Assembly (NCBI GenBank): GCA_026708505.1 | Contig: JAPOUU010000018.1 | Coordinates: forward strand, 1 to 64,000 | Direction: 5' to 3' | Length of the DNA: 64,000 nucleotides | DNA from: Hyphomicrobiales bacterium | GTDB taxonomy: Bacteria; Pseudomonadota; Alphaproteobacteria; JAPOUT01 | Part shown: positions 1 to 64,000 of the stretch, in pieces | Position numbering within the stretch: position 1 is the first letter of the stretch | Layout: each line of letters opens with the position of its first letter | The notes under the pieces: model-generated | What the model was told of the DNA's origin: nothing | Databases searched by the model: none | The model's input: the letters and a program-made list of their open reading frames with translations, nothing else | Program-made: the position numbers and the translations under genes

Positions 1-1
1 C

Positions 2-52
2 GAAGGAGGTCGAACCGTCGGCGCCGGCGTCGTGACCTCCATCCAGGAATAA
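2..52 (+). CDS. tuf: Elongation factor Tu, C-terminal end (partial)
   Basis: Only the last 16 codons are in the window, ending in TAA at 50-52. The visible residues [13 protein letters not shown] match the very conserved end of EF-Tu domain 3, the GTPase that brings aminoacyl-tRNA to the ribosome. Its position 43 bp ahead of rpsJ is the usual fus-tuf-rpsJ order. Whether this is one of two tuf copies cannot be seen. Confidence 0.9.
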
Positions 53-95
53 CCGAGGACGCCGGAAGCAAAAGGAAAGCAAGCAGGTCAGGACA

Positions 96-404
96 ATGAA
101 AAAGCAAAACATTCGCATTCATCTCAAAGCTTTTGACCATCGCTTGCTGGACAACTCCACGCGCGAGATTGTTTCAACGGCACGGCGCACGGGCGCGCGT
201 TTGCGCGGGCCCATTCCGCTGCCGACCCACATCGGCAAATGCACGGTGCTGCGTTCCCCGAACATCGACAAGAAATCGCGCGAGCAGTTCGAGATACGCA
301 CCCACAAGCGCGTGCTCGATATACTCGATCCCACGCCGCAAACCGTGGACGCCCTCATGAAACTCGACATCGCCGCCGGTGTCGATGTCGAGATCAAGCT
401 ATAA
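96..404 (+). CDS. rpsJ: 30S ribosomal protein S10
   Basis: A 102-residue protein of the normal length for S10, a 30S head protein that also acts as NusE in antitermination. The N-terminus [17 protein letters not shown] and the central [16 protein letters not shown] segment are characteristic. It is the first gene of the S10 operon, 43 bp after tuf and 10 bp before the chosen start of rplC. Confidence 0.97.
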
Positions 405-414
405 GGTGATTGGA

Positions 415-1338
415 ATGCGCTCAGGAGTCATTGCACGAAAGCTGGGAATGAGCCGGGAGTTTCAACCCGACGGCCGCCATGTTCCCGTCACCGTGCTGCA
501 GCTCGAGGGCTGCCGCGTGGTCGCGTGCAAGAACCTTGAGCGCGACGGCTACACCGCCGTGCAACTCGGCGCGGGAGACGTTCGCTCCGTGAAAGTCCTC
601 AAGCCGATGCGCGGGTATTTCGCCAAGGCGGGAGTGACCCCGCGCCGCAAACTCGCCGAGTTCCGCGTCTCTCCCGACAACCAGCTCGAGGTCGGCCAGG
701 AAATCACCGCCGATCATTTCGTCGCCGGACAGTATGTCGATGCGCGCGGCGTGAGCATGGGCAAGGGATTCGCTGGCGTCATCAAGCGGCATAATTTCAG
801 CAGCGGACGCATGAGTCACGGCGCTTCGGTCTCGCACCGCGCGCACGGCTCGACCGGACAGCACCAGGACCCGGGCAAGGTTTTCAAAGGCAAAAAGATG
901 GCGGGACACATGGGCGCGGCGATGCGCACCATCCAGAACCTGCAAATTGTGCGCACGGATGCGGAGCGCGGATTGATACTGGTGCGCGGCGGCATTCCCG
1001 GACCCAAGGGCGGATGGATCATGCTGAGCGATGCCTGCAAGAAGCGCCTGCCCGAAGAGGCGCCGCGTCCGGCCGGTATTCGCGGAATGGAAAAGCCGGC
1101 CGAAGCGGGCGAGCCGCAAGAGGAGCAAGAGGTTAAAGAGACGCAGGAGGCCAAAGGGGAGGAAGAGATCAAGGAGACCAAAGAGGCCAAGGAGGCCGGA
1201 GAGGTTAAAGAGACGGGCGAATCGGCACCGGCCGGGGAGTCGCAGGAAACTCCTGAAACCCCCGAAGCTCCGGAAGCCCCCGAAACGGACGAGTCCCCCG
1301 GGGCGGACGAATCCGGCAGCGAGGAGTCGAAGTCATGA
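415..1338 (+). CDS. rplC: 50S ribosomal protein L3 with long acidic/Lys-Glu C-terminal tail
   Basis: L3 binds 23S rRNA near the peptidyl-transferase centre. I start it at ATG 415 ([12 protein letters not shown], the usual L3 N-terminus) and not at the upstream in-frame ATG 379, which lies inside rpsJ; AAGGTG at 404-409 can serve as ribosome binding site. The globular part ends near residue 215 of 307. About 90 further residues follow that are almost only E, K, A, P, G, S and T, with repeats such as [16 protein letters not shown] and [11 protein letters not shown]. Ordinary L3 is about 210-240 residues, so the tail is extra. Its stop overlaps the rplD start (ATGA). The core identity is certain; the tail has no known function. 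Confidence 0.96.
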
Positions 1339-1958
1339 AGCATCCGGTTGTCGCACTCGAAAAGGACGGCGAGGTAGGCTCGGTGGAGCTGAACGAGAAG
1401 GTCTTCGGGCTCGAGCCCCGCGAGGATATTTTGCAGCGCATGGTCGTCTACCAGCTGGCGAAACGCCGCGCCGGAACGCACGTAACCCAGACGCGTTCGA
1501 TGGTCTCGGGAACAAGCGCGAAGTGGGGAAGCCAGAAGGGCAGCGGACGCGCCCGGCACGGCTCCCGCAAGGCGAACGTGTTTCGCGGGGGCGGCAAGGC
1601 GCACGGCCCCGTGATGCGCTCGCATGCCATCGGTCTGCCGCGCAAGGTTCGCGCATTGGCGATGTGCCACGCGCTTTCGGAAAAACTTCGTCAAAAACAA
1701 CTCGTCATTTTGCAAGAGGCGCGTTTGGACAAGCCGAAAACCTCCCTGTTGTGGGAGCGCCTGCAGCGTTTGCAGACGCAGAACGCACTCATCGTCGACA
1801 TTGAAGAGCCCGAGCCGAACTTTTGTCTGGCCGCGCGCAACCTTCCGCACGTGAGCATTCTGCCGGTTGCCGGAATTAACGTTTATGACATTCTCCGCCG
1901 CGACAAGCTCGTTCTCACGCAGGCGGCGCTGGGAAGTTTACAGGAGCGTTTCGCATGA
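1335..1958 (+). CDS. rplD: 50S ribosomal protein L4
   Basis: A 207-residue L4, which lines the nascent-chain exit tunnel. The Gly/Arg-rich tunnel loop is visible as [15 protein letters not shown] followed by [11 protein letters not shown]. The start overlaps the rplC stop by 4 bp and the stop overlaps the rplW start by 4 bp, so translation of the three genes is probably coupled. In enterobacteria L4 also autoregulates the S10 operon; nothing here shows that for this organism. Confidence 0.97.
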
Positions 1959-2248
1959 AGACCATGCCGCACAGTGAAATCATCCGCGCGCCGCTGGTGA
2001 CCGAGCGCTCGACCGCCGCAGGCGAACACAACCAGATTGTGTTCCTCGTTGCGCTGCATGCGAGCAAGCCGATGGTCAAGGAGAGCATCGAAAAACTGTT
2101 CGGCGTCAAAGTCAAAGCCGTCAACACGCTGCGGCGCAAGGGAAAGACCAAGCGTTTCCGGGGACTCCCGGGCAAGCGCAAGGACGTCAAGAAAGCCATC
2201 GTGACCCTGGAAGAGGGCCACTCCATCGATATTTCCACGGGACTCTAA
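1955..2248 (+). CDS. rplW: 50S ribosomal protein L23
   Basis: A 97-residue L23, the exit-site protein that docks trigger factor and SRP. Typical segments are [12 protein letters not shown] near the N-terminus and [20 protein letters not shown] in the middle. ATG 1955 overlaps the rplD stop (ATGA). An in-frame ATG at 1964 is a possible alternative start. Confidence 0.97.
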
Positions 2249-2252
2249 AACC

Positions 2253-3095
2253 ATGGCGCTGAAGAAATACAAACCAACGACACCGGGACAACGCGGGCTG
2301 GTTCTCATCTCCCGCGAGGATCTCTGGAAAGGCAAGCCGAAGAAGAGCCTCACCGAAGGACTTCCTTCGCGCGGCGGTCGTGACGGACAGGGACGCATCG
2401 CCGTTCGCAACCGCGGCGGCGGACACAAGCGTTCCTACCGCAAGATCGACTTCAAGCGCCGCAAGATGGATGTGACCGCGGTGGTCGAGCGTCTCGAGTA
2501 CGATCCCAACCGCACCGCCTTCATCGCGTTGATTCGCTACGAGGACGGCGAGTATGCCTACATCCTCGCGCCCCAGCGTTTGAAGGAAGGCGACAGCGTG
2601 GTCTCGTCGCGGGAGGCGGACATCCGCCCGGGCAACGCTATGCGGCTCGGCAACATGCCCGCGGGAACCATCGTCCACAACATCGAAATGAAGCCCGGCA
2701 AGGGCGGCCAGCTGGCGCGCTCGGCGGGGGCATACGCGCAGTTGATGGGACGCGACCAAAGCGGTTACGTCATCGCGCGGCTGTCGTCGGGAGAGCAGCG
2801 TCTGCTGCATGCCGAATGCATGGCGACGGTCGGGGCGGTGTCGAATCCGCTGTGGAACAATGTGAAATTCGGCAAGGCGGGCCGGCGCCGCTGGATGGGA
2901 AGACGTCCCAAGGTTCGCGGCGTTGCGATGAACCCGGTCGACCATCCCCACGGCGGCGGCGAAGGCAAGACGTCGGGCGGACGCCATCCGGTTTCGCCCG
3001 AAGGCAAGCCGACCAAGGGCAAGCGGACGCGCGCGAACAAGCGCACGGACAAATTCATCCTGCGGTCAAGACATCAACGGCGTAAGAGGAAGTAA
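2253..3095 (+). CDS. rplB: 50S ribosomal protein L2
   Basis: A 280-residue L2, the normal length, needed for subunit association and peptidyl-transferase activity. It starts [14 protein letters not shown] and carries the C-terminal [17 protein letters not shown] motif with the conserved functional histidine. It starts 4 bp after rplW and ends 4 bp before rpsS. Confidence 0.98.
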
Positions 3096-3099
3096 CAAG

Positions 3100-3381
3100 A
3101 TGACACGCTCAACATGGAAAGGACCTTTTGTGGACGGATACCTGCTCTCCAAGGCGGAAGCGGTTCACGAGAAAGGGCGCAAGGAAGTCATCAAGACCTG
3201 GTCGAGGCGCTCGACGGTCGTGCCGCAATTCGTCGGACTGACCTTCGGGGTTCACAACGGCCGCAAACACATCCCGGTCACCGTGAGCGAGGACATGATC
3301 GACCACAAACTCGGAGAGTTCGCCCCGACGCGGACCTACCACGGACACGCTCCCTCCGACAAGAAGGCGCAAAGGAAATAA
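3100..3381 (+). CDS. rpsS: 30S ribosomal protein S19
   Basis: A 93-residue S19, a 30S head protein that contacts S13 and the A-site finger. Recognised by [14 protein letters not shown] at the N-terminus and [18 protein letters not shown] in the middle. AGAGGAAG at 3086-3093 serves as ribosome binding site. Confidence 0.97.
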
Positions 3382-3383
3382 CA

Positions 3384-3797
3384 ATGGGCAAGCCTGCAAG
3401 AGAACGTGCATTAGCCGACAACGAAGCCTGCGCCAAGGGCGGCTTGCTGCGGGTCTCCCCGTTCAAGTTGAACCTTGTCGCGCAGATGATTCGCGGCAAG
3501 CCGGTCGAGACGGCGATGAACGATTTGGAATTCTGCCGCAAGCGCATCGCCGGACCGGTGCGCAAGCTGCTCAAGAGCGCCATCGACAACGCCGAGAACA
3601 ACCACCAGCTTGATGTGGATTCCCTGGTCGTCGCGCAGGCCCACGTCGGCAAGCATCTGGTGATGAAGCGCTCCCGCGCGCGTGCGCGCGGACGTTTCGC
3701 CCGCATCCTCAAGCCCTTCTCCCGCATGACCATCATCGTGCGCGAGGTTGATGAATCCGCCGAAAGCGAAACCGGAAAAACCGGGGAGGAGAATTAG
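3384..3797 (+). CDS. rplV: 50S ribosomal protein L22
   Basis: A 137-residue L22; its beta-hairpin reaches into the exit tunnel. The start is ATG 3384, two bases after the rpsS stop, giving [15 protein letters not shown]; longer readings of this frame run back into rpsS and are spurious. The hairpin region [20 protein letters not shown] is visible. The protein ends in a short acidic tail ([15 protein letters not shown]), a milder form of the tails on L3, S5 and L15. Confidence 0.97.
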
Positions 3798-3798
3798 C

Positions 3799-4488
3799 AT
3801 GGGACAAAAAGTTAACCCCATCGGCCTGCGGCTGGGAATCAACCGCACTTGGGATTCCCGCTGGTTCGCCGGTAAGGAGGATTACGGCACGTTGCTTCAC
3901 GAGGACATTCGCATCCGCAGCCATCTAAAGAAACAGTTGCGCCTTGCGGGCGTGCCGAAGATTGTCATCGAGCGGCCCCATCTCACCTGCCGGATCACGA
4001 TACACTCGGCGCGTCCGGGGTTGGTTATCGGCAAGAAGGGCGCGGACATCGAACGCCTGCGCAAGGAGGTCAGCGCGATGACCAAATCCGAAGTGCAGAT
4101 CAACATTGTCGAAGTGCGCAAGCCCGAAACCAACGCCATGCTGATTGCCGAAGGACTGGCGATGCAGTTGGAACGCCGCGTCGCCTTCCGCCGCGCAATG
4201 AAGCGCGCCATGCAGGCGGCGGTGCATTTGGGCGTTGAAGGCGTGCGCATCGATTGCGCCGGACGGCTCGGCGGCGCGGAGATTGCGCGCGGAGAATGGT
4301 ATCGCGAAGGGCGCGTTCCCTTGCATACGCTTCGCGCGGACATTGACTACGGACAAGTCGAGGCTTTCACGACTTACGGGGTGTGCGGCGTGAAGGTCTG
4401 GGTGTGCAAGGGCGAGATCATGGAACATGACCCCCAGGCCCAGGAAAAGCGCGCGCAAAGCACCGGCGACGTGCGCAGGGAAAAATAA
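3799..4488 (+). CDS. rpsC: 30S ribosomal protein S3
   Basis: A 229-residue S3, part of the mRNA entry site and its helicase activity. ATG 3799 gives [18 protein letters not shown], the family N-terminus, preceded by GGGGAGG at 3783-3789. The KH-domain loop [16 protein letters not shown] is clear. The last roughly 20 residues are charged and low-complexity. Confidence 0.98.
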
Positions 4489-4510
4489 AGAGGAATAAGA
4501 GAGAAGTACA

Positions 4511-4924
4511 ATGCTGCAACCAAAGAAGACCAAATACCGCAAGGCGCACAAGGGACGCATCCACGGCATGGCAAAAGGTGGAAGCGAGTTGAACTTCGGC
4601 GTTTACGGAATCAAGGCGCGTTCGCCCGACCGCATCACGTCGCGGCAGATTGAAGCGGCGCGGCGCGCGATCACGCGGCACATGAAACGTGCGGGCCGTG
4701 TCTGGATCCGGGTGTTCCCCGATATTCCCGTGTCGAAAAAACCGACCGAGGTTCGCATGGGCAAGGGGAAAGGCTCGCCGGAATATTGGGTTGCGCGCGT
4801 CAAGCCCGGCCGCGTGCTGTTCGAGATTGACGGGGTTCCGCCCTCGGTTGCATGGGAGGCGTTGCGCCTGGGCGCGGCGAAGCTTCCCGTTGCGTGCCGA
4901 CTAATCCGCCGGGTTGGCGAGTGA
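4511..4924 (+). CDS. rplP: 50S ribosomal protein L16
   Basis: A 137-residue L16, which sits near the A site and helps tRNA accommodation. It begins [16 protein letters not shown] and contains the conserved [20 protein letters not shown] segment. GAGGAATAAGAGAG upstream acts as ribosome binding site. Confidence 0.98.
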
Positions 4925-4943
4925 TTTGCCGGAGGTGCTTGCT

Positions 4944-5153
4944 ATGAAACCGACCGAAGTACGCGATAAGACGCCGGACGAGCTGGACGATTTGCTGGAG
5001 CGTTTGCGCCGCGAGCGTTTGAACCTGCGCTTCCAGCAGGCGACGGGACAGTTGGAGAATGTTGCGCGGATGCGTGCGCTTCGCCGCGACATCGCGCGCA
5101 TCGAGACGGTGCGCCGCGAGCGCAAACCTTCGAAAACGGGCAAGGAGCAATAA
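4944..5153 (+). CDS. rpmC: 50S ribosomal protein L29
   Basis: A 69-residue L29, a two-helix protein at the exit tunnel. The start at 4944 is chosen because GGAGG at 4931-4935 lies 8 bp ahead and the resulting N-terminus [14 protein letters not shown] fits the family; the frame is open upstream but overlaps rplP. The [14 protein letters not shown] motif is diagnostic. Confidence 0.96.
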
Positions 5154-5155
5154 AG

Positions 5156-5392
5156 ATGCCGAGAAGAATTTTGCAGGGCGTGGTGGTTTCCGACAAGCGC
5201 GACAAAACGATTGCCGTGCGCGTCGAGCGCCGGTTCAGCGACCCGGTGATGAAGAAGACGGTGCGCCGTTCGAAGCGCTATCACGCCCATGACGGCGAGA
5301 ACCGCTGCAAGGTCGGCGACGTGGTCCGGATACGCGAGTGTCCGCCGATATCGAAATCAAAGAGTTGGGAAGTCGTTCCCGCGGACGAATAG
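5156..5392 (+). CDS. rpsQ: 30S ribosomal protein S17
   Basis: A 78-residue S17, a primary 16S-binding OB-fold protein. Conserved parts are [20 protein letters not shown] and the C-terminal [17 protein letters not shown]. It starts 2 bp after rpmC. Confidence 0.97.
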
Positions 5393-5404
5393 GCGAGAGA
5401 AAAA

Positions 5405-5773
5405 ATGATACAAGTGGAAACCGTCCTTGATGTTGCCGATAATTCCGGAGCGCGCGCCGTCCAATGCATTAAAGTGCTGGGCGGATCGCGCCGGAAGTAT
5501 GCGCGCGTCGGCGACATAATCGTGGTCGCCGTCAAAGAGGCGATCCCGCGCGGACGCGTGCAGAAGGGAAGCGTGATGAAGGCCGTGGTCGTGCGCACGG
5601 CGAAGGAGATCCACCGCCAGGACGGATCCGCCATTCGCTTTGACCGCAACGCCGCCGTTCTGGTGAACGCGCAGGGCGACCCGATCGGCACGCGCATCTT
5701 CGGGCCCGTAACCCGCGAGTTGCGCGCGCGCAAGCACATGAAAATTATTTCGCTCGCACCGGAGGTGTTGTGA
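5405..5773 (+). CDS. rplN: 50S ribosomal protein L14
   Basis: A 122-residue L14 of exactly the usual length, part of the subunit interface. It begins [17 protein letters not shown] and contains DQ-type core motifs such as [13 protein letters not shown] near the end. First gene after the S10 block in the spc order. Confidence 0.98.
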
Positions 5774-6087
5774 TGGCGCTTCGAATTCGAAAAGGCGACA
5801 AGGTCGTCGTGCTCTCTGGCCGCGACAAGGGCAAGCGCGGCGAAGTTCTCGGCGTGTTTCCGCGCGAGGGCAGGGCGCTGGTCCAGGGCGTCAACATGGT
5901 CAAGCGCGCGAGCAAGGCGGACGCCCGCGGCGGCGGGGGCATCCAGGCCAAGGAGTCGAAAATCCACCTCTCCAACATCGCCCTGGAGGATCCCGGCGGC
6001 AAGGGAAGCACGCGTTTTGCCGTGCAGCTTGAGGACGGACGCAAGCGCCGGCAGGCAAAACGCTCAAAGGAGTATATCGATGTCTGA
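5773..6087 (+). CDS. rplX: 50S ribosomal protein L24
   Basis: A 104-residue L24, an assembly initiator protein with an N-terminal KOW motif ([19 protein letters not shown]). The start at ATG 5773 overlaps the rplN stop by one base (TGATG). The end overlaps rplE by 8 bp. Confidence 0.97.
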
Positions 6088-6646
6088 GACATACGTTCCC
6101 CGCATGAAGAAGCGCTACCTGGAGCAGGTTCACCCCGGCCTGAAGGAGAAGTTCGGCTTTCGCAACAATCTGCAGGTGCCGCGCCTCGAGAAGATCGTGC
6201 TGAACATGGGCGTGGGGGCCGCGGTGAGGGATTCGCGCAAGATCAAGGCCGCCGCCGAGCATCTCGCCCTGATTGCCGGACAAAAGCCGGTCGTCACCAA
6301 GGCGCGCCGTTCGGAGGCGAACTTCAAACTGCGCCAGGGCATGGCAATCGGCGTCAAGGCGACGCTGCGGCGCGACAGGATGTTCGAGTTTGTCGACAGG
6401 CTCGTCACCATCGCGCTGCCGCGCGTGCGCGACTTCCGCGGATTGAACCCGAACAGTTTCGACGGTAACGGCAATTTTGCCATGGGAATTAAAGAGCACA
6501 TCGTTTTCCCCGAGATCGACTATGACAAGATCGAGGACATTTGGGGACTGGATGTGATTGTTTGTACGACCGCGCGCAGCGACGAGGTTGCGCGCGAGTT
6601 GCTGCGCGGGCTGGACTTTCCCTTCCCGCAACCGGTGTCGCAATAA
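6080..6646 (+). CDS. rplE: 50S ribosomal protein L5
   Basis: A 188-residue L5, which binds 5S rRNA and contacts the P-site tRNA. ATG 6080 gives [16 protein letters not shown]; the longer open frame lies within rplX. Family motifs [30 protein letters not shown] and [16 protein letters not shown] are all present. A slightly longer N-terminus than in E. coli is usual for this group. Confidence 0.97.
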
Positions 6647-6659
6647 AGGAGGCGAGTTT

Positions 6660-6965
6660 ATGGCAAAGAAAGGTGATATCGAACGCAACCGCAACGTAAA
6701 AAAACTGGTTGCAAAATATGCGGGCAGACGCGCGCGGTTGAAGGCGATCTTGCGCGACGGCGAAAGATCGAACGAGGACAAGTTCCAGGCGCGCCTGAAG
6801 CTTGCACAGCTGCCGCGCAACTCTTCGCCGACGCGCGTGCGCAACCGCTGCGAGCTGTCCGGCCGCGCGCGCGGATATTACCGGAAGTTTCGTTTGTCGC
6901 GGATATGGCTGCGCGAGATGGCGTTGCGCGGACACATTCCCGGCATGGTTAAATCAAGCTGGTAG
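6660..6965 (+). CDS. rpsN: 30S ribosomal protein S14
   Basis: A 101-residue S14 of the long, zinc-free type: no paired CxxC motifs are visible. A strong AAAGGAGG ribosome binding site lies just upstream at 6646-6653. The C-terminus ends in the conserved [18 protein letters not shown]. Confidence 0.97.
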
Positions 6966-6977
6966 GAAGTTAGAAAG

Positions 6978-7376
6978 ATGAGTTTTTCAGACCCGTTGGG
7001 AGACATGCTGACCCGGATTCGAAACGCGCAAATGCGCCGCAAGGAAGTCGTGCGCGTGCGCGCGTCCTCGCTGTGCACGCGGGTGCTCGATACGCTCAAG
7101 GAGCAGGGCTTCATCCGGGGCTATCGCAAGGAGGCGTTGCGCCCGGGCATCAACGTTCTCGATGTGGAGTTGAAGTACCACGACGGCGAGCCGGTGATTC
7201 GCTCCCTCCGGCGCGTTTCCCGGCCGGGACGGCGCGCCTATGCCGCCGCCAAGGAGATTCCGCTGGTCTACAACGGCCTGGGGATTTCGATATTGTCGAC
7301 CTCGCGCGGCGTGATGTCGGATGCCCAGGCGCGCGCCTGCAACGAGGGCGGCGAGATTTTGTGCGCGGTGTTTTGA
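6978..7376 (+). CDS. rpsH: 30S ribosomal protein S8
   Basis: A 132-residue S8, the primary binder of the 16S central domain. It begins MSFSDPLGDMLTRIRNAQ and contains the conserved GLGISILSTSRGVMSDAQA segment. In other bacteria S8 represses the spc operon by binding mRNA around rplE; no such site was checked here. Confidence 0.97.
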   Translation: MSFSDPLGDMLTRIRNAQMRRKEVVRVRASSLCTRVLDTLKEQGFIRGYRKEALRPGINVLDVELKYHDGEPVIRSLRRVSRPGRRAYAAAKEIPLVYNGLGISILSTSRGVMSDAQARACNEGGEILCAVF

Positions 7377-7386
7377 GGTAACGGAT

Positions 7387-7920
7387 ATGTCGCGAATTGG
7401 AAAAAAACCCGTATCCATCCCCGAGGGCGTTGAAGTTCGCGTCAACGGCAAGGTGGTCGAGGCGAAGGGCAAGAACGGTTCGGGAAGCCTGGAGTTGCTG
7501 GACAGCGTGACGCTCGAGCAGGGCGAGGGCGAGTTGCGCCTGACGCCCAAGGACGAGTCCATGCGCTCGCGTTCCATGTGGGGAATGCAGCGCACGCTTT
7601 TGGATAATCTGCTTGTGGGGGTCTCGAGCGGGTTTTCCAAGACGCTGCTGTTGAACGGGGTGGGATACCGCGCCGAAATGCGCGGCAAGGATTTGCGCAT
7701 GCAACTGGGCTTCAGTCATGATATTCTGTATCCGGTGCCCGAGGACATCGAGATAAAATGCCCGCGCCCGGTGGAAATTGTCGTTTCCGGACGCGACCGC
7801 CAGCGCGTCGGGCAGGTTGCGGCGAACCTGCGCGCCTACCGCCCGCCGGAGCCGTACAAGGGCAAGGGCGTTCGCTATTCCGACGAGGTGGTTATGCGCA
7901 AGGAAGGTAAAAAGAAATGA
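7387..7920 (+). CDS. rplF: 50S ribosomal protein L6
   Basis: A 177-residue L6, which sits near the factor-binding site. ATG 7387 gives [15 protein letters not shown], the family start. The C-terminal signature [20 protein letters not shown] is complete. The stop overlaps the rplR start by 4 bp (ATGA). Confidence 0.98.
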
Positions 7921-8288
7921 TCGATCGTTCCGAAACCGTTACACAGCGTGCGGCGCGGGTTCGCACGAAACTGCGCCGGGGCAACCGGGACGGGCGTCCG
8001 CGCCTGTCGGTGTTCCGTTCGTCGAAGTACATTTACGCGCAGATTATCGACGATGCGCACGGACGCACGCTGCATTCGGCATCATCGCTGGAGTCCGCGT
8101 TCCGCGAGCAGGGCGGCAAGGCTTCCTCCTGCGACAAGGAAGCCGCGCGCAAAGTCGGCGAGATGGTGGCGCGCCGCGCCATTGAAGGCGGCGTCAAAAA
8201 GGTCGTGTTCGACAGGGGCGGTTATGCGTTTCACGGACGGGTGCTCGCGCTCGCGCAGGGTGCGCGCGAAGCCGGCCTGGAGTTTTAG
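7917..8288 (+). CDS. rplR: 50S ribosomal protein L18
   Basis: A 123-residue L18, a 5S rRNA-binding protein. Motifs [20 protein letters not shown] and the C-terminal [20 protein letters not shown] fit the family. The arginine-rich N-terminus ([16 protein letters not shown]) is the rRNA-binding part. Confidence 0.97.
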
Positions 8289-8302
8289 GAGAAGATAGCG
8301 AA

Positions 8303-8965
8303 ATGGCACGAAGAGAACGGCCCGCCAAGGGCGAGAAAGGTGAACGCGAACCGAGCGAGTTGATCGACAAGCTCACGCACATCAACAGGGTTTCGAAAGT
8401 CGTGAAGGGCGGTCGCCGCTTCGGCTTTGCGGCGCTGGTCGTCGCGGGCGACAAGCGCGGACGCGTGGGCTTCGGCCACGGCAAGGCGCGCGAGGTTCCC
8501 GAGGCGATACGCAAGGCGACCGAGGAGGCGAAAAAGAATCTGATATCGGTGCCCTTATACGAAGGACGCACGCTGCACCATGACGTATCCGGACGCTGGG
8601 GAGCCGGGCGCGTGATCCTGCGCGCGGCGCCTCCGGGCACGGGGATTATCGCGGGCGGGCCGGCGCGCGCCGTTTTCGAGACTTTGGGAATGCAGGACGT
8701 CGTTGCCAAGTCGATAGGCTCGTCAAATCCGTACAACGTCGTGCGCGCGACATTCTCGGCGCTGCGCAAGGAATGCTCGCCGCGCATGGTTGCGGCGCGC
8801 CGCGGCAAGAAGCCGAGCGAAATCATCACGCGTGCGCACAGACGCCCGACGGGCGAAAGCGCCGCGGAGAAAGACGCGGCGAAGAAAGACGCCGCGCCCG
8901 TAAAAGAGTCGAAAGAGCCGAAAGAGGCAAAAGAAGAAACACCGAAAGAGACGCAGGAATCATGA
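8303..8965 (+). CDS. rpsE: 30S ribosomal protein S5 with Lys/Glu-rich C-terminal tail
   Basis: A 220-residue S5, a fidelity protein at the mRNA entry channel. The double-stranded RNA-binding-like N-terminal half ([20 protein letters not shown]) and the [20 protein letters not shown] stretch are diagnostic. E. coli S5 has 167 residues. Here roughly the last 40 are a low-complexity run with [20 protein letters not shown] at its end, the same style as the tails on L3 and L15. The stop overlaps the rpmD start (ATGA). Confidence 0.96.
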
Positions 8966-9180
8966 ACAAAACGAACAAAGGCAAGATGATATGCGTGGAG
9001 CGTTTCGGTTCGCCGATACGCCGCTCCCACCGGCAGCGTTCGATACTGGTCGGACTGGGGCTGGCGGGATCGAAACGCCGCCGCGAGTTGGTGGACACGC
9101 CCGAGGTTCGGGGCATGGCCGAGAAGCTCGCGCACATGGTTCGCATCGTTGAAAGCGACGGGAAGGACGGGAAAGAATGA
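8962..9180 (+). CDS. rpmD: 50S ribosomal protein L30
   Basis: A 72-residue L30. The start at ATG 8962 overlaps the rpsE stop. The core [20 protein letters not shown] and the helix after VDTPEVRGM identify the family. It is slightly longer than the usual 59-64 residues, with short charged ends. The stop overlaps the rplO start (ATGA). Confidence 0.93.
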
Positions 9181-9725
9181 AACTTAACGAAATCGCCGAT
9201 CGCCCCGGTTCGCGCAAGCGCGCAACGCGCGTCGGACGCGGACAGGCTTCGGGCAAGGGCAAGACGGCCGGACGCGGGCACAAGGGACAAAAGTCTCGCT
9301 CGGGCGTGGCCCTGCGCGGACGCGAAGGCGGACAGATGCCGATACACATGCGCCTTCCCAAGCGCGGCTTTCGCAACCCGTTTGCACGGCGTTATTCCAT
9401 CGTCGACCTCGCACGGCTGAACGCCGCGGTGGATGAGGGCAAGATTGACGGCGCGGCGATTATAACCTCCGAGGCGTTGTCGGGCGCGGGGCTGATTCGC
9501 TCCAACCGCCCCCATTGGCGCCTGCTCGGAAAGGCCAAACTCGAACGCGCCCTGAAGGTTCGCGCGGACCACGTCTCCGCGGGCGCGCGCGCGTCCATCG
9601 AGGCGGCGGGCGGAAGCGTGGAGATCAAGGAAGAGAAGAAAGCCTCTTCGCCGAAAGAGCCGAAAAAATCGAAGGGGCCGAAAGAATCAAAACAACCGGA
9701 ACCCGAAGAGTCGAAGGAGTCCTGA
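9177..9725 (+). CDS. rplO: 50S ribosomal protein L15 with Lys/Glu-rich C-terminal tail
   Basis: A 182-residue L15, a late assembly protein. The Gly/Lys/Arg-rich N-terminal arm (VGRGQASGKGKTAGRGHKGQ) and GGQMPIHMRLPKRGFRN are classic. E. coli L15 has 144 residues; here about 35 more follow, rich in K, E, P and S (for example PKEPKKSKGPKESKQPEPEE). This is the third such tail in this superoperon. It ends 3 bp before secY. Confidence 0.96.
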   Translation: MKLNEIADRPGSRKRATRVGRGQASGKGKTAGRGHKGQKSRSGVALRGREGGQMPIHMRLPKRGFRNPFARRYSIVDLARLNAAVDEGKIDGAAIITSEALSGAGLIRSNRPHWRLLGKAKLERALKVRADHVSAGARASIEAAGGSVEIKEEKKASSPKEPKKSKGPKESKQPEPEESKES

Positions 9726-9728
9726 TCC

Positions 9729-11066
9729 ATGGCATCAGCCGCCGAACAACTTGCCGCCAATCTGAACTTCTCCGCCTTTGCGAAGGCGACCGAGTTGAAG
9801 AAGCGCATCTGGTTTACGCTCGGAGCGTTGCTGATCTACCGCCTCGGCACCTATGTTCCCGTTCCCGGAATTGACCCCGCCGCGCTGGCACAGGTGTTTG
9901 ATTCCAACCGCGGCGGCATCATCGGAATGTTTGACATGTTCGCGGGCGGCGCGGTCGGGCGCATGGCGATATTCGCGCTCAACATCATGCCGTACATCTC
10001 CGCCTCCATCATCATGCAGCTGCTCGCGACCACATCGCCGCACCTCGCGCAATTGAAGAAGGAAGGCGAGCAGGGACGCCGCCAGTTGAACCAATACACG
10101 CGCTACGGAACGGTGCTGCTCGCGGCGGCGCAGGGCTACGGCATCGCGGTCGGACTCGAAAGCGCCGGCGGGATTGTCACCGATCCGGGCCTGTTGTTCC
10201 GCCTCACCACGGTGATAACGCTGGTCGGCGGGACGATATTCCTGATGTGGCTGGGCGAGCAGATAACGGCGCGCGGAGTCGGCAACGGCATCTCGCTGAT
10301 CATTTTCGCCGGCATCGTCGCCGAACTTCCCGGCGCCTTTGCCGGAACGATGGAACTCGGGCGCCAGGGCGCCATCTCGACCCTGGTGATTTTGTTTTTG
10401 ATCGCAATGGTCATCGCGGTAATCGCTTTCATCGTGTTCATGGAGCGCGCGCAAAGACGTCTGCTGATTCAATATCCCAAGCGGCAGGTTTCCGGCGGCG
10501 CGTTTCGCGGCGAGAGTTCTTCGCATCTGCCGTTGAAGTTGAACACGGCGGGTGTCATTCCGCCGATATTCGCCTCGTCGCTGCTGCTGCTGCCGCTGAC
10601 CCTTGCAGGGTTTTCGTCCGCCGACAGCGACTCGTGGCTCGCGGTGGTCTCGACCTATCTCGGTCACGGACAGCCCCTTTACATGCTGTTGTATGCGGTC
10701 GGGATTATTTTCTTTTGCTTTTTCTACACCTCGATAGTGTTCAGTCCGGAGGATACCGCCGATAATCTTCGCCGCTACGGCGGATTCATTCCGGGGATTC
10801 GTCCCGGAAAGTCGACGGCGGAGTATATCGATTATGTGCTTACGCGTTTGACGACGGTGGGCGCGGCGTATTTGACGCTGGTGTGCCTGCTTCCGGAAGT
10901 TCTGGTTGCGCAGTACAACGTGCCGTTTTATTTCGGCGGGACGTCGCTGCTGATCGTTGTGTCCGTAACCATGGACACGGTTGCGCAGGTGCAAAGCCAT
11001 CTGCTCGCGCATCAATACGAAGGATTGATCCGCAAGTCGAAGCTGCGCGGGGGACGCACTCGATGA
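9729..11066 (+). CDS. secY: Protein translocase subunit SecY
   Basis: A 445-residue polytopic membrane protein, the pore of the SecYEG translocon. About ten hydrophobic segments are visible. Family signatures include GIDPAALAQVFDSNRGGIIG near the N-terminus, GVGNGISLIIFAGIVAELP in the middle and the C-terminal [17 protein letters not shown] tail that contacts SecA and the ribosome. Its stop overlaps the adk start. Confidence 0.98.
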   Translation: MASAAEQLAANLNFSAFAKATELKKRIWFTLGALLIYRLGTYVPVPGIDPAALAQVFDSNRGGIIGMFDMFAGGAVGRMAIFALNIMPYISASIIMQLLATTSPHLAQLKKEGEQGRRQLNQYTRYGTVLLAAAQGYGIAVGLESAGGIVTDPGLLFRLTTVITLVGGTIFLMWLGEQITARGVGNGISLIIFAGIVAELPGAFAGTMELGRQGAISTLVILFLIAMVIAVIAFIVFMERAQRRLLIQYPKRQVSGGAFRGESSSHLPLKLNTAGVIPPIFASSLLLLPLTLAGFSSADSDSWLAVVSTYLGHGQPLYMLLYAVGIIFFCFFYTSIVFSPEDTADNLRRYGGFIPGIRPGKSTAEYIDYVLTRLTTVGAAYLTLVCLLPEVLVAQYNVPFYFGGTSLLIVVSVTMDTVAQVQSHLLAHQYEGLIRKSKLRGGRTR

Positions 11067-11677
11067 ACCTGATTTTTTTGGGACCGCCCGGTGCGGGCAA
11101 GGGAACGCAGGCGCGCCATGTCGCGGAGCGGCACCGCCTTGTCGCCTTGTCGACCGGAGACATGCTGCGCGCGGCGGTCGCCGAAGGTAGCGAGATCGGC
11201 AAGCAGGTGCGTTCGATAATGGAAAGCGGCGGATTGGTTCCCGATGAAATTGTCGCTTCGCTGATATCGGAAGAGTTGAAGCGCGCGCGCGGCGATAGCG
11301 CCGTTGAGGGCGTTTTGCTGGACGGCTTCCCCAGGAATCTCAAGCAAGCGAAAATGCTGGAGGAAATTCTCGCGGAGCAGGACGAAAGCATCGATATGGT
11401 GCTGGAACTGGGTTTGGAGGACGACGCCTTGCTGCGCCGCATCGAATCGCGCATCGCCGAAAATCCGTCCGAGCGCCGGGAAGACGACACGCCGGAGGTT
11501 CTGCGCCGCCGCATCAAGGTCTACCACGATGAAACCCGCCCCCTGAGCGATTACTACCGCGAGCGCGGCTTGCTGCGCCAAATCGACGGCTCCGCCCCGA
11601 TAGAGGAGGTTGCCCGCTCGATTGAGGCGGCCCTCGCGAATATCGGCGATATTGGCGGAAAAAGGAAGGCAGGTTGA
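11063..11677 (+). CDS. adk: Adenylate kinase
   Basis: A 204-residue adenylate kinase (ATP + AMP = 2 ADP). ATG 11063 overlaps the secY stop; the P-loop [12 protein letters not shown] follows directly. The NMP-binding [18 protein letters not shown] and the LID-side [13 protein letters not shown] are present. The LID is short and has no zinc-binding cysteines, the form usual in alphaproteobacteria. Its place between secY and rpsM is typical of that class. Confidence 0.97.
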
Positions 11678-11744
11678 CGATGTCGAAAAAGCGGGTATAT
11701 TTGATGCATTGGGCTGGGGAGTTGAACTTTCAAGGAGCGGATTC

Positions 11745-12113
11745 ATGGCTCGGATAGCCGGAGTAAACATTCCTGCAAACAAGCGGGTGGAGGTGTCGTT
11801 GACCTACATCCACGGCCTTGGCGCGCGCAAGGCCCGCGAGATTTGCGCCAGCGCCGGCATCGAGTCCTCCAAGCGCGTCAACGAATTGAGCGATGCCGAA
11901 GTCATTCGAATCCGCGAGGTGATCGACAAGAGTTACATGGTTGAAGGCGATCTGCGTCGCGAGACCAGCATGAACATCAAGCGCCTGATGGACCTGGGTT
12001 GCTACCGGGGGTTGCGGCACCGCAAGGGACTGCCGGTTCGGGGGCAGCGCACCCACACTAACGCACGCACGCGCAAAGGTCCCGCGCGTCCAATTGCAGG
12101 GAAGAAGAAATAA
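11745..12113 (+). CDS. rpsM: 30S ribosomal protein S13
   Basis: A 122-residue S13, the 30S head protein contacting the large subunit and P-site tRNA. ATG 11745 follows AAGGAG at 11732-11737 and gives [19 protein letters not shown]. The basic C-terminus [15 protein letters not shown] is complete. The 67 bp between adk and rpsM contain no gene that I can see. Confidence 0.97.
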
Positions 12114-12115
12114 AA

Positions 12116-12505
12116 ATGGCACGGGAAACTTCACGGGTACGTCGTCGGGAACGCAAGAACATCATGGCGGGTGTCGCGCATGTGAACTCGACCTTCAACA
12201 ATTTGGTCATCACGATTACGGATGCACAGGGGAACACGATTTCATGGTCATCGGCGGGAACGATGGGCTTCAAGGGTGCGCGCAAGTCGACGCCTTATGC
12301 GGCGCAGATGGCCGCCGAAGATGCCGCCAAAAAGGCGATGGAGCACGGCATGACAACGCTCGAGGTGGAGGTTCGCGGACCGGGTTCGGGACGCGAGTCG
12401 GCGCTTCGCGCGCTGCAGGCCGCAGGTTTTACAATTACGTCGATACGCGACGTTACGCCGATACCGCATAACGGGTGCCGGCCGCCGAAGCGTCGACGGG
12501 TATAG
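12116..12505 (+). CDS. rpsK: 30S ribosomal protein S11
   Basis: A 129-residue S11 of the 30S platform. Motifs [20 protein letters not shown] and the C-terminal [18 protein letters not shown] are diagnostic. It starts 2 bp after rpsM. Confidence 0.98.
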
Positions 12506-12538
12506 CAAGGGAGGTTTTACTGTGATGGAGAGGTTCGC

Positions 12539-13606
12539 ATGGAGATGCAGATGAGTTCGTCGGAAGAATTAAGTAGCCTGCAAGCAGGTGACAAGCATTG
12601 GAAAGAGTTGGTTCACCCCAACGACTTGGAGGTGATCCCCGAAGGGGACGGCAACCGTGTTGCAACGGTTATCGCCGATCCTTTGGAGCCGGGATACGGC
12701 TACACGCTGGGCAATGCGCTGCGGCGCGTGTTGCTGGCATCGCTGCAGGGTGCCGCGGTCACGGGTGTCCGGATCGAGGGCGTGTTGCACGAGTTCTCCA
12801 ACATTCCGGGCGTGCGCGAGGATGTCACCGACATTATCCTGAACATCAAGTCGCTCGCACTGCGGATGCACTCGGAAGGGCCGCGCCGCATGACCTTGCG
12901 CCAGAGCGGTCCGAAGGTCGTCACCGCCGGTGACATAGAAACCGATGCCGATGTCGAGATTATCAATCCGGACCAGGTGCTGTGCTCCCTGGATGACGGC
13001 GCCGAGATCGTGATCGAGTTCAGCGTGGATACGGGCAAGGGATATGTGTCCAGCGAGCACAATCGTTCCGACGACGGATCGATAGGCTTGATAGCGGTGG
13101 ACAGCATCTATTCGCCGGTGCGCAAGGTTTCCTACAAGGTCGAGAATACCCGTGAAGGACAGCACCTGGATTACGACAAGCTGACCATGCGCGTCGAAAC
13201 CAACGGAGCGATGCCTCCCGTGGAGGCGATTGCCTCGGCGGCTCGAATCCTTCAGGACCAGTTGCAATTGTTCGGCGTGTCGAGACGATCGGAGCAGCCC
13301 ACCATCGAAGAGAGAATATCGATGGTGACGCCGAGTTTTGACAGCAATCTGCTCAAAAAGGTGGACGAGCTGGAACTTTCGGTTCGCTCCGCGAATTGCC
13401 TGAAGAACGACAACATCGTCTACATCGGGGATCTGATTCAGAAAACCGAAGGCGAAATGCTGCGTACGCCGAACTTCGGGCGCAAGTCGCTCAACGAAAT
13501 CAAGGAAGTCCTCGGGCGTTTAAACTTGGAGTTGGGACAAAAAATTCCGGGCTGGCCTCCCGAGAACATCGAAGAGATGGCCCGTCGAGCGGAGGATCGT
13601 TATTGA
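12539..13606 (+). CDS. rpoA: RNA polymerase alpha subunit
   Basis: A 355-residue alpha subunit. The N-terminal assembly domain has [19 protein letters not shown] and the alpha-CTD helix-hairpin-helix motifs appear as [12 protein letters not shown] and [17 protein letters not shown], which bind UP elements and activators. Start ATG 12539 follows GGAGAGG at 12526-12532; the N-terminus is about 15 residues longer than in E. coli. It lies in the alpha operon between rpsK and rplQ. Confidence 0.98.
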
Positions 13607-13609
13607 ACC

Positions 13610-14050
13610 ATGCGCCATCGCAAATCCGGACGCAAACTGAATCGCACCTCGAGCCATCGCAAGGCGATGCTCGCGAACATGGCGGTTGCGCTGATCAAGC
13701 ACGAGCAGATTGTCACCACCCTGCCCAAGGCGAAGGAGTTGCGCCCTTATGTGGAAAAACTGATAACGCTGGGTAAAAAAGGTGATTTGTCTTCGCGCCG
13801 CCGGGCGCACGGGATATTGCCGGCGGCGGACAAGCAATGGGTCGGGACATTGTTCGACACGCTTTCGCCGCGCTATGCCGAACGCCACGGGGGATATGTC
13901 CGGATATTGAAGGCGGGGTTTCGCTACGGAGACGATGCGCCGCTGGCCGTGATTGAATTGGTGGATAGGGACCCCGAAGCGCTGGGGCAGGATTCCGGCC
14001 CCGTGATTGAACGGGAAGTGCCGGAGGAGCAGGAGGACTCCACCACTTAG
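13610..14050 (+). CDS. rplQ: 50S ribosomal protein L17
   Basis: A 146-residue L17. It begins [20 protein letters not shown], a near-invariant start, and contains [20 protein letters not shown]. The C-terminal 25 residues are acidic, an extension often seen in alphaproteobacterial L17. It closes the alpha operon; no strong terminator hairpin is obvious in the 49 bp before rarA. Confidence 0.97.
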
Positions 14051-14099
14051 CGGAGGAGGCGAAACTTTGTCTGGGAAAGCCGCGACGAGGGATCTAGGA

Positions 14100-15404
14100 A
14101 TGACTCAGGCGGCGGCTGTTCCGCTGGCGGAGCGTTTGCGCCCGGAACGTTTGGAGGAAGTCGTTGGACAGGCTCATCTGTTTCACGGCGAGGGGGAAGA
14201 CACCGAAACATTTCAAGGACCGCTGGGGCGCATGCTCTCGAAAGGGAGAATCGCCTCGCTGTTGCTGTGGGGCCCGCCGGGCTCGGGCAAGACGTCGATA
14301 GCGCGTTTGCTGGCGGAGCGCGTCGGCATGGAGTTTCGACAAATCTCGGCGATATTTTCCGGTGTTGCCGAGTTGAAGAAGATATTCGAAGAAGCCCGCC
14401 GGCTTCGCGAGTCCGGCGCTTCGATGGCGCTGTTCGTGGACGAGATTCACAGATTCAACCGGGCGCAGCAGGACAGCTTCCTGCCCGTGGTTGAGAGCGG
14501 CGATGTCGTTTTGATCGGCGCAACCACGGAAAACCCCTCTTTCGAGTTGAACGCGGCGTTGCTTTCACGCATGCAGGTGCTTCGGTTGAGCCGCCTGGAC
14601 GATGATGCGCTAAACCTGTTGCTGGAGCGCGCCGAATCCCATGTCGGCGCGCGTCTTCCGGTAGACGAAGACGGACGCGCCGCCTTGTTTGATATGTGCG
14701 ACGGCGACGGACGTTTTCTGCTCAACATCATCGAGGAGATTTTTGCGGCCCCTCCCGAACAGGACATGGACAGGGAGGAGGTCGGGCGTTTTGCGCAGCG
14801 GCGCGTTCCGGTTTACGACAAGGACCGCGAAGAGCACTACAACCTCATCAGCGCGCTGCACAAGGCGATACGCGGGTCGGATGTGGATGCGTCCTTGTAT
14901 TGGCTGGCCCGCATGCTGCAGGGTGGCGAGGATCCGTTGTTTCTCGCGCGTCGGCTGATTCGCATCGCATTGGAAGACGTGGGGCTTGCCGACCCGCAGG
15001 CGTTGGTGGTTTGCGAGGCGGCCAAGGAGGCCTACCGGTTCTTGGGAACGCCGGAAGGCGAGCTTGCGCTGGCGCAAAGCGTGGTTTACCTGGCGATGGC
15101 GCCGAAGTCGAATGCGGCTTACCGGGCGCTCACAAAAGCATGGCGCGACGCCGAGGCGAGCGGCTCCCTGCCTCCCCCGATGCACATTCGCAACGCGCCG
15201 ACGCGCGCGATGAAGTCGTGGGGTTACGGTTCCGGCTACCAGTATGACCATAACGAGGAGGACGCGTTTTCCGGACAGGAGTATTTTCCCGACGGGAAAA
15301 AGCGGGAAGAATATTACCATCCGGTCGAGCGCGGTTTTGAGCGCGAGATGATCAAGCGCATGGCATATTGGAAGCGCCTGCGCGCCGAGAGAACACCCAA
15401 ATGA
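14100..15404 (+). CDS. rarA: Replication-associated recombination protein A (RarA/MgsA AAA+ ATPase)
   Basis: A 434-residue clamp-loader-like AAA+ ATPase acting at stalled replication forks. From ATG 14100: Walker A GPPGSGKTS at residues 58-66, Walker B LFVDEIHRF at 111-119 and the sensor GATTENPSFELN. The C-terminal half has the MgsA oligomerisation features, including HIRNAPTRAMKSWGYG. A TTG at 14069 would give a slightly longer form. The rplQ-rarA-crcB-RluC neighbourhood is common in alphaproteobacteria. The stop overlaps crcB by 4 bp. Confidence 0.95.
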   Translation: MTQAAAVPLAERLRPERLEEVVGQAHLFHGEGEDTETFQGPLGRMLSKGRIASLLLWGPPGSGKTSIARLLAERVGMEFRQISAIFSGVAELKKIFEEARRLRESGASMALFVDEIHRFNRAQQDSFLPVVESGDVVLIGATTENPSFELNAALLSRMQVLRLSRLDDDALNLLLERAESHVGARLPVDEDGRAALFDMCDGDGRFLLNIIEEIFAAPPEQDMDREEVGRFAQRRVPVYDKDREEHYNLISALHKAIRGSDVDASLYWLARMLQGGEDPLFLARRLIRIALEDVGLADPQALVVCEAAKEAYRFLGTPEGELALAQSVVYLAMAPKSNAAYRALTKAWRDAEASGSLPPPMHIRNAPTRAMKSWGYGSGYQYDHNEEDAFSGQEYFPDGKKREEYYHPVERGFEREMIKRMAYWKRLRAERTPK

Positions 15405-15796
15405 GCTGGGCGGTTGCATTGGCGGTCGCGGTCGGCGGCGCATTGGGGGCGTTGGGAAGATATGTCGTTAATGTGCTCGCGGAGCGCGTGTTGTCGTTTC
15501 TCTCGCTCGGGCAGCTTCCTCTTGCGACTTTTACGGTGAATATTGCGGGGTCTTTTTTGATGGGTTTGCTGGCGGGCGGATTGCTGTTGCGTTTTCCGTC
15601 AAACGAAGTGCTTCGGGCCTTTCTGGCGACGGGCCTGCTGGGAGGATTTACAACGTTTTCGGCATTTTCGCTTGAGTTGGGCGAAATGGTCACGCAGCGT
15701 CATTACGGCATGGCGCTGGGTTACGGGAGCGCATCGGTTGTATTGGGCTTGTGCGCGTTTTTGCTGGGAATGTCTTTGGTTCGGGTGTGGGCATGA
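15401..15796 (+). CDS. crcB: Fluoride channel CrcB/FluC
   Basis: A 131-residue small membrane protein with four hydrophobic helices; dual-topology dimers export fluoride. Signatures are GGALGALGRYVVN, FTVNIAGSFLMGLLAG with the conserved Asn, and GGFTTFSAFSLE, the phenylalanine/TFS box that lines the pore. ATG 15401 overlaps the rarA stop. No fluoride riboswitch can be placed, because the gene has no leader of its own. Confidence 0.93.
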   Translation: MSWAVALAVAVGGALGALGRYVVNVLAERVLSFLSLGQLPLATFTVNIAGSFLMGLLAGGLLLRFPSNEVLRAFLATGLLGGFTTFSAFSLELGEMVTQRHYGMALGYGSASVVLGLCAFLLGMSLVRVWA

Positions 15797-16818
15797 GCGC
15801 GGACACGCAAGCGGACAACGCGAAAAAAATCGGCGGCGATTATCATGTCGTCGTTGCGGACGAATCGGGTTTGCGACTGGATCGCTGGTTTCGGGCGCGT
15901 TATCCGGGGTTGGGACACGCCCGCTTGTCGAAATTATTGCGGCAGGGGCAGATACGCCTGGATGGAGCGCGCGTCCCCGGCAGCGCGCGCTTGGAGACCG
16001 GGCAGAAAATTCGCGTGCCGCCCCTGCCCTCAAGCGCGATAACACCGAGAGTAGCGCCGCAAGAAGTCAGCGCGGCGGACGCGGCGTTTGTGGAAGGCTT
16101 GCTTTTGCATCGAGATGAATCCGTTTTGGTTTTGAACAAGCCGTCGGGTTTGGCTGTTCAGGGCGGAAGCGGCTTGCACCGGCATCTGGACGGAATGCTG
16201 GGAGGCCTGCGTTTCGGGCGCGAAGATTCACCGCGCCTGACCCACCGTCTCGATCGCGATGTCTCCGGCGTGCTGGTCCTGGGGCGTAGTTCAAGGGCCG
16301 CGGCGCATTTGTGCGAATCTTTTCGCGAGCGCCGCGTCGGAAAACTGTACCGGGCGTTGACGCTGGGCGTTCCGACGCACCCGAAGGGCCGCATTGAAAC
16401 TTCGATGGAGAAAGCATCGAACGACGGCATGGAAAAAATGACTCTCGGCAAGGGCAAGAAGGCATGCACGGATTATGCCGTGGTGGAAGCGGTCGGAACG
16501 CGTTTTGCATGGATAGGGTTTGTTCCGCAAAGCGGCCGCACGCACCAATTGCGGGTTCATGCGGCGGCGTTGGGATGTCCGATTTTAGGAGACGGGAAAT
16601 ACGGCGGGCGCGAGGCGCGCATGGCCGGGGAGGAGACGGGGCTGGCCTCGGGATTGCATCTTCATGCGACGCGGTTGCGTTTGCCGCACCCCGACGGCGG
16701 CATACTGGATGTCGTTGCGCCTCCGCCCCCGCACATGGAGGAGAGTTGGCGCACGCTGGGATTGGATTGGCGCACGGGCGGGGAGATCGAGGATTCTGTT
16801 TGGCGTTCTTTGGTCTAA
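15793..16818 (+). CDS. RluC/RluD-family ribosomal large subunit pseudouridine synthase
   Basis: A 341-residue enzyme that isomerises uridines in 23S rRNA. An S4-like RNA-binding domain covers about residues 26-75 (LRLDRWFRARYPG), followed by the catalytic domain. The catalytic motif HRLDRDVSGVLVLGRS places the essential aspartate at residue 154; SGRTHQLRVHAAALG is the second signature. The start overlaps the crcB stop (ATGA). The end overlaps the convergent ATPase gene by 4 bp. RluC is more likely than RluD from context, but I cannot separate them with certainty. Confidence 0.88.
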   Translation: MSADTQADNAKKIGGDYHVVVADESGLRLDRWFRARYPGLGHARLSKLLRQGQIRLDGARVPGSARLETGQKIRVPPLPSSAITPRVAPQEVSAADAAFVEGLLLHRDESVLVLNKPSGLAVQGGSGLHRHLDGMLGGLRFGREDSPRLTHRLDRDVSGVLVLGRSSRAAAHLCESFRERRVGKLYRALTLGVPTHPKGRIETSMEKASNDGMEKMTLGKGKKACTDYAVVEAVGTRFAWIGFVPQSGRTHQLRVHAAALGCPILGDGKYGGREARMAGEETGLASGLHLHATRLRLPHPDGGILDVVAPPPPHMEESWRTLGLDWRTGGEIEDSVWRSLV

Positions 16819-17993
16819 CCGGTTCTTTCCCTTAAAGTTTCAATAAAGCGCGAAAGCGACAGAACGGTCGTTTTATTATCGCCCCGAAATTCATCTTCCC
16901 CGGCGTAAACGACAAATTTCCTTTGCACTTTTAGGTCCTCGCAGGCTATATGAAACCCTTTTTTAAGCGTAGGCGTGCGATTGGATTTAATTTCAACCGC
17001 CCAATAGTTATCCAATCCAAACTCAAGAAGCAAATCAATTTCAGCTCCGGCAGAAGTTCTGTAAAAATAGGGATGAACCCCAAACGGCAATACCGAGATG
17101 ATATTTTCGATTACAAACCCTTCCCAGCTTTTATCTCGAATTGAATGGCCCAGTAATTCCTCATAATTGGGTATTTGCAGAAGTGTGTGGAGGATGCCAC
17201 TGTCTCTAATATAGATTCTTGGAGATTTAGTAAGTTGTTTTTTTATGTTTCCATGCCAAGGCTCAAGCCTGCGAACCAATAACAAATCAACCATTAAGTC
17301 CAGATACCGGCTAACCGTGACGCTTTTTACGCTTAACGGGCTTGCTATTTTTGAAGCGTTGAATAATTCACTTTGCGTGTGCGCAAGCATTGTCCAAAAA
17401 CGCATGAGTGTTGCGGCGGGAATGCGTGAACCTAATTCTGGGATATCGTGTTCCAAATAAGTGCGGATAAAGTTTTTCCTCCATTTATGGCTTTTTTGAT
17501 CGCTTTGCGCCGCATAACTGTCAGGGAATCCGCCGCGCATCCACAATCTTTGCAACGGTTCGCCTTCCGGCTCTTCTATTTCGAACGGATTGAGGCTTGT
17601 CAGCTCGTGATAACAAATGCGCCCTGCAAGACTTTCAGAGCTTTGCTTTAGTAGTTTATTTGATGCGGAGCCGAGAATAAGGAACCGGCCATTGCCGCGC
17701 CCTTCGCGCCGCCTGGCATCAATGATGCCGCGCAACGACATAAACAGATCGGGATAGTTTTGGACTTCATCAAGAATTACCAATTCATCAGCATGGCGGT
17801 CCAAATAATGAGTGCTGTCCTCCAACCTTCGTAAATTTTCCGATTTTTCAAGGTCAAGGTAGTTTGACGGTCGGGTCTTAGCAATTTCAAGGGCAAGCGT
17901 CGTCTTGCCGACTTGGCGTGGCCCAAGAATGGCTACCGCCGGATTTTCGTTTAGGTCTCGGGCAATCTCTTGTGCTAATTCCCTTTTATACAT
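16815..17993 (-). CDS. AAA+ ATPase with C-terminal DUF4143 (PD-(D/E)XK-like) domain
   Basis: A 392-residue protein of the AAA_14/DUF4143 family. Walker A GPRQVGKTT is at residues 24-32 and Walker B LVILDEVQ at 71-78. The C-terminal domain carries AEIDLLLEF followed by WAVEIKSN, that is D-x(n)-E-x-K, the pattern of a PD-(D/E)XK nuclease fold. The family is widespread and mobile; its biochemical role is not settled. GC content is clearly below that of the flanking core genes, and the gene faces against the rarA-RluC operon, overlapping it by 4 bp, both signs of transfer. No good ribosome binding site precedes ATG 17993. Four 23-bp tandem repeats begin 20 bp upstream and may be its operator. Confidence 0.88.
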   Translation of the reverse strand: MYKRELAQEIARDLNENPAVAILGPRQVGKTTLALEIAKTRPSNYLDLEKSENLRRLEDSTHYLDRHADELVILDEVQNYPDLFMSLRGIIDARRREGRGNGRFLILGSASNKLLKQSSESLAGRICYHELTSLNPFEIEEPEGEPLQRLWMRGGFPDSYAAQSDQKSHKWRKNFIRTYLEHDIPELGSRIPAATLMRFWTMLAHTQSELFNASKIASPLSVKSVTVSRYLDLMVDLLLVRRLEPWHGNIKKQLTKSPRIYIRDSGILHTLLQIPNYEELLGHSIRDKSWEGFVIENIISVLPFGVHPYFYRTSAGAEIDLLLEFGLDNYWAVEIKSNRTPTLKKGFHIACEDLKVQRKFVVYAGEDEFRGDNKTTVLSLSRFIETLRERTG

Positions 17994-18012
17994 GCTGTGA
18001 TATTAGCATAAA

Positions 18013-18104
18013 ATGTTAAATTTACAAGGTAGGTCATGTTAAATTTACGAGGTAGGTTCTGTTAAATTTATGAGGTAGGTTATGTTAAATTTACGAGGTA
18101 GGTT
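18013..18104. repeat. Four 23-bp tandem repeats upstream of the DUF4143 ATPase
   Basis: Four head-to-tail units of 23 bp start at 18013, 18036, 18059 and 18082. The consensus begins atgttaaatttac and ends gaggtaggtt. Units differ at only a few positions (for example c for t at the end of unit 1, and c for a at the start of unit 3). Each contains the 8-bp palindrome TAAATTTA, so the repeat carries four evenly spaced palindromes about two helical turns apart. The array lies 20-111 bp upstream of the ATPase start, where a promoter and operator would be. Confidence 0.9.
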
Positions 18105-18141
18105 TCACCGGTTTTTCAGCGGGAAATCATAGCTAAATCCT

Positions 18142-18198
18142 CCAAAATCCCGCGTAAATCGCCGTATTTTCCGAAGATATGCCATGGAAAGAAGGCGC
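18142..18198 (+). repeat. Dispersed intergenic repeat, copy A
   Basis: The 33-bp core 18142-18174 matches 37854-37886 at 26 of 33 positions and, in reverse complement, 51290-51322 at 24 of 33. Similarity to the second copy continues weakly to about 18198 (atgg-agaaggc). All three copies sit in AT-rich intergenic DNA. Confidence 0.55.
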
Positions 18199-18245
18199 GC
18201 CCCGGTTGGATGCGCTTAGCCGTTTGAAAGAGCCTCCACAGGGAA

Positions 18246-18968
18246 TTATTCATCCGACAGGAATTCGCCGACCAGCCGGTTAAATATCTCGGGCCGCTCC
18301 ATATGGACGGCATGGGCGCATCCGGGAACGACGGCCAGGTGGCTGTTGGGAATTGTGCGCCAAAGTTTTTCGATTTGCGGCCAAAGATAGGCGCGGTCCC
18401 TGTCGCCCCAAAGGATTAATGTTTCTGCCGTTATTTCCGGAAGGTAATCTTCGCCCGTCCATCCTTGCATCGCTTTGAGTCCCGCCAAAATTGCCTGCAG
18501 CGTGCTTTGCTCCGCAATGGCGGCACAAGCCGGATACGAAGGGGCGGTATCGGCATGCAGGAACCAGGTCGCAGAGATGCGCCGCGCGGTCGTCTTTGCT
18601 CCGTCCGCGCGTGCTCGTTCCATTGATGTCGCAATCGATTCGAAGCGTCCCGGAAGAACACCCTTCGCGCCCGTGCCATAAAGAACCAATCGCGCAACGC
18701 GTTCCGGATCTTTGCGAACCATCTCTTGCACGATCATTCCGCCCATGGAGTGCCCGAGCAGATCAAATTTCCGCACTCCACGCTGCGTCAGTTCCTCGAG
18801 AACCGAGTCCGCAAAGTTTTCAATTCGATGGAGCGGTTCTTGATGTGCGTTCTTGCCGAAACCCGGCAGATCAACACAAATCAACTCGCGCCCGTTTCCC
18901 AACGGCGCCTGATGGCTCCATTGATCGCTTCCGCCCATGAAGCCATGGACAAGGACCAGCGGATTCAA
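18246..18968 (-). CDS. Alpha/beta hydrolase linked to the betaine-type ABC transporter
   Basis: A 240-residue alpha/beta-fold hydrolase. I choose TTG at 18968-18966, whose last two bases overlap the proW stop (TTGA); it gives NPLVLVHGFMGG, where the first strand of the fold should start. Longer readings run inside proW. Oxyanion HG is at residues 8-9, nucleophile Ser74 in GHSMGG, acid Asp189 or Asp191 in WGDRDRAYLW and His219 in GCAHAVHMERPE, so the catalytic triad is complete. The substrate is unknown. Being the last gene of the proXVW operon it may act on an imported quaternary-amine ester or similar compound, but that is inference from position only. Confidence 0.85.
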   Translation of the reverse strand: MNPLVLVHGFMGGSDQWSHQAPLGNGRELICVDLPGFGKNAHQEPLHRIENFADSVLEELTQRGVRKFDLLGHSMGGMIVQEMVRKDPERVARLVLYGTGAKGVLPGRFESIATSMERARADGAKTTARRISATWFLHADTAPSYPACAAIAEQSTLQAILAGLKAMQGWTGEDYLPEITAETLILWGDRDRAYLWPQIEKLWRTIPNSHLAVVPGCAHAVHMERPEIFNRLVGEFLSDE

Positions 18969-20506
18969 CGGCGGCCGCCCTGAACGATGCGGTCGAGAAT
19001 CATCGCGCAGAACAGGATGGAAAATCCTGCCAGGATGCCTTGTCCCACGTTGGCATACTGCAATGCCTCCAGCACGTCTTCCCCCAGCCCTTTTGCGCCA
19101 ATCAAGGAGGCTACGACCACCATGGCGAGCGACAACATAATGGTCTGGTTGATTCCGGCCCGGATGGACGGGCTGGCCAGAGGCAGATCGACCCTTGTTA
19201 ACAGGTACCACTTGTTTGCGCCGAAACTAATGGCGGCTTCCCGCACGCTTTCGGGAACGCCTCTCAACCCCAGCACGGTCAGGCGCACGACAGGCGTGCC
19301 GCCGAAAATCATCGTGGTTACAACGGCGGCCGGCTTGCCGGTGCCAAAGAAGGCAATCACGGGAATCATGAAGACGAAAGCCGGCATGGTTTGCATAAAG
19401 TCCATAATCGGCTGGATAAAAGCATAAAACCGCGGGCGGCGGGCGGCAAACATGCCGAGCGGAATGCCGATCAGAATGGACAGGCACGCCGCCGTGCCCA
19501 GCAACGCAAGCGTCGTCATGGCTTTTTCCCAGAATCCCAGAAGCCCGATGTAGGTGAGGAATGCGCCCGAATAGATGGACATTCGCGCGCCAGCCGTCAG
19601 CCATGTGAGCAGTATGATCAGCGACATGATAACGATCCAGGGCGTGTTGACGAAGACAAGCTCCAGCGCATCCAGCATCAACCGGATGCCGTAGGTAATT
19701 CCGTCAAAAAGCACTTCGCCGTTCAGGACGGCCCAGTTGAAGAAGGACTCAACCCAGGAAATTCCGGTCAGGCGAATGTCGGGATCGGTGGGAAAGCCGC
19801 CGAGAAGCGCGAACTGGTCAATGGAACTGTAATGAAGCGCGGCGGCGGCCACGATAAGCACCATGAAAACCGCGCTGAAGAGGATATGCAAGACCGGCAT
19901 GCCCGAGCGCACGGACTTGTTCGACAGCGAATCGGAAAAGCGCGCTTCCAACGCCCAGTTGGCGACAATGGCCTGTGCCGCTTTGGCTGCCAGCAGAATC
20001 ATCACCCCGGTAAGCACCAAGCTCGGACCTTCGGCGGCCAGCGCTTCCGCCTCTGCGCGGATGCCGCCGATGTTGGCTTCCAGCGATTCGACCGTGCGCC
20101 GGTAGACATCGACTTTCTCGGAACCGGATTCGATCGCGGCGGCCAACTGCTGGCGGCGCAGTTCCAGCGTTCCTTCAATCGATGAGATGCGTGCCATGGC
20201 GCTAGCGGCGAGGTCCCCGAACAGCCCTTGCGAGATTCGCACGAAAGCCAGCGTCTCAAGAATGAGAAACGCGAGCGCCCAGGACCAAAGGCCGCGCGCC
20301 CCGAACCAAATCGGACCGAACAAACCGGCCATCGGGTTGAATGTCGGAGTGAAGCGCGACGAAGCGCCAATCCGGTCAAAGTTTCGGATATAATAGTCGG
20401 GGTTGGTGCGCACGAAGGCGCGGATGTTTTCGCGCCGCTCCTCCGCATAGGCGCGTGCGGCTTCGCTGTCGGTATCCTCCAGCGGGTTTACATTGTCATC
20501 CTTCAT
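18965..20506 (-). CDS. proW: Glycine betaine/proline-type ABC transporter permease with N-terminal extension
   Basis: A 513-residue permease, much longer than E. coli ProW (354). The last roughly 190 residues form the usual BPD-type permease domain with the EAA loop (EAAISFGANKWYLLTRVDLP). The N-terminal part is unusual: residues about 53-90 read like a DUF2628-type segment (FNPMAGLFGPIWFGARGLWS followed by a membrane helix), residues about 105-160 look like a coiled coil, and more membrane helices follow. Both ends are coupled: the start overlaps proV by 4 bp, and the stop overlaps the hydrolase start. Role: inner-membrane channel for osmoprotectant or methylated-amine uptake. Confidence 0.9.
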   Translation of the reverse strand: MKDDNVNPLEDTDSEAARAYAEERRENIRAFVRTNPDYYIRNFDRIGASSRFTPTFNPMAGLFGPIWFGARGLWSWALAFLILETLAFVRISQGLFGDLAASAMARISSIEGTLELRRQQLAAAIESGSEKVDVYRRTVESLEANIGGIRAEAEALAAEGPSLVLTGVMILLAAKAAQAIVANWALEARFSDSLSNKSVRSGMPVLHILFSAVFMVLIVAAAALHYSSIDQFALLGGFPTDPDIRLTGISWVESFFNWAVLNGEVLFDGITYGIRLMLDALELVFVNTPWIVIMSLIILLTWLTAGARMSIYSGAFLTYIGLLGFWEKAMTTLALLGTAACLSILIGIPLGMFAARRPRFYAFIQPIMDFMQTMPAFVFMIPVIAFFGTGKPAAVVTTMIFGGTPVVRLTVLGLRGVPESVREAAISFGANKWYLLTRVDLPLASPSIRAGINQTIMLSLAMVVVASLIGAKGLGEDVLEALQYANVGQGILAGFSILFCAMILDRIVQGGRR

Positions 20507-21558
20507 GATACCTCCGTTCCCTCTATCACCGTGCGCAGAAGATCGGCACGCGTTATGACGCCGACATCAACGCCGCCGTCTTCGACCAGAATTGCATTTT
20601 CGTTGCCGATGGCCATGTTGATAAGGTTGCTCAACGTCTCGTTCTCGTTCACCCGCGGAGCATCATCGGGCAGGGGGCCCGCTGCCGCGAGATAGGCTTC
20701 TATCGGCTGCATGACCGCGTGTGCGTGCACGACTTTCAGTCGGGAAATGCCGGAAACGAAATCGGCCACATAATCATCGGCCGGATGCATGACGATATCC
20801 TCGGCGCTTCCAATTTGGACCACCATGCCGTCCCGCATGATGGCGATGCGGTCCCCGAGACGAACCGCTTCGTCCAGGTCGTGCGTTATGAACACCGTGG
20901 TCTTTTTAAGAATTTTGGACAGCCGGATGAATTCGTCCTGCAACTGGCGCCGAATCAGCGGATCAAGCGCCGAGAAAGGCTCGTCCATCAAAAGCACGTC
21001 GGGATTGGCCGCAAGCGCTCGCGCAAGGCCGACGCGCTGCTGCATGCCGCCGGACAGCTCGTGCGCAAATTTTGATCCCCAGGCGCCCAGTTCCACAATG
21101 TCGAGAATGGCGGCGGCCTGGTGCATCCGCTCGTTTTTAGCAACGTGGCGAATCTCCAGGGGCATGGCGACGTTATCCAGCACGGAACGGTGCGGCATCA
21201 GGGCGAAATTTTGAAACACCATGCCGATTTTCCGGTTCCGGAAGTGCTGGAGCTCTTTCGTCCCCAAAGCCATAACATCGGTGCCTTCGATCTCGATCTT
21301 GCCGGCGGTCGGTTCCAGCAACCGGTTGAAATGGCGAACCAGCGTGGATTTGCCGCTGCCCGAAAGCCCCATGACGCAAAAGATCTCGCTGCGGTTTACC
21401 GACAGGCTCACATCGGCAACTCCGACAACGTTGCCCGTTTCAGCCAGAACTTCGGCTTTACTCAGTCCTCGTTCCCGAATGGCCTGCAACGCCAACTCCG
21501 GCTTTGCGCCGAAGATCTTCCAGACATTCGAGATATCGATAACGGTTTCTGCACTCAT
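20503..21558 (-). CDS. proV: Glycine betaine/proline-type ABC transporter ATP-binding protein
   Basis: A 351-residue ATPase of the ProV/OpuAA type. Walker A GLSGSGKST is at residues 64-72, the signature reads ELSGGMQQRVGLARALA and Walker B VLLMDEPFSALDP. After the ATPase domain, about 70 residues resemble a single CBS-like regulatory segment (ILVEDGGVDVGVITRADLLR), as in osmotically gated homologues. It lies between proX, separated by a strong stem-loop, and proW, which it overlaps by 4 bp. Confidence 0.94.
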   Translation of the reverse strand: MSAETVIDISNVWKIFGAKPELALQAIRERGLSKAEVLAETGNVVGVADVSLSVNRSEIFCVMGLSGSGKSTLVRHFNRLLEPTAGKIEIEGTDVMALGTKELQHFRNRKIGMVFQNFALMPHRSVLDNVAMPLEIRHVAKNERMHQAAAILDIVELGAWGSKFAHELSGGMQQRVGLARALAANPDVLLMDEPFSALDPLIRRQLQDEFIRLSKILKKTTVFITHDLDEAVRLGDRIAIMRDGMVVQIGSAEDIVMHPADDYVADFVSGISRLKVVHAHAVMQPIEAYLAAAGPLPDDAPRVNENETLSNLINMAIGNENAILVEDGGVDVGVITRADLLRTVIEGTEVS

Positions 21559-21585
21559 CAGGTTTTACCCTGCCCGTATCGGATT

Positions 21586-21617
21586 GAAACAGCACCGGTT
21601 GAAACCGGTGCTGTTTC
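21586..21617 (-). terminator. Perfect 15-bp stem-loop between proX and proV
   Basis: Arms 21586-21600 (gaaacagcaccggtt) and 21603-21617 are exact reverse complements with two bases between them. It lies just after the proX stop, in the transcript of proX-proV-proW. No clear U-run follows, so it fits a partial terminator or 3'-end stabiliser that keeps binding-protein mRNA in excess over the membrane components. Confidence 0.75.
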
Positions 21618-21636
21618 TTGTTTCACGCTCGTCGAA

Positions 21637-22605
21637 TTACAGACCCAGCATGGTATCGACGCGATCGGAGTTTGCTTCAACCCACTCCTTCGCGACTGCC
21701 GCCGGATCACGATTGTTGGCACTGATCTCGAAGGCCAGATTGCTAACATCATCGGCCGTCAACTCGAAATTGGCAAAGAATTCCGCAATGGCCGGAGACC
21801 GTTCAAGCAACGAGTTTGACCAAGCAATTTGAACTTTCTTCAGCGCATCCTTCGTTGCGACGAAAGAGTTTTCGTACCAATCCGGATCGGCATCGGGCTG
21901 GGTTACTTTGTATTTCTCCGGGTCATACGGCGGCTCGGTCAGCATCTTGACGTCAAACATGAACCAGACTGCGTGGGGCTTGTAACAATAGAAGGCATAA
22001 CCTTCACCCTTGGCAATCGAGTCCTTGATGCGAGCGGTCTTGACCGCTTCCTCGGCGCGGATCGGTTCGATGAAGTCGAGAAGGCCGTAGTCGCGCACCT
22101 TAACTTCGTTCACGTTGGCCGAGGCCCAGCCCGGGGCGCCAATCCACATCTCGCCTCTGCCGTTGCCGTCACTGTCCATCAACTCGGCCACGTCCGGGCG
22201 GCCCAGGTCCGCGATGTCGGTGATGCTGTTGGCTTCGCCAAAATTCTTGGACACGCAGAAGCCCTGGTTGCCTTCGTAGGGGTTGGACGACAGCGTAACC
22301 GTGCCCGCTTCGTCCACATATTTCTTGGTGAAGCTTTCCTGGTTCGGCAGCCAGACATCGGGATGAACGTCAATGTCGCCTTTGCCTTGGTCCATTGCCT
22401 GGAAAATCGCGGCGTTGTTGCCCGGTACATACTCGACCTGTCCGCCGATGCGCGAAGTGACAACCTCGCCCAGCACGTGCGCGATGGCTTGTGCGCCCGT
22501 CCAGGACGGCAAGCCGATTTTGACTTCTTCGTCGGCGAAAGCCGGCAACGCCAGAACGCTGAACGCCGTCGCGAGGCCGAACGATTTTATTAATTGGGTT
22601 CTCAT
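21637..22605 (-). CDS. proX: Glycine betaine/proline-type ABC transporter substrate-binding protein
   Basis: A 322-residue periplasmic binding protein. ATG 22605 follows AGGAGA and gives the signal peptide MRTQLIKSFGLATAFSVLAL with cleavage after AFA; an upstream in-frame ATG at 22668 would spoil the signal and is rejected. The mature start EEVKIGLPSWTGAQAIAHVL and the DVHPDVWLPNQ segment fit the OpuAC/ProX family, which binds quaternary amines with aromatic cages. First gene of the operon; binding specificity (betaine, proline betaine or other) cannot be read. Confidence 0.92.
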   Translation of the reverse strand: MRTQLIKSFGLATAFSVLALPAFADEEVKIGLPSWTGAQAIAHVLGEVVTSRIGGQVEYVPGNNAAIFQAMDQGKGDIDVHPDVWLPNQESFTKKYVDEAGTVTLSSNPYEGNQGFCVSKNFGEANSITDIADLGRPDVAELMDSDGNGRGEMWIGAPGWASANVNEVKVRDYGLLDFIEPIRAEEAVKTARIKDSIAKGEGYAFYCYKPHAVWFMFDVKMLTEPPYDPEKYKVTQPDADPDWYENSFVATKDALKKVQIAWSNSLLERSPAIAEFFANFELTADDVSNLAFEISANNRDPAAVAKEWVEANSDRVDTMLGL

Positions 22606-23077
22606 GGTTTTTCTCCTGTTGGTTTTTATTGGTTCTTCTTTTGATGTGCGCCTTTTTTTTGGAGGCAATTCAAATTCAATAATACAACAAGTTGATTTGG
22701 AGTTGTGAATTTACCGCAGACAATCCGAATCAATGCGGGGTTTTCACTGCAAGTTGAATGAAAAGCATCCTGCCGGGCGCGAAAATTACCGGCATTGTTT
22801 TTTTATTTCTCCCTGTCCTTCCACATAATAATTTGCGATTGCGAACTTGCCCGTATTGCCGAATCCCGCCTGATTCGGGTTAATTCCGCTTTTTCCCCTC
22901 GGTTTCCGCCGGTTTTCTAATTTCTAATCGAAAACAGGGAATCGGGTCGTTGCGGCTTCACGCCGAATTTTATTTGATTAATGGCGGAATTGGGGCGAAT
23001 CGCATACAATTTCGCTTAATTGCACAAGGGAGCAGTTATTTCCCTTTTGTTGTCCCGGTATCAGAGGAGTTTGTTTG
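22606..23077. other. Divergent intergenic region between proX and pccB
   Basis: About 470 bp with no gene-like frame. It should contain the promoters of both the proX operon (leftward) and the pccB operon (rightward). It is AT-rich with several T-runs. GAGGAG at 23064-23069 is the pccB ribosome binding site. I see no clear operator. Confidence 0.6.
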
Positions 23078-24613
23078 ATGAGTAAGCATGTAATGGAGGC
23101 TTTTGAGGAGCGTGCGTCCCGGGCACGTTTGGGCGGAGGTGTTGAGCGTGTCAAGGCGCAGCATGAAAAAGGGAAGTTGAGCGCGCGCGAGCGCATCGAA
23201 CTTTTACTCGATGAGGGAAGTTTCGAAGAGTTCGATATGTTCGTCCAGCATGATTGTCACGATTTTGGCATGGGGGAGAAGCACATTCCCGGCGATGGCG
23301 TTGTGACCGGACATGGTCGTGTGGACGGCCGGCGTGTGTTCGTGTTTGCGAAAGACTTTACGGTTTTCGGGGGATCGCTGTCCCGGACGCATGCGGGCAA
23401 GATTGCGAAGATTCAGGATTTAGCGATGCGTGTAGGCGCGCCGATTGTCGGCTTGTTTGATGCGGGAGGCGCGCGCATTCAGGAGGGGGTTGATGCTTTG
23501 GGAGGTTATGGCGAAGTGTTTCTGCGCAATGTTCTGGCCTCCGGCGTTGTTCCGCAAATTTCCTGCATTATGGGACCGTGCGCGGGCGGGGATGTTTACT
23601 CCCCCGCGATGACGGATTTTATTTTCATGGTGCGGAACAGTTCTTATATGTTCGTGACCGGTCCCGATGTCGTTCGCGCCGTGACCAATGAAGAGGTAAG
23701 CGCGGCGCAATTAGGCGGCGGCGAGATACATACAATGCGCTCGGGCGTTGCGGACGGATTGTTCGCCCATGATGTTGAAGCGATGTCGCAGTTGCGGAGG
23801 TTGTTGTCGTTTTTACCTTCGAGCAACAGGGAGTCGCCGCCGCGCCGTAAGAGTCTCGATCCGGTCAAGCGGACCGAGCCTTCCCTGGAGACTTTGGTTC
23901 CGGACAATCCGAACGTTCCTTATGATGTGAAAGAACTGATATTAAAGATTGTGGACGAGGGGGATTTCTTTGAGTTGCAGGAAGATTATGCGCGCAACAT
24001 CGTCATAGGGTTTGCGCGGATGGACGGGATGCCGGTCGGAGTCGTAGCCAATCAGCCGCTGGTTTTGGCGGGAGTGCTGGATTGCGATGCGTCGCGGAAA
24101 GCCGCCCGTTTTGTCCGTTTTTGCAATGCGTTTTCGATTCCGCTGGTAACGCTGGTGGATGTTCCCGGATTTTTACCGGGCACGTCGCAGGAGTATTCCG
24201 GTTTGATAAAGCACGGAGCGAAACTGTTGTTTGCGTATTCGGAAGTCACGGTTCCGAAGGTTACATTGATTGTTCGCAAAGCGTACGGAGGCGCTTACGT
24301 CGTGATGTCGTCGAAACATATCCGCGGCGATGTGAATTATGCATGGCCGAGCGCGCAGATAGCGGTGATGGGAGCGGCGGGGGCCGTTGAAGTGCTGCAT
24401 CGTCGAGAGCGTGATGATGCCGAAGCGATGGGCAAACACGTCACCGAATATGAAAACCGTTTTTTGAATCCGTTTGTCGCCGCGGAACGCGGTTACATTG
24501 ATGATGTAATTACTCCGGGCGAGACGCGCACGCGGATTTGCGCGGCGCTAAACATGCTAAGCGACAAGCGCTTGGAGAATCCGTCGAAACGGAACGGTAA
24601 TATTCCTCTTTAA
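23078..24613 (+). CDS. pccB: Propionyl-CoA carboxylase beta (carboxyltransferase) subunit
   Basis: A 511-residue acyl-CoA carboxyltransferase that moves CO2 from carboxybiotin to propionyl-CoA, giving methylmalonyl-CoA. ATG 23078 is preferred to the TTG three bases upstream; GAGGAG lies 8 bp ahead. Both crotonase-like halves are intact: GLFDAGGARIQEGVDALGGY and CAGGDVYSPAMTDF in the first, LVDVPGFLPGTSQEYSGLI and RKAYGGAYVVMSSK in the second. These fit the PccB family better than acetyl-CoA carboxylase AccD. Its partner pccA lies 1.75 kb downstream, after two inserted genes. Confidence 0.95.
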   Translation: MSKHVMEAFEERASRARLGGGVERVKAQHEKGKLSARERIELLLDEGSFEEFDMFVQHDCHDFGMGEKHIPGDGVVTGHGRVDGRRVFVFAKDFTVFGGSLSRTHAGKIAKIQDLAMRVGAPIVGLFDAGGARIQEGVDALGGYGEVFLRNVLASGVVPQISCIMGPCAGGDVYSPAMTDFIFMVRNSSYMFVTGPDVVRAVTNEEVSAAQLGGGEIHTMRSGVADGLFAHDVEAMSQLRRLLSFLPSSNRESPPRRKSLDPVKRTEPSLETLVPDNPNVPYDVKELILKIVDEGDFFELQEDYARNIVIGFARMDGMPVGVVANQPLVLAGVLDCDASRKAARFVRFCNAFSIPLVTLVDVPGFLPGTSQEYSGLIKHGAKLLFAYSEVTVPKVTLIVRKAYGGAYVVMSSKHIRGDVNYAWPSAQIAVMGAAGAVEVLHRRERDDAEAMGKHVTEYENRFLNPFVAAERGYIDDVITPGETRTRICAALNMLSDKRLENPSKRNGNIPL

Positions 24614-24634
24614 GGGGGCGCGCCGGATCCCGCC

Positions 24635-25378
24635 ATGTCCAACTTTCCCGAACACTATCCGGCCTTGTTCGGGGGCGGTGCGGGCTTTGAGATTGAAGAT
24701 TTGCGCAGGGAGTATATCTCTTTGCGCGAGAACGCGCCGTCCCGAACTTTGCGCGGGAAAAGATATTTTGTCGGACATGACGGCATTCCCTCGTCCCGCG
24801 GTTATACCAATCGCCGCGAGGAACACAGCGCGATTGCGCTTGTGAATCTTCAACAGGATTGGGAGCATCCGCTCGGAGGAAGTTTTCGGTTTTTGGACTA
24901 TCAAGTCCCCCTGAAAGCGCGGCAGTCGGATGGCGGTATCGGTAAAATCGATATTGTCGGCGTTAACAGCAAAGGAAGATTGATTCTCGTCGAGCTTAAA
25001 GTTGAAAGCAAACATAGCGGTCGCGGGGATTCGCCTTTCTCGGCGCTGTTGCAGGGATTGCGCTATGCCGCCATTGTTGAGGCGAATCTGAAGGCGATTG
25101 CGGCTGAGGCGAGAGGTTTTGGCGTTGAAATTCGGGAGACGGCGCCTGTCGTGCAACTCTTGGCGACGGAAGCGTGGTGGCTGCAGCAGGGATTCAATTT
25201 TTCGGCTGCCGGAAATTCGCAGAAGTATTTTGCCGATTTCATAGACGACATTGAAAGGGAAATAGGCATTACTTTTGAATTCCTTGCCTTCGATCATTTG
25301 AATGTCGTTTTTGGCTTGGACGGGGAGAAGCCCCGGCTTGATCCGATTCCCTCTTTGCGTGCCGTGCCGTTGCGATGA
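24635..25378 (+). CDS. Unrecognised protein with a PD-(D/E)XK nuclease motif (first of a coupled pair)
   Basis: A 247-residue soluble protein with no family I can name. The nuclease pattern is good: acidic pair E62-E63 in an N-terminal helix, D106 in GKIDIVGV, E120 and K122 in LILVELKVES, then Q140-x3-Y144 in LLQGLRYAAIV, which matches the QxxxY motif of RecB-type nucleases. It starts 21 bp after pccB and overlaps the next gene by 4 bp (ATGA), so the two are translated together. It may be a DNA-cleaving defence or repair protein; that is inference from the motif. GC content is a little lower than in the carboxylase genes. Confidence 0.7.
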   Translation: MSNFPEHYPALFGGGAGFEIEDLRREYISLRENAPSRTLRGKRYFVGHDGIPSSRGYTNRREEHSAIALVNLQQDWEHPLGGSFRFLDYQVPLKARQSDGGIGKIDIVGVNSKGRLILVELKVESKHSGRGDSPFSALLQGLRYAAIVEANLKAIAAEARGFGVEIRETAPVVQLLATEAWWLQQGFNFSAAGNSQKYFADFIDDIEREIGITFEFLAFDHLNVVFGLDGEKPRLDPIPSLRAVPLR

Positions 25379-26346
25379 TTTACAAAGACGAGGTTCGCGC
25401 GAACTTGTGGTCCTGGGCGGATGCCAACCACCGGGGACAACTCGACGGCGGTAATCGGGAAAGGCGTCCTCCCGTGCTGGAAAAAGGTTTCGAGGCGGAG
25501 AATGTTCTGGTTTCTCCGGACGGATTCCGCAGCGAAGAGGTTCGTGCGGCCATTCCCGTTCGCGAACGCCATCGCTGGTTTCGCAGTTTGTTTAGTTCCC
25601 AGGCGTTGGCGCAGAGTGTTTTTGGAAACATTCGTGCGTACGGCCGTTTAGATCTTCTTCGGGGTGTTCCGGCGGAATGCGGGCGCGAAGCTTTTTTCCG
25701 GGATAGCGAGGATTGGAGTCTCGATCTCGAGCATAGAATAGGAAGTCTGAACGAACCGCGCCCCACCACCGTTGATGTGTTGTTGCAGAGCTCCGGCAGA
25801 CGCATTGCAGTGGAATGTAAATTCACGGAGGATGAATTTGGCACTTGTTCGCGCACGAGGCTGCCCAAGCAGGACGCACACCATTGCAACGGCAATTATG
25901 AAGTTCAACAAGGACGTCTCGAGCGGTGCGCCTTGAGCGAACAGGGTATTTCATATTGGCGCCATCTTCCGCAATTGTTTGACTGGCCGGCGGACAGGAA
26001 TCATGCGCCTTGTCCGTTTGCGGACGTTTATCAACTGGCGCGCAACGCCCTTGCCGCAACGCTTTCACCTGCGGGTGAGTTCGATTCGGAAAGCGGACAC
26101 ATGCTGCTCGTGTATGACGACCGCAATCCGGAGTTCCACCCGGATGGCCGCGGCAGCAGACAGTGGCGGATGGCTTTGGAGGCATGCCGAGTGGATGGCT
26201 TGCTTCGACGTATAAGCTGGCAGAGGTTGCTCGGATCCCTTTCCGGTGCGGGAGAGTTGCAATGGCTTTTGGACGCTTTGGAGCGCAAGTATGGGCTACT
26301 CTCGGAATTGCCGCCTAAATCCAATATCGACTCTTTGCTAAAATAG
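25375..26346 (+). CDS. PD-(D/E)XK nuclease-like protein, PGN_0703-type (second of a coupled pair)
   Basis: A 323-residue protein resembling PGN_0703-like putative restriction endonucleases. The core is D134 in TTVDVLLQ and E147-C-K149 in RIAVECKFTEDEFG. It is followed by a cysteine-spaced stretch (C148, C158, C171, C185) around CNGNYEVQQGRLERCALSEQ, which might hold a metal or simply be family-conserved. Start overlaps the previous gene; the end is 17 bp before pccA. Nothing predicts a methyltransferase partner nearby, so a classic restriction-modification system is not supported. Function unknown. Confidence 0.7.
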   Translation: MIYKDEVRANLWSWADANHRGQLDGGNRERRPPVLEKGFEAENVLVSPDGFRSEEVRAAIPVRERHRWFRSLFSSQALAQSVFGNIRAYGRLDLLRGVPAECGREAFFRDSEDWSLDLEHRIGSLNEPRPTTVDVLLQSSGRRIAVECKFTEDEFGTCSRTRLPKQDAHHCNGNYEVQQGRLERCALSEQGISYWRHLPQLFDWPADRNHAPCPFADVYQLARNALAATLSPAGEFDSESGHMLLVYDDRNPEFHPDGRGSRQWRMALEACRVDGLLRRISWQRLLGSLSGAGELQWLLDALERKYGLLSELPPKSNIDSLLK

Positions 26347-26363
26347 ATTAGGATTGTAGCGTT

Positions 26364-28331
26364 ATGTTTTCGAAGCTTTTGATAGCGAATCGCGGTGAAA
26401 TAGCGTGCCGAATTATTTCAACCGCACGTCGCATGGGTATTGCGACCGTTGCGGTCTATTCCGATGTTGACGAGCGTACTCCGCATGTCCGCCTTGCCGA
26501 CGAGGCCGTTGCCATCGGCCCTGCTCCGGCGAGTGAATCTTATCTGGTTGCGGAGAAGATTTTGGATGCGGCGCGGAAAACCGGAGCGGATGCGCTCCAT
26601 CCGGGTTACGGCTTCTTGTCCGAAAACACCAACTTCGCACGTGCGGTCGAACAAGCCGGCATTGCCTTTGTGGGACCTTCTCCCGAGGCGATTGCGGCAA
26701 TGGGTGACAAGATCGAGTCCCGCGAATATGCCCAGCGTGCAGGAGTAAACGTCATTCCGGGCGTTGCGGTCGCAACGGTCGCGGATGCGGCTGCGGCGGC
26801 GCGCGAGATTGATTATCCGGTGATGATTAAGGCGGCCGCGGGCGGCGGCGGAAAGGGAATGCGCGTAGTGCAGGAAGAAAGCGCGCTTGAGAGAAATTTT
26901 GAAGCTTGCGTTAGCGAAGCGGAATCGAGTTTCGGTGACGGGCGCGTTTTGCTTGAGCGCTACATCACGGCTCCGCGGCATATAGAAATCCAACTGCTTG
27001 CCGACAAGCACGACAACATTCTCCATCTCGGCGAGCGGGAATGTTCAATACAGCGGCGCAATCAAAAGATTATCGAAGAGGCTCCTTCTCCGTTTGTTAC
27101 GGACAAGATGCGCGCACAGATGGCCAAGCAGGCTGTTGCGCTGGCACGCGCGGTCGGTTACCACTCGGCCGGGACGGTTGAATTCGTTGCGGACGACAAG
27201 CGCAACTTTCATTTTCTGGAGATGAACACGCGCTTGCAGGTTGAGCATCCGGTGAGCGAGTTGATTACGGGGCTGGATTTGGTGGAGTGGATGTTGCGCG
27301 TTGCGGCGGGAGAGAAAATTCCGTTTACGCAGAAAGAGATTCATTTTAACGGCTGGGCGGTGGAGTCGCGCATTTATGCGGAAGATCCCCACCGTGACTT
27401 TATGCCTTCGCCCGGACGCCTGAGCCGCTACCGCCCGCCGGGCAGGAAAGGCTTCGGCGTCAAGGATGCCCGTATTCGCAATGATACGGGCGTCGAGGAA
27501 GGCGGCCGCATCTCGCCGCATTATGATCCGATGATCGCGAAGCTTTGCACATGGGCGCCGACGCGCGATGATGCGATTGCGTGCATGTCCGAAGCGCTCG
27601 ACCGCTTCGAGATTGACGGCATTGCGCATAACATTCCACTGCTGGGAGCGTTGATGGAGCATGAACGTTTTCGAAGCGGAAAGCTGACAACGCATTTTCT
27701 TGAGGAAGAATACCCCGACGGCTTCGGAGGTGTTGTGCCGGATGCAGCCCGGACCCTCCGTCTCGCCGTGATTGCCCTGTATATGGAGCATGTGGATTGC
27801 AACCGTGACAACAGAGACGCAGAACTTTCGCGCCATGTGGAGACGGAAACGCTAAGCGGTTTGGGAAGCTGCCGCGGCAATGTTGTTTCTTTTGCGGGCG
27901 AGGAGATAGAGGTGGAGAGCGACTGGCATCCGGGTCTGGTGACCTTTGAGGGGAAATTGAACGGCGTGACGATGGCGGTGAGTGTTGTGCGCGAGAAGGA
28001 AGGTTATGCGTTGTCCTATCGGGGCACGCATGTGCGGGTGTTATTGCGTTCGGAGCGGGCGGCGGAATTGCTTGCTTCGATTCCGAACGCTTTGAGCGGT
28101 TCGGGCGAGGGGGACGGATCGCGGCACTTGCTTTGTCCGATGCCGGGCGTTGTGGTTTCGGTGGGCGTTTCGGAAGGGGACGAGGTCCGTGCGGGCGACG
28201 TGTTGGCGGTGGTTGAAGCAATGAAGATGCAGAACGTTCTGCAAGCCGAGAATCCGGGCAAGGTTGCCCGTGTGCTGTGTTCGACGGGACAGCAACTAGC
28301 GGTCGGGGATGTGATGATCGAGTTCGAGTAA
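26364..28331 (+). CDS. pccA: Propionyl-CoA carboxylase alpha (biotin carboxylase/BCCP) subunit
   Basis: A 655-residue biotin-dependent carboxylase alpha chain. The ATP-grasp biotin carboxylase domain begins MFSKLLIANRGEIACRII and includes AAAGGGGKGMRVVQ and FLEMNTRLQVEHPVSELITG. A middle BT-type linker domain follows, then the biotinyl domain with the acceptor lysine at residue 621 in VEAMKMQN. The overall length fits PccA rather than the shorter AccC. It ends 7 bp from the convergent lipB. Confidence 0.95.
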   Translation: MFSKLLIANRGEIACRIISTARRMGIATVAVYSDVDERTPHVRLADEAVAIGPAPASESYLVAEKILDAARKTGADALHPGYGFLSENTNFARAVEQAGIAFVGPSPEAIAAMGDKIESREYAQRAGVNVIPGVAVATVADAAAAAREIDYPVMIKAAAGGGGKGMRVVQEESALERNFEACVSEAESSFGDGRVLLERYITAPRHIEIQLLADKHDNILHLGERECSIQRRNQKIIEEAPSPFVTDKMRAQMAKQAVALARAVGYHSAGTVEFVADDKRNFHFLEMNTRLQVEHPVSELITGLDLVEWMLRVAAGEKIPFTQKEIHFNGWAVESRIYAEDPHRDFMPSPGRLSRYRPPGRKGFGVKDARIRNDTGVEEGGRISPHYDPMIAKLCTWAPTRDDAIACMSEALDRFEIDGIAHNIPLLGALMEHERFRSGKLTTHFLEEEYPDGFGGVVPDAARTLRLAVIALYMEHVDCNRDNRDAELSRHVETETLSGLGSCRGNVVSFAGEEIEVESDWHPGLVTFEGKLNGVTMAVSVVREKEGYALSYRGTHVRVLLRSERAAELLASIPNALSGSGEGDGSRHLLCPMPGVVVSVGVSEGDEVRAGDVLAVVEAMKMQNVLQAENPGKVARVLCSTGQQLAVGDVMIEFE

Positions 28332-28338
28332 GCCCAGC

Positions 28339-28980
28339 TTACGATTCGAGCGGGGGAAAGATTTCTTCGAAACTTTTATAGAGCGCGTTATCAATGTCTT
28401 CGGTTGTGACATTAATTCCGAGATCTTCGCAACTTGTCACTCCGTGGTTCTGAACTCCGCATGGAACGATGCCCGAGAAGTGCTCGAGCTGAGGACTGAT
28501 GTTGATGGAGATTCCGTGGAAAGTTACCCAGTGCCGGATTCGAATTCCAACGGCCGCGATTTTATCTTCCCGTTTTCCTTCGCGCTCGACCCATATGCCG
28601 ATGCGGTCGGTTCTGCGCTCGCCGCTGATGTTAAAGTGTTTGAGCGTGTTGATAATCCATTGCTCGAGGTTGTGGACGAAGAGTCGGACGTCGCGTTTTC
28701 GTTTATTGAGATTGAGGACGGTGTATGCAATTCGCTGTCCGGGTCCGTGGTATGTGTATTGGCCGCCTCGTCCGGTCTTATAAACGGGAAAGCGTGAGGG
28801 TGTAAGCAGATCGCTTTCAACGGCGGATGTTCCCGCAGTGTAGAGCGGTGGATGTTCGAGGAGCCAGACGAGTTCGGGGGCATCTTTGTGAATGATGTCG
28901 TTGACGCGCTCTTCCATGAATTGGACGGCGTCGGGATACTCAATGGGTTGCGTGGATATTTTCCATTCGGGCGGGGTCAT
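28339..28980 (-). CDS. lipB: Octanoyltransferase LipB
   Basis: A 213-residue enzyme that moves octanoyl from ACP to the lipoyl domains of 2-oxoacid dehydrogenases, the first step of lipoate synthesis. Motifs [13 protein letters not shown] (70-82), catalytic Lys140 in DKIAAVGIR and Cys174 in [11 protein letters not shown] are complete. Convergent with pccA. Confidence 0.95.
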
Positions 28981-29038
28981 GGGTGGATTGTATCATTATC
29001 CGCCGAAGTGCGCCCGAATCCCTTCGACTTCCGGAAAC

Positions 29039-29590
29039 TTATTCTTTCCACTTAATTGAGCAGCCCATTGAAGGTTCTTGTGCTTCCGGTCCTTTGCCCG
29101 TTTTTGCAATCAGGCGCATGGCATCAAGCAATTCAGGCGTGCGGCCTTCTGCATTGCTATCCATTCTGGCGTCATCAAGACGTCCGCGATATTGAAGTTC
29201 CCTGTCGGCATTAAAACCAAAGAAGTCCGGTGTGCAGACCGCATCATAAGCCTTGCCGATCTCTTGGGTTTCATCAACGAGATACGGAAAGGTCATGCCG
29301 TGCTGTGCGGCGAATTTCTTCATATTATCGGGACTGTCGGACGGCACATAAGTGTAATCATTCGACATAATCCCCACCACGCCGATACCGTCTTCTTGCA
29401 ACGCTTTGGCATCGGCAACAAGACGGTCAATAATGGCTTGCACGTAAGGGCAATGGTTGCAGATAAACGCAACAAGCAGACCTTTTTCACCCATGACATC
29501 GTCTAGCGAATACATCTTTCCATCAGGGTCCGAAAGGTTAAACGCAGGGGCTTTCCTTCCAAAATCGCAGGTTAGTGAATCAAGCGGCAT
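29039..29590 (-). CDS. Thioredoxin-fold (AhpC/TSA-like) protein with CNHCPYV motif
   Basis: A 183-residue cytosolic thioredoxin-fold protein with no signal peptide. The active-site-like motif CNHCPYV puts cysteines at 44 and 47, and PAFNLSDPDGKMYSLDD is the usual first strand of peroxiredoxin/TlpA-type proteins. The family is common and generally annotated as thioredoxin family protein; the physiological partner is unknown. A 58-bp gap separates it from lipB on the same strand. Confidence 0.85.
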   Translation of the reverse strand: MPLDSLTCDFGRKAPAFNLSDPDGKMYSLDDVMGEKGLLVAFICNHCPYVQAIIDRLVADAKALQEDGIGVVGIMSNDYTYVPSDSPDNMKKFAAQHGMTFPYLVDETQEIGKAYDAVCTPDFFGFNADRELQYRGRLDDARMDSNAEGRTPELLDAMRLIAKTGKGPEAQEPSMGCSIKWKE

Positions 29591-29858
29591 TTTTAATCTC
29601 CTAATTTTGCAACTTATTATCTAAGGTTTTAGGTAAATTGTCAATAATGGACCGAGAAATGATTGCGGAAACCGGCATACGCTCCTACTCCGTCAACACT
29701 GCGTCAGTGCGCCTATAAAATCGATTTCAGCAGAGTAGTTGCACTGCTTTAATCCATTCAGAATCAATTCCTTTCAAAAAAAGTTAAACGGGCTCATTCG
29801 AATCTTTTTCATCGATCACAGATGATGTATTGAGATGGTATGAATTTTTTGTTTTTAC

Positions 29859-30341
29859 TTAACCGTTTTTGTTTCTTTTAGAAAAATTTTCAACAAAAAC
29901 TCGTGCCGCCACTGGGCCACCCACGCCAATTGCAATTATCAAAACTCCGAAGACTGCAGCAGGCCAACTGTTAGAAAGAGCTACAACGCTTCCCCCTGTC
30001 AGAATAGAGGATAATGCAACAGAGGCACCAATAAACTGCCCAATCTTCCGCCGTTCGTGGCGACGGGCAGTATTTGTCTCAGTAAGACTCATAATTCTTT
30101 CGGCGCTACCCGGTAGAATATTTTCATATTGCCGTAAAATTTCAGGGTGCGGCAAGGGGCCTATATGCAAAGTTGTCTCCCCATAGACAGGCATAGGCCG
30201 CACCTCTCTCCCCTCTTCTGAGGTCTTCTCGAGCGATTTCGACCGTTCGGTTACCGCTCTTGTGTCTTCAGTAGAATCAGACGGTGAGCTGCTGATAGGC
30301 TTCTCTGATTGACTTTCCGAGGTCTCGCGCCGCTCGCTCAT
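29859..30341 (-). CDS. DUF2335 family membrane protein
   Basis: A 160-residue protein. Residues 1-50 are a Ser/Glu/Thr-rich soluble leader. Then comes GPLPHPEILRQYENILPGSA, the hallmark of DUF2335, a charged helix (RRHERRKIGQF) and two membrane helices near the C-terminus. ATG 30341 follows AAGGAACAAAGG. Its first 65 bp overlap the end of the upstream gene in another frame. DUF2335 proteins are found on prophages and mobile islands, function unknown. The region is AT-richer than its neighbours. Confidence 0.75.
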   Translation of the reverse strand: MSERRETSESQSEKPISSSPSDSTEDTRAVTERSKSLEKTSEEGREVRPMPVYGETTLHIGPLPHPEILRQYENILPGSAERIMSLTETNTARRHERRKIGQFIGASVALSSILTGGSVVALSNSWPAAVFGVLIIAIGVGGPVAARVFVENFSKRNKNG

Positions 30342-30528
30342 CCTTTGTTCCTTGGGTCTGCTGTTCTAATTCGAAAATTCCGGCATGAAAAGCTTCCCAA
30401 AAAGCGAAGCCAACTTCCTTGTAGGCAATTCGAGTATCTTCCCAAGGGTCATCTTCTTCTCCCGCAGGATATAGAAAAAAGGTATCCATATACCCTTGAA
30501 AATATGCATTCTTTCGGAGTGTTTCCAT
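30277..30528 (-). CDS. Small acidic hypothetical protein upstream of the DUF2335 gene
   Basis: An 83-residue protein, not recognised. ATG 30528 has a good GGGAG site just upstream. The middle (FQGYMDTFF, then DPWEDTRIAY and GFAFWEAFHAG) has a Gly-Tyr ... Pro-Trp ... Trp spacing loosely like ribosome modulation factor-type proteins, but the match is too weak for a call. It overlaps the DUF2335 gene by 65 bp and should be co-translated with it. Confidence 0.5.
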   Translation of the reverse strand: METLRKNAYFQGYMDTFFLYPAGEEDDPWEDTRIAYKEVGFAFWEAFHAGIFELEQQTQGTKDERAARDLGKSIREAYQQLTV

Positions 30529-30701
30529 AGGGCTCCCGCTTTTACTTCCTAACCAGAACGGCTCTTTCTAAACTGGTCAGTACTATACAGCAGTCGTATT
30601 CAATGTGCAACATGGGGTAATTATGGCTGAAAATTCGACCGAATTTGGGTAAAAAATTGAGTTTGCTGAAAAGGACCAGAGACGTCTCCAATTTCCCTCT
30701 T

Positions 30702-31511
30702 TTAGTGGAACGCATGCGCGATAGGGCCGTGCCCTTTACCAAACCCGGGCGCCTCAACAATCCCCCGCCGTACATGCGCGAGCGCCTGCTCAACCGCCTC
30801 ATGCAATCCGAGGCCTTTTGCCAGCAGCACCGCAATCGCCGATGCCAGCGAGCACCCCGTTCCATGCGTATGCACCGTATCAATGCGCTTGTTCGGAAAC
30901 CGCATACTCTTCCCGTCCTTCAACACCAACACATCAACCAGCTCGTCTCCGTCCCCGTGCCCTCCTTTCACCAACGCCGCCTTGGCTCCCATTTCCAGGA
31001 GCGCCTCTCCGGCTTTGCGCGCATCCGATTCGCTGCGAATCGTTATGCCGGTGAGCTCTCGCGCTTCGGGGATGTTCGGCGTGACGACATCGGCGAGGGG
31101 CACGAGCATTTCACGGAGTTTCCCGACCGCATCGGGCGATAACAATGCGGCGCCTCCTTTTGCGACCATGACGGGATCAAGCACATAGGGTATTTTCCCG
31201 CCGCCTTTGGCGGCGTTGCGTATCTCTTCCGCGACGGCTTCGATGATTTCGGCATTGACGAGCATGCCGCTCTTCAGGGCATCGGCTCCGATATCCTCGA
31301 GCACGGCGCGTATTTGTGCGCGCACGAAGTCCGCGGAGACTTCGAAAACTCCGTGAACGCCGAGGGTGTTTTGTGCGGTAAGGGCGGTGATTGCAGAGGC
31401 GGCATAGCCTCCTAGTGCGGTGATGATTTTACAATCGGCTTGAATTCCCGCGCCGCCGGAGGAATCGGATCCGGCAATAACCAGAACGCGCGCGCGCGCG
31501 TAGCGGCTCAT
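30702..31511 (-). CDS. thiD: Hydroxymethylpyrimidine/phosphomethylpyrimidine kinase
   Basis: A 269-residue ribokinase-fold kinase of thiamine synthesis, phosphorylating HMP and HMP-P. Signatures: [16 protein letters not shown] at the N-terminus, [17 protein letters not shown] and the anion-hole/catalytic [14 protein letters not shown]. Its start overlaps the glmM stop by 4 bp. Confidence 0.94.
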
Positions 31512-32851
31512 GCGGCTTGTTCGATGGCGTTCGCGACGCTCCCGACGACATCATGGACGAGTGTTTCGTCCTCACATTCGCCCATGACCCGGACGATGCT
31601 TTCGGTACCGGACTTCCGGATGACAAGACGCCCGCGATTTTCAAGTCGCTTGTGCGCGCTGTCGATGGCGGCTTGCACGTTGTTCTTTTGCAGCGGGTCA
31701 TCGGATCCGATGGGGACGTTCCGCAACAGTTGCGGGACGGGATCGAAGAGTTTGGCAAGTTTGGAGAGCGGCTGCTCGGACGCTTGTTGAACGGAAAGAA
31801 TCTGCAGCGCGGCGATGAGGCCGTCGCCGGTTGTTGCGAAGTCGCTCATGACGATGTGCCCGGATGATTCGCCTGCAAGGTTGATGTTGCGGTTTCGCAT
31901 TTCCTGGACGAGGTATCGGTCGCCGACGGGAGAGCGATGAAGCTTTAGGTTGATGTCGTTGAGGTATCGCTCGAGTCCGAGGTTGGACATGATGGTCGCA
32001 ACGATGCCGTCGCCGCGCAAGGTTCCCTTGTTGCTCCAGTGCGTTGCGATGAGAGCGAGTATTTGGTCGCTATCGATGATCTTTCCGGTTTCATCGGCAA
32101 TGATCACGCGGTCGGCATCTCCGTCCAGGGCGATGCCGATGTCGGCCCGATGCTTTCGCACTTCGCCGCACATGTATTCCGGGTTTGTGGAACCGCACCC
32201 TTCATTAATGTTGAAGCCGTTGGGCTGGGAGGCTATGGAGATGACTTCCGCGCCGAGTTCCCAGAGCGCCGTGGGGGCGACTTTGTATGCGGCGCCGTTT
32301 GCGCAGTCGAGAACGATGCGCATGCCTTCAAGGGAGCGGGCGCCGTTAAAGCATGATTTCGCGAATTGAATGTATCGCGCGTGAGCGTCGGCAACGCGTT
32401 TGGCCTTGCCGAGCTGCTTGGGCTCGACGAGATGGTCGTTGAGACCGTTGTCCATGTGTTTCTCGATTTGGAGCTCGATGTCGTCGGAAAGTTTATGTCC
32501 GTCGGGACCGAAGAGTTTGATGCCGTTGTCTTCGAAGTTGTTGTGTGATGCGGAGATCATCGCGCCCATGTCGGCACGCAGCGTGCGGGTGAGGAAGGCA
32601 ACGGCGGGGGTCGGCAGGGGGCCGACAAGGAAAACGTCCATGCCCATGGATGTAAACCCTGCCGTCATGGCGGATTCGATCATGTATCCGGAAAGCCGTG
32701 TGTCTTTGCCGATGAGGACTCTGTGGCGGTGGGCTCCTCTGCGAAGGGTGTGTCCCGCCGCCATGCCGAGTCGGAGAGCCATCTCGGCGCGCATGTTCTG
32801 GGAGTTTGCGCGTCCTCGAATTCCGTCAGTGCCGAAGTATTTTCGTTCCAT
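31508..32851 (-). CDS. glmM: Phosphoglucosamine mutase
   Basis: A 447-residue enzyme turning glucosamine-6-P into glucosamine-1-P for peptidoglycan and LPS. The start [16 protein letters not shown], the phosphoserine loop [14 protein letters not shown] (Ser102), the metal-binding [10 protein letters not shown] and the C-terminal [13 protein letters not shown] phosphate loop are all there. In related genomes glmM follows ftsH-folP directly; here a hipBA module separates them. Confidence 0.96.
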
Positions 32852-33087
32852 AACCCACTCTGCGCTTTCGCGCCTGACTCTCCTGTTACTTTATGACTTG
32901 TTCACACTTCTTGTGTGCGGGTCCAATGATACGGGAGGTTTGCATTTTGTAGAATTAACTATTTTTTACCGATTCTTACATTGCGTTGCGCCGGGCTGCG
33001 GGGGCGGGGGGTGAACCGGATGCTTTAAAGGGCCTCTTCGGGAGAGAATAGGCAAGACAGAAATATTAAATATACCGATATTGAAAT

Positions 33088-33140
33088 AATGTCCATTATC
33101 ATTTACACTAAATATGTTAATGTAAGCGATAATGGACATT
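33088..33140. promoter_or_regulatory. Perfect 13-bp inverted repeat at the hipB start: likely HipB operator
   Basis: Arms aatgtccattatc (33088-33100) and gataatggacatt (33128-33140) are exact reverse complements, centred 40 bp apart. The right arm covers the first possible hipB start codon (33132). HipB-type antitoxins bind spaced inverted repeats at their own promoter, so autorepression is likely. The first start codon being inside the arm makes ATG 33144 a possible true start. Confidence 0.75.
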
Positions 33141-33482
33141 AAAATGAAACCATTCGAAGTCACAATTCCGATTCCCGCCCGCCATGCCCTGCGAAAGTTT
33201 GGCGCGGACATTCGGAATGCGCGCAGACGCCGGCGCATTTCAACGGCGGTGATGGCCGAGCGGGCTTCCATCAGCCGTATGACTCTCAACAAAGTCGAAA
33301 AAGGCGACCCAAATGTTGCTCTTGGCATTTATGCCAAAGTGTTGTTTGTGCTCGGCGCGACCGACCGTCTCGCGGAGCTCGCAGATGCCAAGCATGACAG
33401 CGTTGGGCTGAGCCTGGAAGATGAGATTCTGCCAAAACGCATCAGAATACCCGGCGCCAAAAAACCAAGAGGAACCGGGTAA
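33132..33482 (+). CDS. HipB-like antitoxin (XRE helix-turn-helix)
   Basis: A 116-residue DNA-binding protein just upstream of and overlapping the hipA-like gene by one base (TAATGG). An XRE/Cro HTH covers about residues 23-75 (IRNARRRRRISTAVMAERAS then LNKVEKGDPNVALG), followed by a basic tail that could contact HipA. Start 33132 or 33144, both in frame. Role: neutralise the HipA kinase and repress the operon through the inverted repeat. Confidence 0.85.
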   Translation: MDIKMKPFEVTIPIPARHALRKFGADIRNARRRRRISTAVMAERASISRMTLNKVEKGDPNVALGIYAKVLFVLGATDRLAELADAKHDSVGLSLEDEILPKRIRIPGAKKPRGTG

Positions 33483-34747
33483 TGGACAGAGAGGTTTTTG
33501 TTTATATTGATTTGGTGGGCGTATCCGTTCTTGTTGGGCGGTTGTGGTCGCGTGTGCGCAACGGACGTGAAAGCGCATCTTTTGAGTATGATCGAACCTG
33601 GTTGGAAAATCCGCAACGCTTCGCCCTGGAACCCGCCCTCACGCTTACGCCGGGCACGTTTCATGCATCGTCGGAAAGAAAATTATTTGGTGCGTTTGGT
33701 GACTCCGCGCCCGACCGTTGGGGTCGCGAAATCATGTCTCGCAACGAGAGTCAGTGCGCGAGGCACAAAGGAGAAACTCCGCGTACGCTCTTCGAGTCTG
33801 ATTTCCTTCTCCTTGTTGATGACGAGGCTCGTCAGGGCGCTCTTCGGTTCAAGATCGATCCGGAAGGGGCATTCCTAACAACCGGGGGGCAACCACGTAT
33901 TCCGCCATTGGTGGACCTGCAACGCTTGCTCTCGGCGACCGAACGACTCGAAGAGGATAGAGAAAGTGATGAAGATGTGCGGTTGCTGATTGCGCCTGGT
34001 TCTTCTCTTGGCGGCGCGCGTCCGAAGGCTTGCGTACGGGATAACGATGGTCATCTGGCGCTGGCCAAATTCCCGAGCCGAAAAGACAGTTTCAATGTCG
34101 TTCTATGGGAGGGTGTTGCCCTGTCTCTTGCCAAAAAAGCCGGCATTGATGTTCCTGATTGGAGCATCGAGAAGGTTGGCGGAAATCCCGTCCTTCTCAT
34201 TCGCCGCTTTGACAGGGTAAAGAGTGAGCGCCTCCCGTTTCTCTCCGCTATGAGCATGCTAGGTGCAAGCGACCGTGAAACTCGTTCTTACATGGAAATC
34301 GCCGATGCACTTAAGCAATACGGCGCAGAAACCAAGACGGACTTGATTCATCTCTGGCGCCGCATTGTGTTTAACGTTCTCGTGTCCAACACGGACGATC
34401 ATTTGCGCAATCACGGGTTCCTCTACGCGGGTCATAAAGGATGGCGGCTTTCGCCGGCCTATGACTTAAACCCCACGCCCCAAAATGTCCGTCCACGCTT
34501 TCTTTCCACAACCATCGGTTTGGACGATCCCGCAACTTCCATTGATCATGCCTTGGAAACGGCTGAATACTACGGATTAAAACCGGCGCGCGCGAAGAGT
34601 ATTATCTTGGAAGTTGCTTGCGCCGTGTCCGACTGGCAGAAGGAAGCCGCCCGTTTGGGCATTGCTGCGCGTGATATCAAGCGCATGGAATCCGCTTTTG
34701 TCCACGAGGATTTAGAGAAGGCTTTGCGTCTGACTCCCGGAGAGTAG
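33482..34747 (+). CDS. HipA-like serine/threonine kinase toxin
   Basis: A 421-residue HipA-family kinase. The N-terminal Couple_hipA-like subdomain has LFGAFGDSAPDRWGREIM. The regulatory Ser loop/P-loop is GSSLGGARPKA (173-183), the ATP lysine K196 is in LALAKF, the catalytic loop is NTDDHLRNHGF with Asp306, and the metal-binding SPAYDLNP has Asp328. All catalytic residues are present, so it is probably active. Classic HipA phosphorylates glutamyl-tRNA synthetase; targets differ between subtypes and cannot be told here. The module is on the strand opposite to the flanking folP and glmM. Confidence 0.9.
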   Translation: MDREVFVYIDLVGVSVLVGRLWSRVRNGRESASFEYDRTWLENPQRFALEPALTLTPGTFHASSERKLFGAFGDSAPDRWGREIMSRNESQCARHKGETPRTLFESDFLLLVDDEARQGALRFKIDPEGAFLTTGGQPRIPPLVDLQRLLSATERLEEDRESDEDVRLLIAPGSSLGGARPKACVRDNDGHLALAKFPSRKDSFNVVLWEGVALSLAKKAGIDVPDWSIEKVGGNPVLLIRRFDRVKSERLPFLSAMSMLGASDRETRSYMEIADALKQYGAETKTDLIHLWRRIVFNVLVSNTDDHLRNHGFLYAGHKGWRLSPAYDLNPTPQNVRPRFLSTTIGLDDPATSIDHALETAEYYGLKPARAKSIILEVACAVSDWQKEAARLGIAARDIKRMESAFVHEDLEKALRLTPGE

Positions 34748-34818
34748 CAGAGCGGGAAAGGTCGAGAATCCCGAGTCACACATGCGACGCGGCGGAGGCA
34801 ATTATTTCTCCGGGGATT

Positions 34819-35637
34819 TTAAGCCGGGCGCAACTCCGGTTCATCGAAGCACTCCCACACCCGGAGGGATTCCCGCAGAGGTTTGGGTTGATGCGTTCGA
34901 ATATATCGGGCCCCCTGCGCCGCCGCGAAAATCTCGCTTGCCAAACTCGCCGCCCCGACCTCTTCAAGCGGCACCCCGGCAATCTCCCGTAAAAAGGACT
35001 TCCTTGATGTTGATATGAGAATCGGCAATCCGAATCGCTCCTGCAATTGCGGAATGTCGCGCAGGATTCGAACGCTGTCGGAAGTGTCGGGCGAAAGAAA
35101 AAATCCCATCCCGGGGTCGAGAATCAGGCGCTTCTTTGCCACCCCTGCTTGTTCCAGCGCGCCGATTCGCTTCTCAAAAAAATCGATGACCCTCTCGGTG
35201 ACAGGACGCGAATCATCCGGGGCTTTCCGCGAAGCCCGGCCGATTCGCTGGGACGAATGCATCGCAATCAAAAAGCACTCGGCTTGCGCGAGTTCCGCAT
35301 GGAAGGAAGGATCCGCGAATCCCTGAATGTCGTTGAGATAATTTACGCCCAGGTTTATTGCGAATCGCTGCGTCTCGGTCGCAAAACTGTCAATGCTCAG
35401 AGTTGCCCCGCGAGCGAGCAATTCTTCGCAGACCGGTGCCAGGCGTGCGATTTCTTCTTCGGGCGGGACGGCTTGTGCGGAGGGATTGCTTGCGGCGGCG
35501 CCGAGATCAAGTATGTCCGCGCCTTCTTCAAGCAACCGAAGCCCGTGCTCAATGGCGGCGCGGGGCTCGAAAAACCGTCCTCCGTCGGAGAAGGAGTCTT
35601 CGGTGATGTTGACGATGCCGAGCAGTTTGGGACGCAT
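34819..35637 (-). CDS. folP: Dihydropteroate synthase (atypical pABA/pterin loop)
   Basis: A 272-residue TIM-barrel DHPS that joins hydroxymethylpterin-PP and p-aminobenzoate in folate synthesis. Present are GIVNITEDSFSDGG, SIDSFATE, YLNDIQGF, ILDPGMGF, ISTSRKSFL and the C-terminal IRTHQPKPLRE. The loop normally reading GGESTRPG is DLGAAASNPSA here, a variant I associate with a divergent DHPS branch. Position 20 bp after ftsH agrees with folP. Confidence 0.88.
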   Translation of the reverse strand: MRPKLLGIVNITEDSFSDGGRFFEPRAAIEHGLRLLEEGADILDLGAAASNPSAQAVPPEEEIARLAPVCEELLARGATLSIDSFATETQRFAINLGVNYLNDIQGFADPSFHAELAQAECFLIAMHSSQRIGRASRKAPDDSRPVTERVIDFFEKRIGALEQAGVAKKRLILDPGMGFFLSPDTSDSVRILRDIPQLQERFGLPILISTSRKSFLREIAGVPLEEVGAASLASEIFAAAQGARYIRTHQPKPLRESLRVWECFDEPELRPA

Positions 35638-35657
35638 GTCTCGCCCCTGCGGTGCGA

Positions 35658-37574
35658 CTATGCCGAGCCTTGCGGTGCGGGTCCGGGGATGTCGACGGAG
35701 CCGGGTTCTTCGACGTCCGGCACGGAACCGTTTGTGCCGGTGGGAGCGCTATCGACGTCGCCGCGCACGGGCTCAATGCCTTTGAGCAGGTTTTTAATCT
35801 CCTCGCCGGTGAGGGTTTCGTACTCGAGCAATCCTTTTGCGATGATGTGCAGGTCGCCGATGTGCTCTTTGAGAATGTTGTTCGCAACTTGGTAGGAATT
35901 GTCGACGAGGTTGCGGATTTCTTCGTCAATGAGCCGTTGCGTTTCCTCGGAGGAGTTCTGCTGCCGCGCAACCGAATGTCCGAGGAAAACTTCTTCCTCG
36001 TTTTCGCGGTAGGCGAGGGGCCCGAGCTTGTCCGACATTCCGTATTGTGTGACCATTGCACGCGCCATTTTGGTTGCCACGGAGATGTCCGAGGTTGCAC
36101 CGGACGTGACCTGGTCGTATCCGAAGATAAGCTCTTCGGCAATCCGTCCGCCCATAGCCACCGCGATGTCGGCTTTGAGTTTCTCGCGCGTGACGGAAAG
36201 CTTGTCGCGTTCGGGCAGGCGCATGACCATGCCGAGAGCGCGTCCGCGCGGGATGATTGTTGCTTTGTGAATGGGATCGGACGCAGGCATGTGCAGGGCA
36301 ACAAGGGCGTGCCCGCCTTCGTGGTATGCGGTGAGTTTCTTTTCGTCCTCGGTCATCACCATGGAGCGCCGCTCGGCGCCCATCATTACCTTGTCCTTGG
36401 CGTCTTCAAGTTCGGAGATGGTGACCATGCGCTTGCCTCTCCGTGCGGCGAGCAGCGCGGCTTCATTAATCAGATTGGCGAGGTCGGCACCGGAGAATCC
36501 CGGCGTTCCTCTCGCGATGGTGCGGATGTCCACATTGGGAGCGGCCGGAACCTTGCGCATGTGGACTTTGAGGATTTTCTCGCGTCCGATGATGTCGGGA
36601 TTCGGGACGACGACCTGCCGGTCGAAGCGGCCCGGGCGCAACAGGGCTGGATCCAGCACGTCGGGCCGGTTGGTCGCGGCAATCAGGATGACGCCTTCGT
36701 TCGCTTCGAAGCCGTCCATTTCAACGAGGAGCTGGTTGAGGGTCTGTTCGCGTTCGTCGTTTCCGCCGCCCAGGCCCGCGCCGCGGTGGCGTCCGACCGC
36801 ATCGATTTCATCGATGAAGATGATGCAGGGCGCGTTCTTCTTGGCTTGCTCGAACATGTTGCGCACCCGGGAGGCTCCCACGCCGACGAACATTTCGACG
36901 AAGTCGGATCCGGAGATGGTGAAGAAGGGAACATTCGCTTCCCCGGCGATGGCGCGCGCAAGCAGGGTTTTACCGGTTCCCGGCGGTCCCACGAGCAACG
37001 CGCCCTTGGGAATCCGTCCGCCGAGACGCTGGAAGCGTCCGGGGCTTTTCAGAAACTCGACTATCTCCTGGAGTTCGTCTTTGGCTTCGTCAATGCCGGC
37101 AACGTCGTCAAAGGTGACGCGTCCGCCTGTTTCGTTGAGGAGTTTGGCTTTCGAGCGTCCAAAGCTCATCGCCTTTCCTCCGCCGCTTTGCATTTGCCGC
37201 ATGAAGAAAATCCACACGCCGACAAGCAGCAGCATCGGGAACCACGAAATAAGAATGTTCAGCAGCGAAGTTCCCTTCGTTGCAGAGGGTGCCGCGGAGA
37301 TGTCCACGCCCTTGTCGTAAAGGCGCTGCACGAGTCCGGGATCATCAGGCGCGATGGTGGAGAAGGCCCTGCCGTCGGTGTAGTGTCCGGTGATTTGCTG
37401 GTCTTCGATGAGGACATCGCGGACGTTTCCGGCGTCCGTTTCGGCGAGCAACTGGGAAAAGTTGATTGCCTCGGAGCGTCCGCCCACCACGGGTCCGCCC
37501 TGGAACAGATTGAAAAGCGCAAGCACTAAAACGGCGATAACCGCCCAAAGGATGAAATTCTTCAGATTCGACAC
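35658..37574 (-). CDS. ftsH: ATP-dependent zinc metalloprotease FtsH
   Basis: A 638-residue membrane AAA+ protease. Two N-terminal membrane helices (about 7-23 and 104-125) flank a periplasmic domain; Walker A GPPGTGKT is at 196-203, Walker B IIFIDEID at 251-258 and the second region of homology [19 protein letters not shown] at 301-319. The zinc site is HEGGH (418-422) where most homologues have HEAGH; the HExxH ligands are intact. The C-terminal tail ends in an acidic, Pro-rich stretch. Located between tilS and folP, the usual order. Confidence 0.97.
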
Positions 37575-37853
37575 AGAAAACTCCGTATATTCTCCACTAT
37601 CCCCGCTCGCATCATAACACAGATATATGCGAAGACGGTCACTTTTTTGAAAACTGCGCTTCCGTTTCCGCCAAACCCCGATTCGCTCAAATTCTCATTT
37701 GGGCAATGTTGCGTTGAAATGGGGATGCAAAAAGGCGTTTCCAAGGTTGCATGTTCCGGTTCCCTAGGTTGGTAATCACGCAAGGCAGGGCATCTTCCCG
37801 CGAGCAGTTTGACAAATTAGACGGTAAATCATGTTGAAAACTCGCAAAATTCT

Positions 37854-37910
37854 TTAAAATTCTGCGCAAATCCCCATATTTTCCGACTTGCGCTGAAATG
37901 GTAGAAGGCC
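37854..37910 (+). repeat. Dispersed intergenic repeat, copy B
   Basis: The 33-bp core 37854-37886 is 26/33 identical to 18142-18174 and related to the reverse complement of 51290-51322. The similarity to copy A runs on through the following 20-25 bp. Confidence 0.55.
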
Positions 37911-37911
37911 T

Positions 37912-37938
37912 TTATAGGAGTTATAGGAGTTATAGGAG
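37912..37938 (+). repeat. Three perfect 9-bp tandem repeats
   Basis: ttataggag is repeated three times without a mismatch, followed by a partial fourth unit (ttata). Located right after dispersed repeat copy B. Such short tandem repeats often vary in number between strains. Confidence 0.85.
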
Positions 37939-37985
37939 TTATATGCTATTGATATTTGCATTCCGCACGGTTTCGAATTCTTTCT

Positions 37986-39365
37986 CTAACGGCTCCTCTC
38001 GGTATGGGTATGTGGAGCAACAGAATATGTCGAGGTCTCGAGTCCCCTTGGGCGATTTAAAACAAAGCGCACGGGCAGATTGTGCCCGGTCGCGAGATGC
38101 GGCGCGCCGACGAGCTCCCCCTCGCGCCAAAGCGCCGGAAGCCCGTAGCGAATCAGCGCCGGACGCAGACGTTCGGCAGATGCCCCGCACCGGGACGCAC
38201 CCTCCTCTCCCAGCGCGCGAACCTCGAGGTTTTCGGCAAAATTCGAATCAGCCGAATCGGTGGAAAAAACGCGGAATCGCCCGTCCCATAAGCCGAAATT
38301 CTCCCCCCCGCCCGCGCCGTTGAGCCGCACCGGCGCCGCGGACGCCGCCGCCGCAGGCTCGCGAATCACGAAGAACCCCTCGCCCTGCCTGTCCGAGAAG
38401 ATTTTGCACCCGCCCAGCGTTTTTCCGTTGGTGCGGGGTGATTCGCGCAGGCTCTCAAGGGCGTGCTCCAGATTCGACAGCCTCGGCGCGTAAAAGCGCC
38501 CTCCCACCGCCATCAACAGGCGCGAGAGCGAGCGCAGCACAATCTCGTCGGGGGCGTCCCTGAGCAGGTCGCGCGAGAAGTTCGCGTAACCCGCTTCCAT
38601 CAAGCGCGCATAGCGGCGCAGATGTGCAAAAGAGGTTTCTTCCAATGCCGTGCGCGCGCGCGCCATTGAGCGCGCCGTCTTTGCCAGGCGATTCGCATCC
38701 AGGCCTTCCCGCGCCAGGGGTTCGAGCAGTTTGCGCCAGCGCACCCGTGCGTAGGATGCGTCCCGGTTGCTCGGGTCTTCCAGCCAGGCGACGTTCTCCT
38801 GCTCGAGATACGCCCGCAGCCGCGCGCGTGGAAATTCCAGGAGCGGGCGATACAAGCGAACGCCGTGGCGCATGGACTCGCGGCTCATCGAAGCAAGACC
38901 ATCGACGCCGGATCCCCGTGCCAGGCGCAGCAGAAAGGTTTCGGCTTGATCCTCGAGATGATGCGCCAGCAGCAAGACATCAATATTTTCTTCCCGGCAC
39001 CGCCGGCACAAGAGCGCATAGCGGCGCTCCCGCAATGCCGCCTGTTTGTTTTGTCGGGGCGGCGGTTCTTCAATGCGCAGGACTTCGCCGCGGCATCCGT
39101 GTTCCTTTGCCGTGCGAACGACGTTTTCGGCTTCCTGTCCGGCCGTTGCGCGAACGCCGTGGTCAACGCTGAAAACGATGATTTCCGGAGGAGTTTGTCC
39201 TTGCCGCAGTTTCCGTTTGCGCCAGTGCGCCGAAAGCAGCAGCAGACTCATGGAATCGGCTCCGCCCGAGACTCCCAGCGCAATCGTGCGCAACGCTTCC
39301 AGGGGCCGCATCAGGGCTTCGAATTCTTCGCAGGTTGGAGATGCGTCGCGTGACGCGGAGGGCAT
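37986..39365 (-). CDS. tilS: tRNA(Ile)-lysidine synthetase
   Basis: A 459-residue N-type ATP-pyrophosphatase that makes lysidine at the wobble base of tRNA-Ile(CAU). PP-loop GVSGGADSM at residues 32-40; FSVDHGVRATAGQEAENV, LLLAHHLEDQAETFLLRLAR and WLEDPSNRDASYARVRWR are the family motifs. The order cpoB-tilS-ftsH is standard. C-terminal part is alanine/arginine-rich and less conserved. Confidence 0.94.
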   Translation of the reverse strand: MPSASRDASPTCEEFEALMRPLEALRTIALGVSGGADSMSLLLLSAHWRKRKLRQGQTPPEIIVFSVDHGVRATAGQEAENVVRTAKEHGCRGEVLRIEEPPPRQNKQAALRERRYALLCRRCREENIDVLLLAHHLEDQAETFLLRLARGSGVDGLASMSRESMRHGVRLYRPLLEFPRARLRAYLEQENVAWLEDPSNRDASYARVRWRKLLEPLAREGLDANRLAKTARSMARARTALEETSFAHLRRYARLMEAGYANFSRDLLRDAPDEIVLRSLSRLLMAVGGRFYAPRLSNLEHALESLRESPRTNGKTLGGCKIFSDRQGEGFFVIREPAAAASAAPVRLNGAGGGENFGLWDGRFRVFSTDSADSNFAENLEVRALGEEGASRCGASAERLRPALIRYGLPALWREGELVGAPHLATGHNLPVRFVLNRPRGLETSTYSVAPHTHTERSR

Positions 39366-39371
39366 GGCGGT

Positions 39372-40637
39372 TCAGCAACCTGTGAGTTGCTGCTCCAATT
39401 CTGCACGGCGCCGTACCGTGTCCGACAAGTCGGGGAACCGTCCCGGTTCGAGCAATTCTTCGAAGACGCCGCACGCGTTCTCGGGCTGTTCGAGAAAGCG
39501 CAGGGACACTCCCAGCTTCAGCATGGAGTCGGCGGCGCGGTCGCTGTCCGAATAGGTTTGGCGGACATTGAGAAAATTCCTTGCGGCTTCGGCATACTCG
39601 CCCCGGGCAAGGTGGATTTCGCCGACCCAGTAGCTGGCGTTGGCGGCGTTCTCGTGGTCGGGGAAGTTGCCGATGAAATGCTGAAAGTTCGTCTGCGCAC
39701 CGTCAAAATCGCTCTGCTCAAGCAACGCGAAACCCTCCCTGTAGAGGTCGTCGGGATTCACCGGCGTTGCGGCTTGTGCTTCGGAGCCGAACGAATCAGC
39801 ACTGCCGTCCACGGGAATCACGCTGAGGGGTTTGGGCTCGTTCTCGCCAAGGGGCGCGCTTGCCAGGGTTTCGTCCAGGGCGTCAATGGGCTGGGGGGCG
39901 GCAGAATCATCATCCTCCGTCGAGAAAAATTCGCTGACGGAATCTTCCGGGTTCAGGAGTCTCGAACCGAGCGCCGCCGCGCCGGGAGTCACCCCCGTTG
40001 GCACGGGCGTGACCGATTCTATTTCGAAGGTTTTCGTTGTTGGAAAATCCGGCGTTGATGTCCTTGGCAGAAGTCCCGAGAGCGAGGAATCCGGCGACGC
40101 CGTCAGCGAACTCGGGACCGATGACGTTGAGGGTGCCGATACGACGGACGAAGAATTCGACGCCGGCGTGGTCGCGCTTATCGCGGTGGCGGCGGTTACG
40201 GCTCTCTCCGCCGCGGTCACGGCTGCGGTTGCGGTGTCCGCGGCTTTCGCTGCGGCGGCGGCAATATCGTTGAGACGCTCGGACGTTGCCAAGAGGTCGT
40301 CTTCGAGAATTTGAAAACGCAACTCCACGTCCCTGCGGTATGCCGCGGAACTTTGTTGGAGTTGTCCGAGTCGAAAGGTGAGTGTTTCCATCAGGCCGGT
40401 GTTTTCACGCAACAACTGCTCAAGGCGCGCGAGGCGTTGAAACGCTTCGGCGTTATTGTTTTGGTTGACGTTCGCGCGAAGTGCCGCGACTTCGCTTTCC
40501 ATGCGCGTCAATTTGTCTGAAAGCGCCTGCCAATCCTCCCGGCTTTGCGCCCGGGCGTCTCGTGTATCAATCGCCGCCGCAAACGATGAGACCAGCACCA
40601 CGCATACCGATAACAGCAATACGTGGCGGGTCTTCAT
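39372..40637 (-). CDS. cpoB: Cell division coordinator CpoB (YbgF), TPR protein
   Basis: A 421-residue periplasmic protein that links outer-membrane constriction by Tol-Pal to septal cell-wall synthesis. ATG 40637 gives a signal peptide (MKTRHVLLLSVCVVLVSSF, cleaved after ARA or AAA). A coiled coil covers about 35-135, then a long Ala/Ser/Thr/Pro low-complexity linker (about 140-290), then TPR repeats (YREGFALLEQSDFDGAQTNF and on). It is longer than E. coli CpoB because of the linker. Last gene of the tol-pal cluster, 22 bp after pal. Confidence 0.92.
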   Translation of the reverse strand: MKTRHVLLLSVCVVLVSSFAAAIDTRDARAQSREDWQALSDKLTRMESEVAALRANVNQNNNAEAFQRLARLEQLLRENTGLMETLTFRLGQLQQSSAAYRRDVELRFQILEDDLLATSERLNDIAAAAAKAADTATAAVTAAERAVTAATAISATTPASNSSSVVSAPSTSSVPSSLTASPDSSLSGLLPRTSTPDFPTTKTFEIESVTPVPTGVTPGAAALGSRLLNPEDSVSEFFSTEDDDSAAPQPIDALDETLASAPLGENEPKPLSVIPVDGSADSFGSEAQAATPVNPDDLYREGFALLEQSDFDGAQTNFQHFIGNFPDHENAANASYWVGEIHLARGEYAEAARNFLNVRQTYSDSDRAADSMLKLGVSLRFLEQPENACGVFEELLEPGRFPDLSDTVRRRAELEQQLTGC

Positions 40638-40659
40638 CGTTTTAGCGGAGACTGCCGGA

Positions 40660-41241
40660 TTACGATCCCGGCGCGACAACCGTTGTCACGGCACGACGGT
40701 TCTGCTTCCAGCAGTTCTCGTTCGAGCACAGTGCCAAGGGACGCTCCTTGCCGTAGGGGATGATGGTAACGCGATCGCTCGCGATGCCAAGTCCTACAAG
40801 AAACTCGCGCGCTTCGTTTGCACGACGCTGCGAGAGCGCAAGGTTGTATTCGCGCGTTCCGCGTTCATCGGCGTGGCCTTCAATGCGCACGACGATCTGG
40901 GGGTAACGCTCCAACCATGCGGCCTGGCGACGCAGGGTTTCCTGCGCGGCAGAATCAAGGTTGGATTTGTCGGTTGCGAAGAAAACCCGGTCGCCGACAT
41001 TGACCTCAAGGTCGTCCACGCTTCCGGGCGTGGCCGCGGCGGACTGGTTGATGGGTTCACTCTCTATCCCCAACGTGGCCGTTGTCTCCGAAGAATCCGA
41101 ATCCAGCCATGACTGGAGGTCCCCGGTGACTCCTGCACACCCGCCGAGCATCAGAAAAGACACCGCAAGCAGGACAATTGAGGGAAAGGTTAGCGCGCCG
41201 GACGCGCGGGGAGTTGTGTGTGAAAAAGTCAAATCGTTCAT
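40660..41241 (-). CDS. pal: Peptidoglycan-associated lipoprotein Pal
   Basis: A 193-residue outer-membrane lipoprotein. ATG 41241 follows GGAGGACAT and gives a lipoprotein signal with lipobox LGGC. The OmpA-like peptidoglycan-binding domain contains GHADERGTREYNLALSQRRA and ends VTTVVAPGS. It anchors the outer membrane to peptidoglycan and is pulled by TolB. Longer upstream frames are not needed. Confidence 0.95.
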   Translation of the reverse strand: MNDLTFSHTTPRASGALTFPSIVLLAVSFLMLGGCAGVTGDLQSWLDSDSSETTATLGIESEPINQSAAATPGSVDDLEVNVGDRVFFATDKSNLDSAAQETLRRQAAWLERYPQIVVRIEGHADERGTREYNLALSQRRANEAREFLVGLGIASDRVTIIPYGKERPLALCSNENCWKQNRRAVTTVVAPGS

Positions 41242-41368
41242 ATATGTCCTCCAATGTTTGAGCATGAAAAGTTGAGCGTGAATAATCTCGTCCTCCCCAG
41301 AAGGCAAACTCCCTAGGAGGTGGATATGAGCATAGCCCCATAATCCCCGCAACGCAAGAGGGCGATTC

Positions 41369-42712
41369 TCAGCCCTCCGGGGTCTCAATATCGTGGAGCA
41401 GGGGCGACCAGGAGGGGTCGGAGGCAAAGGTGCTTGTTGGGATATGGCGGGCATTGTCCCCGTTTACCCCCACCCGCCAGAGATGGGGGCCGCCGGTCTC
41501 GCCCGGGGTGTCCCGGAAGAACATCAAAACCCGCCCGTTCGGCGACCATGCGGGTCCCTCGTTGTGGTAGCCCCGCGCCAGCAGGCGCTCATGTTCGCCT
41601 TCGGGCGACATCACCCCGATGAAGAATTCTCCGCGGAGCTGTTTGATGAAGGCAATCCAATCCCCCCTGGGCGACCACACCGGCGAGGCGTAGCGGCCCT
41701 TCCCGAAACTGATGCGGCGGGGTTTGGTGCCGTCGGAATTCATGACGTAGATCTGCTGGTTGCCGCCCCTGTCGGATTCGAAGGCGATGCGCGAGCCGTC
41801 GGGGGAGTAGGACGGCGATGTGTTGATGGAAAGGGAATCGGTGAGTTGCCGCGACTCTCTCGTGCGCAGATCGAAAACATGGATGTCCGAGTTCGATCCG
41901 GCCTGGAGGCTCATGACCACATAACGTCCGTCCGGCGAGAACCTCGGTGCAAACGACAATCCCGGAAACGATCCGACCACGCCCTTGCGGCCGGTCTCCA
42001 GACTCAAAATGTAAACACGCGGCGTTCCGTCTTCGTAGGAAAGATAGACGACTTCTTCGCCGGTGGGGGAAAAGCGCGGCGTCAGCACAAGGTCTTCATC
42101 GGTGGAAAGGGGGCGGGCGTTGGCGCCGTCCTGGTCCATGAGAATGAGCTGCTTTTTACGGGCTCCCTTCGATCCGGTCTCGGAGACAAACGAAACCTTG
42201 CTGTCGAAGTAGCCGCTTTCGCCGCTCAGGCGCTCGTAGACCTTGTCCGCGATGATGTGGGCGAGGCGCCGCCAGTATTTCCGCTGCGTTGCGAGTTCCA
42301 GGCCGAATAATTGCTTTGCCGCGAAAATGTCCCAAAGGCGGAATTCAACGCGAATCGTATTTTCGTCCACATCGAACAAGCGGCCGGTCACCAGCGCCTG
42401 CGCGTTTATCGAACGCCATGCATCAAAATCCGGAAGGCGGTTGGGATTGTCGATGCGCTCGCGAAAGCGGCGCTCCTCAATGCTTGCAAACAAATCGGAG
42501 CTTTCCAAATCCGCGCGTGCGACCTCGGTGATGTCACGGGCGATCTCGGCCTCCTGTTCGGTCGAGCCGAGAAAGGTCGAGATCGCCACGGGCGTTGCCG
42601 CGATGCGTCCTTCGGTGATGGTGATCTCGGTTTGTGCAAACGCGCCGGACGTCATCAACGCCGCCGCCGCGCACACCAGCGCGCCCAAACCTGCCAATCT
42701 GTAAACTCTCAT
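41369..42712 (-). CDS. tolB: Tol-Pal system protein TolB
   Basis: A 447-residue periplasmic beta-propeller that binds Pal. ATG 42712 gives a signal peptide ending SGAFAQ; an open frame upstream to 42862 lies inside tolA. The N-terminal domain is followed by repeated WD40-like PD40 motifs such as [22 protein letters not shown] and [11 protein letters not shown] 6-bp GC hairpin (GAGGGC/GCCCTC) sits at its 3' end and could serve as a processing or partial termination point before pal. Confidence 0.96.
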
Positions 42713-42713
42713 C

Positions 42714-43490
42714 TCAATTAAACCCGCTCGTCGCAAAGTTGAAGATAAAGTCCGAAACAAATAACTCTTCGGGGATTTTGAACGGCGCGCAATTGTGCAC
42801 GGCGCGCCGGGCCGAATCCGCCATGCTCCGGTAACGCCTATCTTGCCGCAATTCCGAATCACTTGCCAGTAATTCCGGACGCCGCGCCAGCGAGCCGTCC
42901 TCCCGCAGCCATATCCGCATCCGGACCGTGCGCCCGCTGTTCTCCATTTCGGGCGAAATAAACCAGCATTTGCGAATCTGGCTGTTCAGCAGCAATTCCA
43001 GGCGGTCCCTGTCGGTGGCGTTCAGCGCGCCGACCTCGGCGAGCGAAGGCTTTTGGACGGGAAGATTGTCCAGTGCCGCGGCTATCTCGTCCAGCAGCGC
43101 CGATCTCACCTCCGCGCGTTTCGGCGGGGGCGGCGGGGGTTCGGGCACGGCGGCCTTTTCCTCGGGAGGGGGAATCGTCTCCTCTTCGGGCTCGGGTTCG
43201 GGCTCTTCCTCCGAGGGGGAGACGATCTCGGGCCCGGGCATCGGATCGAGGGGCTTGTCGGGCTCGGGTTTCGGCTCCGGCGGCGTGGGCTCGGGTTCCG
43301 GCTCGGGCTCCGGTTCGGGTTCCGGCTCGGGCTCGGGGTCTTCTTCGGGAATTTCGGCGATCTGTATCCATTCCACCGTCAGGGGGATGTCCGGACGCTC
43401 ATGTGACGACCAGGGCAGGCCGACCAAACCCGCCGCCAGCACCATCACATGCGCGGTGACGGAGACAAAAATCGCACGTCGAAGATTCAA
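42714..43490 (-). CDS. tolA: TolA with Glu-Pro repeat domain
   Basis: A 258-residue inner-membrane protein: one N-terminal helix ([20 protein letters not shown]), an extended periplasmic linker and a globular C-terminal domain with QIRKCWFIS and [18 protein letters not shown] typical of TolA domain III. The linker at about 49-125 is a Glu-Pro rod, not the long alanine/lysine helix of E. coli TolA. It starts 4 bp after tolR. Confidence 0.92.
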
Positions 43491-43494
43491 TGGT

Positions 43495-44007
43495 TCATGA
43501 TTCCGAGTTGGTTTCCGTGATAAATCCGACGCGGCGGAATCCCGCCGCTTTGACGATCGCGATGATCTCCGCCATCACGCCGTAGCGCGCCTGGCTGTCA
43601 CCTCGAACGTAAATGCTGCCGGAGTGTACATCCTTGGTTTCGAAGATATCGATGGTTCCCGGCTCGCTGTCCTTCTTCTCCGCCGTTTGCGCGCCGCCGA
43701 TGCGGCGCTCTTGAAGCCGCTGCTTCAAATCCTCAATCAGGACTTCATCGTCCTGGAGAAAGACGCGGCCGTCCTTGGTGACGGAGACGGTGAGTATCTG
43801 CTGGTCGGCGGGAAGCGAAGAGCTCTCGTTGCTTTTGGGAAGGTCGATGGGGACGCCGATGCTCAACAGCGGCGCGGCAATCATGAACACGATTAACAGC
43901 ACCAGCATCACGTCGACAAAGGGCGTAACGTTTATCCGGCTCATCGGCGCGGGACGAATGCCCCGTCCGGCTCCCCGGCGACTTCTTCCTTGTGCGCTTA
44001 GCGACAT
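43495..44007 (-). CDS. tolR: TolR (ExbD-family) protein
   Basis: A 170-residue single-pass protein coupling proton flow to TolA. ATG 44007 gives MSLSAQGRSRRGAGRG; the membrane helix with the proton-path Asp is NVTPFVDVMLVLLIVFMIAA. The periplasmic domain follows. A longer frame upstream is inside tolQ. Confidence 0.94.
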   Translation of the reverse strand: MSLSAQGRSRRGAGRGIRPAPMSRINVTPFVDVMLVLLIVFMIAAPLLSIGVPIDLPKSNESSSLPADQQILTVSVTKDGRVFLQDDEVLIEDLKQRLQERRIGGAQTAEKKDSEPGTIDIFETKDVHSGSIYVRGDSQARYGVMAEIIAIVKAAGFRRVGFITETNSES

Positions 44008-44011
44008 GTGA

Positions 44012-44713
44012 TTAACGCTCCACGTTTTCGTAAAACAGGATGCCGGTGAACTCGTCGCAGAAAAGCTCCAGGCGTGCGACATACTCCCCGACCCGCTCGT
44101 TGAAGCGGTTGTAGAACACCACCGCGGGAATCGCGACGAACAATCCGAGCGCCGTGGCAAAAAGAGCTTCGGCAATTCCCGGCGCAACGACGGCGAGCGA
44201 AGTGTCGCTCGAAGTCGCTATCGCCTGAAAACTGTTCATGATTCCCCAAACCGTTCCGAACAATCCGACGAAGGGGGCGGTCGCGCCGATCGTCGCCAGC
44301 GACAGCAATCGTTTTTGCAGGGGGTCGGTTTCCTTCGCCAGCGCAACGCTCAAAGATCTCTCAATGTGTTTGTCGAACGTCTGCCAGCCGACATCGACTC
44401 GGACGTTTTGCACGCGTCTCCATTCGCGCATCCCCACCACGAACAACATTGCCATCGGATGCGATTTGCCCTGCGTCAGGGGCTTGTATAATTTTTCCAA
44501 GGGATGTCCCGACCAGAACATCTCCTCGAAATCATCCGCGAGCAGGTGAAGCCGCCGCAATTCCATGTGCTTCTGCACCACGACCGCCCACGACCACACC
44601 GATGCCGCCAGCAATCCAATCAGCACCGCCTTGATGAGCAGGTCCGCCTGGAGAAACAGGGACCATATGCTTACGCCCTCAATGCGGTTTAGAGAATCCG
44701 TTATTACTTCCAT
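44012..44713 (-). CDS. tolQ: TolQ (ExbB-family) proton channel protein
   Basis: A 233-residue inner-membrane protein of the TolQR motor. Three helices are visible; the family signature is [20 protein letters not shown], and the last helix is [20 protein letters not shown]. Located 76 bp downstream of ybgC and directly ahead of tolR. Confidence 0.96.
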
Positions 44714-44789
44714 GTTTGACCTATCGATATTGGTTGAAAGACTCCGCTTGGTTGTTTATTGCCGAATCTCGCGCTCGAAGCAAGGGTTT

Positions 44790-45245
44790 TCACGGTTCCA
44801 CGGGCGAATTCCCGCGCTCCAGCGCCGCAACGAGCGCCTCGGGGAATCGTTGCGCCCGGCCGCCCGGAATCGCCGCTACCACCACCACTTTCATGCGGCA
44901 GAGGAGGTCGCTTCCGCGTCGAATCGATTGGGCCATCTCCATGCGCGCCTTGGCGAGGCGGGCGACGCGCGTTTCCACTTCCAGCATGTCCGAGATTCGA
45001 GCCGCGCCGAGGTAGTCAATCTCCATTCGATAGACCATCAGCGCGACCGCCGGAGATGTCTCGCGCATCGCGGTGTGGTCGTAGCCGCACGCGCGTAAAA
45101 AATCCGAACGGCCGCGCTCGGCGAAGCGCACATAGGATCCGTGGTAGACGACTCCGGTGTAGTCGGTGTCCTCGTGGTAGACCCGAAGCCGGAGAACATG
45201 CACACCGTTTTTTACGGCGCCTTCGGGATTATTCGTCCGGTTCAT
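44790..45245 (-). CDS. ybgC: YbgC-type acyl-CoA thioesterase
   Basis: A 151-residue hot-dog-fold thioesterase. ATG 45245 lies 17 bp inside the end of ruvB. Catalytic region [20 protein letters not shown] has the HxxxTDxxG-type Asp of the 4HBT/YbgC family. Its place upstream of tolQ is conserved across proteobacteria; a role in phospholipid metabolism near the envelope machinery is usually suggested. Confidence 0.92.
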
Positions 45246-46311
45246 CGTCGCCGTCCTCAAAATCCAGCATCGGCGTACGCCCGGCCGCCTCCGATGCAAG
45301 TGAAGCGGGAGGATCAATGCGCAAATATTCATAGGCGCTGCGCGCGGCCATTCGTCCGCGGGACGTTCGCAGCACAAACCCCTGCTGCATCAGGTAGGGC
45401 TCGATGATGTCCTCAACGGTGTCGCGCGGCTCGTTCAACATCGCCGCGAGAGTTTCGCCGCCGACGGGCCCGCCGTTAAAAGTATCGGCAAGGGCGCGCA
45501 GGTAGTTTCTGTCCATCTCGTCGAGGCCGCGCTCGTCGACTTCCATGCGCCGCAGCGCTTCATCGGCGATGGAGGCGTCAATCTCGGTCTTCCCGCCGAC
45601 AAGCGCGAAGTCCCGAACGCGTCGAAGCAGCCTGTCGGCGATGCGCGGTGTTCCGCGCGCGCGCCGCGCTATCTCGGATACGCCCTCGGATGTAATCCGG
45701 ATGTCGAGGATGTTCGCGCCCCTTGCGACGATGCGGCACAATTCGGCTTCATTGTAGAAGTTAAGCCGTATGGGTATGCCGAAGCGGTCGCGCAGAGGCG
45801 TTGTCAGCAGGCCGGTTCGCGTCGTTGCGGCTATCAGCGTGAAGGGCGCGAGGTCGATGCGCACCGAACGCGCTCCCGGCCCCGAGCCGAGAATAAGATC
45901 GAGCTGCCGGTCTTCCATCGCCGGATAGAGCAGTTCCTCGACGCTGGGGGAAAGCCGGTGAATCTCATCGATGAAGAGAACGTCGCGGCGGTTTAAATTC
46001 GTCAGCAGCGCGGCAAGGTCGCCGCCTTTCTGCAGCACCGGTCCCGAAGTCGCATGAAGGTTTACGCCCAACTCGTTGGCGACAATGCGTGCAAGGGTCG
46101 TCTTGCCGAGTCCGGCGGGCCCGACCAGCAGAAGATGGTCCATCGCCTCGCCGCGCGAGCTTGCCGCCTTGATGAAGACGCCGAGGTTTTCCCGCGCGCG
46201 TTCCTGCCCGAGAAATTGCTCCAGCAATTGCGGCCGCGTGGTCATCTCGGCGGCGACGTCCCCCGCGCCCTCGCCGTCATGATTCTCGGGACTTACCAAA
46301 CGCTCGGACAT
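45229..46311 (-). CDS. ruvB: Holliday junction branch migration helicase RuvB
   Basis: A 360-residue AAA+ motor of RuvAB. Walker [21 protein letters not shown], Walker [12 protein letters not shown] and the winged-helix C-terminus ([20 protein letters not shown]) are complete. An acidic tail [11 protein letters not shown] closes it. Follows ruvA by 10 bp. Confidence 0.97.
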
Positions 46312-46321
46312 GGCTGCTTTC

Positions 46322-46939
46322 TCACGACGCCTTCGACAGCAGTCGCAAACCCGCGCGAATCAACTCGGCGATGTTGATGTCGCCGTCCGCTTCCTCCGAC
46401 TGCAGCACCCGCGCAATCGCGTCATGGGCCTGCGCGCGCGGATAGCCCAACCCTATCAACGCCGCGACGGCATCCTTGCGCTTGCGCACGCCGGCTTCGT
46501 CTTCCGCGTAAACCGCGGTATCGCCGCCGGGAGTTTCGGGAAGGTCCTTGTCTTTCAACTCGCTGGTGATGCGGCGGGCGAGGCGCGGACCGATGCCCGG
46601 CGCGCTTGTGAGGCGCGCCGAATCGTCCGCCCGCACGGATTGTGCCAGCGCCTCGGGCGAGAGCATTCCCAGCAGTGCGAGCGCCATGCGGGCGCCGATG
46701 CCCTGGACGCCCAGCAGCAGCACGAACCAGTCGCGCTCGCCCTCGTCGCTGAAACCATACAAGCGCGCCCTGTCCTCCTGCGTGATTTGCTCGGTCAGCA
46801 GACTGGCTTCTTCGCCGGCGATGGGCAGCGCGCTTAAAGTTCGCGCGGAACATTCCACCCGGTATCCGACGCCGCCGACGTCAAGAATGGCAAAGTTCGC
46901 GCCAATCTCGTCAATCCGGCCGCGCAGTTTCGCGATCAT
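46322..46939 (-). CDS. ruvA: Holliday junction-binding protein RuvA
   Basis: A 205-residue RuvA. It begins [12 protein letters not shown] (OB-fold), has helix-hairpin-helix regions [15 protein letters not shown] and [19 protein letters not shown], and a C-terminal RuvB-contacting domain ([17 protein letters not shown]). Overlaps the ruvC stop by 4 bp. Confidence 0.96.
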
Positions 46940-47469
46940 CGTGCCGCCGCCGATGCCGCCGCCCGGGCGGCTTGCTTTGCGCGCTCAAGGGGACGATGCT
47001 GCGCGTGACAGATGGCGACCGCGAGCGCGTCGGAGGCGTGCTCCGAATCCCCCGCAACGCCTGCAAGCAAACGCGCGACCATGTGGCGCACCTGCTGCTT
47101 GTCGGCGTGACCGTAACCGACCACGGAGCTCTTGACCAGATTGGGCGCATATTCGCGTATGGGAATGCCGGCTTTTCCCGCGGTGATCATGCAGACGCCG
47201 CAGACTTTGCCGAGTTTCAATGCGGCGTTGGCGTCCAGATGGAAAAAACTGCTCTCCATTGCAATCTCGCTCGGCCGGAAGCGTTCGAAGACTTCCTGCA
47301 GCTTGTTGGAGATTTCCAGCAGGCGCGCCGATGTATCTTCGCCGCGCTTGGAGCGTATCGTTCCGTCGGATACGTGGCGCAGCCGCGTGCCTTGCGCCTC
47401 GATAACCCCCCAGCCCGTCGCCTGCAGGCCCGGATCGAGTCCCAACAATAACAAACCGTCCTTAGCCAT
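46936..47469 (-). CDS. ruvC: Holliday junction endonuclease RuvC
   Basis: A 177-residue RNase H-fold resolvase. The first acidic residue is in LLGLDPGLQATGWGVI, the second in IAMESSFFHLDANAALKLG, and the C-terminal acidic pair in SEHASDALAVAICHA. Overlaps the yebC stop by 8 bp. Confidence 0.96.
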   Translation of the reverse strand: MAKDGLLLLGLDPGLQATGWGVIEAQGTRLRHVSDGTIRSKRGEDTSARLLEISNKLQEVFERFRPSEIAMESSFFHLDANAALKLGKVCGVCMITAGKAGIPIREYAPNLVKSSVVGYGHADKQQVRHMVARLLAGVAGDSEHASDALAVAICHAQHRPLERAKQAARAAASAAAR

Positions 47470-48211
47470 CCGCCGAGATTCTCTCCATTATTTCGTCCGA
47501 CATATCGAAGTTTGAATAAACTTGCTGGACGTCGTCGCTGTCTTCAAGGGCATCCAGCAATTTGAGCAGCGGGGCCGCATCCTCTTCGCCGACCGCAACG
47601 GACGTGTTCGCGCGCCATGCCAGACGGGTCGACTCCGCCGAACCGAAGCGCGACTCCAGCGCGCCGGAGACATCGTGGAGCGCGTCCGGCTCGCAGAAGA
47701 ATTCGCAGGATCCGTTCTCCAAAACATAATCGCTTGCGCCCGCGTCAATGGCCGCCTCGAGCATTTCGTCGCCTTTGGCGTCTTTGATCGAATAGACGAT
47801 TGATCCGACCTGCTCGAACAGGAACGACACCGAACCCCTCTCTCCCATCGAGCCGCCCAGTTTGCCGAAGATGGCGCGCAACTCTCCCGCGGTGCGGTTG
47901 CGGTTGTTGGTGAGCGCTTCGACGATGACGCCGACGCCTCCGGGGGCGAAGCCTTCGTAGCGAATCGATTCATAATTGGCGGCATCGTCGTCGCGGGAGC
48001 GCTTGATGGCGCGCTCGATGTTGTCGTTGGGCATGTTGCACCCGCGCGCGTTGGCAATGGCCGAGCGCAGTCTCGGGTTGGCGGCGGGATCCGGGTTGGA
48101 GCGCGCGGCCGCGGTGATTTCGCGGGCGATCTTGCCGAACATGCCCGCACGTTTTTTGTCTTGCGCGCTTTTGCGGAATTGAATGTTTTTGAACTTTGAA
48201 TGTCCCGCCAT
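47462..48211 (-). CDS. yebC: YebC/PmpR family transcriptional/translation regulator
   Basis: A 249-residue TACO1/YebC family protein. It begins MAGHSKFKNIQFRKSAQDKK and contains GCNMPNDNIERAIKR and GGVGVIVEALTNNRNRTAGE. The yebC-ruvCAB arrangement is widely conserved. Members act as transcription regulators or help translate proline-rich stretches; the latter is notable given the polyproline-like TolA encoded nearby, but that link is only suggestive. Confidence 0.95.
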   Translation of the reverse strand: MAGHSKFKNIQFRKSAQDKKRAGMFGKIAREITAAARSNPDPAANPRLRSAIANARGCNMPNDNIERAIKRSRDDDAANYESIRYEGFAPGGVGVIVEALTNNRNRTAGELRAIFGKLGGSMGERGSVSFLFEQVGSIVYSIKDAKGDEMLEAAIDAGASDYVLENGSCEFFCEPDALHDVSGALESRFGSAESTRLAWRANTSVAVGEEDAAPLLKLLDALEDSDDVQQVYSNFDMSDEIMERISADG

Positions 48212-48213
48212 GG

Positions 48214-49035
48214 TTATGCCTCCCAGCGGGGGACGTTCTCGACGAGGTTGGCGCCGATGCGCAAAGGTTCAATTCGAACGGCGAGTCCCGTGCGGTCGTC
48301 GGTTTCGATCAACACGCCGCACAAAGTCGCCTCTCCCAGCGCCGGCGAGAAACTTCCCGAGGACATGGAACGGGTGAACCGCCGCAGGGGTTCGTCGATG
48401 TTCATGCCGATGACGGAGTTGTAATCGCCGCACATGCCCGCATCGGTTTGGTATGCGGTTCCTCCGGGGAGGATTTGCGCGTCCGCGGTCGGAACGTGGG
48501 AATGGGTTCCGACCACCAGGGAAACATGGCTGTCGCAGAAATGCCCCATTGCCATTTTTTCGGCGGTGGCTTCGGCGTGAAAGTCGACGATGACGGCGTC
48601 GCAGTCGCGTCCGAGTGCGTGGTGTTTCAAGATTTCCTCCATGACCTGAAAGGGGTTGTCGAGAGCTTCCATGAAGATGCGGCCCATCAGATTGACGGTA
48701 AGCACGCGCTTGCCCGCCGCGGTTTCAAGGAGATGGTATCCGGACCCCGGAGTTCCCTGCGGGAAATTCGCCGGACGCAGCACCCGGGGCTCGCGCTCCA
48801 TGTAGGGGATGATTTCGCGCCTGTCCCAGACGTGGTTGCCGGTGGTGATGATGTCGATGCCGGCATCCAGCAGGTTTTCGGAAATTTTTTCGGTGATTCC
48901 GAATCCGCCCGCGGCGTTTTCGCCGTTGGCGATGACGAACTCGGCGCCGAGACGCTTGCGCAGGCCGGCAATGCGCTGCAACAGCAACCCCCGGCCGCTT
49001 CGCCCCATGATGTCTCCGAGAAAAAGAATCTTCAT
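48214..49035 (-). CDS. YmdB-type metallophosphoesterase (TIGR00282 family)
   Basis: A 273-residue two-metal phosphoesterase. MKILFLGDIMGRSGRG, ANGENAAGGFGI, GNHVWDRREI, VDFHAEATAEKMAMGHF and VGTHSHVPTADAQILP give the full metal-ligand set. The Bacillus homologue YmdB hydrolyses 2',3'-cyclic nucleotides or cAMP and affects RNA turnover. Starts 4 bp inside fau and ends 2 bp before yebC. Confidence 0.92.
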   Translation of the reverse strand: MKILFLGDIMGRSGRGLLLQRIAGLRKRLGAEFVIANGENAAGGFGITEKISENLLDAGIDIITTGNHVWDRREIIPYMEREPRVLRPANFPQGTPGSGYHLLETAAGKRVLTVNLMGRIFMEALDNPFQVMEEILKHHALGRDCDAVIVDFHAEATAEKMAMGHFCDSHVSLVVGTHSHVPTADAQILPGGTAYQTDAGMCGDYNSVIGMNIDEPLRRFTRSMSSGSFSPALGEATLCGVLIETDDRTGLAVRIEPLRIGANLVENVPRWEA

Positions 49036-49643
49036 GCGCGGTCCTCCCGTACGGAAACGACGCCGTCGGGCGTGAGGACGGCATCAAGGGGCTGGTCGTG
49101 CGGCTCGCGGGGAACCGCATCGATTTCCTGCTCGCTGAACGCCAAACCGAAGGCGCGCACGCGGGGATTTTTTGCGCGCATTTTTTCAAGGGCGCGGTCG
49201 TAATAGCCTCCGCCGTAACCGAGACGGAATCCGTCGCGGTCGAACGCCAGCAAGGGCACCAGCAAAATGTCGGGCTCTTTTAGAATTCCGTTTTCGGCGG
49301 GGGGAACGGGAATGTCGAACGCGCCGTCCGTCAAAGACGCGTCCGGAGTCCAAAAACGAAATTCCATCTCCGGCGTGTCCGCCTCGATGATTGCCGGAAG
49401 CGCAAGGGTGAATCCTTTTTGATGGAGAGCGTTCAAAAGGGGACGCGAGTCTATCTCGCCGCGCACGGGCAAATAACCGGTGATGTTTTTATCCGTCCCG
49501 GAACCCTCAAGCATGCCGAGTCCCGTCCGTGCGAGGCCTTCGGCGGCGGCATCAACGTTCCGTACGGATTTGCGCCGTTCGAACGCCTCGCGGCGCAAGG
49601 CCTTCTTGTCGCGTTTGAGATTGGCTGGTACGGGCGAGAGCAT
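49032..49643 (-). CDS. fau: 5-formyltetrahydrofolate cyclo-ligase
   Basis: A 203-residue enzyme (YgfA/MTHFS) turning 5-formyl-THF into 5,10-methenyl-THF. KRDKKALRREAFERRKSV at the N-terminus, GYLPVRGEIDSRPLL, ILLVPLLAFDRDGFRLGYGG and YYDRAL are the family motifs. It lies 3 bp after zapA; in many proteobacteria the 6S RNA gene sits between these two, but there is no room here. Confidence 0.93.
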   Translation of the reverse strand: MLSPVPANLKRDKKALRREAFERRKSVRNVDAAAEGLARTGLGMLEGSGTDKNITGYLPVRGEIDSRPLLNALHQKGFTLALPAIIEADTPEMEFRFWTPDASLTDGAFDIPVPPAENGILKEPDILLVPLLAFDRDGFRLGYGGGYYDRALEKMRAKNPRVRAFGLAFSEQEIDAVPREPHDQPLDAVLTPDGVVSVREDRA

Positions 49644-49646
49644 CCG

Positions 49647-50063
49647 CTAATCCGTGCGCTCTTCGTCCCGTGCCTCCTCCTGTTCGAGCAGATCGCTGAG
49701 GGTCTCGAGGCGTTGCGATGTGGCCTGGATGCGCTCGGCGATTTCGCTGTCGCCGCCTTCCTCTCCGCCGCCCCCGCCATTGCCATTGCCGTCAAAGCGC
49801 ATTTGGTCGGGATTTTCCCCGTCGTCGGATTTTTTCTTGCCGCCGACGCGCTGGAGTTTCTCCTGGGCTTCGAGCAGTTCGTCGGCGACGGTCATGCCCG
49901 TCATTAACAGAAGTTGCGCATCGGGCATGTTTCCCAGCCGGGCGACCAACCGTGCCGCATGGCGATTGATGTGCGCCGCGAGAAAATGCGCTCTGCGCTC
50001 TTCACCTTCCGGACATTCCACCGAGTAGGATCGTCCTTGAATGCGGATGTCCACCTGCGGCAT
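49647..50063 (-). CDS. zapA: Cell division protein ZapA
   Basis: A 138-residue ZapA, which cross-links FtsZ filaments. The N-terminal IQGRSYSVECPEGEERRAHFLA and the MPDAQLLLMTGMTVADELLE helix fit the family. A low-complexity GNGNGGGGGEEGG linker at about 92-104 splits the C-terminal coiled coil; this is longer than in E. coli ZapA (109). Confidence 0.9.
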   Translation of the reverse strand: MPQVDIRIQGRSYSVECPEGEERRAHFLAAHINRHAARLVARLGNMPDAQLLLMTGMTVADELLEAQEKLQRVGGKKKSDDGENPDQMRFDGNGNGGGGGEEGGDSEIAERIQATSQRLETLSDLLEQEEARDEERTD

Positions 50064-50066
50064 GTC

Positions 50067-50324
50067 TTAAGCCTCCGATAGAGCCGTGCGAATTTCCCGG
50101 GTTGCCTGAATGATTCGTCCGCCGTTTTCATGCGCACGTTTGCGTTCGCGATCGAGCTCGCTTTGCAAATGCGAGACTCGATTCTCCAAAGTCTCCTTGC
50201 TCGAGCGCAGGGATTTTATTTCTTGTGCGTCTCTTTCACGCGCTTGGAGTGCTTTCTCCAAACTCGTTGCGGCTCGCTCCAATGCTTTAAGCGCGTTGGT
50301 GTTTATGTCATCGGGGGCGTTCAT
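50067..50324 (-). CDS. Small coiled-coil protein (DUF4164-like) upstream of zapA
   Basis: An 85-residue, nearly all-helical, highly charged protein (ALERAATSLEKALQARERDA and on). ATG 50324 gives MNAPDDINTNALKAL; longer frames upstream have no support. Its size, composition and position just ahead of zapA match the DUF4164 family that accompanies zapA in alphaproteobacteria. Function unknown, possibly linked to division. Confidence 0.75.
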   Translation of the reverse strand: MNAPDDINTNALKALERAATSLEKALQARERDAQEIKSLRSSKETLENRVSHLQSELDRERKRAHENGGRIIQATREIRTALSEA

Positions 50325-50832
50325 GGCTAGGGGAGAGCATACCCTCCATAGTTCCATTGCGTCAAGATGGAAACGTAGGGCGTGGGAGCAAGCGAGCCGC
50401 GCGCAAAATTGCGCCTTATATGACCTGCCCGGTTTGACGTTGTACCAGTTCAGCCACGAGGGGCGGCGCAAAGGTATTTTTGTCGCAATAATTGCGTTGG
50501 ATAAAGCCCTTTCGAATTGTCGGTGTGTTTGTGAATGCGTTCATTCATCAAGATTTGCATATAACCGGTGCCGGTACGCCTTAGTGACAAATTGAAAATC
50601 GATAATCCCGGAGCGTCACCTGTTCCGTCTAACCATATGATTGATTTTTCGCCCGCACCCGTAACGAGAGGTTGGATGTCTTGATGCATCGAATGGATTT
50701 TTACGAGGAGCGGTGAAATGGATTGGACATGGCGACAAGAGAAATTGAATTTTATAATTTCCGTCACCGGAATTCAGAGTTAACAATGACTCAACGCAAG
50801 TTATTCTTCGCGGTCTCCGGAATTTCAGGGAG

Positions 50833-51078
50833 ATGACAAGTATGGAATGTTTGCATGCCCGTTACCAGCGTGTCGTTATCATGCATCCGGGGCGTGGAAA
50901 GATGACGAACGCTACGTTGAAAACACGACTTGGGTTGCCAACCGGCAATAGTGGAATTACCTGCGCATCCGACATCATCAAACTTGCCCTTGGTAACGGA
51001 TTAATCAGGCCTTTCGATTCGAATCGTTCCTGTTCAGGTTATGTTCCGAACCGGCCGAGAACATTTAATGGGATCTAA
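50833..51078 (+). pseudogene. Probable C-terminal remnant of an AlbA_2/Schlafen-type ATP-binding regulator
   Basis: An 81-codon frame. Its second half (MTNATLKTRLGLPTGNSGIT, then ASDIIKLALGNGLIRPFD and SGYVPNR) reads like the winged-helix C-terminus of AlbA_2-domain putative transcriptional regulators or helicases, where a recognition helix is followed by GLIKPYD and a KYVPFWA-type end. Nothing upstream restores the AlbA_2 domain, and no start signal is seen, so I take it as a decayed fragment. Based on recalled family patterns only. Confidence 0.35.
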
Positions 51079-51289
51079 AAATTTGACGAAATTAAGTAAT
51101 TTAGTATTTGGAGAATATGCGTAACTTGTTGATATAAATGAGTTTTTTAATAAAAGGCAACCCGATGAACATTTAATGTGATTTAATTTTGTCGCTTTTC
51201 GCCGATAATTTCCGAGCGCTGTCCGCTTGGTAAAATATTCTCAAATCTTTCAAATATCGTCAAAATTTGATGTGGTTTTGGTGCAAAAA

Positions 51290-51322
51290 TCGAAAAATAC
51301 GGCAATTTGTGAAAAATTTCGG
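51290..51322 (-). repeat. Dispersed intergenic repeat, copy C
   Basis: In reverse complement this 33-bp stretch matches 18142-18174 at 24 of 33 positions, including gccgtattttt/ccga. It lies in the most AT-rich part of the island, where chance matches are more likely than for copies A and B. Confidence 0.4.
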
Positions 51323-51424
51323 GAAAATTAGACATAATTCCCCCAAGGGAGCGGGTTGCTGTTCTGTCCTCGAAAGGAGTTTTGGCAGTATGCCCGTTAT
51401 TAAGTAAAATGTTGAGGAGGGTCT

Positions 51425-51448
51425 AAATTTAGGATTTATCCTAAATTT
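51425..51448. repeat. Perfect 11-bp inverted repeat in AT-rich DNA
   Basis: aaatttaggat (51425-51435) and atcctaaattt (51438-51448) are exact reverse complements separated by TT. A weak T-poor flank (gtct on both sides) argues against a simple terminator. Could be a protein-binding palindrome or a mobile-element scar. Confidence 0.7.
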
Positions 51449-51595
51449 GTCTAATAAAAAAATCAAACGCGAAAAACCGCGAAATTTTGAGGAAATATGC
51501 CTCCTTCAACCAAAATTCGCCGCGATTCGCATTTCGGCTCTGATTCGCAGGGGCATGTTTGCGGTCTGATTCGGCGGGCGAAAGGGGCCGATTCG

Positions 51596-51615
51596 CCCCC
51601 CCCCCCCCCCCCCCC
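51596..51615. repeat. Homopolymer run of 20 C
   Basis: Twenty consecutive C residues in the tkt upstream region, by far the longest homopolymer in the window. Such tracts slip during replication and are hard to sequence, so the exact length is uncertain. On the minus strand it is a G20 run able to form quadruplexes. Confidence 0.9.
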
Positions 51616-51775
51616 GTCCGGACGGTGTTTCGCCGTGGCGGGAATCGCGGGCGCGCAACCAAATCAGGGGTCTTGGTCCGGACGGGGCTTCTTGGTTGGA
51701 GTCGCATCTCAATCCGTCCGCGTCCTTTCCTCGCGCCGGAAAAAGGAGAAAGGAACCCGCCTTTTCGGATCGGCC

Positions 51776-51905
51776 TCCCCTTGACTTGCGCGGCTGTTGG
51801 GTTCACTCTCATGGGGTGAGGCCTCGAATATCCAAGGAACTCGGGGAACTCGCGCATCACACCACCGCCAACGCATCCGGGTTACCTTAACACTGTGAGT
51901 ATTTC
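51776..51905 (+). ncRNA. Candidate structured RNA upstream of tkt, possibly 6S RNA
   Basis: Three nested complementary segments form a rod: 51792-51800 with 51868-51878 (imperfect, two-base bulge), 51813-51819 (ggggtga) with 51857-51863 (tcacacc, one mismatch), and 51822-51827 (cctcga) with 51841-51846 (tcgggg). Between the outer two lies an asymmetric internal loop of about 12 nt, as in the 6S RNA central bubble. The 3' part (ccgccaacgcatccgggtta) resembles alphaproteobacterial 6S as I remember it. The zapA/fau/tkt neighbourhood is where 6S is expected, and there is no space for it between zapA and fau. Ends and strand are approximate. Confidence 0.35.
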
Positions 51906-51947
51906 CTCCTGCGCTTCTCTTTCGGATTTTGACGCCGCTTCTCGAAA

Positions 51948-53963
51948 ATGAACGAATCCTCTAACGAAGCAAGCGCGATTTCACACGCCGATATGGCGAA
52001 TGCGTTGCGTGTTCTCGCCGTTGACGCGGTCGAGCGTGCCGCGAGCGGGCATCCGGGCATGCCGATGGGGATGGCGGATGTGGCGTGTGTTTTGTTCACG
52101 CGATTTTTGAAATTTGATTCCCGGGCACCCGACTGGCTTGACCGTGACCGTTTTGTTTTATCGGCAGGGCACGGTTCGATGCTGTTGTATGGATTGTTGC
52201 ATTTGTGCGGCTATGAGGACATGCCGATGGACGAGATTGAGAAGTTTCGCCAGTTGAACTCGAAAGCCGCCGGACATCCGGAGTGGGGGGTGGCAGGAGG
52301 CATCGAGACCACCACCGGACCGCTCGGGCAGGGGCTTGCCAACGCCGTCGGGATGGCTTTGGGCGAGCGCGTCCTGAACGCCCGATTCGGCGATGACATT
52401 GTGAATCATCGCACATACGCGCTGGTTTCGGACGGAGACCTGATGGAGGGAATTTCCCATGAGGCGATTGCCCTTGCGGGGCATCTAAAGCTCGGCCGCC
52501 TGATTGTTTTGTGGGACGACAATCGCATTTCCATTGATGGCGAGACTTCATTGGCGGACAGCTCCAATGTCGGCATGCGTTTTAAATCCGCAGGCTGGCA
52601 TGTTGCAGAGGTGGACGGACATGATCCCGAAGCAATCGAAGCTGCAATCGCCGCAGCCATCAAGACGGATGAACCAAGCCTTGTGGCGTGCCGGACGATT
52701 ATCGGTTACGGCGCGCCGAGCAAGCAGAACACCGCGGCTTGTCACGGGGCGCCCCTGGGAGAAGAAGAAGCCGCCGCCGCACGCAAGCAGCTGGGATGGC
52801 AGCACGTGCCGTTTGTCATACCCGAGCGGATTGTCGATGCATGGCGGTTGGCGGGCTTGCGGGGAGGACGCGATCGTTCCGCCTGGCAAAAGCGCTTCGA
52901 TGCTTTGCCCGAAGATGTCAACGAATCGTTTCGACGCATGATGGAGGGCGATTTGCCGTGCGGTTTGCCGGAAGCGTTTCGCAAGCACAAGAATGCGGTC
53001 GCACAGGCGAAGGAGGCAATTGCGACTCGCACGGCGTCACTTAACACGCTCGAAGCCATCGCGGACGTTGTGCCGGAACTGCTGGGCGGCTCGGCGGATT
53101 TGACCGGATCAACGGCGACATGTCCCGCAAAAATGTCGGCGATAACGCCGCAGGATTTTTCCGGAAGTTTTATTCATTACGGCGTTCGCGAGCACGGGAT
53201 GGTCGCGGCGATGAACGGCCTGGCGTTGCACGGGGGATGTATTCCCTACGGCGGAACCTTTCTTGTATTCGCGGACTATTGCCGGCCGGCTTTGCGCCTG
53301 GCGGCTTTGATGGGCGTGCGCGTGATATTGGTCGCAACGCATGATTCCATCGGCGTCGGCGAGGACGGACCAACGCACCAGCCGGTCGAGCATCTCGCGA
53401 GTTTGCGCGCGATTCCAAACTTGCTCGTATTGCGTCCGGCGGACGCTCTTGAGACCGCCGAATGCTGGGAAGTTGCACTCGCGCAAAAACATCGTCCGTC
53501 GGTTTTGGTGTTGTCCCGGCAGAAATTGCCGGCGGTTCGAACATCCATTCCGGACGAGAATCCCTGTTTGCGGGGGGCTTATGAATTATCGGGTTCGAGC
53601 GGGAACGCGCAGGTGAGTTTGCTGGCATCGGGATCGGAAGTGTCCATCGCACTCGAGGCCCAGGAAATTTTGCTGGGACGGGAGATATCGTCTAGGGTTG
53701 TTTCCGTTCCGTGTTTGAATCTTTTTGCCGAACAGGAACAAGCCTACCAGGAGGACGTGCTGGGCCCGGGGACGATTCGCATTGCGGTGGAGGCCGGTGT
53801 TCGTTACGGCTGGGGCGCGTATGTCGGGGTTGAGGGCGACTTTTTGGGCATGCGTTCGTTTGGCGCGAGCGCGCCTGCGGGGGATTTATACAAGCACTTC
53901 GGCATCACCGCCGAAGAGTTGGCAAAGTTGGCACAAGAACGTCTTGAGCGACGTTCAACTTAA
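51948..53963 (+). CDS. tkt: Transketolase
   Basis: A 671-residue TPP enzyme of the pentose phosphate and Calvin-type pathways. N-terminal NALRVLAVDAVERAASGHPG, the TPP-binding LVSDGDLMEGISHEAIALAG and the second-domain FADYCRPALRLAALM and DSIGVGEDGPTHQPVEHLAS are complete. First gene of tkt-gap-pgk-fba-thiE. No strong ribosome binding site before ATG 51948. Confidence 0.96.
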   Translation: MNESSNEASAISHADMANALRVLAVDAVERAASGHPGMPMGMADVACVLFTRFLKFDSRAPDWLDRDRFVLSAGHGSMLLYGLLHLCGYEDMPMDEIEKFRQLNSKAAGHPEWGVAGGIETTTGPLGQGLANAVGMALGERVLNARFGDDIVNHRTYALVSDGDLMEGISHEAIALAGHLKLGRLIVLWDDNRISIDGETSLADSSNVGMRFKSAGWHVAEVDGHDPEAIEAAIAAAIKTDEPSLVACRTIIGYGAPSKQNTAACHGAPLGEEEAAAARKQLGWQHVPFVIPERIVDAWRLAGLRGGRDRSAWQKRFDALPEDVNESFRRMMEGDLPCGLPEAFRKHKNAVAQAKEAIATRTASLNTLEAIADVVPELLGGSADLTGSTATCPAKMSAITPQDFSGSFIHYGVREHGMVAAMNGLALHGGCIPYGGTFLVFADYCRPALRLAALMGVRVILVATHDSIGVGEDGPTHQPVEHLASLRAIPNLLVLRPADALETAECWEVALAQKHRPSVLVLSRQKLPAVRTSIPDENPCLRGAYELSGSSGNAQVSLLASGSEVSIALEAQEILLGREISSRVVSVPCLNLFAEQEQAYQEDVLGPGTIRIAVEAGVRYGWGAYVGVEGDFLGMRSFGASAPAGDLYKHFGITAEELAKLAQERLERRST

Positions 53964-53977
53964 AAGACGGAGGAAAT

Positions 53978-55003
53978 ATGGCTTCGAAAACCACAAGAGT
54001 TGCGATTAACGGTTTTGGCAGAATCGGCCGGATGGTCGTGCGTGCAATAGTCGAGAGCGGACGCAAGGACATTGAGGTTGTTGCGATTAACGATCTCGCG
54101 CAACCGCAGCAGGCGGCGCATTTGTTGCGTTATGACTCCGCCCATGGAGCGTTCTCCCATCCTGTATCTTTAAGCGGCGATGTTTTGAGCGTTGGCACGG
54201 CGTGCAAGAAGGCGAAACTTTTCTCCGAGAGGGACCCGTCCAAACTTCCCTGGGGAAAGCTGAAGGTGGATGTGGTTCTCGAATGCACCGGACGTTTCAC
54301 CGCCCGCGACAAGGCCGCCGCGCATCTGGACGCCGGAGCCGAGCGCGTGCTTGTATCGGCGCCGGCGACCAACGCCGATCTCACTGTCGTCTACGGGGTT
54401 AATCACAAATTGCTGCGCAAGAATCACCGGATTGTTTCGAACGCTTCGTGCACGACCAATTGCCTTGCGCCGGTCGCGCAGTTGATGCACCAGCTCTGCG
54501 GCATTGAGCACGGACATATGACGACCATTCATGCGTACACCGGCGACCAGGCCCTCGTGGACATGCCGCACTCCGATCCGCGCCGCGCCCGCGCCGCCGC
54601 AGCCTCGATGATTCCGACGACCACCGGGGCCGCCCGCGCGGTCTCTCTCGTGCTGCCCGAACTCAAAGGCCGTCTGGACGGTGCCGCGGTGCGTGTTCCG
54701 GTGTTGAATGTTTCCGTCGTCGACCTCACTTTCCGTTCGGCAAAGGACACGGATGTTGCCTCGGTCAACCGCGCGATGAAGCGCGCCGCATCCTCGAAGA
54801 AGTGGCAAGGCATTCTGGGCGTCGTGGAGGAGCCGCTGGTATCGGTGGACTTCAACCACAATTCGCACTCTTCCATCTTCGATACCACCCAAACGCAAAT
54901 GCTCGGCAAGCGGCTGGTCCGTGTTGTTTCGTGGTACGACAACGAGTGGGGCTTTGCCAACCGGATGGGGGATGTTGCGGTGTGCCTGGGCGCACTGGGA
55001 TAG
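53978..55003 (+). CDS. gap: Glyceraldehyde-3-phosphate dehydrogenase, type I
   Basis: A 341-residue GAPDH. NAD-binding VAINGFGRIGRMVVRA, active-site SNASCTTNCLAPVAQ with the catalytic Cys, and C-terminal SWYDNEWGFANRM are all present. AGACGGAGGAAAT just upstream is the ribosome binding site. Confidence 0.97.
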   Translation: MASKTTRVAINGFGRIGRMVVRAIVESGRKDIEVVAINDLAQPQQAAHLLRYDSAHGAFSHPVSLSGDVLSVGTACKKAKLFSERDPSKLPWGKLKVDVVLECTGRFTARDKAAAHLDAGAERVLVSAPATNADLTVVYGVNHKLLRKNHRIVSNASCTTNCLAPVAQLMHQLCGIEHGHMTTIHAYTGDQALVDMPHSDPRRARAAAASMIPTTTGAARAVSLVLPELKGRLDGAAVRVPVLNVSVVDLTFRSAKDTDVASVNRAMKRAASSKKWQGILGVVEEPLVSVDFNHNSHSSIFDTTQTQMLGKRLVRVVSWYDNEWGFANRMGDVAVCLGALG

Positions 55004-55007
55004 GACG

Positions 55008-56243
55008 GTGCGTTCGTGGGGATTTTCGACGTTTGACGACCTCTTGAAAAGGGGCGCGTCGCAGGGGGATCGATGCTTGCTGCGTGTCGACTTAAACGTT
55101 CCGATGGACGGCTCTCGCGTTCTGGACGCCACCCGCTTCGAACGCGTTGCCCCGACCATCAAGGAACTTCGTGCGGCGGGTTTTCGAATTGGACTGCTTT
55201 CGCATTTCGGCCGTCCGAAGGGGGAGGCGCGCGCGGACATGAGTCTCGAGCCGGTGGCAAAAGCGCTGGCCGGTCATCTTGGGCATCCGGTGGCATTCCT
55301 CGGCGATTGTGCCGGCGAGACGGGCGCGCAGGCGTTTTCAAAACTGTCGGCGGGTGATGTCGGCGTGTTCGAGAACACCCGTTTCCACAAGGGTGAAAGC
55401 GACAACGATTCCGCTTTCGCGCAGGCGCTTGCGGGCAATGGCGATGTCTATGTCAATGATGCGTTTTCCGCGAGTCATCGCGCCCATGCTTCAATAGTCG
55501 GATTGGCCGGGCTGCTCCCGTGTTATATGGGGCGCGCGATGATGGGGGAGTTGGAAAGTCTCGAGCGTTACCTCGGCGGCAGCCTGTCGCGTCCGGCGAT
55601 TGCATTGGTGGGCGGGGCAAAATTGACCGGCAAACTTTCGTTGCTGAAGGCGCTGGTTGAGCGTTTTGACGTATTGATACTGGGCGGGGGGATGGCGAAT
55701 CTGTTTCTGGCGGCACGGGGAATCGGTGTCGGGTCGTCTTTGTACGAGCCCGAGCGCATCGGGGATGCGAAGGCTTTGGAGTTGTCGGCGCAAGAGCGTG
55801 GATGTAAATTATTGCTGCCCCGCGATGTGATAGTCGCGCGTGAATGCGTTGCGCACACGCCGACGCGTTCGGTGGATTTGTCGGAGGATGCAGTTGGCGA
55901 TGATGAAAAGATTTTGGATGTCGGCGAGGAGTCTTTGCGCGTGATGGCCGGGCATTTTGAGACGGCTTCAACGTTTGTGTGGAACGGGCCTTTGGGCGTG
56001 TTCGAGGTTCCGCCGTTTGACCAGGGAGGCGAGGTTGCCGCGCGACATGTTGCAATGCTGACGAGGCTGGGCTCAATGGTTTCGGTTGCGGGCGGAGGCG
56101 AGACGGCGATGTTGCTGGAACAGGCCGGTGCAATGGAAGATTTTTCTTACGTGAGCGCAGGGGGCGGGGCGTTTTTGTGCTGGCTTGAGGGTAAAGGTTT
56201 GGCGGGGGTGGACGCGGCACGGGCCGCTTGTGCAATCAACTAA
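55008..56243 (+). CDS. pgk: Phosphoglycerate kinase
   Basis: A roughly 411-residue PGK making ATP from 1,3-bisphosphoglycerate. The substrate site LLRVDLNVPMDG, LLSHFGRPKG and the hinge/ATP part FVWNGPLGVFE and VAGGGETAMLL are intact. There is no ATG at the family start. GTG 55008, 4 bp after the gap stop, gives VRSWGFSTFDDLL and fits best; an ATG at 54972 inside gap is the alternative. Confidence 0.93.
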   Translation: MRSWGFSTFDDLLKRGASQGDRCLLRVDLNVPMDGSRVLDATRFERVAPTIKELRAAGFRIGLLSHFGRPKGEARADMSLEPVAKALAGHLGHPVAFLGDCAGETGAQAFSKLSAGDVGVFENTRFHKGESDNDSAFAQALAGNGDVYVNDAFSASHRAHASIVGLAGLLPCYMGRAMMGELESLERYLGGSLSRPAIALVGGAKLTGKLSLLKALVERFDVLILGGGMANLFLAARGIGVGSSLYEPERIGDAKALELSAQERGCKLLLPRDVIVARECVAHTPTRSVDLSEDAVGDDEKILDVGEESLRVMAGHFETASTFVWNGPLGVFEVPPFDQGGEVAARHVAMLTRLGSMVSVAGGGETAMLLEQAGAMEDFSYVSAGGGAFLCWLEGKGLAGVDAARAACAIN

Positions 56244-56268
56244 TCATAGGAGTAAAGGAGTAAAGAAT

Positions 56269-57288
56269 ATGTCTGAGATGGATGAAATAGCGCTGCGCAT
56301 GGTTGCGCGAGGCAAGGGGATATTGGCCGCGGATGAAAGCAGCGGCACGATTGCCAAGCGTTTTGCCTCGATAAAAGTTGACTCGACGGAAGAAAAGCGC
56401 CGGGAGTATCGGGAACTGTTGTTCCGGTCGAACGATGCGTTGCGGGAGTGCATATCGGGAGTGATATTGTTCGATGAGACGCTGCGCCAAAACGCCGGGG
56501 ACGGAACGCCGCTGGTTGACGTCATCCGCGGCACGGATGTTCTCGCCGGCATCAAGGTTGATCAAGGGCTCGTGCCCATCAAGGACGGCGACGTCGAAAC
56601 CGTCACCAACGGTTTGGAGGGTCTGCCGGACCGTCTCAAAGAATATCGAGAGCTGGGCGCAGTGTTTACAAAGTGGCGCGCCGTATTCCACATCGGCGAG
56701 TCAACGCCTTCGAAGGACGCAATAACCCGAAACGCCGACCTTCTTGCGAAATACGCGAAATGCTGCCAGCAGGCCGGACTGGTTCCCATCGTCGAGCCGG
56801 AAGTGCTGATGGAAGGCGACCACGACATCGAGAGTTGCAGCGATGCGAGCACTTCGGTTTTGCGCGAAGTTTTCGGAGCGCTCGGGCGCGAGGGCGTTCG
56901 TCTGGAGGCGACCGTGCTGAAGCCGAACATGGTGACGCCGGGGGACGCCTGCGCGCGCCGTGCCACGAGCGAGGAGATAGCCGAGAAGACTCTCGCCTGT
57001 TTTCATAACACGGTTCCCGCGGCCGTTCCGGGCATAGCGTTTTTGTCGGGCGGACAGAAGGATGTCGAGGCGACGGAAAACCTGAACGCCATTAACGCCC
57101 TTGCAAACGCTTCGGGCAAGGCGCCCTGGGCTTTGACCTTTTCGTTCGGACGCGCCCTTCAGGCCGGAGCGTTGCAGGCGTGGGGAGGCGAGGAAGCGAA
57201 CATTCCGGCGGCGCAGGCGGAGTTTCACAAGCGCGCGCAGATGAATTCGAAGGCTTCCGTCGGGGAGTGGTCGGCCTCGATAGAATGA
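56269..57288 (+). CDS. Fructose-bisphosphate aldolase, class I
   Basis: A 339-residue Schiff-base aldolase of the eukaryote-like class I type. GKGILAADESSGTIAKRF, FDETLRQNAGDGTPLVDVI, the lysine-bearing LEATVLKPNMVTPG and PAAVPGIAFLSGGQKDVEAT are characteristic. ATG 56269 follows AGGAGTAAAGGAG. It sits where many proteobacteria place a class II enzyme, after gap-pgk. The stop overlaps thiE by 4 bp. Confidence 0.93.
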   Translation: MSEMDEIALRMVARGKGILAADESSGTIAKRFASIKVDSTEEKRREYRELLFRSNDALRECISGVILFDETLRQNAGDGTPLVDVIRGTDVLAGIKVDQGLVPIKDGDVETVTNGLEGLPDRLKEYRELGAVFTKWRAVFHIGESTPSKDAITRNADLLAKYAKCCQQAGLVPIVEPEVLMEGDHDIESCSDASTSVLREVFGALGREGVRLEATVLKPNMVTPGDACARRATSEEIAEKTLACFHNTVPAAVPGIAFLSGGQKDVEATENLNAINALANASGKAPWALTFSFGRALQAGALQAWGGEEANIPAAQAEFHKRAQMNSKASVGEWSASIE

Positions 57289-57950
57289 GCGTACGCGCCC
57301 GCCGACGGTTCACAAAAAATGACGGCGGGTTGTACCTTCTCACGCCGCCGCGTGTTTGCTTGCAAACGTTTCCCGACGCCTTGTCCCGGGCGTTGGAGGC
57401 GGGAGGCGTTTCGTGCCTGCAGATTCGCCTGAAATTCTCCCAAGATGAATCCCGGGATTCCGGGCGCGTTTGGCGTGAATGCGTCGGGGTTCTTGCGCCC
57501 CTGGCCCGGCGCTACGGCGTTTCGGTTTTGCTGAACGACGATGCGCGTCTTGCCGGCGCGTTGGGAGCGGACGGCGTTCATATCGGGCAGCAGGACGACG
57601 GCATGGATGCAGCGCGTGCATCGGTGGGCGAGGGCATTGTCGGCGTGACCTGCCATGACTCCCCGGAGCTGGCGCACGCGGCACAGGCTTCGGGGGCGGA
57701 TTATGTTGCGTTTGGATCTTTTTTTGCGTCCCGCAACAAACCGGACGCGGTGCGCGCGCCTCTCGGGATTTTGTCGCACTGGCGCGAGAAGGGAAACATT
57801 CCCTGCGTTGCGATAGGGGGAATCACGGCGGGGAATGCGGCGGATTTGCTGCGTGCGGGCGCAGACTACCTAGCGGTGTGCGAGGGCGTATGGGGACACG
57901 CGGACGGGCCCGCGGCGGCGGTTGAAGAATTCGCGGTGCTGTTCGGTTAG
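57285..57950 (+). CDS. thiE: Thiamine phosphate synthase
   Basis: A 221-residue TIM-barrel enzyme joining HMP-PP and thiazole phosphate. YLLTPPRV at the N-terminus, VLLNDDARLAGALGADGVHI, GQQDDGMDAAR, GVTCHDSPELAHAA, DYVAFGSFF and VAIGGITAGNA match the family, with QIRLK as a slight variant of the usual QLRxK. ATG 57285 overlaps the fba stop. Its end overlaps the convergent autotransporter gene by 4 bp. Confidence 0.92.
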   Translation: MSVRARRRFTKNDGGLYLLTPPRVCLQTFPDALSRALEAGGVSCLQIRLKFSQDESRDSGRVWRECVGVLAPLARRYGVSVLLNDDARLAGALGADGVHIGQQDDGMDAARASVGEGIVGVTCHDSPELAHAAQASGADYVAFGSFFASRNKPDAVRAPLGILSHWREKGNIPCVAIGGITAGNAADLLRAGADYLAVCEGVWGHADGPAAAVEEFAVLFG

Positions 57951-60928
57951 AAGTCGTATTGCAAACCGAAATTGACCCGGTAGGATTCGATCTCGTCGCC
58001 TTGCGAGGTTTCGAAGTCGCCGAAGAGAATCGCGCCGTTCCCTTTCGATAAAAAATCAACGGGATAGTTGAATCCCATACCGAGATCGACGGCGACGTCT
58101 TCGATTTCATTGACGAAGGTTACGCCTGAAACATCGACGCTCGTCCTTCCGTCCAGGGGCACGCGCAGGTTGGCATCGGCGCGGAAGAACGCGCCTGCCG
58201 CCGATGCGCCGATGCGCCCGACGAGCGTGTTTCCGTCTTTGAGCGAAACGCTCTGCCCCGCGGGCGCTTCGAACCCATTAAAGCCGACGCGGCTCCATAT
58301 GAGTTGCACCTGCGGCGTCAGGGTGACGGTTTCGAATTCGAAGTTGTATCCGATTTCTTGCGCCGCGCTGAATGCTAGAGCGCTGTTTCCGGATGCGAGG
58401 GTTCTGTTTTCGGCGCGGAGGTTGTTGTCGAAGGTTGCGAATCGGGTTTGCATGTCGGCGTAGAAGTCCTTGTACTTCCATAGCGCGTTGAGAGAGGCCG
58501 TAACAGTGTCGGTTTCGATTTTTCCCTTGCCGGTGGTCGCGGCAAGGTTCGTTTTCGCCGAGCCTATCGTGATGTCCGCATCGAGATTGAGTGTTTGCAC
58601 AACGGGCATGTCCACGCCGAATCGCGCGCGTGAGTGCTCTATATCGAAGTCGGAGCCGAGCGTGGATCCGTTCGGCTCGAGACGGGTGTGCCTGGTTTCG
58701 ACTTTCCCCCAGAAGGTTCTGCGGTTTGCATCCGCCCATTTACGCGCACTGAAGCGCCGGAGCATGGAGGAGGGCTGTGCAAGCTGTGTGAGGATAGCGG
58801 GATAGGCTTCGTGATTCTGAAGGCTTGGAGCGAATCCGCTTTCGTTCAGCGACCATGATTTTGCCGTCGCGTCATAGACGAGTTCGTAGGCGAAGGCTCC
58901 GTGGGAGAAGTTATCGACGCTGAAAGCATCGGCGCGGGAGGCTCCCCGGACGGAGATGATATTGTTGATATCGGTTCCGGGATCAATGCGGCCGTTTGCC
59001 CGGATTTCGAGGCTGCCGGTTTCATTGCCGGTGATGTCTCCGGTGATGATGAAGTGTCCGGGATTATCGAGTTGGAGGTCGATTGCCAGATCTCCGCCGG
59101 CCTGGAAGTTGCCGTCCAGTGTCGTGTCGCCGGCGACTTCGAGCACGCCGCCGTCGGGAACGGCGAGGCTTGCATCGCTTGCAAGCCGCAGGGTTGCACC
59201 GCGGAGTCGCAGCCGCCCGGAGGTGAAAGAGACGGCGTCGAATTCTTCACCGGCCTGCATTGCCCCGGTGAGTTCCCAGAGGCCGTTTCCGGTTTTCTCG
59301 AGGGTGCTGAATCCGTTGAGGGTCGAGAGATCGAATCCGCCTGCGTGCGCCGGGAGCGATGGAGTTCCGTTCCCGCTTTGTCCGTGCAGCATCGGGTGGT
59401 ATTCGTTTTCCTGTGCGTTGACTGCATCGGCGAGTTCGAGGATTGCATCGCCGGATGCCGTGATAGCGTCCTCGATGCTGCTGCCGGGGCGCACAATGAG
59501 TCGTTGTGTTGTCCCGCCGCTCATGGAAATGCCGTCTCCGGAGTTGCTTTTGATTCGTCCGCCGACCTCAACGAGAATGTTTCCGGCTCCCCGGTGGTTG
59601 ATGTCGATGCCTGCGTTTTCGGCATGGATGTATTCGTTTGCCGTGACGAAGATGTCTCCGGTGCTACTGTCTTTGTACGCATGGATTCCCCTGTCTCCTG
59701 CGTGAATTTGTTCGTTTGTCGTGATGGAGATGTTTCCGCCGTTGATTTGGCGCGTGTGTATGGCGCTTTCAATGTTTGTTTGGATGCGTCCGTTTGCCGT
59801 AATGAAGATGGATTCATTGCTCTCGTGCTGCACGTATATTCCGTCTTTTTCCGCGGTGACGTCGTTTGCGATGATATTGACGGTGCTCGAGCCTTGCTGT
59901 CTAACGTTGATTCCGTCTTCTTGTGCCGCGGTTATGCGTCCGTAGGCTTCGATGTTGACGGCTTCTGCGGTGGGGTCGTTTATGACTTTAATGGCATGGT
60001 CGCTGTTGGCGGCAAGAGTCGCGTTTTTTTGGATGGTAATGTTGACGTCTCTTCCATAACCGTGTGCGTAGATGACGTTTTTCTCGGCGGCGAGGTTTCC
60101 ACCTTCCACCGTGACGTTGACGTCCTCCGAGTTACTGAGGGCATAAGCGTAGATTGCGCCGGCTCTTGCAGTGATGTTGTTGTTTGTTGTGACATTGTTG
60201 CTCCCTGAAGCGGCGTGTCGTGCCATGATGGCGGGAGCGATCGTGCTTGCACTGTTCATGTCCCCGCTGACGTAAATGTGCGAATTCGTTCCGTATTGGT
60301 TGTAGGTGTAGACGAGGTTTCCGGTGCGGTCCCCCTCGCTTGACGTGTCTCCGGCCACGGTTAGCGTTAAAGTTCCCGTTCCTGCGTGTTCCAGCCGGAC
60401 GGCGTGGCCGGCGGTGGTAATGATTCCATCGAAAAAGATTGCGGAGCGGCTTGTTCCGTTGATTGCGGCGGTCATGTTTGCGGATTCCCGCCGGGTTTTA
60501 ATCAGGATTCCATCGCGTCTGCCCGAGGCGTTTGTGTTGGTGGTGACGGTGACATCCCCGCTCCCCTGGTGGTCGAGGTGGATTCCGCGCAAGTTTCCCG
60601 TGATGGAGCCGCCGCCGTCCAGGTGGATGTTTGCGCCCGTGGAGTTCGTTGAGGTTGTAATAACCAGGCCGGAGCCTTGCTGTGTATGATGGGAGAATTC
60701 CTCTTCGTCCGTGATGGAGAAAATTCCATCATGCGTGCCGGAGATCATTTGCGTCGTATCGGTTTGCATGTTCGCCGGGCCCGTGCATGTGTAGGAACCG
60801 GCCGTTCCGGTGCATGTTCCCGCGAATGCGTCCGGGAGTGCCGCGCCGAGAAGGATGGGTGCGAAAGTTATGATTCCACGGGCTGTTTTGCGAAGGCGTC
60901 CGCCGCGCATGTTTTTGTTGGGGGTCAT
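57947..60928 (-). CDS. Autotransporter (type V secretion) with repeat-rich beta-helix passenger
   Basis: A 993-residue surface protein. ATG 60928 follows GGAGACA and gives a 36-residue signal peptide ending PDAFA; the longer frame from 60976 is less likely. The passenger consists of degenerate beta-helix repeats; between about residues 339 and 470 at least five units of 24-26 residues follow one another (pattern GI-x-h ... I-x-h-x-x-x-x-I). From about 720 the C-terminal beta-barrel begins (FWGKVETRHTRLE and alternating strands), ending in aromatic Phe (GLQYDF). Few cysteines, only near the N-terminus. The adhesin or other surface role is unknown. Confidence 0.88.
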   Translation of the reverse strand: MTPNKNMRGGRLRKTARGIITFAPILLGAALPDAFAGTCTGTAGSYTCTGPANMQTDTTQMISGTHDGIFSITDEEEFSHHTQQGSGLVITTSTNSTGANIHLDGGGSITGNLRGIHLDHQGSGDVTVTTNTNASGRRDGILIKTRRESANMTAAINGTSRSAIFFDGIITTAGHAVRLEHAGTGTLTLTVAGDTSSEGDRTGNLVYTYNQYGTNSHIYVSGDMNSASTIAPAIMARHAASGSNNVTTNNNITARAGAIYAYALSNSEDVNVTVEGGNLAAEKNVIYAHGYGRDVNITIQKNATLAANSDHAIKVINDPTAEAVNIEAYGRITAAQEDGINVRQQGSSTVNIIANDVTAEKDGIYVQHESNESIFITANGRIQTNIESAIHTRQINGGNISITTNEQIHAGDRGIHAYKDSSTGDIFVTANEYIHAENAGIDINHRGAGNILVEVGGRIKSNSGDGISMSGGTTQRLIVRPGSSIEDAITASGDAILELADAVNAQENEYHPMLHGQSGNGTPSLPAHAGGFDLSTLNGFSTLEKTGNGLWELTGAMQAGEEFDAVSFTSGRLRLRGATLRLASDASLAVPDGGVLEVAGDTTLDGNFQAGGDLAIDLQLDNPGHFIITGDITGNETGSLEIRANGRIDPGTDINNIISVRGASRADAFSVDNFSHGAFAYELVYDATAKSWSLNESGFAPSLQNHEAYPAILTQLAQPSSMLRRFSARKWADANRRTFWGKVETRHTRLEPNGSTLGSDFDIEHSRARFGVDMPVVQTLNLDADITIGSAKTNLAATTGKGKIETDTVTASLNALWKYKDFYADMQTRFATFDNNLRAENRTLASGNSALAFSAAQEIGYNFEFETVTLTPQVQLIWSRVGFNGFEAPAGQSVSLKDGNTLVGRIGASAAGAFFRADANLRVPLDGRTSVDVSGVTFVNEIEDVAVDLGMGFNYPVDFLSKGNGAILFGDFETSQGDEIESYRVNFGLQYDF

Positions 60929-61366
60929 GTTGTCTCCGTTTGAAATTGGTTCGATGGATGAACGAACGGACGACAATTGAGCGCTTAATTTTGGATGTTA
61001 TACGCACCCGGAAACTTAACGGGATGAAACTCCCCCTAGCGGGGCCGGGGAAAATAACCGCCGATTTTGCTTGTTTGTTTTTCTTAAAAGATTGGCAGGC
61101 GTCGCGAAACGCAACCATGCCGATCCGTAAAAAGCAAACAAGTAAAAAGACCGAGCAACCAACTTGAAAACTTTGACATGTTACTGATTTGATTCGCGCA
61201 GGACGCGCACTTGGACGAATTCCGCTACGACTCGCCCTGCCCGATTCGCATTTTCCGAAGAAAGCGAAAATGCGTCCGCAAAGAGGCTTGGCCCGCAAAT
61301 CCCGGCGGGGAAAGCCCGCTCCCCATATTCCCTAATTACAGGGAAAAGGGGACAACGTCAAGCCTT
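60929..61366. other. Intergenic region between the dehydrogenase and the autotransporter
   Basis: About 440 bp without a gene. It must contain the autotransporter promoter (minus strand). A 9-bp perfect stem (61247-61255 with 61266-61274, loop 10) and a smaller GC stem near 61305-61319 may help end the upstream transcript. No U-run is seen after them. Confidence 0.6.
61247..61274. terminator. Stem-loop with 9-bp arms downstream of the dehydrogenase gene
   Basis: cgcattttc (61247-61255) pairs exactly with gaaaatgcg (61266-61274) across a 10-base loop. It lies about 90 bp after the dehydrogenase stop on the minus-strand transcript. Intrinsic-terminator U-tract is missing, so termination is only possible. 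Confidence 0.4.
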
Positions 61367-63802
61367 TTAAGCCCGCAGCCTCTCGTTCTCGGGGTCAAAG
61401 GGCGATTCTTCCAGCACCGTAGCCTTGTGACGCTTGGAGAAAATCTCCACTTCCAGTTCGTTCCCGACGGTTTCGTTCCCCCGCTCGACCATGGCCAGTG
61501 CGAGGGATTTGCCCAGGCGCCATCCGTATCCCCCGCTTGTGCAGCGCCCGACCATCTTGTCCCCGGAGAAGACGGGCTCGCTTCCCCGTGTATCGGTGTC
61601 CTCAATGCCGTGCACTTCAAGGGTCGCGAAAGCATAGCGGAATCCGCGTTCTTTCCATGCCAGGAGGCCCTCCCTTCCAATGAAGGCGTTTTTGTCGAGG
61701 CGCACGAAACGGTCCAGTCCCGATTCCAATGCCGCATATTCGATGGACAGCTCGCGCGGAATCAGCCGGTAGGATTTTTCCAAACGCAGCGAGTTCATCG
61801 CACGAATTCCGAACGGGCGGATGTCGAATTCTTTTCCGGCTTCCATGAGCAGGTCAAAAATGTGGTTTTGCATTTCGATGGGATGGTGAAGCTCCCAGCC
61901 CAGTTCCCCGACGAAGTTAACACGCAGGGCGTTTGCGTTTGCAACGCCCACATCAATGCGCTTGCCGGACAGCCACGGGAACGCTTGTGTTGATAAATCC
62001 GCGTCGGTGACTTTGGCGAGAACGTCCCGGGAACGGGGCCCCGCCAGCACCAACACGCCTTGCTGCGTTGTGATTTTATTAAGTTGCACGCTTCCATCGG
62101 ACGGAAGCAGGCGCTCAAGGGTGTCGAAGTCGTGTCGTTCGAAGGCGCCGGCGGAGACGAGATAGAAGTTTTCCTCCCCGATTTTATAGACGGTGAATTC
62201 CGAGCGCACGCCCCCGTTGGTTGAGAGAAGATGGCACAACCCGAGCCGTCCGATTTTGCGCGGGATCCGGTTTGCGAGAATCGAATCAAGCCATCCCGCC
62301 GCTCCCGCGCCGGTGACTGTGAATTTGGAGAACGCCGACATATCGAGCAGCCCGACGTGTTCATGGACATGCTTGCATTCGTTTCCGACATGTTCGAAAT
62401 AGTTGGAGCGGCGGAAACTCCATTTGTCCTTAGCCTCAACGCCCTTGGGGGCGAACCAGTTGGGTCTTTCCCATCCGTAGACATGTCCGAACACGGCGCC
62501 GAGGTTTTTCATTCTGTCAAAACACGGCGTTTGCTTGAGCGGCCGCGCGGCGGCGCGCTCTTCGTCGGGGAAGTGAACGGTGTAGACGTTGCGATAGGCT
62601 TCCTCGTTTTTTTCGCGCAGATATCCGCGCGTTGCATACGGACCGAATCGCCTCGGGTCGACGTCCATCATATCGATGCTGGGTTCGCCTTCGGTGATCC
62701 ATTCGGCGAGCTGCCAGCCTGCGCCGGCCGCCGCCGTAACGCCGAAAGAGTGTCCTTCGTTGAGCCAAAAGTTTTTCAGGCCCCATGCCGGCCCGACGAT
62801 TGGAGCGCCGTCGGGCGTATAGGGAATGGCGCCGTTGTAAACTTTCTTGACGCCGAGTTCGCCGAAGATGGGCACGCGTTCGATTGCGCCTTCGATGTGG
62901 GGCTCGAGTCGTTCCAGGTCTCCCTGGAAGAGTTCGTATTCGGCCTCGTCGTCCGGCCCGTCGACATAGCAGCACGGGGCGCCGACCTCGTAGGGACCGA
63001 GGATGAGCCCGCCTGCTTCTTCGCGCATGTAGAAGGCGGCCTTGGTGTCGCGGAGGACGCCCATTTCGGGTTCGCCGTTTGCCTTGCGTTCCTGGAGCGC
63101 CGGATGGGCTTCGGTGACGATGTATTGGTGTTCAACGGGGATGACGGGGATGTCGAGTCCGACCATGGCACCGGTCTTGCGGGCGAAGTTGCCGGTGGCG
63201 GTAATGACGTGTTCGCAGGTGATGTCGCCGCCTTCGGTTCGGACGAGCCACTCGCCCGAGGGTTTTTGTTCAATGGCGCGCACGGGAGTGCCTCGGTGGA
63301 TTGTTGCGCCGTTTTCCCGTGCATAGTGGGCCATTGCCTGCGTGACCTCGTTGGGCTGGACGTATCCGTCTTTCGGGTGCCGGATGGCGCCGATGAGATC
63401 ATCGGTCGTACAAAGGGGCCAGAGTTCCTTGACCTGTTCGGGCGTGAGGACTTCGACTTCGACTCCGATGGTTTTTGCGATGCCGACATAGGCCATGAAT
63501 TCGTCCCATCTGTCCTGTTCGGCTGCAAGCCGGATGTTGGAGACAAGACGCAGTCCCGTGTCCATTCCGGTTTCTTCTTGAAGCTTCGGGTAGAGGTTGA
63601 GGGTGTATTTGTGGATTTGGCCGACGGAGTAACTCATATTGAAAAGCGGAAGGAGTCCCGCGGCGTGCCAGGTTGAGCCCGATGTCAGTTCTTTCCGCTC
63701 GAGGAGCACGATGTCGCTCCAGCCCTTTTTTGCGAGGTGGTACAGGGTTGCGACACCGATGACTCCGCCGCCGATGACGACGGCTCTGGCTTGTGTTTTC
63801 AT
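61367..63802 (-). CDS. Dimethylglycine/sarcosine dehydrogenase-type flavoprotein (FAD + GcvT domains)
   Basis: An 811-residue protein. FAD-binding GGGVIGVATLYHLAKKG at 11-27 and STWHAAGL with His46 as likely covalent flavin link, a DAO domain to about residue 390, an FAO_M-like linker, then a GcvT/aminomethyltransferase domain (FSKFTVTGAGAAGWLDSILA and on) that passes the methyl carbon to tetrahydrofolate. It oxidatively demethylates dimethylglycine, sarcosine or a related amine. Alone it cannot be assigned to one substrate. A betaine-type importer elsewhere in the window makes betaine catabolism plausible. Confidence 0.88.
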   Translation of the reverse strand: MKTQARAVVIGGGVIGVATLYHLAKKGWSDIVLLERKELTSGSTWHAAGLLPLFNMSYSVGQIHKYTLNLYPKLQEETGMDTGLRLVSNIRLAAEQDRWDEFMAYVGIAKTIGVEVEVLTPEQVKELWPLCTTDDLIGAIRHPKDGYVQPNEVTQAMAHYARENGATIHRGTPVRAIEQKPSGEWLVRTEGGDITCEHVITATGNFARKTGAMVGLDIPVIPVEHQYIVTEAHPALQERKANGEPEMGVLRDTKAAFYMREEAGGLILGPYEVGAPCCYVDGPDDEAEYELFQGDLERLEPHIEGAIERVPIFGELGVKKVYNGAIPYTPDGAPIVGPAWGLKNFWLNEGHSFGVTAAAGAGWQLAEWITEGEPSIDMMDVDPRRFGPYATRGYLREKNEEAYRNVYTVHFPDEERAAARPLKQTPCFDRMKNLGAVFGHVYGWERPNWFAPKGVEAKDKWSFRRSNYFEHVGNECKHVHEHVGLLDMSAFSKFTVTGAGAAGWLDSILANRIPRKIGRLGLCHLLSTNGGVRSEFTVYKIGEENFYLVSAGAFERHDFDTLERLLPSDGSVQLNKITTQQGVLVLAGPRSRDVLAKVTDADLSTQAFPWLSGKRIDVGVANANALRVNFVGELGWELHHPIEMQNHIFDLLMEAGKEFDIRPFGIRAMNSLRLEKSYRLIPRELSIEYAALESGLDRFVRLDKNAFIGREGLLAWKERGFRYAFATLEVHGIEDTDTRGSEPVFSGDKMVGRCTSGGYGWRLGKSLALAMVERGNETVGNELEVEIFSKRHKATVLEESPFDPENERLRA

Positions 63803-63892
63803 TGTTCTACTCCGTGATTTGTTCCGGACGAAATATATTAATATCGAAGTCTAGGATGTTGTCAAAACTTTTGTCGGTCGCCCGGCTCAAAT

Positions 63893-64000
63893 CTATAACG
63901 TGCCGTTCCTGCGCTTTCGCGCGATGACGGCATCCATTATTTCATCGAGTGTGCGCGTGCTTACGCCGCTTCTTTCACCTTCTTCAAGGGCGGCGCGAAT
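63893..64000 (-). CDS. C-terminal end of a ParD-like antitoxin (partial, runs off the window)
   Basis: The last 35 codons before TAG at 63893-63895: IRAALEEGERSGVST followed by RTLDEIMDAVIARKRRNG. The pattern of a helix with A-L-x-E-G-x-x-S-G and a basic tail is that of ParD/CopG-family antitoxins. No toxin follows downstream before the dehydrogenase start 90 bp away, so a partner would have to be upstream, outside the window, or be missing. Confidence 0.5.
   Translation of the reverse strand: MRAALEEGERSGVSTRTLDEIMDAVIARKRRNGTL

Follow-up and report, generated by a model that had tools for sequence, protein, structure and literature searches.

Organization of the locus

The window analysed here, a stretch of 64,000 nucleotides from a Hyphomicrobiales bacterium, contains two short genes, designated A and B, which lie between pccB and pccA of the propionyl-CoA carboxylase operon. 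The features of the locus are listed below, the coordinates of codons having been calculated by arithmetic.

23075-24613, + strand: pccB, upstream flank (Pfam Carboxyl_trans, 2e-194)
24635-25378, + strand: gene A, taken from the list of open reading frames, 247 amino acids, probable PD-(D/E)XK protein of an unnamed family
24950-25000, + strand: codons D106 to K122 of A, unchanged in all 6 sequences of the alignment (D106, 24950-24952; E120, 24992-24994; K122, 24998-25000)
25375-25378, + strand: ATGA, 4 nucleotides shared by the stop codon of A and the start codon of B
25375-26346, + strand: gene B, 323 amino acids, REase-ARP family (PF22558; Pfam E-value 1.6e-28)
25729-25821, + strand: codons E119 to K149 of B, invariant in 13 of 13 REase-ARP proteins and covering three strands of the model (D134, 25774-25776; E147, 25813-25815; K149, 25819-25821)
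25846-26013, + strand: cysteine stretch of B (C158, C171, C185, C213), a clade-specific insert located between the third strand and the helix that follows it
26364-28331, + strand: pccA, downstream flank (Pfam biotin carboxylase domains, PCC_BT and biotin_lipoyl)

The distance is 21 bp from pccB to A and 17 bp from B to pccA, and the GC content is 53% for A and 56% for B, against 58% for the window. The list of open reading frames, the junction sequence and the Pfam assignment of both flanks thus bear out the original prediction of two open reading frames between pccB and pccA with an ATGA overlap and short gaps. The motifs that it had read in the two proteins, D106/E120/K122 with Q140xxxY144 in A and D134/E147/K149 with the cysteines in B, were also found at the positions claimed. 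In this genus A and B are probably co-transcribed with pccB and pccA.

No methyltransferase gene was found among the 10 window genes submitted to a Pfam scan, and none was recognised by eye beside the pair at the loci L010 (genome G001), L011 and L057. The list of open reading frames of the window revealed no recognisable integrase or transposase gene adjoining A-B, and no defence gene was recognised directly beside the pair. Further away, the window contains a HipA-like kinase-type toxin gene (33482-34747, + strand, HipA_C 5.7e-50), an AAA_14 and DUF4143 ATPase gene (16815-17993, - strand), to which a gene of G001 is similar by eye (L010, 10137-11321), and an open reading frame of 1009 amino acids (57947-60976, - strand) that by eye looks autotransporter-like, with repeats and a C-terminal barrel.

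Gene B encodes a REase-ARP protein

B belongs to the REase-ARP family, as it scored 100.5 bits against PF22558, for which the curated cut-off is 27. When B was aligned with 12 other REase-ARP proteins, S75, E119, T131, D134, E147, K149, Q220 and R223 were invariant in all 13 sequences, and the acidic/lysine active site of the family (E119, D134, E147 and K149) is present in B. Cysteines occupy the positions of C158, C171, C185 and C213 in 10, 9, 9 and 10 of the 13 sequences, respectively.

The structural model of B, built from 9 sequences (mean pLDDT 68.0), consists of a helix, three strands, a helix and a strand, and its three successive strands carry E119, D134 and E147/K149. Its confidence is low in the cysteine insert, which in the clade of B could be a metal site or a redox switch. 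The top VIA-align row for this model was the small subunit of R.BspD6I (Z 6.6, rmsd 3.9, 125 aligned residues), and the further rows, which included Can2 (Z 6.4), EndoMS (6.2) and BstEII (6.2), were mostly restriction-type nucleases. No VIA-align row reached Z 8, Foldseek gave no match below 0.001, and the sequence search of solved structures with B returned no row. PADLOC-DB 2.0.0 contained no confident match to B (best E-value 0.012). A nuclease fold is nevertheless well supported for B by its family, its conserved residues and the restriction-type model, in agreement with the original prediction of a nuclease fold for both proteins. For A the same prediction can be upheld only as probable.

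Gene A encodes a probable PD-(D/E)XK protein

Searches of Pfam, NCBIfam and PHROGs with A identified no family above cut-off. Weak matches covered the motif region, namely PDC-S11 (5e-4, the best match to A in PADLOC-DB 2.0.0, which held no confident one) and Cas4 (0.002) in PADLOC and NucS (0.007) in NCBIfam. The score against the NucS model NF003270 was 15.4 bits for a cut-off of 216, so that A falls outside this model. An alignment of A with five relatives, with identities down to 25%, showed D88-Y89-Q90, D106, E120, K122 and Y144 to be kept in 6 of 6 sequences, while position 140 is a Q in four and an E in two. The complete PD-(D/E)XK motif (D, E-x-K, Q/E-xxx-Y) is thus present in all six.

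With 3 sequences as input, A gave a poor model (pLDDT 54.3), in which the order of the elements fits a PD-(D/E)XK core. Its best structural match, PaqCI (Z 5.3, rmsd 3.7, 117 aligned residues), was tied with acetyl-CoA carboxylase chains and is noise-like. The structure searches identified no family for A, and a sequence search of solved structures returned one meaningless row. Because the fold model is poor, the assignment of A as a probable PD-(D/E)XK protein is based on the motif, the order of the elements and the gene context.

A bare D...ExK pattern occurred in 173 of 2000 shuffled sequences of A and in 140 of 2000 of B (7-9%), as well as in 4 of the 22 other window genes. Since it is so common in shuffles, the bare pattern was rejected as a criterion for a nuclease; the motifs of A and B rise above chance because their residues are conserved among homologues. 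Comparison with the genome of the same genus (G001) gave dN/dS values of 0.11 for A and 0.15 for B, versus 0.03 for pccB and 0.07 for pccA. Judged from these sequences, A and B both appear to be under purifying selection, and within the genus the two proteins change faster than those of pccA and pccB.

The pair is rare and is kept outside the pcc operon

The genome carrying the window (G000) was compared with relatives including G001, from the same genus, G002 and G003, from the same order, and G646, from another order. Among 59 chosen relatives, its own genome included, A was found in three (G000, G001 and G003), and the same three hold B; G002 has neither gene. A sample of 385 genomes of the class yielded strong matches to A in four genomes, at five places, with G646 as the new addition. 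All four clear A loci with unbroken frames (G000, G001, G003 and G646) adjoin a REase-ARP gene, a count that leaves aside the second, degraded A of G003, a remote relative found in G563 and a fragment in G181.

G001, the second species of the genus, has the order pccB-A-B, and the contig ends inside B. On the contig bearing its pccA, about 50 bp upstream of that gene, the sequence is unrelated to B (L093, 3479-4383; L010, 1-30). The junction between B and pccA is broken in G001, by rearrangement or by an assembly fault. G003, which belongs to another family of the order, carries the pair between divergent tsaD and hemC genes (named by eye), with A 63% and B 67% identical to the window pair and with the same ATGA overlap. 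At the conserved start of its A there is no ATG, GTG or TTG. The second A copy of G003 is degraded, contains a stop codon and has no B beside it.

The A relative of G646 is 50% identical to A and is followed, after a gap of 3 nucleotides, by a divergent REase-ARP gene, in a third setting. The product of this gene scored 25.4 bits, slightly below the cut-off of 27, and its 53% identical relative in G098 scored 39.1; PADLOC gave no match to the G646 pair at 0.1. The relative in G563 shares 39% identity with A over 80 amino acids, with no B recognised by eye, and the G181 fragment has broken frames and lies at a contig end. In the taxonomic neighbourhood of G646 and G098, at the level of orders and classes (11 and 48 genomes), no A was found beyond this fragment. 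A match in G522 (7e-5) was rejected as an A relative, as by eye it sits inside a DNA polymerase IV-like open reading frame.

No A was detected in viral contigs, phages or plasmids, the plasmids having been searched with the G646 relative as well. B was found neither in phages nor, as a single protein, in viral contigs; used as an alignment, it detected one relative, on the viral contig L027. The B-type protein of G646 matched one weak phage record and three plasmid records.

The neighbourhood survey therefore supports the suggestion that A and B form a coupled pair that stays together outside pcc operons, the settings being the pccB side in the genus, tsaD/hemC in G003 and the third one in G646. 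Because the relatives carry A and B as a pair, they probably constitute a small two-part nuclease system.

Insertion into the pcc operon

The pccA gene was found in 17 of 26 genomes, and 10 loci besides the window were compared, with distances calculated by arithmetic. At five of these, pccB and pccA are adjacent, separated by 11 (G003), 11 (G002), 9 (G021), 53 (G004) and 77 nucleotides (G019). They are 2.5-2.7 kb apart in G025 and G010, with nothing A- or B-like in between; pccB falls outside the stretch compared in G007 and G018, and the G001 locus is interrupted. Because only 9-11 nucleotides separate pccB from pccA in G003, G002 and G021, A-B is an insertion, and its link to the carboxylase is incidental, as the pair lies elsewhere in G003 and G646. 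The operon had also been predicted to serve as a safe site. This idea finds no support, since the three settings of the pair have no recognised gene in common.

At synonymous sites, all four genes (A, B, pccB, pccA) differ equally between G000 and G001 (0.39-0.41), suggesting a cassette older than the split of the two species. Relative to G003, they amount to 0.63 for A and 0.68 for B, versus 0.84 for pccB and 0.77 for pccA, all values being near saturation; the lower figures for A and B point to transfer of the pair from lineage to lineage.

Other neighbours of REase-ARP genes

Relatives of B were present on 40 plasmid records of Rhizobium, Sinorhizobium and Ensifer. In all five of these records that were inspected, a DUF2726-type gene immediately precedes a REase-ARP gene of the B clade, and as the five are close relatives they count as one case. 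DUF2726 is described as a DNase with a REase fold in the accessible part of PMC3710099, and no kinship was found between it and A (hhalign E-value 0.45). Clade-2 REase-ARP genes occur in 8 of the 385 genomes, and no A-like neighbour was recognised in the open reading frame lists of the seven besides G646. In G098, an unassigned reading frame of 327 amino acids with a D...ExK stretch (L025, 4817-6612) ends 2 nucleotides before a clade-2 REase-ARP gene, and this frame showed no kinship with A either (hhalign E-value 0.011, probability 4%). G344 has a PDDEXK_4 gene two genes downstream of its REase-ARP gene, with overlaps of 4 nucleotides. Given the rhizobial, G098 and G344 cases, the pairing of REase-ARP with a nuclease-type gene apparently came about on more than one occasion, though no nuclease-type neighbour was recognised for many of the clade-2 genes.

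Other neighbours were also noted. At L103, a clade-2 REase-ARP gene (2867-3616) is preceded, at a distance of 100 bp, by an Endonuclease_1 gene (1.1e-23, 2020-2766), and at L009 a protein of 1010 amino acids with a RelA_SpoT domain (8e-17, 4720-7752) is encoded just upstream of REase-ARP (7842-8792). By eye, the viral contig L027 carries an XRE-type gene, an ImmA/IrrE protease-like gene and then REase-ARP (6849-7802, 7896-8837).

In a sample of 398 genomes of the phylum, REase-ARP genes were present in seven, including the genome of the window, leaving six other loci. Their neighbours comprise a type III methylase and a Res-like gene in G344, DUF499/HmaC in G268, a CBASS-type phospholipase and cyclase with Cas3e in G218, and Septu PtuA/PtuB with a PifA-like gene in G105; the PADLOC matches in G418 and G098 are weaker. 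We compared 17 proteins from the six loci, chosen after the loci had been viewed, with 20 proteins from six control windows of the same genomes, four of which were on the same contigs and some of whose GC-rich reading frames are probably spurious. In this small sample, PADLOC matches below 1e-60 occurred at 4 of 6 REase-ARP loci and in 0 of 6 control windows. The numbers were 5 of 6 against 1 of 6 below 1e-20, the control match being a response-regulator-like protein that matches RtcR models, and 6 of 6 against 3 of 6 below 1e-6.

According to the accessible text of PMC9503650, a rapidly evolving REase of ARG/rhodanese-phosphatase operons occurs in predicted antiviral neighbourhoods, and such REases are proposed to be second-line effectors acting on viral or host nucleic acid. 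Judging from the names and the wording, PF22558 would be the REase domain of that work. Our literature search found neither REase-ARP nor PF22558 in use as names, and no description of a two-nuclease pair of the A-B type. The window locus itself does not belong to the ARG/rhodanese-phosphatase operons, as no ARG, phosphatase or chaperone gene was found by Pfam among its 10 genes. In G000 and in G001, a single ADP-ribosylglycohydrolase gene, with a reading frame of roughly 630 codons, lies on a contig other than that of the pair (L110, L111), and an ARG gene is absent from G003 and G646, i.e. from two of the four pair-bearing genomes. The neighbours of the B family at four of the six loci, taken together with what PMC9503650 proposes in its accessible part, suggest that A-B may act in defence.

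Proposed function of the pair

We tentatively propose, with a confidence somewhat short of even, that A and B are a mobile, two-subunit, restriction-like nuclease without a methylase of its own and with a probable role in defence. The two proteins would together make up a small mobile nuclease module, to which each subunit contributes one PD-(D/E)XK active site. Through the ATGA overlap they may be made in step and then assemble into a heteromeric DNase, in which each site would cut one strand. The target could be foreign or specially marked DNA, such as that of a phage or plasmid, or the DNA of the host itself after infection. Having entered the pcc operon of this genus between its two genes, the cassette is probably co-transcribed with pccB and pccA.

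This proposal is favoured by the intact catalytic residues and the restriction-type model of B, the residues of A kept in all six sequences, the pairing at four of four loci, the patchy presence, the insertion, the synonymous differences to G003 and the strong PADLOC matches at four of the six other REase-ARP loci. The poor model of A, the structure rows of B below Z 8, the lack of a recognised defence gene beside A-B, the PADLOC matches in 3 of 6 control windows at the lax cut-off, the frequent occurrence of REase-ARP without an A-like neighbour, and in G003 the absence of a standard start codon at the conserved start of A and the degraded A copy without B all speak against it. That the pair represents an undescribed anti-phage system, in which A and REase-ARP act without a methyltransferase, as a self-contained overlapping cassette that spreads and is able to enter core operons, with cysteines in the B clade that could be metal- or redox-active, is conceivable, and we regard it as doubtful.

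Controllers often come first in operons, and A is the first gene of the pair. B might be the only enzyme that cuts, with A, as a protein of nuclease fold, sensing DNA or restraining B in the manner of abortive infection or toxin-antitoxin systems. The REase-ARP genes found without A indicate that B-type proteins can act alone, and the second-line effector role proposed for such REases in the accessible part of PMC9503650 would fit. However, the catalytic residues of A are kept as strictly as those of B, whereas a pure controller could dispense with them, and we consider such a division of labour rather unlikely.

Purifying selection, the low-scoring matches between A and NucS (0.007) or Cas4 (0.002) and the presence of EndoMS among the structure rows of B (Z 6.2) would also be compatible with a housekeeping pair of NucS- or Cas4-like DNA repair or processing nucleases that came to lie in the operon by chance. 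Such a pair would hardly be absent from 56 of 59 relatives, G002 among them, or change its location, and its proteins evolve faster than those of pccA and pccB in the genus and have left a degraded copy in G003; a housekeeping function is thus improbable.

A somewhat lower probability still is given to the pair being left over from, or carried along by, a mobile element, with nucleases serving the element and not the host. The different insertion sites in three lineages and the B relatives on 40 rhizobial plasmid records and one viral contig would be expected of it, but no integrase or transposase was recognised beside A-B in the list of open reading frames of the window, and A was unmatched in plasmids, phages and viral contigs. 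Finally, the position inside the operon, and beside pccB in G001, might suggest a function tied to propionyl-CoA carboxylase; we rejected this as highly improbable, as in G003 and G646 the pair is found away from pcc and pccB-pccA occurs without it in G002, G003, G021, G004 and G019.

Comparison with known systems

The proposed module can be compared with the two-subunit enzymes BbvCI, R.BspD6I, BtsI and LlaJI, which belong to restriction-modification systems. A-B consists of two coupled genes with conserved motifs, whose products may form a similar pair of subunits, and the small subunit of R.BspD6I is the top structure row of B (Z 6.6). The accessible parts of PMC6326814 and PMC6261011 describe BbvCI and BspD6I, respectively, as enzymes with one catalytic site in each of two subunits. 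In contrast to the BbvCI-type enzymes, A and B are mutually unlike and have no methyltransferase gene seen beside them; the companion methyltransferase of type IIT-like systems was lacking at the A-B loci viewed.

NucS/EndoMS and Cas4 are brought to mind by the weak profile matches of A around its motif and by EndoMS among the structure rows of B, but A stays far below the NucS cut-off (15.4 bits against 216), with the rest of the domain unmatched. The rhizobial DUF2726 and REase-ARP genes likewise include a nuclease-type gene directly upstream and a REase-ARP of B's own clade. They differ from A-B in that DUF2726 has no similarity to A and that the genes are separated by 90-123 bp, with no overlap.

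B itself belongs to the REase-ARP family on the strength of its profile score and its catalytic residues. In ARG operons REase-ARP would have an ARG gene and phosphatase or chaperone genes as partners, whereas B is paired with A and none of these was recognised beside it. By our reading of the accessible part of PMC9503650, the family was proposed to be an antiviral effector of ADP-ribose systems on the basis of gene context. Here, a REase-ARP protein without ADP-ribose partners forms one half of a compact nuclease pair, which is small enough for direct testing, and a defence-type cassette placed within a central metabolic operon, at a distance from recognised defence genes, is one that searches for defence islands would miss.
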